The notes beneath the pieces are model-generated. The model had not been told where the DNA came from and made no database searches. It saw only the letters and a program-made list of their open reading frames with translations. Of a stretch of 34,954 bases of DNA, positions 1-34,954 are shown in pieces (the stretch's first letter is position 1; the number at the start of each line of letters is the position of its first letter). Source of the DNA: Paracoccaceae bacterium (GTDB taxonomy: Bacteria > Pseudomonadota > Alphaproteobacteria > Rhodobacterales > Rhodobacteraceae); contig JABXIA010000404.1 of the NCBI GenBank assembly GCA_013373325.1, forward strand, positions 1 through 34,954. The letters run 5' to 3'. A program made the position numbers and the translations under genes.

Positions 1-74
1 GCTGTCGGCATCCCGGCTTCCTGCTCTTTGATCATCCCGATGATTTGCGCCTCAGTGAAACGGCTCTTACGCAT
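1..74 (-). CDS. IS3-family transposase OrfA, N-terminal fragment (cut by window edge)
   Basis: The minus strand from ATG at 72-74 encodes MRKSRFTEAQIIGMIKEQEA and then GMPT before the window ends. This is the highly conserved start of the OrfA helix-turn-helix (HTH_8 type) subunit of IS3-family transposases. In this family OrfA binds the terminal repeats, and a -1 frameshift joins it to the DDE-containing OrfB to make the active transposase. Only 24 complete codons are visible, so whether the copy is intact cannot be judged. There is no link in function to the neighbouring channel gene. Confidence 0.85.
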   Translation of the reverse strand, partial: MRKSRFTEAQIIGMIKEQEAGMPT

Positions 75-141
75 TCGTCTGCTCCTACATAGGTTGGGCA
101 GACTCTACTTCATGGTGAGGGATTTTGCGGGGGGCAGGTCA
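1..141 (-). mobile_element. IS3-family insertion sequence, right end only
   Basis: This is the end of an insertion sequence whose body lies left of the window. On the minus strand the sequence starts with TGACCTGCCCCCC at position 141, an end of the kind I associate with the IS407-like group of IS3 elements, followed by about 65 bases of leader and then the start of the OrfA transposase. The other terminal repeat and any target-site duplication are out of view, so the outer boundary at 141 is inferred from the repeat-like sequence and the TGA start. Family assignment rests mainly on the transposase N-terminus. Confidence 0.65.
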
Positions 142-241
142 CCCCCCAAAAAACAAATCTGGAAAGTAGCGCCCGCCAGTTTTCCGGCGTATTGCAAGGC
201 TATACGCGCCAAGATTGCGTCGCGCGTCAGCGGTCAAGTGC

Positions 242-261
242 GGGGGCGGAAGGGCGCCCCC
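242..261 (-). terminator. GC-rich hairpin after the mechanosensitive channel gene
   Basis: A perfect 7-bp stem, GGGGGCG (242-248) with CGCCCCC (255-261) around a 6-nt loop, lies 12 bases beyond the stop of the minus-strand channel gene. No T-tract follows on the minus strand, so it may only protect the 3' end or assist Rho-dependent termination. Confidence 0.4.
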
Positions 262-273
262 TGCCAAGCCCGG

Positions 274-2661
274 TCAGCGGTCGTCGCCGCCTGGCCCGCC
301 CATGTCTTCCAGCAAGTCTTCGTCAATGGCTGCCTGCACAGCTCCCAATGCAGCCTCCTTCTGTTTCGGTGTCACTTCTTCCTCCTGGTCCGGAGCCAGA
401 CGCACCGTGACCTCGCGGTGGGCGAATTTGACACCTTCGCGCGCGAACAGCTCGCGGATTTCCTGATACACCCGCTTGCGGACGATCCACTGGTCGCCTG
501 GCTTGGTCATGAATTTCACCCGGATGATCATTGCCGAATCCTGCATCTCGATCACACCTTGCGACTTCAGCGGCTGGATGAAGGTATGTCCGACAACCGG
601 ATCGTCCATCAGCTTTTGACCCAGCTTCTTGATCAGTTTTCTGACCTTTTCCACATCGGTGTCATAGGTTACCCGCAGCGGCAGTTTCATCATCACCCAG
701 TCGCGTGAGTAATTGGTCAGCACCTTGATCTCGCCAAAGGGAATGGTATGCAGCGCGCCCAAGTGATGGCGCAGCTGGAAAGATCGGACTGAGATCTTTT
801 CGACAGTGCCCTTCACATCGCCGATGTCGATGTATTCACCTTTACGGAAGGCATCATCAATCAGGAAGAATGCGCCCGAGAAGATATCCCGCACCAGAGT
901 CTGCGAGCCAAAGCCCACGGCCAGACCAACAACACCGGCACCGGCAAAGAGCGGGCTGACGTTGATGCCCAGCTCCAGCAGCAGGATCAGGACGATCGAC
1001 ACCAGCACCACCGCCAGGATTGCACCTCGGAACAGCGGCAGCAGGGTCGCCAGCCGGCTGGCCCCGCCAGCACCGCCCTCATCGCCCAGCTCGGCCTCCT
1101 GAACATCCCCCACCTCTTCGTCGATCTTGCTGTCGATCCAGATCCGGAAAAGGTGATAGACGATATAGCCAATAAGCAGGATGACAGTCACGTCCACCAC
1201 GCGCTCCGCAGCAGTGGTCCCGAGCCAGCTGGCGTCCGGGTTCCAGACAATAACCAGAGAATAGGCTCCGACGACAAAGGCCAGGATGCCTGCAACCCTG
1301 CGGGCGAGATCTTCGTAAGTGCCGATCGGATGTCTTGGCTTCAGCGGGACTTCCGCTTCATCTTCCAATCCCGCAGCCGCACCGTCCGTCTGCGCATTTC
1401 CGCTCGCAGAAGGAACTCTGCCTGCGTCCGGCGCCGCACTTTCCTCAGCTGATGGCACTGCTGCGGACTTAGAGACAACGCTACGGCGGAAATACTTTTC
1501 TATGACATAATTGATTGCCCCGTAGACCACCAGGATCGTCGTCAGAACGAAATAGCTGCCAGCCATCAGCGGTATAGAGACTTCATGCTCAAGAACGAGG
1601 TCAAACGCCAGCTTTAACCAACCAAAGGCCATGTAGGCCATCAGTACAGGAGCCCAGGCCAATGCCAGAATTCGCACCAGCCATGAGCACCCCTCCGGCA
1701 GGCGGCCAGCGCGTATAGCATTGGAAATGGCCCGGCCGTTAACCAGCACCATCAACAGATTACCCAGCGTCGCCACCAACGCCAAAACGCCGTAGACAAG
1801 TGCGTAAACGTTATAATTGAGACCGAAATCCCCAACCCAAGTTGCAAAAAGTGTCGAGGAAATGTCGTAGGTTGCCAGCAAGGATGCCCAAATATATAGC
1901 CGCTTGGCATCCCGATCGGAAAATACCGGGATACGGTACTGCGCCAGATAAGGTGACAAAACCATCCGCCAAAGGTCGGACACCGTGCGAGCAAGGAAGT
2001 AGGCTGTGTAGATCGCCGTGACAGTAAACTCGATGGACGGATCACCCGAGGCGCCGAATATCAGATACGAAATCAGCGCCGCAAAGATCATCGCAAAAAT
2101 CGTGGCCCCAATCCCCATGAGGAAACGAAACACTAAGAACGGCATTTTCTCCTGATACCCTTCAGGAGTTTCGCGGATACGTGAAACCACAAACTTTTTG
2201 GCAAACCGCTTGCCGTAAATCTCCACTGACAGCCATCGTCCGACTAAGAGAAACAATACACTCCAGCCCAGAACCTCCACGTAGGTCATGATGCGCCCGT
2301 CCGGGCTGGTCTGACGCAGGATGTACTGCATTTCGAAGACCGAATACGGCAGTGCTTCCAGGCGGCTGCTCAGCTCCGCCCGGAACGCAGCAACTTTGGA
2401 CTGCGCCTTCATCAGAGCCGATGGCTGTTCCATCGCTCCCGGCACAGAATGGTCTTCTGGCGTCCCGCTCTCGGGCGGCGCATTCAGAAATCGGCCGCTG
2501 CTGTCAACAACCACAACATTGACACCACTTTCAGCCGCTTGCTCAATCGCTCGAGACAGTGCTTCTGTGCCGCCAGCGTCACTTTCTTGCGCGCTGGCGT
2601 GAGCTGTCAGCCCGATCCCCAGCAACAGACAGAGCAGGGCCCGAAAGAAATATTGCTGCAT
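274..2661 (-). CDS. MscS-family mechanosensitive ion channel with large N-terminal region
   Basis: Predicted inner-membrane channel that opens under membrane tension and releases solutes on hypo-osmotic shock. Residues 1-24 look like a signal peptide ending AHASA. A periplasmic stretch to about 120 is followed by several hydrophobic segments. The MscS core starts near 540: the pore-lining helix is at about 571-590 (GAGVVGLAVGFG), followed by SQTLVRDIFSGAFFLIDDAF and the beta domain with the motif GDVKGTVEKI. At 795 residues it is far longer than E. coli MscS (286), like the MscK/YbdG-type large members. The tail is acidic and Gly-rich. The ATG at 2661 is preceded by AAGGAT about 9 bases upstream. 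It is transcribed away from the glycosyltransferase operon, and nothing suggests a shared role. Family call is firm; the exact subfamily and gating behaviour are not. Confidence 0.93.
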   Translation of the reverse strand: MQQYFFRALLCLLLGIGLTAHASAQESDAGGTEALSRAIEQAAESGVNVVVVDSSGRFLNAPPESGTPEDHSVPGAMEQPSALMKAQSKVAAFRAELSSRLEALPYSVFEMQYILRQTSPDGRIMTYVEVLGWSVLFLLVGRWLSVEIYGKRFAKKFVVSRIRETPEGYQEKMPFLVFRFLMGIGATIFAMIFAALISYLIFGASGDPSIEFTVTAIYTAYFLARTVSDLWRMVLSPYLAQYRIPVFSDRDAKRLYIWASLLATYDISSTLFATWVGDFGLNYNVYALVYGVLALVATLGNLLMVLVNGRAISNAIRAGRLPEGCSWLVRILALAWAPVLMAYMAFGWLKLAFDLVLEHEVSIPLMAGSYFVLTTILVVYGAINYVIEKYFRRSVVSKSAAVPSAEESAAPDAGRVPSASGNAQTDGAAAGLEDEAEVPLKPRHPIGTYEDLARRVAGILAFVVGAYSLVIVWNPDASWLGTTAAERVVDVTVILLIGYIVYHLFRIWIDSKIDEEVGDVQEAELGDEGGAGGASRLATLLPLFRGAILAVVLVSIVLILLLELGINVSPLFAGAGVVGLAVGFGSQTLVRDIFSGAFFLIDDAFRKGEYIDIGDVKGTVEKISVRSFQLRHHLGALHTIPFGEIKVLTNYSRDWVMMKLPLRVTYDTDVEKVRKLIKKLGQKLMDDPVVGHTFIQPLKSQGVIEMQDSAMIIRVKFMTKPGDQWIVRKRVYQEIRELFAREGVKFAHREVTVRLAPDQEEEVTPKQKEAALGAVQAAIDEDLLEDMGGPGGDDR

Positions 2662-3055
2662 GGCCGGCTATCCTTTTGGAAACTTAAGCCAAATTAACCA
2701 TCTCCCGAAGCGTTGCGCAAATGGCGCGCGCGCAAATCAGCGTGCGCTTCGCAACAATGCCGCACGATTGCATGCTCCGCAGCTCCGGGCTATACAAATT
2801 CAGATATCTGCCCATGGGCAGAAAGCCGCAACGCCGCGGCCCCAGCGAAAGCTTTCCGGGACCCGACGCGGCTAAATTAAATACTGACCGCGCTCTTGCC
2901 GCAAATGGGCACCGAAGGCGCAAACTGAGGCGGAAGATGGCCGAGCACAAGAGCACGCGCCCTGACACAAGCGGCCGCATAGGCTGGCGCGCTCAGTCTG
3001 CCGCCACGGCCATCCCGCTGCCGGCTTTGGTCCGAAGATCCTCCCAGGTAGTTGA
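2662..3055. other. 394-bp divergent intergenic region, no gene seen
   Basis: This region separates the minus-strand channel gene from the plus-strand glycosyltransferase operon and should hold both promoters. I see no tRNA-like or convincing protein-coding stretch. Notable sequence: a 16-bp perfect palindrome at 2807-2822 touching a 10-bp palindrome at 2801-2810, a GTTGCG/CGCAAC inverted pair at 2712-2755, and an AT-rich patch (GGCTAAATTAAATACTG) near 2871-2887. Confidence 0.6.
2807..2822. promoter_or_regulatory. 16-bp perfect palindrome, candidate operator
   Basis: TCTGCCCATGGGCAGA is self-complementary without a spacer, so it is more likely a dimeric protein site than an RNA hairpin. It partly overlaps a second palindrome, CAGATATCTG at 2801-2810. 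It lies about 235 bases before the glycosyltransferase operon and 145 bases before the channel gene. The binding protein is unknown. Confidence 0.35.
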
Positions 3056-4282
3056 ATGACGGACACAGCCATCCCCCGCTCACAGGCAGAAACCTGCAAA
3101 CGTGGTCCCAGGATCATGTTCTATAGCCACGACACATTCGGGCTAGGCCATCTGCGCCGGTCGCGCGCGCTTGCCGGGGCGATCACGGCGGCCAATCCCG
3201 ACGCTTCGGCGCTGATCCTTACCGGGTCCCCGGTTGCAGGCCGGTTCTCCTTTCCTTCCCGGGTCGACCATGTGCGCCTGCCCGGTGTGATCAAGCGCTC
3301 GGATGGGTCCTACGCTTCGCGTACCATGGGTATGAGTATTGAGGAAACAGCCGAGCTGCGGGCAGCTTTGATCCGCTCAACCGTTGAGCAATACGATCCT
3401 GATGTGCTCGTCGCCGACAAGGAACCTACTGGATTTCGCGGCGAGCTGATGCCAGCCCTGGACCTTCTGAAATCGCAGGGGAACTGCAAGATGGTGCTCG
3501 GCTTGCGGGATGTGCTGGATGAGCCGGAGGTACTGGCCGCAGAATGGGAGCGCAAGCACGCGGTCGAAGCAACCCGCGATTTCTATGATGAAATCTGGGT
3601 TTACGGCCCTCAGTCTGTGTATGATCCAACCGCTGGACTGCCTTTCACAGCAGAGATGCAGGCCCGTATGCACTGGACTGGCTACCTGCGCCGCGACCTT
3701 GGTCAGGTCGGAGAACCGCCCGAGCAGCCTTACCTGCTGGTAACGCCAGGCGGTGGTGGCGATGGCGAGATGATGGTGGACCTGGTGTTGTCGGCATATG
3801 AAGCTGACCCAAGCCTCTCGCCGCGTGCGGTTTTGGTCTATGGCCCCTTTCTGTCCGGTGAAACCCGGCAGGATTTTGAGGAGCGGGTCGCACGGCTGAA
3901 TGGCCGCGTCACCGCCGTTGGCTTCGAATCTCAAATTGAGACTTTGTTTGCCGGCGCTCAGGGCGTGGTCTGCATGGGGGGGTACAACACGTTTTGCGAG
4001 GTTTTGTCTTTTGACAAGCCTGCAGTTATCGTGCCTCGCACCACCCCTCGGTTGGAGCAATGGATACGCGCCAGCCGGGCAGAAGAGATCGGCCTGACAA
4101 CCATGCTGGATGAGGTCAGGGATGGCTGGACCGCGCCGGCACTGGCCAAGGCAATCCGAGCACTAGCTACCCAGCCCCCTCCTTCTGCCGCTGGTTCCGA
4201 AGGTCTGCTGGACGGTCTCGATTATGTGACCCGGCGCGTTACAACGCTGCTTCAGGAGACCCGCAAAGAGGCCGCCGAATGA
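3056..4282 (+). CDS. MurG-like predicted glycosyltransferase (COG4671-type)
   Basis: Predicted GT-B fold glycosyltransferase of the uncharacterised COG4671 type, related to the GT28/MurG group that transfers a sugar from a nucleotide donor. The N-terminal domain has HDTFGLGHLRRSRAL (25-39), the nucleotide-sugar enzyme-like Gly/His loop. The C-terminal domain has a Gly-rich PGGGGDGE (231-238) and GGYNTFCEVL (308-317), which matches the donor-binding loop of MurG-like enzymes. No signal peptide is seen, so it is probably cytosolic. It is the first gene of a seven-gene operon, and its stop overlaps the next start (ATGA at 4279-4282). The first 20 residues precede the conserved core, so a start at Met21 is possible. 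It is clearly homologous to the gene at 7198-8334 in this operon. The acceptor and product are not known. Confidence 0.8.
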   Translation: MTDTAIPRSQAETCKRGPRIMFYSHDTFGLGHLRRSRALAGAITAANPDASALILTGSPVAGRFSFPSRVDHVRLPGVIKRSDGSYASRTMGMSIEETAELRAALIRSTVEQYDPDVLVADKEPTGFRGELMPALDLLKSQGNCKMVLGLRDVLDEPEVLAAEWERKHAVEATRDFYDEIWVYGPQSVYDPTAGLPFTAEMQARMHWTGYLRRDLGQVGEPPEQPYLLVTPGGGGDGEMMVDLVLSAYEADPSLSPRAVLVYGPFLSGETRQDFEERVARLNGRVTAVGFESQIETLFAGAQGVVCMGGYNTFCEVLSFDKPAVIVPRTTPRLEQWIRASRAEEIGLTTMLDEVRDGWTAPALAKAIRALATQPPPSAAGSEGLLDGLDYVTRRVTTLLQETRKEAAE

Positions 4283-5523
4283 GCACCGTCCGACCGCCCC
4301 TTGCAGTAGTGGTAAAGGGCTGGCCGCGCCTGTCCGAGACCTTTATCGCGCAGGAACTGGTTGCCCTCGAGGCCGCTGGCCATACTTTTGAAATCTGGTC
4401 ATTGCGCCATCCAACGGACATCAAGAGCCATCCCTTGCATGCACAGCTAAGGGCGCGCGTAAATTACCTGCCTGAGTATCTGCATGAAGAACCGGTCCGG
4501 GTCTGGCGCGCTCGCGAAGTTGCTCAGCAGTTGCCTGGATACGGCGAGGCTTACCGAATTTGGCGTGCGGACTTGCGCCGTGACGCGACGCCTAACCGTA
4601 TACGCCGTTTCGGCCAGGCTTGTGTTCTGGCGGCAGAAATGCCGGACGAGGTTCTAGGCCTCTACGCGCATTTCCTTCACACCCCATCATCTGTGGCTCG
4701 TTATGCAGCAATCATGCGGGGACTGCCGTGGAGCTTTTCCGCCCACGCCAAGGACATCTGGACCTCACCAGAGTGGGAGATCCAAGAGAAGCTCTCCGCA
4801 GCCCATCACGGCGCTGCATTTGGTGCTACATGCACTGGCTTTGGCGCCAAACATCTGCAGGAGTTGTCGGATACAGCGGAGCGTGTTGATCTGGTGTATC
4901 ACGGGCTGGACCTGACCCGATTTCCAGAACCGCCTGCGCGCCGGACGCGGCAGCCTCAAGACCCCATACGCTTCATGTCTGTAGGCCGCTTGGTTGAAAA
5001 AAAGGGGTTCGACCGCCTGATTGCCGCACTGGCTTTGCTGCCCGCGAGCCTTGACTGGCACTGGACTCATATTGGCGGCGGCGGGCTGGGTGACCTTTTG
5101 CAAGGTATGGCTGAAGATGCAGGCATTGCCGCTCGCATCACCTGGCGCGGTGCCTGCGACCAGCCAGAAGTGATTGAGGCAATGCGTTCATGTGACCTGT
5201 TCGTACTGCCCAGCCGGGTGGCAGCCGACGGTGACCGGGACGGACTGCCGAACGTGCTGATGGAGGCGGCTTCGCAGGCTTTGCCGATCCTGTCGACCCC
5301 TGTTTCAGCCATCCCGGAGTTCATAGACCACGGGCTTCACGGGCTTTTGAGCGATGACAGCCCTGAGGCGCTGGCAGAGAGTCTGCTCTCTGCTGCCCGG
5401 CACCCACAGAAAATGGCAGAAATGGCCCAGTCCGCTTTGGTCCGCTTGCGCAGCGATTTTGGGATGGATCCTGGAATTGCCCAGCTTTCGAAGCGGCTGA
5501 ATTCCATGCTGAAGAACGTCTGA
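4279..5523 (+). CDS. Glycosyltransferase family 4 protein, WcaL/AmsK-like
   Basis: Predicted retaining GT-B glycosyltransferase. It opens with VVKGWPRLSETFIAQEL (11-27), a signature of colanic-acid/amylovoran-type GT4 enzymes. The region FMSVGRLVEKKGFDRLI is the start of the C-terminal donor domain, and near 321-345 the DGLPNVLMEAASQALPILS stretch holds the usual Glu region that contacts the donor sugar phosphate. Length (414) is typical. The ATG overlaps the previous stop by 4 bp, and the next gene starts 5 bases after this stop, so the gene is translationally tied into the operon. It probably adds one sugar to a lipid- or polysaccharide-linked acceptor. Neither donor nor acceptor can be read from the sequence. 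Confidence 0.85.
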   Translation: MSTVRPPLAVVVKGWPRLSETFIAQELVALEAAGHTFEIWSLRHPTDIKSHPLHAQLRARVNYLPEYLHEEPVRVWRAREVAQQLPGYGEAYRIWRADLRRDATPNRIRRFGQACVLAAEMPDEVLGLYAHFLHTPSSVARYAAIMRGLPWSFSAHAKDIWTSPEWEIQEKLSAAHHGAAFGATCTGFGAKHLQELSDTAERVDLVYHGLDLTRFPEPPARRTRQPQDPIRFMSVGRLVEKKGFDRLIAALALLPASLDWHWTHIGGGGLGDLLQGMAEDAGIAARITWRGACDQPEVIEAMRSCDLFVLPSRVAADGDRDGLPNVLMEAASQALPILSTPVSAIPEFIDHGLHGLLSDDSPEALAESLLSAARHPQKMAEMAQSALVRLRSDFGMDPGIAQLSKRLNSMLKNV

Positions 5524-5528
5524 ACCCA

Positions 5529-6617
5529 ATGCTGCCTGGAGCCGGAAAGCGGGTTGTCTTCTATGCGCCGATGAAACCGCCGCACCACCCTGTACCTTCC
5601 GGCGATCGTGAGATTGCGCGCAACCTGATAGCGCTATTCAAGTCCAACCGCGCAGAGGTGCATCTTGCTTCGGATCTTAGGATCTATGACAAACACGGTG
5701 ACAGAGAACAGCAATGTGCCCTGCGCGCAAAGGCGGAAAGCGAGATCCTCCGCCTGGTTGCACAAATGCCCGAGGCGGACATCTGGGTCACGTATCACAA
5801 CTACTACAAAGCCCCTGACCTGATTGGCCCAATGGTGGCGCGCGCGCGGGGTATCCCGTATGTGCAGATCGAATCCACCCGTGCCCAAAAGCGCTTGACC
5901 GGCCCCTGGGCCGAGTTCGCCAAAGCGGCCCATGCGGCTGCCGATGCCGCAGATGCAATTTTCTATTTCACCGAACAGGACCGGTTTGCGCTGGATCGTG
6001 ACCGGTACGGGCACCAGATCATCACTTGCCTGCCCCCCTTCCTTCCCCGTGACGGGCTACCGGTCCCGTCTTCCCTGGACGGCCCCATTCTGGCAGCGGG
6101 CATGATGCGCCAGGGCGACAAATTGGCTTCATATGGCATCATTGCAGAAACACTTGCCCATCTGCCCGGTGATTGGCATCTGGGTATCGCAGGCGACGGT
6201 CCGGCTCGGGCTGAGGTTGAGACTCTGATGGCCCCATTCTCAGAAAGGGTCCGCTACCTGGGTCAACTCACCCGCGCCGAACTGGCTGCGGCTTATTCAA
6301 AGGCCAGCTTGTTCCTGTGGCCCGGAGTAAATGAAGCCTTTGGCATGGTTTATCTGGAAGCCCAAGCACATGGGCTTCCAGTCGCCGCTCAGGACCGACC
6401 CGGAGTGCGAGACGTACTGCTGCCCCAGGCCTATCCGGCGCCGGAAGCAGGCGCATCGGCTCTCGCATCTTTTGCCACCCGGCTGCTGGCTAACCCTGAG
6501 CTGCGAGCAAAATCCGCCAAAGATGCCCGCGCCTTTATTGCTAACAATCACCTTGCTCCGGCTGCCGCTCTGACCTTTTGGAAAACAGTTATGCCGCTAA
6601 TGGCCCCCTCCGCATGA
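5529..6617 (+). CDS. Glycosyltransferase family 4/1 protein
   Basis: Third glycosyltransferase of the operon, 362 residues. The N-terminus KRVVFYAPMKPPHHPVPSGD followed by REIARNL looks like an acceptor-domain start. The C-terminal half carries ILAAGMMRQGDKLASYGII and then NEAFGMVYLE (268-277), the E-x7-E motif of GT4 donor domains. There is no signal peptide or membrane segment. The start at 5529 lies 5 bases after the preceding stop, and the stop overlaps the next gene's ATG at 6614. Its place between two other transferases and a phosphatase suggests it adds a further sugar to the same glycan. Substrates are unknown. Confidence 0.83.
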   Translation: MLPGAGKRVVFYAPMKPPHHPVPSGDREIARNLIALFKSNRAEVHLASDLRIYDKHGDREQQCALRAKAESEILRLVAQMPEADIWVTYHNYYKAPDLIGPMVARARGIPYVQIESTRAQKRLTGPWAEFAKAAHAAADAADAIFYFTEQDRFALDRDRYGHQIITCLPPFLPRDGLPVPSSLDGPILAAGMMRQGDKLASYGIIAETLAHLPGDWHLGIAGDGPARAEVETLMAPFSERVRYLGQLTRAELAAAYSKASLFLWPGVNEAFGMVYLEAQAHGLPVAAQDRPGVRDVLLPQAYPAPEAGASALASFATRLLANPELRAKSAKDARAFIANNHLAPAAALTFWKTVMPLMAPSA

Positions 6618-7201
6618 TCCGGCTTGCTCTACTGCGCCACGGGCATACCGCCTGGAACCGCGCCGGACGCATCCAAGGCCGTAGCGACATACCGCTGGAC
6701 AATCCAGCCCGGACAGAGCTGGGCAGCTACATCCTGCCAGAAGATTGGCGACAAGCGGAGCTTTGGTCCAGTCCACTGATACGTGCAGCGGAAACCGCCT
6801 TGCTTGTCACAGGGCACAAACCGCGCACAGCATCTGAGCTTACCGAAATGGACTGGGGAGTTTGGGAAGGACGCCACGGTTTGGACCTAAAAGCTGATCC
6901 AGACAGCGGGTTTCGCGATATCGAACAATGGGGCTGGAATTACCGACCGCCCGGAGGGGAGAGCCCGGCGGAAGTCTTATCCCGTATCGAACCTTGGCTT
7001 TTTGCGCTTAAACAAGATGCTGTTGCGGTTTGCCATATTGGTATCATGCGAATGATCCTGGCACGGGCGCATGGCTGGGATTTCGATGGCCCCGCCCCAT
7101 TCCGCATTAAGCGGAACCGTCTGTTTGTAATCGAAGTAGATGACCGAAAATTACGTCCCTGGCCAGACCCGGTTCGGCTGCTTCGCAAGGGGTCCTCATG
7201 A
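6614..7201 (+). CDS. Histidine phosphatase (phosphoglycerate-mutase-like) family protein
   Basis: Cytosolic phosphomonoesterase of the histidine phosphatase superfamily, 195 residues. LLRHGHTAWN has the phosphorylated His in RHG (8-10), GRSDIPLD follows, the Glu motif is EMDWGVWEGRHG (79-89), PPGGES is at 112-117, and the second catalytic His is in VCHIG (His141). I chose ATG 6614 because it overlaps the previous stop and places RHG near the N-terminus. A start at 6578 would add 12 residues that lie inside the upstream gene. Relatives include alpha-ribazole phosphatase CobC and sugar-phosphate phosphatases. Here, among glycosyltransferases, a phosphorylated sugar or glycolipid intermediate is a plausible substrate, by inference only. 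Confidence 0.85.
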   Translation: MIRLALLRHGHTAWNRAGRIQGRSDIPLDNPARTELGSYILPEDWRQAELWSSPLIRAAETALLVTGHKPRTASELTEMDWGVWEGRHGLDLKADPDSGFRDIEQWGWNYRPPGGESPAEVLSRIEPWLFALKQDAVAVCHIGIMRMILARAHGWDFDGPAPFRIKRNRLFVIEVDDRKLRPWPDPVRLLRKGSS

Positions 7202-8334
7202 AAGTTCTGATTGCCGTCACACATCTGCTGGGTACTGGGCACTTGTCCAGAGCACTCACACTGGCCCGGGCTTTCATTAATGAGGGCCACCGGGTGCAAG
7301 TCATCTCCGGGGGTTTCCCAGCATCGCAGCTCACAACTGAAGGAGTTGAGCTGCTTCAGCTGCGTCCGTTGCGCTCCGACGGGGTAAACTTCACCCGCCT
7401 CTTGGCCGAAGACGGCACGCTAGCCAATGAAGCATACTTGGCACAACGACAGGCAGCCCTTTGCGTTGCGCTGAGGAACTTGCGACCCGACGTGTTGATC
7501 ACAGAACTCTACCCTTTTGGCCGGCGCTCCCTGCGAAGGGAGTTCCTAGCGCTGCTTGAAACTGCCCAAACACTGCCTCGGCGGCCGGTAATCCTGTCCT
7601 CTATCCGCGACATCCTCACCCCTCCGTCAAAGCCGGAGAAGGCGGAAAAAGCCGACGCACTGATCGCAAAGTACTTTGACGCGGTGCTGGTTCACTCTGA
7701 TCCCGCAGCCACCCGGCTCAACGCCAGCTGGCCGGTCTCTGATATTTTGGCAGCCAAACTGCGCTACACGGGGTATGTGGCCCCGGCCGCTGCTGGTTCT
7801 CACCCGGATCACGCAGGCGCCGGCGAAGTTCTGGTGAGCGCTGGCGGCGGCAGCGTGGGAACACCGCTCTATCGCTGCGCCCTGGAGGCCGCCAGGCTGA
7901 TGCCGGGCACGCCCTGGCGATTGCTCGTTGGCGGCTCAGATGCCGATGTTCGCATTGCAGAGTTTTCCGAGTCCAGGTCTCCTGCCTTGCTGGAGCCTGC
8001 CCGTCAGGACTTCCGCCAGATGCTTTCCCACGCCGCAACCTCCGTCAGCATGTGCGGCTACAATACTGCACTGGATATTTTGCAGGCTGGCACACCTGCT
8101 GTTTTTGTGCCCTTCGACGCTGGAAACGAGACAGAACAGAGCCTGCGTGCGGCCAGTCTCGCACCACTGAAAGGCATAGAAGTCCTGGAAACTGCCTGCC
8201 TTTCTCCTGAAGCGTTATGCGCTGCGGTCAAGACGGCAATGCAAGCACCGCCGCGACTTGCAGGCGGTTTCAGGTTTGACGGGGCGGTCCGGAGCGTGGA
8301 GATTGCCGCAGAACTTGCGGGAGGGCGCGAATGA
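7198..8334 (+). CDS. MurG-like glycosyltransferase, paralogue of the operon's first gene
   Basis: GT-B fold transferase of 378 residues. The N-terminal loop LGTGHLSRAL (11-20), the middle motif SSIRDIL, RYTGYV (189-194), the Gly-rich SAGGGSVGTP and SMCGYNTALDIL (284-295) line up one by one with the GLGHLRRSRAL, GLRDVL, HWTGYL, PGGGGDG and CMGGYNTFCEVL elements of the gene at 3056-4282. The two are therefore diverged copies kept in one operon. It starts inside the stop of the phosphatase gene (ATGA) and ends overlapping the deacetylase start. Probably cytosolic or membrane-associated, using a nucleotide sugar. The acceptor is unknown. Confidence 0.8.
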   Translation: MKVLIAVTHLLGTGHLSRALTLARAFINEGHRVQVISGGFPASQLTTEGVELLQLRPLRSDGVNFTRLLAEDGTLANEAYLAQRQAALCVALRNLRPDVLITELYPFGRRSLRREFLALLETAQTLPRRPVILSSIRDILTPPSKPEKAEKADALIAKYFDAVLVHSDPAATRLNASWPVSDILAAKLRYTGYVAPAAAGSHPDHAGAGEVLVSAGGGSVGTPLYRCALEAARLMPGTPWRLLVGGSDADVRIAEFSESRSPALLEPARQDFRQMLSHAATSVSMCGYNTALDILQAGTPAVFVPFDAGNETEQSLRAASLAPLKGIEVLETACLSPEALCAAVKTAMQAPPRLAGGFRFDGAVRSVEIAAELAGGRE

Positions 8335-9089
8335 CACCGGATTGGAGCGAGCTGGACCGGGAACTGGACCACTGGCAGCAGGCAGGATTGTGTCTGCCCC
8401 TGTGGTGGCGGGACGATGATGCAATGTCCCATTCTTCTGAACTGGAACAGCTGGCAGTGCTTTCAGCAGACCTAGATCTTCCGGTACATTTGGCCGTGAT
8501 CCCGCAAGGCGCGACACCTGATCTGGCCCGTTTCATCGCGGAGCATCCAACACTCGTCCCGGTCGTCCACGGTTGGGCTCACCAGAACCATGCACCGGCT
8601 GGCGAAAAGAAAGCCGAATTCGGCGCGCACCGACCGCTGGAAGAACTGCTGGATGACGCCGAGCGCGGCCTGACTGCGATGCAGAACTTGTTTGGCGGTT
8701 GCCTGCGTCCAATGTTTGTACCGCCGTGGAACCGGATTTCACCGGAAATGCTGACTTGGCTGGCAGGCGCCGGCTATACTGCTGTTTCAACCTTCACCCC
8801 CCGCAAGGCTGCCAAACCCGCTTCCGGCCTGTTGCGTGTAAACACGCATCTGGATCCGATAGACTGGAAAGGCGGCCGCGGCCTACTACCGCTGGACAAG
8901 CTGATAATGCAGGTGGCACATCAGTTGCGCGACCGCCGAATGGGCGATGCGGACAACACGGAACCCTATGGGCTCCTAACTCACCATCTGGTACATGATG
9001 AGGCAACTTGGTCTTTCACCGGCGCACTCGCAAAGCGCCTGCTTGACGGCCCGGGCGAGGCTTGGATCTATGACGAAAGGATGTCTTGA
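8331..9089 (+). CDS. Polysaccharide deacetylase-like (NodB homology) protein
   Basis: Member of the carbohydrate esterase 4/NodB-like fold, 252 residues. The conserved Asp cluster is WWRDDDAM (D28-D30), and VVHGWAHQNHAP supplies the two zinc His residues in H-x3-H spacing (His80, His84). FVPPWNRISPEML is the usual R/P-W motif after the metal site. There is no signal peptide, so unlike secreted chitin deacetylases it would act in the cytosol, perhaps removing an N-acetyl group from a sugar nucleotide or lipid-linked sugar. Overlap with the previous gene is 4 bp, and the methyltransferase begins immediately after its stop. True deacetylase activity is inferred from the metal triad. Confidence 0.82.
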   Translation: MTPDWSELDRELDHWQQAGLCLPLWWRDDDAMSHSSELEQLAVLSADLDLPVHLAVIPQGATPDLARFIAEHPTLVPVVHGWAHQNHAPAGEKKAEFGAHRPLEELLDDAERGLTAMQNLFGGCLRPMFVPPWNRISPEMLTWLAGAGYTAVSTFTPRKAAKPASGLLRVNTHLDPIDWKGGRGLLPLDKLIMQVAHQLRDRRMGDADNTEPYGLLTHHLVHDEATWSFTGALAKRLLDGPGEAWIYDERMS

Positions 9090-9569
9090 ATGAGCCGTCT
9101 AGATTCCATGCTGCGCCGTCTGACTGCCCAGCGAGACGGATTGAACTGGGCCGCGGAACAGATCAATCAAGTCAAAGGCGATGTTCTGGACATGGGGCTC
9201 GGCAACGGTCGCACCTATGACCACTTGCGCGAAATCGTGAGCGCCCGCCGGATCTGGGTCATTGATCGGATTCTGCAATGCCATCCGTCATGCGTCCCGC
9301 CGGAAAAGGACTTTCTTCAGGGTGAAGCCAGACCGATGCTGGAGCAGCTTGCGGCAAGCGGTCACAAGATTGCCCTCGCACACTATGACTTCGGTTTTGG
9401 TGTCAAAGAAAAGGACGTTGCAGAATCTGCCACACTCTCGCCGGTGATTGCTCGAGTCATGGTCTCTGGCGGGCTTATCGTTTCCGGCCAACCGCTGACC
9501 GGCTTTGAAGAGCTGAGTGGCCCCGACGGCATACCGGCCGGGCGCTATATGTTTTATCGCGCCGGCTGA
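9090..9569 (+). CDS. Small class I SAM-dependent methyltransferase
   Basis: Last gene of the glycosyltransferase operon, 159 residues, starting on the base after the deacetylase stop. Motif I, DVLDMGLGNGRTYDHL (31-46), is a SAM-binding Gly-rich loop, and the acidic residue after the second strand is in WVIDRI. The second half (ALAHYDFGFG, then ARVMVSGGLIVSGQPL) completes a short Rossmann-type core. It is smaller than typical methyltransferases and resembles the Pfam Methyltransf_17-type group of roseobacters and rhizobia, a recollection I could not check. Its place suggests methylation of the sugar product. The target is unknown. It converges on phnM with a 33-base gap. Confidence 0.8.
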   Translation: MSRLDSMLRRLTAQRDGLNWAAEQINQVKGDVLDMGLGNGRTYDHLREIVSARRIWVIDRILQCHPSCVPPEKDFLQGEARPMLEQLAASGHKIALAHYDFGFGVKEKDVAESATLSPVIARVMVSGGLIVSGQPLTGFEELSGPDGIPAGRYMFYRAG

Positions 9570-9602
9570 ATGCGGCCGGCACCGAACTCTGGCCTACCTC
9601 AT

Positions 9603-10745
9603 CTAAGCTACCCGCACACCGCGCGCCCAGACACCTCGCAAAGCAGGCGCTCCCGCCGGCATGCTGAACCGGATCAGGTCAGCACGTTTGCCTACTTCCA
9701 GCCGCCCGCGGTCATCAAGCCCGACCGCAGCAGCGGGTGCATGGGTAACAGTGCCCAATCCTCGCGCCAAATCCCCCCATAGCTCTCCCAACTTGACTGC
9801 AGACATTAACAGCGCGGCAGGCACATAGTCAGACGAAAGAATGTCCAGCATTTCCAGTTCCGCCAATTCGTGCGCGGCAACGTTGCCAGAATGCGATCCG
9901 CCGCGGATCAGGTTCGGCGCTCCCATCATGACTTTGATGCCTTGCAAACGGCACGCCTGCGCGGCCTCGACCGTCGTTGGAAATTCAGCTAGGCGGATCC
10001 CATGGCCTGCGGACACCGCCACCTGAGCTGCGGTTGTGTCGTCGTGGCTGGCCAGCACGGCACCAAATCGCCTGGCCGCGGCAACGGCCGCCGCTTCGTG
10101 CAACGCGCCATAAGTTTCCTGCAACTCCCTCAGATGCGCAACATGCGACTGAAAGGCAGTGTCATCAAACCCATGTTTGCCTTTTAGATACTGCTCCAGC
10201 TTGGAGAGGTCGCGAAACTGGCGCTGGCCCGGAGTGTGATCCATGAGCGAGACCAGCCCGACACGATCTTCTATTTCGAAGGCATTCAGTTCCTCCACTA
10301 GAGTATCCGTACAGACCTCAGCCCTGAGATGCAGAAAGTGCGAAATTTTCAGAGCGTTCGCAGATCGCAACTCCAGAAGCTCGGAGGCCAATTGCCGGGC
10401 ATACGCGCCATAGCGGCTTTCCCGGCGGCTGATCGAACCTACGCGCATAGCGTCAAACACAGTGGTAATGCCGGTCCCCGCGAGCTCCGCGTCATGAGCA
10501 ATAATCGCGCTGGCATGCGGCCAGTCCACCTTCGGGCGCGGCTGAATATGGCGTTCCAGGTTATCCGTATGCAGTTCCACTAGGCCAGGGCTAACAATAT
10601 CCCCTTGGCAATCCAAAGCGCCCGCCGGGACCGATGCTCCATCGGAGATGTCTGCTATCACACCACCTTTAACTTTCACACTGCCGGTCCGGATCTCACC
10701 CGGAAGCACCAGTGCAGCATTGGCAAGGATCATCTCATCTGTCAT
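9603..10745 (-). CDS. phnM: Alpha-D-ribose 1-methylphosphonate 5-triphosphate diphosphatase PhnM
   Basis: Amidohydrolase-superfamily enzyme of the C-P lyase pathway. It removes pyrophosphate from alkylphosphonate ribose 5-triphosphate to give the 5-phosphate that PhnJ cleaves. The metal-binding stretch is PGLVELHTDN (53-62), with His59 and Asp61, and later metal-site motifs include ASHDDTT and SSDYVPAALL. Length of 380 matches E. coli PhnM. It lies on the same strand as phnG-N but is separated from phnN by the plus-strand DUF1045 gene, whose start is 50 bases away, so phnM probably has its own promoter in that short divergent gap. It converges with the glycosyltransferase operon downstream. 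Confidence 0.95.
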   Translation of the reverse strand: MTDEMILANAALVLPGEIRTGSVKVKGGVIADISDGASVPAGALDCQGDIVSPGLVELHTDNLERHIQPRPKVDWPHASAIIAHDAELAGTGITTVFDAMRVGSISRRESRYGAYARQLASELLELRSANALKISHFLHLRAEVCTDTLVEELNAFEIEDRVGLVSLMDHTPGQRQFRDLSKLEQYLKGKHGFDDTAFQSHVAHLRELQETYGALHEAAAVAAARRFGAVLASHDDTTAAQVAVSAGHGIRLAEFPTTVEAAQACRLQGIKVMMGAPNLIRGGSHSGNVAAHELAELEMLDILSSDYVPAALLMSAVKLGELWGDLARGLGTVTHAPAAAVGLDDRGRLEVGKRADLIRFSMPAGAPALRGVWARGVRVA

Positions 10746-10795
10746 CTGAACTTCACATCTTTCGAGCTATGGAAGGCCACGTCTAGGAGGCCAAT

Positions 10796-11479
10796 GTGAC
10801 ATTCACGCGATACGCGATCTATTATGCTCCGCCCGCCGATGCGGAATGGAGCCGGTTTGCAGCCAGCTGGCTTGGATGGGATATCCAGACAGGCAAGCCC
10901 TTGTCGCACCCGGACATAGCGGGACTGGTCATTGGTGCGATTACAGAAGTGCCTCGAAAGTATGGGTTGCACGCGACAATGAAACCGCCGGCACGCCTGG
11001 CCGTTGGACAGACACAGGCGGCGCTTGAAATCGCCTGTGAAGCCTTTGCGGCTTCTCAGAAGCCTGTCAGCCTGGACGGTCTTCACTTGGCGCGCCTTGG
11101 CCGTTTTCTCGCTTTGCGTCCAACCGGTGACCAGTATGAACTGAACAAACTCGCAGCAAATTGCGTGACTGAGTTCGATAGGTTCCGGGCGCCGCTTTCC
11201 ACGGCGGATATGGACCGCCGCCGTGCCGCTGGTCTGACGTCGGAACAGGACGAAAACCTCACCCGCTGGGGCTACCCTTATGTTTTCAGTCAGTTCCGCT
11301 TTCACATAACCTTGACGGGAAAGCTGCCCAAACCAGAACTGCCCGCCGTGGAGGCCGCACTGAATGAGCACCTGATCCCATTTTTGCCTTCGCCCTTTGT
11401 GATTCGCGACCTGGCGCTGGTGGGCGAAGCGACGGATGGCAGGTTTCACCTCATTCATCGCTATGCACTCTCCGGCTGA
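10796..11479 (+). CDS. DUF1045 phosphonate-operon protein with two HxT (2H phosphoesterase) motifs
   Basis: A 227-residue protein of the DUF1045 family, often found with C-P lyase genes and of unknown function as far as I know. It has two H-x-T motifs: GLHATMKPP (His59, Thr61) and FRFHITLTG (His170, Thr172), about 110 residues apart. This is the catalytic pattern of 2H phosphoesterases, which open cyclic phosphodiesters. Since phnP (ribosyl 1,2-cyclic phosphate phosphodiesterase) is not in this cluster, a role in opening that ring is a good hypothesis. The start is GTG at 10796 behind TAGGAGG with 5-base spacing. It is divergent from phnM and its end overlaps the end of phnN by 19 bp. Family call is firm; function is inference. 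Confidence 0.88.
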   Translation: MTFTRYAIYYAPPADAEWSRFAASWLGWDIQTGKPLSHPDIAGLVIGAITEVPRKYGLHATMKPPARLAVGQTQAALEIACEAFAASQKPVSLDGLHLARLGRFLALRPTGDQYELNKLAANCVTEFDRFRAPLSTADMDRRRAAGLTSEQDENLTRWGYPYVFSQFRFHITLTGKLPKPELPAVEAALNEHLIPFLPSPFVIRDLALVGEATDGRFHLIHRYALSG

Positions 11480-12021
11480 ACGACTGCCAGCGCAGCGTTC
11501 ACCGCTGCACTCAGCGCCCCGCTGTTGTCGATCTGATGGACCCTGCGTAAGCCAGTTGGCAGCGGCTTCATCGCGCGGGCCAGTCGCCGCTCCACTTCAT
11601 CTCCGCTCTCTCTGCCGCGGGCAGCAAGCCGTTCTGCTAGAACCTGCGGGTGTGCAGTCACCGAAAGCACAATTAAGTGGCCGAACTTTTCCTGCGCCTC
11701 CAACAAAACCGCGCGGGACAAGTTTACCAGTACACCGGCAGCTTCCTCACGCAGGTTTTCGATGTCACGGGGGATGCCGTAGTGGAGGCCATGCGCCTGC
11801 CAATGCATTGAAAAGACACCAGCTTCGGCCAAGGCTGAGAACTCCGCTTCTGATACGGCCTGATAGTCCTCGCCACCGGCTTCGGGCGCTCGCGTGATCA
11901 CTCGGCGCACCACGCGCAGCTGAGGGCCTGAGACCGCCAGAGCGGACATGAGACTGTCCTTTCCAACACCTGATGGCCCGACCACTGCAATAACCGGACT
12001 TTTTTGGGCCTCCTTGCTCAT
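11461..12021 (-). CDS. phnN: Ribose 1,5-bisphosphate phosphokinase PhnN
   Basis: Kinase that makes PRPP from ribose 1,5-bisphosphate with ATP, linking phosphonate breakdown to nucleotide, His and NAD synthesis. The guanylate-kinase-like P-loop is GPSGVGKD (15-22). RVITRAP and the later RESGDEVERRLAR (lid-type arginines) fit the family. With the start at 12021 the protein has 186 residues, close to E. coli PhnN (185). This ATG overlaps the phnL stop (ATGA), whereas an upstream ATG at 12069 would add 16 residues inside phnL. The 3' end overlaps the convergent DUF1045 gene by 19 bp. It is the last gene of the phnGHIJKLN run. Confidence 0.92.
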   Translation of the reverse strand: MSKEAQKSPVIAVVGPSGVGKDSLMSALAVSGPQLRVVRRVITRAPEAGGEDYQAVSEAEFSALAEAGVFSMHWQAHGLHYGIPRDIENLREEAAGVLVNLSRAVLLEAQEKFGHLIVLSVTAHPQVLAERLAARGRESGDEVERRLARAMKPLPTGLRRVHQIDNSGALSAAVNAALAVVQPESA

Positions 12022-12701
12022 GCCAGGGCCTTCGGAGAAAAAACCGAGACGTCCACGAAACGGTCGCATACTGTTTCTCGGGCGGCTTCATCATGGAAAA
12101 TGCCGATAATGGCCGCTCCCCGTGCCTTGGCGGTCTCGATCAGGCCCAGAACAGTAGCGCGGTTTTGCGCATCAAGGCTGGCCGTTGGCTCATCCAGCAG
12201 CAGCGCGGGAAAGTCATAGGCAAAGCCTCGGGCAATATTCACCCGCTGCTGTTCGCCGCCGGAAAAAGTCGTTGGGCTAAGGCCCCAAAGCCGTTCTCGG
12301 ATGTTGAGCTGTGCAAGCAAAGAGGCCGCCTTGTCACGGGCTTGGCCCTCCGGAGTTCCAACCGCCAGTAAGGGCTCAGCTACGACATCCAAAGTCGGCA
12401 CCCGCGGAACGACACGCAAGAACTGGCTGACATATCCCAGGGTTTCGCGGCGCAGCGCTAGGATTTCGCGCGGCTCGGCCTTGGCAACATCGACACCGCC
12501 AACCACCACACTGCCAGAGGCAGCCAGATAGTTGCCATAGATCACCCGCATCAGCGTGGACTTGCCTGCACCGGATACTCCAGTCAGCCCGACACATTCT
12601 CTGGGTTCCACACACAGTGTTGCGTTTTGCATCACCGGGATCACCGCGCCGCCCTGATTGTGCAAGGTAAAGCTCTTGCTCACATTGTTCAGTTCAATCA
12701 T
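12018..12701 (-). CDS. phnL: C-P lyase complex ATP-binding protein PhnL
   Basis: ABC-type ATPase of the C-P lyase system, 227 residues, not part of a transporter here. Walker A is GVSGAGKST (41-49), the signature FSGGEQQR (146-153) and Walker B LLLDEP (167-172). In E. coli PhnL binds on top of the PhnK dimer of the core complex and helps couple ATP hydrolysis to the reaction, and PhnI/G/H/L carry out the nucleoside-transfer step. It starts 10 bases after phnK and its stop overlaps the phnN start. Confidence 0.95.
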   Translation of the reverse strand: MIELNNVSKSFTLHNQGGAVIPVMQNATLCVEPRECVGLTGVSGAGKSTLMRVIYGNYLAASGSVVVGGVDVAKAEPREILALRRETLGYVSQFLRVVPRVPTLDVVAEPLLAVGTPEGQARDKAASLLAQLNIRERLWGLSPTTFSGGEQQRVNIARGFAYDFPALLLDEPTASLDAQNRATVLGLIETAKARGAAIIGIFHDEAARETVCDRFVDVSVFSPKALA

Positions 12702-12711
12702 GACCCTGCCC

Positions 12712-13482
12712 TCAAACGTGCAGCACGCTGGAAACCAGCAGTTGGGTATAGCCGTGCTGGGGATCGTCCAGTACTTGGTCAGTCAGCCCCGTTTCCAACA
12801 CGCAGCCATCTTTCATCACCATCAGCCGGTCAGCCAGCAGCCGCACTACGGCCAAATCATGGGTGACGATAATGGCGCTCAGCCCCATTTCCCGCACCAG
12901 CCCGCGCAAGAGGTCGAGAAGGCGCGCCTGGACAGAGACATCCAATCCCCCAGTCGGTTCGTCCATGAAAACCAATCGCGGGCCGGTCACCAGATTGCGG
13001 GCAATCTGCAGACGCTGCTGCATCCCGCCAGAGAACGCGGAAGGGCGATCGTCAATCCGGTTCTCGCTGATCTCAACCCGCGCCAGCCAGTCAGCCGCTC
13101 GTTCCCGGATGGAACCATAGTGCCGGCCCCCAACCGCCATCAGCCGCTCACCGATATTGCCACCGGCCGAAACTGACATTCGCAATCCGTCGCGGGCGTG
13201 CTGGTGGACAAAAGCCCAATCTGTTCGCGACAGCATCCGCCGCTCAGGTTCGGACATGGTTACCGTATCCACCGGCCCGTCCGCGCGTGTGTCGAAGATG
13301 ACCTCACCACAATCGGGGGCCAAATGTCCCGCCAGGCTGTTCAGCAACGTCGATTTTCCCGAGCCGCTTTCGCCAACAATCCCCATGACTTCGCCAGGGT
13401 ACAAATCAAACGTCACATCCTTGCAGCCGATCCGGGCGCCGTAAAATTTCCTAATGTTTTTCACTTGCAGCAGGGGTGTCAT
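12712..13482 (-). CDS. phnK: C-P lyase complex ATP-binding protein PhnK
   Basis: ABC-type ATPase resembling the ATP-binding subunits of peptide transporters, 256 residues. Walker A is GESGSGKST (37-45), signature SGGMQQR (151-157), Walker B VFMDEP (171-176). In the E. coli core complex (PhnGHIJ)2, PhnK docks on PhnJ. The ATG at 13482 shares one base with the phnJ stop (TGATG). A GTG one codon earlier is also possible. The family call is strengthened by its place between phnJ and phnL. Confidence 0.95.
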   Translation of the reverse strand: MTPLLQVKNIRKFYGARIGCKDVTFDLYPGEVMGIVGESGSGKSTLLNSLAGHLAPDCGEVIFDTRADGPVDTVTMSEPERRMLSRTDWAFVHQHARDGLRMSVSAGGNIGERLMAVGGRHYGSIRERAADWLARVEISENRIDDRPSAFSGGMQQRLQIARNLVTGPRLVFMDEPTGGLDVSVQARLLDLLRGLVREMGLSAIIVTHDLAVVRLLADRLMVMKDGCVLETGLTDQVLDDPQHGYTQLLVSSVLHV

Positions 13483-14339
13483 CACGCGGCCTCCCCACCA
13501 AGACGGCCGGAATGGCCCGCTTCGCGCCGCGACCGGCAGTAATCAGTATCCGAGCAAACAAACATCCGGCCGCCTGCATCATCCAGAATGACCTCGTCCA
13601 GGTAACTGTCCTCTGCCCCGCAGAGATCACAAGGATGATCAGCCTTACTGGCTTCAAACGGATGATCCTCAAAGTCCAGAGAGACGACCTGGGTATAGGG
13701 CGGCAGCGCATAAATTCGTTGCTCCCGGCCCGCGCCAAACAGCTGGATTGCCGCCATTTCCATTTTGGGATTGTCGAATTTGGGGATCGGTGAAGGATCC
13801 ATTACATAGCGCCCTTCCACTTTAACCGGATAGGCATAGGCAGTGGCGATGGCGCCATGCTGGCTGATATCCTCATACAGTTTCACATGCATCAGCCCGT
13901 ACTCCTCAAGCGCGTGCATCTTGCGGGTTTCGGTCTCGCGCGGCTCCAGAAAGCGCAGCGGCTCTGGGATTGGCACCTGGTAGACCAGGATTTGATCCTC
14001 GGTCAGTTCTGCCTCAGGGATCCTGTGACGGGTCTGGATAACGCTGGCCCTTGCGGTTCTCTCAGTGGTCGCAATGCCGGCCGTCTTTTCAAAGAACTTA
14101 CGGATCGAGACCGCGTTGGTGGTGTCATCAGCCCCCTGATCGATCACTTTGAGCGTATCATCCGGGGTCAGCGTGGCGGCCGAGACCTGCACGCCGCCGG
14201 TGCCCCATCCATAGGGCATCGGCATCTCGCGGCTGGCAAAGGGCACTTGATAGCCCGGCACCGCCAACCCTTTCAGGATTGCCCGGCGGATCATCCGCTT
14301 GGTCTGCTCGTCCAGATATGCAAAGTTATAGTCGCTCAT
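13482..14339 (-). CDS. phnJ: Alpha-D-ribose 1-methylphosphonate 5-phosphate C-P lyase PhnJ
   Basis: Catalytic radical-SAM-type subunit that breaks the carbon-phosphorus bond, releasing the hydrocarbon and ribose 1,2-cyclic phosphate 5-phosphate. All key residues are in place: the glycyl-radical Gly in AVPGYQVPF (Gly29, equivalent to E. coli Gly32) and four C-terminal cysteines, C237-x2-C240-x21-C262-x5-C268, in CDLC and VCSDTDYC. Three of them hold the 4Fe-4S cluster and the last matches the E. coli thiyl-radical Cys272. Length 285 (E. coli 281). I chose ATG 14339 because MSDYNFAYLDEQTKRM aligns with E. coli. A longer ORF start at 14372 is less likely. Unusually, 232 bases separate it from phnI. 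Confidence 0.97.
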   Translation of the reverse strand: MSDYNFAYLDEQTKRMIRRAILKGLAVPGYQVPFASREMPMPYGWGTGGVQVSAATLTPDDTLKVIDQGADDTTNAVSIRKFFEKTAGIATTERTARASVIQTRHRIPEAELTEDQILVYQVPIPEPLRFLEPRETETRKMHALEEYGLMHVKLYEDISQHGAIATAYAYPVKVEGRYVMDPSPIPKFDNPKMEMAAIQLFGAGREQRIYALPPYTQVVSLDFEDHPFEASKADHPCDLCGAEDSYLDEVILDDAGGRMFVCSDTDYCRSRREAGHSGRLGGEAA

Positions 14340-14377
14340 GGCTTTTCCTTTACCGCCCAACTGAGGGAGCATTTGCT

Positions 14378-14569
14378 TTGCAAGACATTCCTGTCGTCGC
14401 CATTCTGCTTTTCGCCTTTGCGGTTTTCGTAATTGTTCAAATCATTCGCACGCCAACGCGGAAAACCACTCCTCGCAGAACATGCAGTACTGATGCTGGC
14501 GGGGCATTTGGCTTTGTTGGACATGACAGCTGCGACGGTGGCGGCGACGGTGGCGGAGGTTGCGACTGA
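14378..14569 (+). CDS. Small single-pass membrane protein with Gly/Asp/Cys-rich tail, antisense in the phn operon
   Basis: A 63-residue ORF on the strand opposite to phn, filling the gap between phnI and phnJ. It starts at TTG 14378, with GAGGGAG at 14363-14369 and 8-base spacing, and ends 2 bases before the phnI stop codon. One membrane segment is clear (VVAILLFAFAVFVIVQII, about 5-22), followed by a basic stretch (RTPTRKTTPRR) and a tail ending SCDGGGDGGGGCD with three cysteines overall. Its GC at third codon positions is about 49 percent, lower than its neighbours appear. I do not recognise the family. Similar Gly/Cys-rich tails occur in other small bacterial membrane proteins of unknown role. 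The main rival is an 79-codon ORF on the opposite strand (14336-14575). Confidence 0.5.
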   Translation: MQDIPVVAILLFAFAVFVIVQIIRTPTRKTTPRRTCSTDAGGAFGFVGHDSCDGGGDGGGGCD

Positions 14570-14571
14570 AC

Positions 14572-15672
14572 TCATTCCGCCGCCTCCCTTGACGCCAGCG
14601 TTTCAGCCAGTTCCGCGGCCTCGCGGCGCAGCTTGCGGACCAGTTCCAGCTCAGACTGAAAATCCACATAATGCGGCAGCTTGATGTGCTCCAGAAATCC
14701 AGTCGCTTGGATATTGTCTGAGTGGCTCAGGACAAACTCCTCATCCTGCGCAGGTGCCCCCAGATTGTCCTCACCTAGCTCTTCCCAGCGCAGCGCCCTG
14801 TCTACCAGCGCCATAGCGATCGATTTGCGCTCGGACTGGCCAAAGACCAGGCCATAGCCGCGGGTAAACTGCGGTGGCACTGTTTTGGAACCCTTGAACT
14901 GGTTCACCGTCTCGCACTCGGTCAGTTCTACCTCGCCAATCTCGATGCAAAAGCCGAGTTCCGGAATTTCCATCTCCACCGGCACAGTGCCGATGCGCAG
15001 CTCTCCGACAAAGGCATGGTTGCGCGCATATCCGCGTTGGGTGGAGTAAGCCATGCCGAGGATAAACCCCTCGTCGCCACGTGTCAGCGCTTGCAGACGT
15101 ACTGCCCTCCCCGCGGGAAAGGCAATCGGTTCGCGTGTCAGATCGCCGGGCACCTCGTCCGAAAACGCCTCACGCTCGATAATGTCCTCCCCCTGCAGAA
15201 AGGTAGTGATGTGCGGCGTGGCTTCCATCCGCGGCTCGGCAGCCGGGGCTTCGGGCACGTCACCTTCGGCGGCAAGTTTGAAATCCAGCAAACGGTGGGT
15301 GTAGTCGAATGTTGGTCCCAGCACCTGGCCGCCCGGCGCATCCTTAAACGTCGCCGATATCCGCCGGTCACAGGCCATCTCGCTGGTTTCCACCGGCCTT
15401 GAGGAACCAAACCGCGGCAAAGTAGTGCGATAGGCACGAACCAGGAAAATGGCCTCGATTAGATCACCTCGCCCTTGTTTGATTGCCAGGGCGGCAAGAT
15501 CGGGATCATACAAAGATCCTTCAGCCATCACCCGGTTTACTGCAAGACTTAGCTGTTCACGGATCTGCGCAAGAGAAAGCTCCGCAACATTGGTGTCACC
15601 CCGGCGTTCTTCGGCAAGCCAGGCATGGGCGTTTTGGATGGCGCGCTCGCCACCTTTGACTGCAACATACAT
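14572..15672 (-). CDS. phnI: C-P lyase complex subunit PhnI
   Basis: Core subunit of the C-P lyase complex, 366 residues (E. coli 354). In E. coli PhnI has nucleosidase activity and, with PhnG, PhnH and PhnL, attaches the phosphonate to the ribose of ATP with loss of adenine. Recognised by the N-terminus MYVAVKGGERAIQNAH and the conserved C-terminal region containing ATGFLEHIKLPHYVDFQSEL. It starts 3 bases after the phnH stop. The C-terminal tail is Ala/Glu-rich. Downstream is a 232-base gap before phnJ that holds the small ORFs described separately. Confidence 0.96.
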   Translation of the reverse strand: MYVAVKGGERAIQNAHAWLAEERRGDTNVAELSLAQIREQLSLAVNRVMAEGSLYDPDLAALAIKQGRGDLIEAIFLVRAYRTTLPRFGSSRPVETSEMACDRRISATFKDAPGGQVLGPTFDYTHRLLDFKLAAEGDVPEAPAAEPRMEATPHITTFLQGEDIIEREAFSDEVPGDLTREPIAFPAGRAVRLQALTRGDEGFILGMAYSTQRGYARNHAFVGELRIGTVPVEMEIPELGFCIEIGEVELTECETVNQFKGSKTVPPQFTRGYGLVFGQSERKSIAMALVDRALRWEELGEDNLGAPAQDEEFVLSHSDNIQATGFLEHIKLPHYVDFQSELELVRKLRREAAELAETLASREAAE

Positions 15673-15675
15673 CGC

Positions 15676-16260
15676 TTAGGCCTCCGCTATGACTCGAGTG
15701 GACCGCGGCAAGGCCGTAATCTGCGATGCTGAGGTGAAGAAGAAATCCAACCCTAGCGGAAATGAGGCTGCGTTAGCTTGAAGCGCGGCAAGTTCGGGCA
15801 CCTGCATGCGAGCCATTTCCTTGATCCCCGGACCGCTCAGCACCGCATTCGGCACATCCAGGCTGTGCATTTCGACAATCAGCGTGGCCGAGCGGTCAGG
15901 ATACTCTGCCGTTCCTCTGCGAAAGCGGTTGAGCGGTTGCAAGTGCTGCCACCCGCCCAAAGCGAAATCCGCCTGCTCCGCGTCAACGACCGGAGCGCTG
16001 GTGTGAAAGGCCAGCCAGCCACGCAGGGCCTCGCTGTCCACATCAGGCGCCAGATAAACGCCGGTTTCCGGGTCGCAAAGGGTCAGCAAAAGGCTGCCTG
16101 CAGCCACTGAAACCCCTTCTGGAGGCTTTGCCCCTGAAATTTCCTGTATCTGACCGGGACGGGCCATTGCATTCATCGCCGCTCGGAAAGCATGCGCGGC
16201 AGCAAACTGCGGATTGCCAAATCCGCCTGAGAAAACTGTGCTCCGGGATTGCTGATCCAT
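15676..16260 (-). CDS. phnH: C-P lyase complex subunit PhnH
   Basis: Core subunit of the (PhnGHIJ)2 complex. PhnH has a PLP-transferase-like fold without the cofactor and binds the PhnI partner. Length of 194 equals E. coli PhnH. Recognised by FSGGFGNPQFAAAHAFRAAM and the following NAMARPGQI near the N-terminus, and by the PLGLDFFFTS segment near the C-terminus. I chose ATG 16260, which shares a base with the phnG stop (TGATG). A TTG one codon earlier is possible. It is directly followed by phnI. Confidence 0.95.
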   Translation of the reverse strand: MDQQSRSTVFSGGFGNPQFAAAHAFRAAMNAMARPGQIQEISGAKPPEGVSVAAGSLLLTLCDPETGVYLAPDVDSEALRGWLAFHTSAPVVDAEQADFALGGWQHLQPLNRFRRGTAEYPDRSATLIVEMHSLDVPNAVLSGPGIKEMARMQVPELAALQANAASFPLGLDFFFTSASQITALPRSTRVIAEA

Positions 16261-16712
16261 CAATCCTCTCCCCGCACCATCGTGAAAAACTCAACCTTTG
16301 TCGCTGCAGCCTTAGACGCGCGGGCCGTCTTCTGCTCTTGCCGTGCTTGCGCCAGCGGCATCAGCACAGCCTCACTCAAGGCTTCAGCAGCATCCGTCTG
16401 CATCAGCGCATCTATCTTGGCTGCAATCTCCGCCTTCGCCTTGCAGCGGCCCTGCACATAGCCATGGCCAACCGTGCCGTCCGCCAGCGAAAGTGCGCAT
16501 CGGGTGACGGTCATTTCACCCACATTGAAGGGAGCACCAGTACTGCCCATTCGGCCGCGGACCATTATCCCGCCAACTTCGGGAGCGCGGAGGAACTCAC
16601 AATCAGGGTCCAACCCGTAATCTTGCCACAGCTCAGTCAGCCGGACTTCTTCAGCAGAGGCCAGAAGGCTCATCCAGACCTTGCGATCTTCTGCACGAAA
16701 ATTGGTGTTCAT
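16260..16712 (-). CDS. phnG: C-P lyase complex subunit PhnG
   Basis: First gene of the minus-strand phn operon, encoding the 150-residue PhnG subunit (same length as E. coli). It sits against PhnI in the core complex and is needed for the phosphonate-ribosylation step. The conserved features MSLLASAEEVRLTELW and the C-terminal ATKVEFFTMVRGED stretch support the call, together with the gene order. The ATG at 16712 has an AAGAGG about 10 bases upstream. The promoter should lie in the 107-base gap shared with the divergent regulator gene phnF. Confidence 0.94.
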   Translation of the reverse strand: MNTNFRAEDRKVWMSLLASAEEVRLTELWQDYGLDPDCEFLRAPEVGGIMVRGRMGSTGAPFNVGEMTVTRCALSLADGTVGHGYVQGRCKAKAEIAAKIDALMQTDAAEALSEAVLMPLAQARQEQKTARASKAAATKVEFFTMVRGED

Positions 16713-16747
16713 TTATCTAAGCCTCTTGGCAAAGTTGTCGGCATTAT

Positions 16748-16763
16748 CTATACAACTATACAA
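16748..16763. promoter_or_regulatory. Tandem CTATACAA repeat, candidate PhnF operator
   Basis: Two copies of the octamer CTATACAA stand head to tail in the phnG/phnF intergenic region, read TTGTATAG on the phn-coding strand. The TATA-N3-TATA arrangement and similarity to TGTATA/TATACA-type sites of HutC-subfamily regulators make it a likely binding site for PhnF. It lies 36 bases before phnG and 57 before phnF, which would suit repression of both. No clear Pho box was seen. Confidence 0.45.
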
Positions 16764-16819
16764 ATACTACCCAATTCTCGTTCTCCGGTGCAATCCCAGA
16801 TTTGTGAAAGTTCAGTGAC

Positions 16820-17533
16820 ATGGCCCGCACGCCCGTTTGGAAGTCCATTGCTATCGCCCTGACCGACGACATCGCGCAGGGCCGGTATGAAACCGGCGGC
16901 AAGCTCCCCGCCGAAGTACAGCTGTCGGCTCGTTTCGGGGTGAACCGGCATACGGTGCGCCGGGCATTGTCGGAATTGGCGGAACAGGGATTGGTCCATT
17001 CGCGCCGCGGTGCCGGAGTTTTTGTAGCTTCCAAACCAACGGATTACCCGATCAGCAAGCGGGTGCGTTTCCACCAGAACCTGACACGCGAAGGCCGCAG
17101 CCCTGCCAAAAAGATCCTGACGCTTGAAACCCGCGCGGCATCTGCCCGCGAGGCCAAGGCGCTGCAACTGGACCCGGGCGCAGAGGTGCATGTCTACGAC
17201 GGGTTATCGCTCGCGGATGGCCAGCCCATCGCCCTGTTTCAAAGCATCTTCCCTGCAGACCGCTTTCCCGGCATACTCGACTCCCTTCAGGAGCAGCGAT
17301 CGGTCACTGCAACTCTGCAGAAGTTCGGGATTGAGGACTATACCCGGATCGAAACCCGGATCACTGCCAAGCTTGCCACGGCCACCCAGGCGCTGCACCT
17401 CAGGATCGCCGAAGGCAGTCCGATCCTGCGCACAACAGGTGTCAATGCGGACCCGCGGGGGCAGCCTGTCGAATTCGGTCGCACTTGGTTTGCCGGCGAC
17501 AGGGTGACACTAACCGTAAGCAGCGAAAGCTGA
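16820..17533 (+). CDS. phnF: PhnF, GntR/HutC-family transcriptional regulator of phosphonate genes
   Basis: Cytosolic DNA-binding regulator of 237 residues. The N-terminal winged helix is at about 5-70, with the recognition region LSARFGVNRHTVRRALSEL and then QGLVHSRRGAGVFV. Residues from about 95 to 230 form a UTRA ligand-binding domain of the HutC subfamily. It is divergent from phnG, as in other alphaproteobacterial C-P lyase loci, and the shared 107-base region holds a tandem repeat that is the likely operator. PhnF is expected to act as a repressor relieved by phosphate limitation or by a pathway metabolite. Which ligand it binds is not known. Confidence 0.92.
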   Translation: MARTPVWKSIAIALTDDIAQGRYETGGKLPAEVQLSARFGVNRHTVRRALSELAEQGLVHSRRGAGVFVASKPTDYPISKRVRFHQNLTREGRSPAKKILTLETRAASAREAKALQLDPGAEVHVYDGLSLADGQPIALFQSIFPADRFPGILDSLQEQRSVTATLQKFGIEDYTRIETRITAKLATATQALHLRIAEGSPILRTTGVNADPRGQPVEFGRTWFAGDRVTLTVSSES

Positions 17534-17562
17534 AAACGCTTTCCAGCAGCTCCAAGAAAGAA

Positions 17563-17581
17563 CCCCCGCCAAAGGCAGGGG
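17563..17581 (-). terminator. Intrinsic terminator of the tungstate transporter operon
   Basis: On the minus strand CCCCTGCC, loop TTT and GGCGGGGG form an 8-bp stem with one G-U pair, followed by the T-rich tract TTCTTTCTT. It lies 25 bases after the tupA stop. On the plus strand the wobble becomes a C-A mismatch and no T-tract follows, so the tup direction is favoured, although it may also stop phnF transcripts. Confidence 0.7.
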
Positions 17582-17606
17582 CTCCGATTATCCAGATCAG
17601 ATCAAG

Positions 17607-18410
17607 TCACTGCTGGGCGTTAAAGACGAACAGCGTTTCACCATTAATCTGATAAGCGTTGATAAGTTCCTTGGCCTTGTCCGATACCAGCCACTCCTCC
17701 AGTTGCAGTGCCAGGCTGTTCTTCACATGGACATGCTTCTTCGGGTTTACCGGGATATAGGCATACTGGTTGAACAGCACCGGATCACCGGCAAACAGCA
17801 AGCTCAACCCTGACTTGTTGCCGAAATTCAGCCAGCTGGCGCGGTCCGACATGATATAGGCGCCCATGCCCGCTGCGGTATTGAGCGCAGCTCCCATACC
17901 CGCGCCAACAGCACGGTACCACTCACCAAAACCTTCGGGATCCAACCCTGCGGCCTTCCAGAGGCTCAGCTCCTTCTTGTGCGTGCCGCTGTCGTCGCCG
18001 CGGCTGACAAAAGCCGCCTCCGTCCCGGCAATCCTTTGCAAAGCACCAGCTGCATTTTCGGCGCCAGCGATCCCTGCGGCATCGCCTTCAGGTCCGATGA
18101 AAACAAAATCGTTGTACATAATCTCGCGGCGGTGGGTGCCGTTGCCACCCAGCAAGAACTTCTCCTCGGCCTTCTTCGAATGCACCAGGATCGCGTCAAC
18201 GTCCCCCGCCTCCCCCAAGCGGATCGCCTGGCCAGTGCCGACGACCAGCAACTGCACATCCAGCCCCAAGTCGCTCTTGATCTCCGGCAGAAGAATTTCA
18301 GCCAGGCCGGAATTATGGAAAGAGGTGGTCACCGCCATCTTCATCTCTTCCGTCAGCGCCGCCGTGGCCCAGATTAATGAGGCAACAGCACCCAAAATAA
18401 GACGTTTCAT
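17607..18410 (-). CDS. tupA: Tungstate ABC transporter substrate-binding protein TupA
   Basis: Periplasmic oxyanion-binding protein, 267 residues, delivering tungstate to the TupBC importer for tungsten or molybdenum enzymes such as formate dehydrogenase. The signal peptide is about residues 1-20 (MKRLILGAVASLIWATAALT). The ligand-site start AVTTSFHNSGLAEILLP resembles the TTTS-x-x-SGL motif of TupA, followed by VGTGQAIRLGEAGDVDAILV and SRGDDSGTHKKE. This fits TupA better than ModA or phosphate-binding PstS. The ATG overlaps the tupC stop by 4 bp. Metal preference (W over Mo) is family inference. Confidence 0.88.
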   Translation of the reverse strand: MKRLILGAVASLIWATAALTEEMKMAVTTSFHNSGLAEILLPEIKSDLGLDVQLLVVGTGQAIRLGEAGDVDAILVHSKKAEEKFLLGGNGTHRREIMYNDFVFIGPEGDAAGIAGAENAAGALQRIAGTEAAFVSRGDDSGTHKKELSLWKAAGLDPEGFGEWYRAVGAGMGAALNTAAGMGAYIMSDRASWLNFGNKSGLSLLFAGDPVLFNQYAYIPVNPKKHVHVKNSLALQLEEWLVSDKAKELINAYQINGETLFVFNAQQ

Positions 18411-19117
18411 TCGACAATATCTCCATTCAGAAATGCGCGCGCTTGCGCTGTTTTAGGCCCGGCGAAAAACTCTGCGGCCGGGCTGAATTCGTGAATGCGG
18501 CCCTGCAGGACAAAGATCACCTCATCCGCCAGCCGCCGGGCTTGACCCATGTTGTGAGTGGACATGATCAGCCGGGTACCGCTGCCGGCGGCATGTGCCA
18601 GAATTTCCTCGATCTCGCGCGTGGCCCTGCCGTCCAGCGCCGCACAGGGCTCATCCAGAAACAGCACTTGCGGCTCGCGCACCAGCGCCCGGGCCAGCGC
18701 CAGTTTCTGCCGCTCTCCCCCTGACAGCATGGTGGCCTGACGTTCCAGAATTTCACCTAAGCCGACACGGCCCGCCCAATCTGCAGCCCGCGAGCGGGCC
18801 TGGCGGCGGCTGGAGCCCGTCAGCCGCAGCGGATAAGCGATATTGTCGATTACCGACCGCCGGAGCATCACCGGGGTCTGAAACACAAAGGCCTGATGCT
18901 TCTGCGCTTCCTCCAGCGCGCAGCCCCAGCGCAGGCTGCCGCCATTCATCCGCACGATACCATGCAGCATCTTCAACAGCGTGGTTTTGCCCGCACCATT
19001 GGGACCAATGATGATCGAGGTACCCTGCCCGCCCAGCGTCAGGTCGACCGGACCGACCAGCACCTTGCCGCGGCGGCGCACCCGGGCGCCTTTGGCCTCC
19101 AGAGGGAACATCTGCAT
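18407..19117 (-). CDS. tupC: Tungstate ABC transporter ATP-binding protein TupC
   Basis: ATPase powering the importer. Walker A is GPNGAGKTT (38-46), signature LSGGERQ (131-137) and Walker B VLFLDEP (151-157), and the switch His is in MSTHNMGQARRLADEV. I set the start at ATG 19117, which shares a base with the tupB stop (TGATG). Two in-frame GTG codons just upstream are alternatives. Length of 236 is normal for this compact family. It lacks the extra C-terminal oxyanion-binding (TOBE) domain of ModC, in line with a Tup rather than a Mod system. Confidence 0.9.
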   Translation of the reverse strand: MQMFPLEAKGARVRRRGKVLVGPVDLTLGGQGTSIIIGPNGAGKTTLLKMLHGIVRMNGGSLRWGCALEEAQKHQAFVFQTPVMLRRSVIDNIAYPLRLTGSSRRQARSRAADWAGRVGLGEILERQATMLSGGERQKLALARALVREPQVLFLDEPCAALDGRATREIEEILAHAAGSGTRLIMSTHNMGQARRLADEVIFVLQGRIHEFSPAAEFFAGPKTAQARAFLNGDIVE

Positions 19118-19821
19118 CACCACCGCCCCTCGCTCTCAGTGCGGCCCAGCCAGTGGATCGCCAGGTTGACCGCAATCGCCAGAGCAATCAGCACGAAGCC
19201 CAGGCCCAGTGCCATTGCAAACTCGCCCTTACCGGTTTCCAGCGCAATCGCCGTGGTCAGCACCCGCGTTGCGTGATCAATATTGCCGCCGACCACCATG
19301 ATCGCGCCAACCTCGCCAATCGCGCGGCCAAAGCCTGCCAGGGCCGCGGTCAGCAGCGCCCGGCGCCCGTCCCACAACAACGCCTTAATGCGCTGCATCT
19401 GGGTGGCGTTCATCGATATCAGCAGATCATGATAGTCGCTCCACAACTCCCGCAGCGACTGATGCGCTATCGAGGCCACCAGCGGCACCACAATGATTAC
19501 TTGAGCGATGATCATTGCCGTGGGTGTGAACAGCAATCCGAAAACGCCGAACGGGCCGGCTCTGGACAAAAACACGTAGACGATAAGCCCCACCACCACC
19601 GGCGGAAGCCCCATCAGCGCGTTCAGCACAGCAATCGTAGCCCTGCGCGCCCGGAACCGGCGCACCGCCAGAAAGGCTGCCAGCGGCAGCGCAATGGCGC
19701 ACGCGATGACCAGCGCGGTGAGCGTCACTCGCAGCGACCGCAAGGTGATCTCCACCAGATCCGCGTCCAGTGTGACCAGCAGCCAGAAGGCCTGGCTCAA
19801 TCCTGCCCACAGATCACTCAT
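19117..19821 (-). CDS. tupB: Tungstate ABC transporter permease TupB
   Basis: Inner-membrane permease of 234 residues with about five hydrophobic segments, starting with the helix near 25-50. The cytoplasmic EAA-type loop is present as LWDGRRALLTAALAGFGRAIGEVGAIMVVGG, shown here in parts: RRALLTAALAG then FGRAIGEVGA, which contacts TupC. The first gene of the tupBCA operon, each junction overlapping. The 340 bases upstream hold a minus-strand intrinsic terminator and a palindrome that may govern its expression. Confidence 0.9.
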   Translation of the reverse strand: MSDLWAGLSQAFWLLVTLDADLVEITLRSLRVTLTALVIACAIALPLAAFLAVRRFRARRATIAVLNALMGLPPVVVGLIVYVFLSRAGPFGVFGLLFTPTAMIIAQVIIVVPLVASIAHQSLRELWSDYHDLLISMNATQMQRIKALLWDGRRALLTAALAGFGRAIGEVGAIMVVGGNIDHATRVLTTAIALETGKGEFAMALGLGFVLIALAIAVNLAIHWLGRTESEGRW

Positions 19822-20161
19822 TCCGTTCGGTCAGCTCCCTTCGGCCCTGCTGTTTGCGAGGTCTAACACCCGCTGCCTGTTTTCAAAATCACAGGACAAG
19901 GCATTGGAACAGCCAAAAACGGCAGCCCACTGGAAAAAGGCCAATTTGACCACCATATCATGGTCGTCCGCCCAACCTGCGGACATAAAACCCCGCCGCC
20001 TGCGGGTTCCGGCGGCAGGACCGCAAGAAACCATGCCGCCTGTTAGCGCCAAACCACCGCTTTTGACCTCAATTCCGCCTTCGCGTGCTTGCGTGCGAGT
20101 ATTGAACGTGAAACAACCCCCGCCCAAAGTGTCACCCTGGACGCAACCTTGAGGAAACGCC
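19822..20161. other. 340-bp divergent tupB/nadA intergenic region with a minus-strand terminator
   Basis: No convincing gene is seen. Contents: a strong intrinsic terminator pointing toward tupB (19987-20019), a 5-3-5 inverted repeat ACCAT-ATC-ATGGT at 19952-19964 between that terminator and tupB, and the nadA ribosome-binding region (TTGAGGAAACGCC) just before 20162. A 116-codon minus-strand ORF that spans the region and enters nadA looks non-coding. Confidence 0.6.
19987..20019 (-). terminator. Intrinsic terminator upstream of tupBCA (attenuator or small-RNA end)
   Basis: Read on the minus strand, CCTGCCGCC pairs with GGCGGCGGG over 9 bp (one G-U), with a 10-nt loop, then G and TTTT. The plus-strand version has a C-A mismatch and no T-tract, so the orientation is clear. 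No annotated minus-strand gene ends here: upstream is the nadA promoter region. It therefore terminates either a leader of tupBCA or a small RNA started within about 140 bases. Confidence 0.65.
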
Positions 20162-21214
20162 ATGTTCGACCTGCAATCCATGCGGGATCAGCTCGCCACC
20201 CACTATGATCTGGCTCCGAATCCGGCCCTGGCCGAACAGATGGCGGACGTCTACGCGCGCATGGACCGCGTGGTGAACCCTGTCGAATGGGTGACCCACG
20301 CCCCTTATGTCGCGGCGATCCTGGAGTTGAAGAAACAGCGTAATGCGGTGATCCTGGCGCACAACTACATGACGCCCGAGATCTACCATGGCATTTCCGA
20401 CGTGGTCGGCGACAGCCTGCAGCTGGCGATCGAGGCGACCAAAGTCGAGGCCGATGTGATCGTGCAATGCGGCGTGCACTTCATGGCCGAGACCTCCAAG
20501 ATCCTCAGCCCGGACAAGACCGTGCTGATTCCGGATATGGAGGCAGGCTGCTCGCTGGCAGAAAGCATCACTGCCGAAGGTGTCGCGGAAATGCGCCGCC
20601 GCTATCCGGGCGCGCCGGTGGTCACCTATGTGAACACCACCGCCGAGGTGAAGGCGGCGTCCGACATCTGCTGCACCTCCTCCAACGCCGCGCAGATCGT
20701 TGCCGCGATGGAAGAAGACACCATCATCATGACCCCGGACCAGTACCTGGCGCAGAACATCGCCAATCTTGTGCCAGAAAAGAAGATTGTCTGGTGGGAA
20801 GGCTCCTGCATTGTGCATGAGCAGTACACCGCCAAGGATCTGCGCGATTTCCGCGAATGGAATCCTGGCACCCGGCTGATCGCCCACCCTGAATGCCCGC
20901 CGGATGTGGTGGCAGAGGCAGATTTCTCCGGCTCCACCAGCGGTATCGTCAAATATGTGACCGAAGAGAAGCCGGAGAAGGCGCTTCTGATCACCGAATG
21001 TTCGATGGCCTCGAATATTGCCGACCAGCTGCCCGAAGTTGAGTTTGTCGGTCCCTGCAACATGTGCCCCTACATGAAGAAGATCACCCTGGAGAAAGTC
21101 CTGTGGTCGCTGCACACCATGACCGAGCCGGTCGAGGTTGATCCTGAAGTCGCTGAAAAAGCCCGCGTCGCAGTTCAGCGTATGATCGACCTTTCACAAA
21201 AGCTGGGCATCTGA
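20162..21214 (+). CDS. nadA: Quinolinate synthase NadA
   Basis: Cytosolic 4Fe-4S enzyme that condenses iminoaspartate with dihydroxyacetone phosphate to quinolinate, the second step of de novo NAD synthesis. Cysteines placed to bind the cluster are Cys103 (VQCGVHFMAE), Cys216 (EGSCIVHE) and Cys302 (CNMCPYMK). The substrate motifs NAVILAHNYM and GDSLQLA are typical. Length of 350 is normal. The ATG at 20162 is preceded by TTGAGGAAA. It heads the nadABC operon, followed 3 bases later by nadB. Confidence 0.97.
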   Translation: MFDLQSMRDQLATHYDLAPNPALAEQMADVYARMDRVVNPVEWVTHAPYVAAILELKKQRNAVILAHNYMTPEIYHGISDVVGDSLQLAIEATKVEADVIVQCGVHFMAETSKILSPDKTVLIPDMEAGCSLAESITAEGVAEMRRRYPGAPVVTYVNTTAEVKAASDICCTSSNAAQIVAAMEEDTIIMTPDQYLAQNIANLVPEKKIVWWEGSCIVHEQYTAKDLRDFREWNPGTRLIAHPECPPDVVAEADFSGSTSGIVKYVTEEKPEKALLITECSMASNIADQLPEVEFVGPCNMCPYMKKITLEKVLWSLHTMTEPVEVDPEVAEKARVAVQRMIDLSQKLGI

Positions 21215-21217
21215 TCC

Positions 21218-22774
21218 GTGATCGAAACCGGCCGTATCGTCATTGCCGGCGCAGGTCTTGGCGCGCTTTATGCTGCACTTGAACTGGCCCCGCGGCCGGT
21301 TCTTGTGATTTCGCCGGAATCCCTGGGCGAAGGCGCCAGCTCAGCCTGGGCCCAAGGTGGTGTCGCAGCTGCCATGGCCAATCATGATACACCCGAGGCG
21401 CATGCCGCCGACACCCTGCAGGCAGGGGCTGGCACTGTCGATCCGGAGGTTGCCGCGATGGTGACGAGGGTGGCACGCGAGCACATCATCGACCTCACCG
21501 AACTTGGAACGCCCTTCGACCGTGACGCGAAGGGCAACTACGTGATGAGCCGCGAGGCCGCCCATTCCGCCGCCCGCGTGGTGCGGGTGAAGGGCGACCA
21601 AGCCGGCGATCAGATCATGCAGACGCTGATTACTGCCGTCCGCGCAGCCGTGTCCGTGCAGGTTCTGGAAAACACCCAGGCCGTGCGGCTGGAGACCCAG
21701 GGCAGCACCGTCTCCGGCATCTGGATCACCCGCGCTGATGCGCCCTCTGCCCCGGTGCTGATCAAATGCCCTGGCGTGCTGCTGGCTGGCGGCGGCTCCG
21801 GCGGTCTTTACGCCCATACCACCAACCCGCCCCGCATCCGCGGCCAAGTGATCGGCTTTGCGGCTCGTGCAGGCGCCCGCATCGCCGACCCGGAATTCGT
21901 GCAGTTCCACCCCACCGCCTTTGACATCGGCGAAGACCCGGCTCCGCTGGCCACCGAAGCTCTGCGCGGCGAAGGCGCTGTGCTGGTCAACGCGGGGGGC
22001 GACCGTTTCATGGTCCCGGCGCACCCGGATGCCGAGCTGGCCCCGCGCGATATCGTAGCCCGCGCAATCTTTGCCGAAACGCAGGCAGGCCGCCGCCCGA
22101 TGCTCGATACCCGCGCGGCCCTGGGCGCTGAGGTGCTGTCTCGCTTCCCCACCGTTGCCGAAACCTGTGCCCGCGCGGGCATCGACCCAGTGGCGCAGCC
22201 GATCCCCGTTGCCGTTGCTGCCCATTACCACATGGGCGGGGTCGAAGCCGACCTTCAGGGCCGCACCAGTCTTTCCAATCTTTGGGTCTGCGGTGAAGCC
22301 TCCTCCACCGGACTGCACGGCGCCAACCGGCTTGCCTCCAACGGTCTGCTGGAAGCACTTGTCTACGCCCGGAATGCGGCCCGGGACATTGCCGCCCTGG
22401 ACCTTCCGGCAGAAGCCGCAGAAGTCCTCCCGGAGTTCCCGGAAGGCGGACAGGATCTTGATCCGGCAGCCGTGAAAACCTTGCGCGAGGTGATGACCGC
22501 CCATGCTGGAGTCCGCCGCACCGCGGAGGGTTTGAAACAGGCGCTCGCCGCCATCGCCCGGCTTGAAGCCGAACAGGCCGGAGACGAAAACTTCCTCAAC
22601 ATGTGCGCCACCGCCACGCTGATCGCCGCTGCAGCGCTCAAGCGTGAAGAAAGCCGCGGCGGCCATTTCCGCGACGACTTCCCTGAGGCCGACCCCGCAC
22701 AGGCGCACCGCACCCGCATCACCTTGGATGAAGCCCTGGCTATCCGCGCCAAGGTTCAAGAGGAACTGACATGA
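21218..22774 (+). CDS. nadB: L-aspartate oxidase NadB
   Basis: FAD flavoprotein of 518 residues that oxidises L-aspartate to iminoaspartate, the unstable substrate passed to NadA. The FAD-binding GAGLGALYAALEL lies at the N-terminus, then SAWAQGGVAAAM, GGGSGGLYAHTTNP, FVQFHPTAF and the conserved C-terminal flavin/substrate motif GANRLASNGLLEAL. It belongs to the succinate dehydrogenase/fumarate reductase flavoprotein group, but the operon position fixes it as NadB. The start is GTG at 21218, 3 bases after nadA. Its stop overlaps the nadC ATG. Confidence 0.97.
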   Translation: MIETGRIVIAGAGLGALYAALELAPRPVLVISPESLGEGASSAWAQGGVAAAMANHDTPEAHAADTLQAGAGTVDPEVAAMVTRVAREHIIDLTELGTPFDRDAKGNYVMSREAAHSAARVVRVKGDQAGDQIMQTLITAVRAAVSVQVLENTQAVRLETQGSTVSGIWITRADAPSAPVLIKCPGVLLAGGGSGGLYAHTTNPPRIRGQVIGFAARAGARIADPEFVQFHPTAFDIGEDPAPLATEALRGEGAVLVNAGGDRFMVPAHPDAELAPRDIVARAIFAETQAGRRPMLDTRAALGAEVLSRFPTVAETCARAGIDPVAQPIPVAVAAHYHMGGVEADLQGRTSLSNLWVCGEASSTGLHGANRLASNGLLEALVYARNAARDIAALDLPAEAAEVLPEFPEGGQDLDPAAVKTLREVMTAHAGVRRTAEGLKQALAAIARLEAEQAGDENFLNMCATATLIAAAALKREESRGGHFRDDFPEADPAQAHRTRITLDEALAIRAKVQEELT

Positions 22775-23625
22775 GCACCCAATTCGCCACCCTGCCCGAC
22801 CTTATCCTGGAACCGATGGTACGCGCCGCGCTGATGGAAGACCTAGGCCAGAACGGCGATATCACCACCCGCGCGGTAATCCCGGCCTCAGCCACCTACT
22901 CCGCCCGGCTGAACGCCCGCGAAGATGGCGTGGTCTCCGGCATGCAGATCGCCCGCATCGCCTTTCACCTGGTGGATGCGGGCCTCAAGGTCGAAACCCT
23001 TCTTCCCGATGGCACTGCTTGCAAAAAGGGAGACACACTGATGGCCATCGAAGGCTCTGCTGCGTCGATCCTGTCCGGTGAACGTGTGGCGCTGAACTTT
23101 GCGGGCCGCCTGACCGGCATCGCCACTCTGACCGCAGCTTTCGCGGCCGAAACCAAAGGCACCGCAACCCGCATCACCTGCACCCGCAAAACCACGCCGG
23201 GCCTGCGGATTGCCGAGAAGCAGGCCGTGCTGCACGGCGGCGGCTACAACCACCGCTTCGGCCTGTCGGATGCAATCCTGATCAAGGACAACCACATCGC
23301 CGCTGCTGGCGGCGTCACGGCCGTTCTAGAAGCCGCCAAAGCCTCCGTCAGTCACATGATGAAGGTGGAAATCGAGGTCGACACTCTGGATCAGCTGGCT
23401 GAGGTCATCGCCACCGGCGGCGCTGATGTGGTGCTTTTGGACAATATGGACACCCCCACCCTGATCAAGGCTGTGGAAATGGCCAAGGGCCACGTGGTGA
23501 CAGAAGCCTCCGGCAACATGCGGCTGGAACGTATTGCTGAAGTGGCCGCAACCGGGGTCGAATATATCTCCTCCGGCGCGCTCACCCACTCTGCCCGCAC
23601 TCTGGATCTGGGCCTCGACTTTTAA
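22771..23625 (+). CDS. nadC: Nicotinate-nucleotide pyrophosphorylase (carboxylating) NadC
   Basis: Quinolinate phosphoribosyltransferase of 284 residues. It joins quinolinate with PRPP and releases CO2 to give nicotinate mononucleotide. Typical motifs are GDITTRAVIP near the N-terminus, TRKTTPGLRIAEKQAVLHGG (the PRPP and quinolinate basic residues), DAILIKDNHI and KVEIEVDTLDQ, ending with the IGVEYISSGALTHS-like barrel strand. It overlaps nadB by 4 bp and ends the operon, with a strong hairpin after it. It needs the PRPP that PhnN can also supply. Confidence 0.97.
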   Translation: MSTQFATLPDLILEPMVRAALMEDLGQNGDITTRAVIPASATYSARLNAREDGVVSGMQIARIAFHLVDAGLKVETLLPDGTACKKGDTLMAIEGSAASILSGERVALNFAGRLTGIATLTAAFAAETKGTATRITCTRKTTPGLRIAEKQAVLHGGGYNHRFGLSDAILIKDNHIAAAGGVTAVLEAAKASVSHMMKVEIEVDTLDQLAEVIATGGADVVLLDNMDTPTLIKAVEMAKGHVVTEASGNMRLERIAEVAATGVEYISSGALTHSARTLDLGLDF

Positions 23626-23632
23626 TCCCGGA

Positions 23633-23656
23633 AGGCCGGGCGTTCTTTCCCGGCCT
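23633..23656. terminator. Hairpin between the convergent nadC and hydrolase genes
   Basis: AGGCCGGG (23633-23640) and CCCGGCCT (23649-23656) form a perfect 8-bp stem with an 8-nt loop, 7 bases after the nadC stop. No strong T-tract follows on either strand, though TTAAAAG follows on the minus strand. Probably a two-way transcript end. Confidence 0.5.
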
Positions 23657-23676
23657 CCCATCCTCCCTTGAGGCTT

Positions 23677-25668
23677 TTACAGCACGCCGCGCGGAATGGT
23701 CTCCTGCCACTCCTTGCTCACCACCACTTCCTTGTTTGCCCCTTCATAGGCCGTGACCTTGCGCCAGAGATAGAAATTCTCCCGGTCGCAGCTCATCTTG
23801 TTCTCAGTCTCAATCGAGACCTGCCAGCCACCGCGCTCAAACTCAAAATTCCAATCGCTGGCAAAGGCAGCTGTGGATGGGTTATCGGTATGGACTTCGT
23901 AATGCATGGCCACATGGCTGCCGACGCACATGCCATGATAAGGGTCCACTGATTTTCCGTAGTCGTCAAAGGTATCCAGCACCAGCGCCCCATCCTCGCG
24001 CATCCAGGTCTTGGAGGTGCCCCCTGCATCCCGCAGGTTCTCCGATTCCAGAACCGGATAGCCGCGCGGCGCACCAGGGTTTTGCGGATCGATTTCCTCT
24101 GCAACCCTACGTTCCGGCAGCACCAGAGAACAGCCGTCCAAATGCAGCGTCACCTCCCCGGCTTCGGGAGCAGGCCAGACAATCGGCCAGTAAGACGTCG
24201 AAACCGCCAGCCGCAGAACATGCCCCGGCCGCAGGCGGTGGGCGCATTCGTTGAGTTCGATCTCAGCCTCGTAACGCTCACCCGGCACCAGCTTCTCCGG
24301 CGCGTCGAATCCTTTCCGGCAGGCGAGGTTCAGCGCCCTGAAGGTAATGCGCTGGGACACGCCTTCAGGCGACACATCGCACAGCCGCGCCACCAGTTGC
24401 GCAACCGGCTTGTCCACTGAGAAGGCTACCTTCACCCGCGGACGGCCCAGCATTTCCAGCGGCTCCACCAATGGCGCCGCATCAAAACAGGCAGACATCC
24501 TGTCATCTTCCGCCTGATCGCCGGCAAGCTCGTTGTCAAACCGCATGCCCGGGCAAAAATAGCCGCCTGCCTGCCCCACCGTTGCCGGACTGCTGACCGC
24601 CAATGTTCCGCTTGCGGCACTTTCTGACAGCACACCATTCCCCAGATGCATCACCCGCTCCCACACATTGGGCGAGGGCCATTCCGCCTCTGCCGCCCAG
24701 CGGCCCCGGCGCGGTTTGTTCTGCATGGTCGGATTGAAGTGCTCCTGAATGAAGACGCGGTAGTCCGGCAGGGTATCCGCCCCCGTCTCTTCCCCTTTCA
24801 GCCACTTGCCGAACCAAGCCAGCACCTCACCATGGAAATCCGCCGGGTCCAGTTTGGCTATATGCCCGTAGCGGTGCTCCCAAGGACCGATCAAGGCTTT
24901 GGCAGGCACCGTCAAATTCGCAGCCAGCGCAGGCGGAGCATTCACATAGGCATCCGCCCAGCCGGTGATCGCCAACACCGGAGCCTGAATGGCTGACCAG
25001 TCCTCACATACAGAACCGTGCCTCCAGAAATCGCCCCGTGTCTGCTGCCGCAGCCATTCCGCAGCCATGAAAGGCATGCCTTCGATCCGCTTGATCCAAT
25101 CTTCCCGCCAATCCTTGCGAAGCTCCGGATCTGAAGGGCGCGACTGATAGGCAAACATTTGGCTGCCCCAGTTCGCATTGTCGCTTAGCAGACAGCCTCC
25201 CATATAGTGAATGTCGTCGGAATAACGATCCACAGTCGAGGCGACCGAAACCACAGCCTTCAGTGCGGCCGGGCGGCGAAACGCCAGCTGCAGCCCGTTG
25301 AAGCCGCCCCAGCTGATGCCGATCATACCAATGTTGCCGTTACACCAGTCTTGAGCAACCATCCATTCCAGCACAGCTTCGCCGTCGCTAAGCTCCTGAT
25401 CTGAGTATTCGTCATCGAACACTCCATCGCTGTCACCGGTGCCTGCAATGTCCACCCGCAGGCACGCATAACCTTCGGCGGCAAAGACCGTATGCGTAGT
25501 CTCATCACGCGGTGCTGTGCCGTCACGTTTGCGGTACGGAAGGTATTCCAGGATTGCTGGAAAGGGTCCCTCGCCTTCAGGCAGCCACATGCGGGCCGCC
25601 AGCCTGCGCCCGTCGGGCAGGGAAATCCAGGTGTTTTCAGTGATGCTGTATGCACCGGGCATGGGCAT
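23677..25668 (-). CDS. CocE/NonD family hydrolase (X-Pro dipeptidyl-peptidase S15-like)
   Basis: Alpha/beta-hydrolase of 663 residues, with the peptidase S15/CocE catalytic domain first and a C-terminal jelly-roll (PepX_C) domain. The nucleophile elbow is GMIGISWGGFNG with Ser119. A catalytic Asp is likely in AITGWADAYVN and the His in GPWEHRYGH. RVDIAGTGDSDG is the typical S15 motif. Members hydrolyse esters, amides or beta-lactam-like acyl groups, and the substrate cannot be predicted. No signal peptide is seen. It follows the CoA-transferase gene on the same strand with a 125-base gap, so joint transcription is possible but not shown. Confidence 0.9.
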   Translation of the reverse strand: MPMPGAYSITENTWISLPDGRRLAARMWLPEGEGPFPAILEYLPYRKRDGTAPRDETTHTVFAAEGYACLRVDIAGTGDSDGVFDDEYSDQELSDGEAVLEWMVAQDWCNGNIGMIGISWGGFNGLQLAFRRPAALKAVVSVASTVDRYSDDIHYMGGCLLSDNANWGSQMFAYQSRPSDPELRKDWREDWIKRIEGMPFMAAEWLRQQTRGDFWRHGSVCEDWSAIQAPVLAITGWADAYVNAPPALAANLTVPAKALIGPWEHRYGHIAKLDPADFHGEVLAWFGKWLKGEETGADTLPDYRVFIQEHFNPTMQNKPRRGRWAAEAEWPSPNVWERVMHLGNGVLSESAASGTLAVSSPATVGQAGGYFCPGMRFDNELAGDQAEDDRMSACFDAAPLVEPLEMLGRPRVKVAFSVDKPVAQLVARLCDVSPEGVSQRITFRALNLACRKGFDAPEKLVPGERYEAEIELNECAHRLRPGHVLRLAVSTSYWPIVWPAPEAGEVTLHLDGCSLVLPERRVAEEIDPQNPGAPRGYPVLESENLRDAGGTSKTWMREDGALVLDTFDDYGKSVDPYHGMCVGSHVAMHYEVHTDNPSTAAFASDWNFEFERGGWQVSIETENKMSCDRENFYLWRKVTAYEGANKEVVVSKEWQETIPRGVL

Positions 25669-25793
25669 TTCCTTTGACTGTTGTTTGCGTCCGCCTTTGC
25701 CCGCACCTTCGCCAAATCCGCGCCTGCTGCAAAGTGAGCGTTCCTGCGCGAATGTAAGCGAGTTTACGCGCGTTCAGGTCTTAACCGCGCAAG

Positions 25794-26912
25794 TCAGGTC
25801 AGCTGTTTCGGCAGCTTGGGTGCCGATTTTTCCAATGACAGCTCGGCCTCTGAAAATTTCCAAGGACCACGCACGCCCGGCACGCCCTCCGGCGCAATTT
25901 GCATGCCCCTGTGCCTGATTTGCGGGTCCTCAAAGGCTTGCTCAATGGTGTTGATCGGTCCAGCCGGCACAGTTGCTGCCTCCAGCGCGGCCAGAAGCTC
26001 CGTTTGCGACCAATCAGCCAGCACCGCTTCAAGGACAGCAGTCAATTCCTTTCGGTTTGCCACCCGCAGCTGATTGGTTTGAAAGCGTGCATCGGATTTC
26101 GCTTCAGGCAATCCAAGGACATCACACAGCCTTTGAAACTGGCCATCATTTCCAACCGCCAGGATAATATGACCGTCACCGACTGCCATCACCTGGTAAG
26201 GCGCGATATTGGGGTGGTCGTTGCCCAGCCGAGACGGGCTTTCGCCGGTCGCCAAAAAATTCATAGCCTGGTTTGCCAGCAGCGCCGTTGCGCAATCCAT
26301 CAAGGACATATCCAGGAGTTGACCTCGCCCCGTTGTATGGCGCTGCTCCACCGCAGCCAGAATGCCAATAGTCCCATAGAGCCCTGTTACGATGTCGGTG
26401 ATCGCTACCCCTACTTTCTGCGGCTGACCATCCTGCGCGCCGGTAATCGACATCAGCCCGGACATTCCCTGCAGTAGGAAATCGTAACCTGCACGCGACG
26501 CATAAGGCCCGTCCTGGCCAAATCCTGTGACCGAACAATAAATGAGACGCGGGTTAATCTTGGAGAGTGTCTCGTAATCGAGCCCGTATTTTTTCAGCCC
26601 GCCAACCTTGAAGTTTTCAATCAGGATATCGGCATCCTGGACCAGTCTGACGACTGCCTGCCTGCCTTCTTCTGTCCTGAAATCAGCTGTCACGCAGTCT
26701 TTCCCACGGTTGGCGGCATAGTAATAAGCGGCTGACTTGTCGCCATCCCGCTCGATGAAAGGCGGGCCCCACTTGCGGGTATCATCGCCATCGGGGCTTT
26801 CCACTTTTACGACCTCGGCACCCAGATCCGCCAACGACTGACCAATCCACGGCCCGGCCAGGATACGGGCAAGTTCGACCACTTTCAGGCCTGCAAGCGG
26901 CTTCATCGGCAT
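25794..26912 (-). CDS. CaiB/BaiF family (class III) CoA-transferase
   Basis: Family III CoA-transferase of 372 residues that moves CoA between carboxylic acids. The N-terminal LAGLKVVELARILAGPWIGQ and then LADLGAEVVKVESP are the classical opening. The catalytic Asp is probably Asp173 in ITDIVTGLYG, by position relative to Asp169 of formyl-CoA transferase. GYDFLLQGMSGLMS and GRGQLLDMSLMD are further family motifs. The acid substrate is not predictable. Upstream, a 12-bp palindrome (26976-26987) may be a regulatory site. No acyl-CoA dehydrogenase or hydratase sits nearby to suggest a pathway. Confidence 0.93.
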   Translation of the reverse strand: MPMKPLAGLKVVELARILAGPWIGQSLADLGAEVVKVESPDGDDTRKWGPPFIERDGDKSAAYYYAANRGKDCVTADFRTEEGRQAVVRLVQDADILIENFKVGGLKKYGLDYETLSKINPRLIYCSVTGFGQDGPYASRAGYDFLLQGMSGLMSITGAQDGQPQKVGVAITDIVTGLYGTIGILAAVEQRHTTGRGQLLDMSLMDCATALLANQAMNFLATGESPSRLGNDHPNIAPYQVMAVGDGHIILAVGNDGQFQRLCDVLGLPEAKSDARFQTNQLRVANRKELTAVLEAVLADWSQTELLAALEAATVPAGPINTIEQAFEDPQIRHRGMQIAPEGVPGVRGPWKFSEAELSLEKSAPKLPKQLT

Positions 26913-26975
26913 TCCTTCCTATCGGAAACTGTCTTCTTCCCGATATGCTTAGCCCCTGCCGCCCCCCCTGGCAAC

Positions 26976-26987
26976 ATTTGATCAAAT
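26976..26987. promoter_or_regulatory. ATTTGATCAAAT palindrome, candidate operator of the CoA-transferase gene
   Basis: Perfect 12-bp palindrome 63 bases upstream of the CoA-transferase start, with near-symmetric flanks (CAACATTTGATC and its partner AAATTGTG). It is in the 286-base divergent gap with zwf but about 220 bases from zwf, so it more likely serves the minus-strand gene. The regulator is unknown. Confidence 0.3.
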
Positions 26988-27080
26988 TGTGCTTTTGGGA
27001 CGCAAAACTCCCAGTCCTGCAAAATCCGTGCGGCTATGCTGCCGCCAACCAAATTTCCTGTAGCCCTTAGGCAGCCAGTA

Positions 27081-27094
27081 TGTTAGCGATAACA
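27081..27094. promoter_or_regulatory. LacI-type palindrome upstream of zwf-edd-eda
   Basis: TGTTAGCGATAACA has TGTTA/TAACA arms around a central CG, the pattern typical of LacI-family operators. It is symmetric at all but one position pair. It lies 104 bases before the zwf start used here and 38 bases before the alternative TTG start. Control by a gluconate- or sugar-responsive LacI-family repressor is likely. No such regulator gene is in the window. Confidence 0.5.
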
Positions 27095-27198
27095 AAACTT
27101 AATCTGCCCCTAGGCCAGCAGAGGGAATTGAATTGCCGCGCCCTTGGCGGCACAATGCTCTGGCCTTTCGGCCCCAATGGAACAGCGATGTAATATCA

Positions 27199-28659
27199 AT
27201 GGTTTCCCGCGTCATCCCAGTTGATCCTTTTGACCTAGTGCTGTTTGGCGCGACCGGTGACTTGGCCCGCCGTAAAATCCTGCCCGCCTTGTTTCATCGC
27301 TTTCAGATCGGCCAGTTCAGCAGTGACTGCCGGATCATCGGCACTTCGCGCAGCGAACTGACTGCTGAAGAGTTCCGCAATCAAACTGCAGATGCGATCC
27401 GCGAATTCGGACAGGAAGTAGAGACCACACCCAAGGAGATCGCTTCCTTCACCGCGCTGCTGGACTATGCTGCCGTTGATGCCCGCGGCGATGCCGGGTG
27501 GGATGAGATCCGCGGAAAGCTGCGTGACGACGCAGTCCGCGCCTTCTACTTGTCCGTTGGCCCGTCGCTGTTCACCGACATCGCCCGCCGTCTCAGCGAA
27601 ACGGGCATCGCCACTCCTGAAAGCCGCATTGTTCTTGAAAAACCCTTTGGCCACGACCTTGCTTCAGCTAAGGCTCTGAACGCTGCTCTCCGAGAGCATT
27701 TCGAAGAACAGCAAATCTACAGGATCGACCATTACCTGGGCAAGGAGACAGTGCAGAACCTGATGGCTCTTCGCTTCGCTAACTCTCTGTTTGAACCGCT
27801 ATGGAACTCGTCCCACATCGACCATGTGCAAATCACAGTGGCCGAAAGCATCGGCGTTGAAGGGCGCGGCGAGTATTATGACAAATCCGGTGCCATGCGG
27901 GACATGGTGCAGAACCACCTGATGCAGCTTCTCTGCCTGACGGCGATGGAACCGCCCGCGCAGTTTACCCCCAACTCGGTACGGGACGAAAAGGTCAAGG
28001 TGATCGAGGCGCTGCGCCCGGTTCCGCAGGCCAGCATTGCCCGCGGCCAGTACCGTAGCAGAAACAGAGGCTTGAACGGCGATGGCTATCGCGATCATGC
28101 TGGCAATGCAGCCAGCCGTACTGAAAGCTACATTGCTCTCAAGGTTGAGGTGGCGAACTGGCGCTGGGCAGGCACCCCTTTCTACTTGCGCACCGGCAAG
28201 CGTCTACGCGAGCGGGTGAGTGAGATCGCCGTTTACTTCCGCGACCCGCCGCACAATATTTTCGAAGGTTCGGGGCCTGTGCATGGAAATGTGCTGGTGA
28301 TCCGGCTGCAGCCCGATGAAGGCATCACGCTGAAAACCACCATCAAGGATCCGGGCCCTGGCGGCATGCGGCTGAAAGGTGCAAACCTGGACATGACCTT
28401 TGCCGATGAACTGGCGGAATCGGGACGCCCGCAGGACGCCTATGAGCGCCTGATCATGGATGTGATCCGCGGTAATCAGACACTTTTCATGCGCGGGGAC
28501 GAGGTTGAGGCCGCCTGGGCCTGGGCTGACCCGATCATTGGCGGCTGGCAGGAAGCGGGCGACACACCGCAGCCCTATGACAGCGGCAGCTCCGGACCCG
28601 ATGACTCGCTCCTTCTCATCCATCGCGACGGCCGCCGCTGGCGCAGCATCGGAGCATAA
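27199..28659 (+). CDS. zwf: Glucose-6-phosphate 1-dehydrogenase
   Basis: Oxidises glucose-6-phosphate to 6-phosphogluconolactone with NADP+ (or NAD+), the entry to the Entner-Doudoroff and pentose phosphate pathways. The coenzyme-binding GATGDLARRK is at 17-26, the EKPFGHD motif at 147-153, and the active-site RIDHYLGKE at 175-183 with the catalytic base His nearby. With ATG 27199 the protein has 486 residues and the typical N-terminus MVSRVIPVDPFDLVLFGATG. A TTG at 27133, preceded by GAGGGA, would add 22 residues of unlikely composition. It heads the zwf-edd-eda operon. Confidence 0.96.
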   Translation: MVSRVIPVDPFDLVLFGATGDLARRKILPALFHRFQIGQFSSDCRIIGTSRSELTAEEFRNQTADAIREFGQEVETTPKEIASFTALLDYAAVDARGDAGWDEIRGKLRDDAVRAFYLSVGPSLFTDIARRLSETGIATPESRIVLEKPFGHDLASAKALNAALREHFEEQQIYRIDHYLGKETVQNLMALRFANSLFEPLWNSSHIDHVQITVAESIGVEGRGEYYDKSGAMRDMVQNHLMQLLCLTAMEPPAQFTPNSVRDEKVKVIEALRPVPQASIARGQYRSRNRGLNGDGYRDHAGNAASRTESYIALKVEVANWRWAGTPFYLRTGKRLRERVSEIAVYFRDPPHNIFEGSGPVHGNVLVIRLQPDEGITLKTTIKDPGPGGMRLKGANLDMTFADELAESGRPQDAYERLIMDVIRGNQTLFMRGDEVEAAWAWADPIIGGWQEAGDTPQPYDSGSSGPDDSLLLIHRDGRRWRSIGA

Positions 28660-28660
28660 G

Positions 28661-28711
28661 ATGGATACCCTCTCCTCCGCCCTCGCAAATGACAGCAAAG
28701 GCACGACATGA
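28661..28711 (+). CDS. Possible 16-codon minigene between zwf and edd
   Basis: Starting one base after the zwf stop, ATG 28661 opens a 16-codon ORF ([16 protein letters not shown]) whose TGA overlaps the edd start codon (ATGA at 28708-28711). A GGAG lies 6 bases before the ATG. It could couple edd translation to zwf, or be the relic of a lost gene such as pgl, which I cannot show. Too short for any family call. Confidence 0.25.
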
Positions 28712-30516
28712 CCCTGAATTCCACTTTGGCAGCCGTCACGGAGCGCATCGTCTTGCGCAGCGAAGCGACCCGCACCGCCTACCTGGAGCGGATGCGCGCT
28801 GCAAAGGGCAAAGGACCGGCCCGGGCGCATCTCAGCTGCTCCGGTCAGGCTCATGCCTATGCGGCTTCCGGTGCGGATCAGCAAACGCTGGCAGAAGGAA
28901 GCAAGGGGCATCTAGGGATTGTCACTGCCTATAACGACATGCTGTCGGCACATCAGCCGTTTGAGACCTACCCTGCGCTGATCCGCGATGCGGTGCGCAA
29001 GGCAGGCGGCACCGCGCAGGTGGCCGGCGGGGTGCCTGCGATGTGCGACGGGGTCACTCAGGGCGAAGCTGGCATGGAACTCAGCCTGTTTTCCCGCGAC
29101 ACCATCGCCATGGCAACAGGCGTCGCGCTCAGCCATAACGTCTTCGACGCGACGGTGTTTCTCGGCGTTTGCGACAAGATTGTGCCGGGCCTCGTGATCG
29201 GCGCCCAGGCTTTTGGCCATATCCCCGCGGTGTTCCTGCCCGCAGGACCGATGACCAGCGGCCTGGCCAATGATGAAAAGGCACAGATCCGCCAGAAATT
29301 CGCTGCAGGAGAAATCTCCCGCGAGGAGCTCCTGAAGGCAGAAATGGCCGCCTACCACGGCCCGGGCACCTGCACTTTCTACGGTACTGCCAACACCAAC
29401 CAGATGCTGATGGAGTTCATGGGACTGCATCTGCCCGGTTCGTCCTTTGTAAACCCCGGCACACCTCTTCGCGAGGCACTTACGGTTGAAGGCGCCAAGA
29501 GGGCGCTGTCGCTCAGCGCCCTTGGCAACAACTACACCCCTGTCTGCGACGTGCTGGACGAAAAAGCCTATGCCAACGGCATTGTCGGGCTGATGGCCAC
29601 TGGCGGCTCCACCAATCTTCTGATCCACCTCATTGCCATGGCGCGTGCGGGCGGCATTCTCCTCGACTGGCAGGACTTTGCGGAACTCTCTGAGTCTGTG
29701 CCGCTGCTGGCGAAAGTTTATCCCAATGGCTTGGCCGACGTGAACCATTTCCACGCCGCAGGCGGGCTAGGCTACATGATTGGCGAGCTGCTGAAGGCGG
29801 GGCTCCTGCACCCGGACACCCGAACAGTCGCGGGTGAAGGGCTGGAGACCTATACGCAGGAGCCGTTCCTGTCGGAGGATGGGCTCGCCTTCCGCCCCGG
29901 CCCGGGGCAAAGCCTGAACGACGCAGTGCTGCGCCCTGCGGAAGCGCCCTTCCAGAAGACTGGCGGGCTGAAGCGGCTGACCGGCAATCTTGGTACCTCA
30001 GTCATCAAAGTCTCGGCAGTCGCGAAAGAACACCAAGTGGTCGAAGCCCAAGCTCGGGTCTTTCACGACCAGGAAGAGGCCAAGGCCGCCTTCAAGGCAG
30101 GCGAACTGACCAGCGACGTGATCGTGGTGGTGCGCTTCCAGGGCCCCAAGGCAAACGGCATGCCGGAACTGCACAGTCTAACGCCGTTCCTCGGCATCCT
30201 TCAGGGACGCGGCATGAAGGTGGCACTGGTCACAGACGGACGGATGTCCGGAGCTTCCGGCAAAATCCCGGCGGCAATCCATGTGGTGCCGGAAGCCTTG
30301 GATGGCGGCCCGATTTCCCGGATCCGGGACGGCGATTTGCTGCGGCTCGATGCGGTGAAGGGCACATTGGAAATCTTGACGGAAGGCGCGCTCGAGCGCG
30401 AAGCCGCCACTGCCGACCTCAGCGCATATCAGCATGGCACCGGCCGCGAGCTGTTTTCCCTGTTCCGCCGCTCGGTTGCCTCAGCCGACGAAGGTGCAAG
30501 CGTATTTGGAGTTTGA
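28708..30516 (+). CDS. edd: Phosphogluconate dehydratase
   Basis: Entner-Doudoroff dehydratase that turns 6-phosphogluconate into 2-keto-3-deoxy-6-phosphogluconate (KDPG). It is a member of the IlvD/Edd iron-sulfur family, 602 residues, the usual length. Cluster cysteines are in [18 protein letters not shown] and [14 protein letters not shown]. Other family motifs are [28 protein letters not shown] and [12 protein letters not shown]. It starts 48 bases after zwf, with AAAGG before the ATG, and is followed directly by eda. Confidence 0.97.
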
Positions 30517-31170
30517 ATGATGCGGATTACCCCTCAGGACGCCAGCCTGCGCACCTGCGAGATTTGCGCCCTGGCACCGGTGATGCCGGTGCTGGTAGTG
30601 GAGGACGCGGCCCATGGCCGCCCCCTTGCCGAAGCACTGGTGGCAGGCGGGTTGCCCGCTTTGGAAGTCACCCTCCGCACTGGTGCGGCGCTGGACGTGA
30701 TCCGCGAGATGGCGCAGGTGAAAGGCGGCGTCGTCGGAGCCGGCACGCTGATCACCCCCAAGGACGCCGAGGCCGCCAAGGAGGCCGGTGCCCTGTTCGG
30801 CGTCTCGCCGGGTGCCACAGATTACCTGCTGGACGCTTGTGAATCGATCGGCCTGCCGCTCTTGCCGGGCGCGGCGACCGCTACTGAGGCGATGCGCCTG
30901 CTGGCCCGCGGCTACGGCATGCTGAAATTCTTCCCGGCGGAAGCCTCTGGCGGCGCACCGGCGCTCAAGGCCATCGGTGCGCCCTTGCCGCAGATCTCCT
31001 TCTGCCCCACTGGCGGCATCACACCCGCCAATGCCGAAAGCTACCTGAGCTTGGGCAACGTGGTTTGCGCCGGCGGCAGCTGGGTCGCGCCCAAGGATCT
31101 GGTCCAGGCCGGAAACTGGAGCGCAATTGAAGACCTGGCACAGAAAGCAAATGAATTGGGCAAAGGCTGA
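30517..31170 (+). CDS. eda: 2-dehydro-3-deoxy-phosphogluconate (KDPG) aldolase
   Basis: Cleaves KDPG to pyruvate and glyceraldehyde-3-phosphate, ending the Entner-Doudoroff route. The class I Schiff-base Lys is Lys137 in YGMLKFFPAE, the catalytic Glu50 and Arg54 are in ALEVTLRT, and the phosphate loop is in FCPTGGIT. Length of 217 is typical. The ATG is on the base after the edd stop, so translation is coupled. A second ATG one codon later is possible. Confidence 0.96.
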   Translation: MMRITPQDASLRTCEICALAPVMPVLVVEDAAHGRPLAEALVAGGLPALEVTLRTGAALDVIREMAQVKGGVVGAGTLITPKDAEAAKEAGALFGVSPGATDYLLDACESIGLPLLPGAATATEAMRLLARGYGMLKFFPAEASGGAPALKAIGAPLPQISFCPTGGITPANAESYLSLGNVVCAGGSWVAPKDLVQAGNWSAIEDLAQKANELGKG

Positions 31171-31184
31171 ATTTCAAATTTTCC

Positions 31185-31200
31185 GGCCTTGCAAGAGGCC
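31185..31200 (+). terminator. GCAA-tetraloop hairpin after eda
   Basis: GGCCTT, loop GCAA and GAGGCC form a 6-bp stem (one T-G pair on the plus strand), 14 bases after the eda stop, between the convergent eda and desulfhydrase genes. The T-tract is weak, so termination is only probable. Confidence 0.45.
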
Positions 31201-31213
31201 TTGCAGGACCGCG

Positions 31214-32245
31214 TCAGGAAGCCCCTTCACTGCCTCCGAAGCCCAGTTCGTTTTGATAAGCGAACAGCGCAGGCAGCCCTCCGGTATGCAACAACAGCAC
31301 CTTCTGCCCTTTGCTGATGACGCCCTCGGCCAGCAGGCCCAGAAGGCCGGCAAAGGTTTTGGCTGAATAAACCGGATCCAGCAGGACCCCCTCCACCCGT
31401 GCCATGTACTGGAGAGCCGTCCTGGCCGCTGCACCGGTGCGCCCGTATCCCGGCGCCAGAGCCCCATCCCAAGTAAGGATGTCCGCATTCCCAAACGGCC
31501 GTTGGCACCCCATCAGATCCGCCAGGTCAGCTGTTACCCGGTCCAGACGTTTTCGTTGCTGTTGCGCATCCCGACGGACGCAGATTCCATAAACAGGTGA
31601 AGTGATGCCCGCGCGGCGGACGCCAGTCAGGAAGCCGCCGTGGGTCGCTCCGCTGCCAGAAGGAACCACGGCCGCATCGAAGCTGCCGATCTGAGCTGCC
31701 AGCTCTGATGCGCCCACTACATAACCCAAAGCGCCCAGAGGCGGATGCCCCAGGCCAAGCGGAATAATATATGGGGTACGGCCAGCCGCCCGCAGCTCCT
31801 CTGCCCGCGCCTCCAGCGCCGCGTCGGCACCGGCTTCATCCTCACCCTCCGGGTAGCCCATGCCTTGTGCGCCCAGAATGTCCGACAGGAAGATGTTGCC
31901 CGAGCTGTAGTAGAGAGGGTCCATCCCCGGAACCCGCTCCTCACGCTGTAGAATAGCCTGCATCCCAAGCTTCGACGCGGCCGCAGCGGCGGTGCGGGCA
32001 AAATTTGATTGCACCGACCCGGTAATCAGAATGGTATCCGCCTGTTCCGCAATCGCTGCCCCCAAGTAGAATTCCAGCTGCCGGGTCTTGTTGCCGCCAA
32101 AACTGAGACCCGTAAGATCGTCCCGCTTGATCCAAAGATCTATTTCCAATTCCCTGGACAGCCTATCCATCCGCTCCAGCGGAGTGGGCTGCGTCATCAG
32201 TCTGGCGCGGGGAAAGTCCGGCAGGCAATCAGGGCTCAGGATCAT
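31214..32245 (-). CDS. D-cysteine desulfhydrase family PLP enzyme
   Basis: Fold-type II PLP enzyme of the ACC deaminase/D-cysteine desulfhydrase family, 343 residues. The PLP Lys is Lys53 in FGGNKTRQLEFYLG. TGSVQSNFARTAAAAASKLG holds the Ser/Asn/Gln substrate loop, and PSGSGATHGGFLTG is the phosphate-binding loop. Possible activities are D-cysteine to pyruvate, sulfide and ammonia, or L-cysteate sulfo-lyase (CuyA), a close relative known in roseobacters. The neighbours (eda, FrnE-like protein) do not decide between them. It is convergent with eda and divergent from the downstream-numbered DsbA-like gene. Confidence 0.88.
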   Translation of the reverse strand: MILSPDCLPDFPRARLMTQPTPLERMDRLSRELEIDLWIKRDDLTGLSFGGNKTRQLEFYLGAAIAEQADTILITGSVQSNFARTAAAAASKLGMQAILQREERVPGMDPLYYSSGNIFLSDILGAQGMGYPEGEDEAGADAALEARAEELRAAGRTPYIIPLGLGHPPLGALGYVVGASELAAQIGSFDAAVVPSGSGATHGGFLTGVRRAGITSPVYGICVRRDAQQQRKRLDRVTADLADLMGCQRPFGNADILTWDGALAPGYGRTGAAARTALQYMARVEGVLLDPVYSAKTFAGLLGLLAEGVISKGQKVLLLHTGGLPALFAYQNELGFGGSEGAS

Positions 32246-32442
32246 GACGGTTTTCTCCAGTGGCAGCCAGGGCGGATGCCCTCAACTGTGCGGCCGTATC
32301 GCGCGCCGTCAATATTAAACGCCTCCACCCGCAATAGGGATTGAGGCTTGGCCATGGGCCGCGCTGGCGGCGCCCGCGGTTGCTTTACAGCACTGCGGCC
32401 CCCATGTGTCCTGAATGCACCGAAACGCCAAGGACCAGTCTC

Positions 32443-33111
32443 ATGCCCGCCAGTGAACCCCGCCCTGCCCTTCGCGTCGATATCGTCTCAGACGTCGTGT
32501 GCCCGTGGTGCGCCGTGGGCTACAGCCAGCTCGCCTTTGCCGCCCGCCGAGCCGGGGTGACCCTGGACATTCACTGGCAGCCGTTTGAACTGAACCCCGG
32601 TATGGCACCCGAGGGCGAGGACTTGCGGGAGCATCTGGCGGCGAAATACGGCAGCACGGCAGAGCAATCGGCACAGGTGCGGGCACAGCTGACCGAACTG
32701 GGTGCCCCCTTGGGTTTCACCTTTCACTTCTTTGACGGCATGCGGATCTACAACACGTTCCAGGCCCATCAGCTGATTGAATGGGCAGAAGTGCGCAGCA
32801 AGGGCCATGAGATGAAACAGGCGCTGCTTAAAGCCTATTTCACCGATCGCCAGAATGTCTCGGATATTGATGTGCTGGTAGAAGCCGCAGATCACCTTGG
32901 CCTTGACGGCCATGAAGCCCGCGCAGCGCTGGAAAACGGAACACATGCTGACAGCGTGCGCCAGCGCGAGACGTTTTGGGTAAGCCAGGGTATCCGCGGC
33001 GTTCCAGCCATGGTGTTCAGCGGCCGCCATCTGGTCACCGGCGCACAAGGCGTCGAGACTTACGCCAGCATTCTTGAACAGCTCGGCTTCACCGGAAACA
33101 CCTTCGCCTGA
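32443..33111 (+). CDS. DsbA family oxidoreductase, FrnE-like
   Basis: Thioredoxin-fold protein of 222 residues in the DsbA/2-hydroxychromene-2-carboxylate isomerase group. The redox motif is C20-P-W-C23 in SDVVCPWCAVG, and the cis-Pro loop is in GIRGVPAMVFSG. The helical insertion lies in between. There is no signal peptide, so it is cytoplasmic like FrnE, a polyketide- and stress-linked disulfide isomerase. I chose ATG 32443, preceded by AAGGA with 8-base spacing. The ORF open from 32341 adds a Cys/Arg-rich stretch that does not look conserved. Confidence 0.9.
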   Translation: MPASEPRPALRVDIVSDVVCPWCAVGYSQLAFAARRAGVTLDIHWQPFELNPGMAPEGEDLREHLAAKYGSTAEQSAQVRAQLTELGAPLGFTFHFFDGMRIYNTFQAHQLIEWAEVRSKGHEMKQALLKAYFTDRQNVSDIDVLVEAADHLGLDGHEARAALENGTHADSVRQRETFWVSQGIRGVPAMVFSGRHLVTGAQGVETYASILEQLGFTGNTFA

Positions 33112-33117
33112 TCGCGG

Positions 33118-33138
33118 CGCCCGGCCCGCGGCCGGGCG
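33118..33138 (+). terminator. Strong GC hairpin after the FrnE-like gene
   Basis: CGCCCGGCC, loop CGC and GGCCGGGCG form a perfect 9-bp stem 6 bases after the stop, in the gap between two convergent genes. The plus-strand follow-on GCGTTATGTTCGTTT is moderately T-rich, favouring the plus direction. Confidence 0.6.
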
Positions 33139-33160
33139 GCGTTATGTTCGTTTGGGGCTA

Positions 33161-34486
33161 CTACTGCGGCAAACACTGGGTGATGGCTGTCTCCAGCTTG
33201 TCCACCACCTCAGCAATCTGTTCCTCGGTGATAATGAACGGTGGTGCCAGCAGGATATGGTCGCCGTTCCGGCCATCGCGGGTGCCCGACATCGGATAGC
33301 AGATAAGCCCGGCCTGAAACGCCGCTTTCTTGATCTTGCCGGCCAGTCCCAGCGCGGGGTCGAACGGGGCCTTGGCTTCACGGTCAGTGACCAGTTCGAT
33401 CCCCCGGAACAACCCGCGGCCGCGGATGTCTCCGACGTTTGGATGCTGACCGAAACGGTCCTCCAGCGCAGCTTGCAGCTTCTCTCCCATTTCAGCACAG
33501 CGCTGCACCAGGCCACGCTCCAGCATCGCCTTGACCACGGCAAGGCCCGCAGCGGTCGCCACCGGGTGGCCGATATAGGTATGGCCGTGCTGGAAGAAGC
33601 CGGAGCCATTTTTGATGGCTTCGTAAATCTGCTTGGTGCAAAGCATCGCGCCAATCGGCTGGTAGCCCGCACCCAGCCCCTTGGCGATGCACAGAATATC
33701 CGGCGCGACGCCATCTGCCTCGCAGGCAAACAGATGCCCGGTGCGCCCCATGCCGCACATCACCTCGTCCAGGATCAGCAGCACGCCGTATTGGTCGCAG
33801 ATCTCGCGGATGCGTTTGAAATAGCCCTCAACCGCCGGCACTGCACCGGAGGTGGCGCCGACCACGGGCTCCGCCATGAAGGCCATAACCGATTGGGGTC
33901 CAAGCCGGAGGATTTCCGTCTCCAGCTCATTCGCCACCCGCTGGCCGTAGTCATAGCTGCTCTCGCACTCGGCCCGGCCGACATACTCATAGCAGGGCGA
34001 GATATGGGAGATGTCGATCAGCAGCGGCGCGAACTGGGTCCGGCGCCATTCATTGCCGCCCGCCGCCAGCGCGCCAAGGGTGTTGCCGTGATAGCTTTGC
34101 TTGCGGGCGATGATGTGGCGCCGCTGCGGCTCGCCGCGCTCCAGGTGGTACTGGCGGGCCAGCTTGATCGCCGCTTCGGTGGCCTCCGACCCGCCGGAAA
34201 CGAAATAGACCCGGTCAATATCCCCAGGCGCGTTGGCCACCAGCACGTCCGCCAGTTCCTCCGCCGGTTCCGAGGTGAGGAAACCGGTATGTGCAAAAGC
34301 CAATTTGCCAACCTGCTCCTGCACCGCTTTGATCACATCGGCGTCGGAATGGCCCAGGCAGGAGACCGCCGCACCGCCGGAGCCGTCAAAATAGCGCTTG
34401 CCGTCCGCGTCGATCAGATAGCAGCCGTCACCGGCAACTGCGGTGGGCAGGCTGGCTTTGGTGTGGCGGGGAAAGATATGACTCAT
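33161..34486 (-). CDS. Class III (aspartate aminotransferase family) PLP aminotransferase
   Basis: Fold-type I, class III omega-type aminotransferase of 441 residues. The PLP-binding Lys269 is in CIAKGLGAGYQPIGAM, with Asp240 in LLILDEVMCGMGRTG pairing with the pyridine nitrogen. The phosphate loop is VSGGSEATEAAIKLAR and the aromatic site SYHGNTLGAL. I chose ATG 34486, with AAGGAG 8 bases upstream. A GTG three codons earlier is less likely. It starts 2 bases after the stop of the BKACE gene, so the two are coupled. It probably transaminates an omega- or beta-amino acid, giving a keto or semialdehyde product. The substrate is not decided by sequence. Confidence 0.92.
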   Translation of the reverse strand: MSHIFPRHTKASLPTAVAGDGCYLIDADGKRYFDGSGGAAVSCLGHSDADVIKAVQEQVGKLAFAHTGFLTSEPAEELADVLVANAPGDIDRVYFVSGGSEATEAAIKLARQYHLERGEPQRRHIIARKQSYHGNTLGALAAGGNEWRRTQFAPLLIDISHISPCYEYVGRAECESSYDYGQRVANELETEILRLGPQSVMAFMAEPVVGATSGAVPAVEGYFKRIREICDQYGVLLILDEVMCGMGRTGHLFACEADGVAPDILCIAKGLGAGYQPIGAMLCTKQIYEAIKNGSGFFQHGHTYIGHPVATAAGLAVVKAMLERGLVQRCAEMGEKLQAALEDRFGQHPNVGDIRGRGLFRGIELVTDREAKAPFDPALGLAGKIKKAAFQAGLICYPMSGTRDGRNGDHILLAPPFIITEEQIAEVVDKLETAITQCLPQ

Positions 34487-34488
34487 GA

Positions 34489-34954
34489 TCAGCACTCCTT
34501 GAGCGTATGGCCCTGGGCCTTTGCGGCCTGAACGAAGGCGGCAACCGAGGCTGCATTATCTGCCAGAAGTCCGCCCTCTGGTGTTTCGATGTTATTCTCA
34601 AATCCGATTCGCGCATCCCCGCCCGCGGCAACCGCTGCCAGAAGACAGGCCTGCTCACGGCGGCCGAAGGCACAAACAGTCCAGCTAAGGCATAAATCTG
34701 CCGTCATGTCACGGAAGGCCCTTAGTTGCCCCGGCTGCCCAAAAACCGGCGGGCTGTACATGCCGAGAACAAAGATCGCATCCCGCATGCCGCCTGGCAC
34801 TGTTCCATCCTGATACCAGGCACGGAGCTGGGCGATGCAGTCTGAACCGTACAGAATATGCTGCACCTGCGTGCCTGCTTCCGCACACATAGAATAAGCA
34901 CGTGAGGCCAGCGCCGTGTCCCGCGCCATTTCCCGCACCGAGACAGAGGCTGCC
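34489..34954 (-). CDS. BKACE (DUF849) beta-keto acid cleavage enzyme, C-terminal part (cut by window edge)
   Basis: C-terminal 154 residues of a beta-keto acid cleavage enzyme, the family of 3-keto-5-aminohexanoate cleavage enzyme. These Zn enzymes take a beta-keto acid plus acetyl-CoA to acetoacetate and a new CoA ester. The C-terminal motif GGDARIGFENNIETPEG resembles the RVGLEDN segment of the family, and SWTVCAFGRRE and DAIFVLGMYSPP are family-like strands. The frame stays open to the window edge, so the zinc-binding N-terminal motifs are not visible. Its coupling to an aminotransferase suggests catabolism of a beta-amino or keto-amino acid. Confidence 0.82.
   Translation of the reverse strand, partial: AASVSVREMARDTALASRAYSMCAEAGTQVQHILYGSDCIAQLRAWYQDGTVPGGMRDAIFVLGMYSPPVFGQPGQLRAFRDMTADLCLSWTVCAFGRREQACLLAAVAAGGDARIGFENNIETPEGGLLADNAASVAAFVQAAKAQGHTLKEC

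Follow-up and report, generated by a model that had tools for sequence, protein, structure and literature searches.

PhnP of Escherichia coli is a metallo-beta-lactamase-fold enzyme of the C-P lyase pathway, and E. coli phnP strains are described as accumulating ribosyl 1,2-cyclic phosphate, the phosphorus of which they cannot use (PMC3463581). A 2023 review, citing Podzelinska et al. 2009, gives 54 operons, of which 27 carry PhnP and 16 are phnP-less and carry rcsF (PMC10574752). The rcsF gene of a Rhodobacteraceae fosmid has been proposed as a PhnP replacement, and that fosmid, with rcsF and without phnP, is reported to confer growth on methylphosphonate upon E. coli deleted for phnH-P (PMC3840354). 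The idea that DUF1045, the family to which these RcsF proteins belong, substitutes for PhnP is thus already published, proposed in 2009 and 2013 and restated for DUF1045 since (PMC8235418). In Phaeobacter sp. MED193 the DUF1045 protein increases 3.98-fold under phosphorus limitation, as tabulated, PhnI, PhnJ, PhnL and PhnM also rise, and all of these proteins are listed as undetected in a phoB mutant (PMC10132767). A different kind of precedent is the noncontiguous operon menE-menC-MW1733-ytkD-MW1731 of Staphylococcus aureus, in which an oppositely directed gene is embedded; a review (PMC7154746) classes the stretch antisense to it as an internal untranslated region.

Here, we describe a phn cluster in which the gene for the candidate PhnP substitute is itself embedded in the operon in reverse orientation. 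The window, the whole stretch of DNA analysed, is a contig region of 34,954 nucleotides from a Paracoccaceae bacterium. Its relevant features are the following.

9603 to 10745, minus strand: phnM, profile match
10740 to 10756, plus strand: Pho-box-like repeat TGTCAT-N5-CTTCAC, motif match; its first half-site includes the phnM start codon
10742 to 11458, minus strand: bridge ORF of 238 codons, codon-aligned antisense to DUF1045; its openness is conserved, its sequence is not
10796 to 11479, plus strand: DUF1045 (TIGR03223), 227 amino acids, 2H-fold phosphodiesterase by profile and predicted fold, proposed PhnP substitute
10970 to 10978, plus strand: codons of the first motif, HAT, residues 59-61, conserved
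11303 to 11311, plus strand: codons of the second motif, HIT, residues 170-172, conserved
11461 to 12069, minus strand: phnN, profile match
12018 to 12701, minus strand: phnL, profile match
12712 to 13485, minus strand: phnK, profile match
13482 to 14372, minus strand: phnJ, profile match
14572 to 15672, minus strand: phnI, profile match
15676 to 16263, minus strand: phnH, profile match
16260 to 16712, minus strand: phnG, profile match
16804 to 16820, minus strand: second Pho-box-like repeat, in the phnF/phnG gap and directed toward phnG, 2 of 12 letters off
16820 to 17533, plus strand: phnF, regulator, profile match

The minus-strand order is phnG-H-I-J-K-L-N, the DUF1045 region and phnM. A sequence-only reading of the window had placed DUF1045 among phnF, phnG-N and phnM, and profile matches bear out these neighbours; absent from that reading was the strand of DUF1045, which is opposite to that of phnG-N and phnM. 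The gene begins with GTG, diverges from phnM with 50 bp between the two starts, and shares its last 19 bp (11461-11479) with the 3' end of phnN. Overlap is common among convergent DUF1045/phnN pairs in general (80 of 86, exactly 19 bp in 50), non-embedded layouts included. DUF1045 lies antisense inside the phn operon, an oppositely directed gene between genes of one operon as in the noncontiguous operon of S. aureus, and the order PhnM< DUF1045> PhnN< PhnL< recurs in 53 of the 80 nearest DUF1045 loci of named genomes. By curated cut-offs the protein is a member of the DUF1045/TIGR03223/'RcsF' family of other phn clusters and is no different from its relatives there; what sets the window apart is the embedding of the gene.

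The surroundings of the cluster also hold recognisable genes. A three-gene ABC transporter adjoins phnF (17607-19821, minus strand), the binding protein and permease of which match the tungstate models TupA (184 bits vs a cut-off of 400) and TupB (170 vs 320) below cut-off, and no phnCDE was seen within the window. An NAD synthesis block with nadA and nadC (NCBIfam) and an intervening ORF that is probably nadB occupies 20162-23625 on the plus strand. On the other side, a plus-strand gene row that ends at phnM (4279-9569) includes a glycosyltransferase 28 domain (7198-8334) and a methyltransferase (9090-9569). A similar row of glycosyltransferases, a histidine phosphatase, a polysaccharide deacetylase and a methyltransferase adjoins phnM at the same place on the megaplasmid of Ruegeria sp. 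TM1040.

A transcript of the operon would have to cross the DUF1045 region to reach phnM, unless a promoter lies inside DUF1045. On the operon strand this region is spanned by the bridge ORF, which starts 2 nt past the phnN stop codon and ends in an ATGA overlap with phnM. Because the bridge is codon-aligned with DUF1045, the only sense codons of DUF1045 that create bridge stops are TTA, CTA and TCA. In 60 embedded loci (the window, three loci of the same family, and L150-L229 including L219 and L220) these three codons occur 22 times, as against 116 predicted from the usage of each locus in its other phn genes, and they are absent from 44 of the 60 embedded DUF1045 genes compared with 8 of 25 non-embedded ones. 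Their rate is 0.0098 in embedded DUF1045, 0.052 in the other phn genes and 0.0645 in non-embedded DUF1045. TTA (ratio 0.05) and CTA (0.07) are the most strongly depleted of the codons tested and TCA is third (0.46); ATA, AGA and GTA show no depletion in embedded DUF1045. Outside L080 and L220, and with the exception of a TCA at codon 13 in L210, stop-making codons occur only at codon 2 or within the last eleven codons of DUF1045, close to where the bridge ends or begins, respectively.

Stops were then compared with expectation in 59 loci with enough other phn codons, or 55 after removal of L080, L143, L219 and L220. In these 55 loci, from Rhodobacterales and close kin and including some metagenome-assembled genomes named only as Alphaproteobacteria, the bridge interior contains 2 stops against 76.2 expected, and 53 frames are open against about 22.5 expected by chance, while stops number 389 and 273 in the two remaining antisense frames. 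Thinning to below 55% identity leaves 10 loci with no stops against 22.7 expected. Ten further plasmid loci, drawn from 145 PLSDB records with a match, half of them Paracoccus and with incomplete gene tables, contain none against 10.05 expected. Among the diverged embedded loci, the frame is open in L219 and L143 and carries 10 stops in L080 (11.3 expected) and 4 in L220 (5.1 expected). Other layouts, represented by further alphaproteobacterial and a few non-alphaproteobacterial loci, show no depletion and in fact exceed expectation, with 27 stops against 15.0 in 20 tandem loci, 63 against 46.5 in 21 convergent loci at operon ends, and 11 against 3.2 in 4 loci of other layouts. Two loci from genomes without phnJ, L164 and L176, have the order PhnM< DUF1045> PhnN< without phnG-L, and the bridge is still open in both (231 amino acids in L164).

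The boundaries of the bridge are conserved as well. In 58 loci, the 62 of the stop-position set minus L080, L143, L219 and L220, an NTG codon stands 2 nt past the phnN stop in 51 (ATG in 22, GTG in 19, TTG in 10), and the same is found in 9 of the 10 plasmid loci. This codon faces DUF1045 codon 221, which encodes His or Gln in 53 of 58 embedded and 7 of 27 non-embedded genes (Fisher test, 2e-9); behind each of the ten TTG starts stands the Gln codon CAA, even though these loci use CAG three times as often. Past DUF1045, the frame first meets a stop at position -10 relative to the phnM start in 27 of 62 loci and at +1, as ATGA, in 14, so that 41 of 62, and not all, end at one of these two positions. 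Shine-Dalgarno-like words are slightly enriched before the bridge start (32 of 58 vs 22.5 in shuffled sequence) and hardly before phnM (13 vs 10.9). As the enrichment is slight, re-initiation after phnN is likelier than fresh initiation at the bridge. Taken statistically, these counts show that, in Rhodobacterales and their close relatives, the operon-strand frame is under selection to remain free of stops, with a start directly after phnN and often a stop at phnM. An open frame kept by selection is what is looked for in an antisense overlapping gene, and it is present here.

What such a frame does can be read in several ways. TTA, CTA and TCA are uncommon in these genomes and about 22 of the 55 loci would be open by chance, so an open frame might be thought a by-product of codon bias in GC-rich DNA; with 53 of 55 loci open, the other phn genes of the same loci using the three codons five times more, non-embedded DUF1045 genes doing likewise, and a search of the non-embedded layouts finding no depletion, we regard that explanation as barely credible. 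The conserved start, openness and often stop would suit a true antisense overlapping gene with a functional product. However, we detected no amino-acid conservation of the bridge beyond that of the sense gene in four-fold sites, Pfam scans or a structural model: identity at four-fold sites of DUF1045 (0.503) is not raised above that of PhnN (0.507) and PhnM (0.515; 371 pairs), none of four scanned products has a Pfam match, and the modelled product reaches a pLDDT of only 46.6 with 37 sequences. A functional bridge protein is accordingly improbable; the ORF is also listed in none of eight annotated plasmid records, the tables of which are incomplete. It is somewhat less improbable, though still unlikely, that phnM has a promoter inside DUF1045 and that the open frame serves a shorter antisense leader, or something else, rather than read-through from phnN. 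PhnM is given as 0.28% in MED193 as against 0.01-0.02% for PhnI, PhnJ, PhnL and DUF1045 (PMC10132767), an excess of about tenfold that may stem from a promoter belonging to phnM itself; an internal promoter, however, would not require a frame that is open over its full length and begins 2 nt past phnN in 51 of 58 loci.

The reading that we prefer is that the bridge is translated, and that the passage of ribosomes, not a useful protein, is its purpose. Ribosomes leaving phnN would read through a frame that has no meaning of its own before starting on phnM, and their presence would shield a long antisense stretch of the transcript from Rho-type termination or decay. In this respect the phn cluster would differ from the S. 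aureus operon with its internal untranslated region, as its antisense stretch is, judging from the DNA, kept as an open frame that is coupled to phnN and, in many loci, to phnM as well. Among the literature matches listed, none described a noncontiguous operon with an antisense stretch that is both stop-free and start-coupled.

The divergent gap between DUF1045 and phnM may hold the signal that drives the embedded gene. The window contains two matches to the Pho-box-like repeat with at most two mismatches, as against 1.8 expected by chance, and both lie in the divergent gaps of the cluster. A broader set comprised all divergent phnM gaps shorter than 130 bp, 62 loci that form a different set from the bridge loci. 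In 53 of these 62 gaps (3.8 expected), a TGTCAT-N5-TGTCAC-like repeat directed toward DUF1045 matches at 9 or more of its 12 letters, and its first half-site includes the phnM start codon in 41 of the 53. Since the start codon fixes three letters of that half-site, the second was also scored alone at fixed spacing, and at least 4 of its 6 letters match in 39 of 62 gaps, as against about 2.5 expected. Each half-site contains TCA, which is TGA on the other strand, and the repeat can therefore also supply a bridge stop. The 50-bp gap is a probable site of a PhoB-driven promoter for DUF1045; dependence of DUF1045 on phoB is published for MED193 only.

The enzymatic role of DUF1045 was approached through its motifs and predicted fold. 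The window protein scores above cut-off with three models: Pfam DUF1045 (E = 8.4e-58), LigT_PEase (24.1 bits vs 23.3) and the TIGR03223 family titled 'putative phosphonate metabolism protein' (267.4 vs 248.95). Two HxT motifs about 110 residues apart had been read in this 227-residue protein, and the spacing from HAT to HIT is exactly 111. At least two H-x-[TS] motifs are present in all 80 DUF1045 sequences listed, the window included; among 104 phn-linked homologues, H59, T61 and H170 are invariant and T172 is retained by 103. The paired motifs in the window are therefore not due to chance. R5, Y56, R131 and Y160 are further invariant residues of DUF1045, additional to what plant, LigT and YjcG 2H proteins share. 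Structure prediction, which the sequence-only reading had suggested, gave a confident 2H fold (AlphaFold2 with 62 homologues, mean pLDDT 96.9). The best structural match is YjcG (Z 15.7, rmsd 3.1, 165 residues aligned), E. coli LigT scores 13.6 and the Arabidopsis cyclic phosphodiesterase 13.5, and the top-ranked matches are 2H proteins. DUF1045 thus combines the paired H-x-[T/S] motifs with the predicted fold of the 2H superfamily. Its likeness to the plant Appr>p cyclic phosphodiesterase (1jh6, 1fsi; the title of the second PDB entry of the Arabidopsis enzyme names Appr>p as its substrate), LigT/ThpR and YjcG lies in predicted fold and paired HxT motifs, at 12-18% identity over the best structural matches. 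A PDB sequence search gave nothing with the single DUF1045 protein and three chance-level rows with a profile, and profile comparison with a single E. coli ThpR sequence was uninformative. When the plant enzyme opens a ribose 1'',2''-cyclic phosphate, the product is the 1''-phosphate, the same regiochemistry as in the PhnP step.

On this reading DUF1045 would open 5-phosphoribosyl 1,2-cyclic phosphate, the product of PhnJ, to ribose 1,5-bisphosphate, which PhnN would turn into PRPP; it would share the proposed reaction and pathway place of E. coli PhnP while having an unrelated fold. A comparison of phnP and DUF1045 across phnJ genomes had been envisaged along with the proposal, and we carried it out in two samples. 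Of 385 evenly drawn genomes of the window's class, 65 have phnJ and 81 a DUF1045 match; strict DUF1045 is present in 63 of the 65 and PhnP over cut-off in none. A phylum sample of 398 genomes gave 84 phnJ matches, reduced to 73 by leaving out one broken match (G414, removed before counting) and ten genomes already tested; DUF1045 occurs in 52 of these and PhnP over cut-off in 19. The two are mutually exclusive over the resulting 138 phnJ genomes, with strict DUF1045 in 115, PhnP in 19, both in none and neither in 4. Gene content is largely confounded with class (111 of the 115 DUF1045 genomes are from the window's class); the 25 phnJ genomes outside it have DUF1045 in 4, PhnP in 19, neither in 2 and both in none, and both solutions occur inside one family (G605 and G713). 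Within the class, phnJ and DUF1045 lie at most 15 kb apart in 50 of the 64 genomes with both, on opposite strands in 27 of the 50. The absence of phnP from the cluster, remarked on before, extends to the rest of the window, and a search of its own genome (90.5% complete) found no PhnP over cut-off, the best match to TIGR03307 reaching 47.1 bits vs 272.25.

The four phnJ genomes with neither gene, G161 and G259 (both small), G720 and G723, imply that another enzyme can serve; inspection of the clusters of the survey exceptions revealed no obvious substitute. G259 was counted as lacking DUF1045, and it has a divergent 50-bit relative that is also found in its phnJ-less congeners G030 and G337. 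In this 1.4-Mb genome, ORFs with a 5'-nucleotidase C-terminal domain and a HAD-type hydrolase stand just before phnG in a phnG-M cluster (L119, 5454-6683). G720 and G723 belong to one non-alphaproteobacterial family, and their clusters (L117, L118) contain phnF-N without PhnP over cut-off or DUF1045; G539, a congener of G723, has PhnP.

DUF1045 also occurs apart from C-P lyase. Fourteen class genomes, including the single-contig G154, G168 and G348, have full-strength DUF1045 without phnJ, and phnJ is absent altogether from 16 of the 26 genomes behind loci that have none nearby. All of 30 phnJ-less DUF1045 genomes keep the four motif residues together with R5, Y56, R131 and Y160. Loci without phn neighbours, some from genomes that carry phnJ elsewhere, are scattered over the DUF1045 tree, with 25 label changes of which at least nine are forced by well-supported branches. 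Of the 30 phnJ-less genomes, 26 encode a member of the PhnM family, over the PhnM cut-off in 12 of the 26, as against none of 50 control genomes of the class, which have neither DUF1045 nor phnJ. These controls all come from outside the window's own family, so that kinship may account for part of the signal in the 17 own-family or Rhodobacterales-type cases; beyond that family, the class sample gives 9 of 13. PhnM also recurs in 16 of 51 DUF1045 loci outside phn clusters, next to which the other neighbours are an ABC-ATPase type match in 7, PhnF in 4, PhnN in 3 and others in at most 5. Pfam scans of 20 ORFs, mostly neighbours in phn-less loci or in the exceptional clusters, revealed nothing shared. 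These distributions suggest that DUF1045 and PhnM may have a second role together, apart from C-P lyase.

Two candidates for the substrate in such genomes were considered and rejected. KptA/Tpt1 makes Appr>p, another ribose 1,2-cyclic phosphate, which DUF1045 could in principle open, and the window's own genome encodes a KptA/Tpt1 RNA 2'-phosphotransferase (G000:C94:213-698, 183.5 bits). KptA/Tpt1 is found in 11 of the 385 class genomes, 6 of the 81 with a DUF1045 match and 5 of the 304 without, and in 0 of 17 phnJ-less DUF1045-positive ones; it is not a general source of substrate there. PRPP decays to the cyclic phosphate of the PhnP step, and a role in PRPP repair predicts that PhnN is kept with DUF1045. 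PhnN is present in 3 of 30 phnJ-less genomes (two matches over cut-off and one of 112 bits) vs 2 of 50 controls, weaker matches near 50-67 bits having been left out of both groups, among them a 51-bit partial stretch adjoining DUF1045 in G281.

These observations bear on two other accounts of the enzyme. The cyclic phosphate might be opened by a distant PhnP-like metallo-beta-lactamase, leaving DUF1045 another job in the pathway: a sub-cut-off match to the PhnP model occurs in 65 of 65 class phnJ genomes, and the window's genome encodes a metallo-beta-lactamase related to that model (C109:465-1238, 47.1-49 bits). That protein, however, fits a different metallo-beta-lactamase model much better (245 bits against a cut-off of 360), and weak matches to the PhnP model also occur in 11 of 14 control genomes and so are not specific to phosphonate users. 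This account leaves both the mutual exclusion of DUF1045 and PhnP and the rescue by the rcsF fosmid unexplained, the latter because E. coli phnP strains fail, and we hold it to be quite improbable. An unlikely but less remote alternative is that the main substrate of DUF1045 is some other ribose 1,2-cyclic phosphate or a cyclic nucleotide, handled together with PhnM, and that the C-P lyase pathway does no more than recruit the enzyme. It would accommodate the 30 phnJ-less genomes that retain DUF1045 with all catalytic-motif residues, as well as the occurrence of PhnM in 26 of 30 genomes vs 0 of 50 controls and as a recurring neighbour in 16 of 51 loci. Against it stand the presence of strict DUF1045 in 63 of the 65 phnJ genomes among 385, the absence of KptA as a substrate source from the 17 phnJ-less class genomes with DUF1045, and the kinship that may underlie part of the PhnM association, for which the figure outside the window's family is 9 of 13. 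The predicted fold, the mutual exclusion and the published fosmid genetics all favour the earlier proposal that DUF1045 fills the PhnP step; very probably, as far as sequence and model can tell, it opens a sugar cyclic phosphate in phosphonate breakdown.

We consider it probable that the cluster is explained jointly by a 2H enzyme in the PhnP role, a translated bridge and a probable PhoB-driven promoter. Only marginally less probable, as a pair, are the translated bridge in a noncontiguous operon and a DUF1045-PhnM partnership independent of C-P lyase. As far as we have searched, the following are new: the bridge, a Pho-box-like repeat that overlaps the phnM start, and the possible partnership of DUF1045 with PhnM apart from phnJ.

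The step proposed for the enzyme channels phosphorus from methylphosphonate into the metabolism of marine Rhodobacterales. No enzyme assay of DUF1045 was found in the open-licence literature searched, and survey and fold make one worthwhile. The bridge, if the reading is true, would reveal how a bacterium can have a backwards gene in an operon and still serve the gene beyond it, by means of an antisense frame that is apparently selected for openness while its protein is not conserved. The loss of TTA, CTA and TCA only in the embedded layout provides a signature by which such arrangements may be searched for genome-wide.
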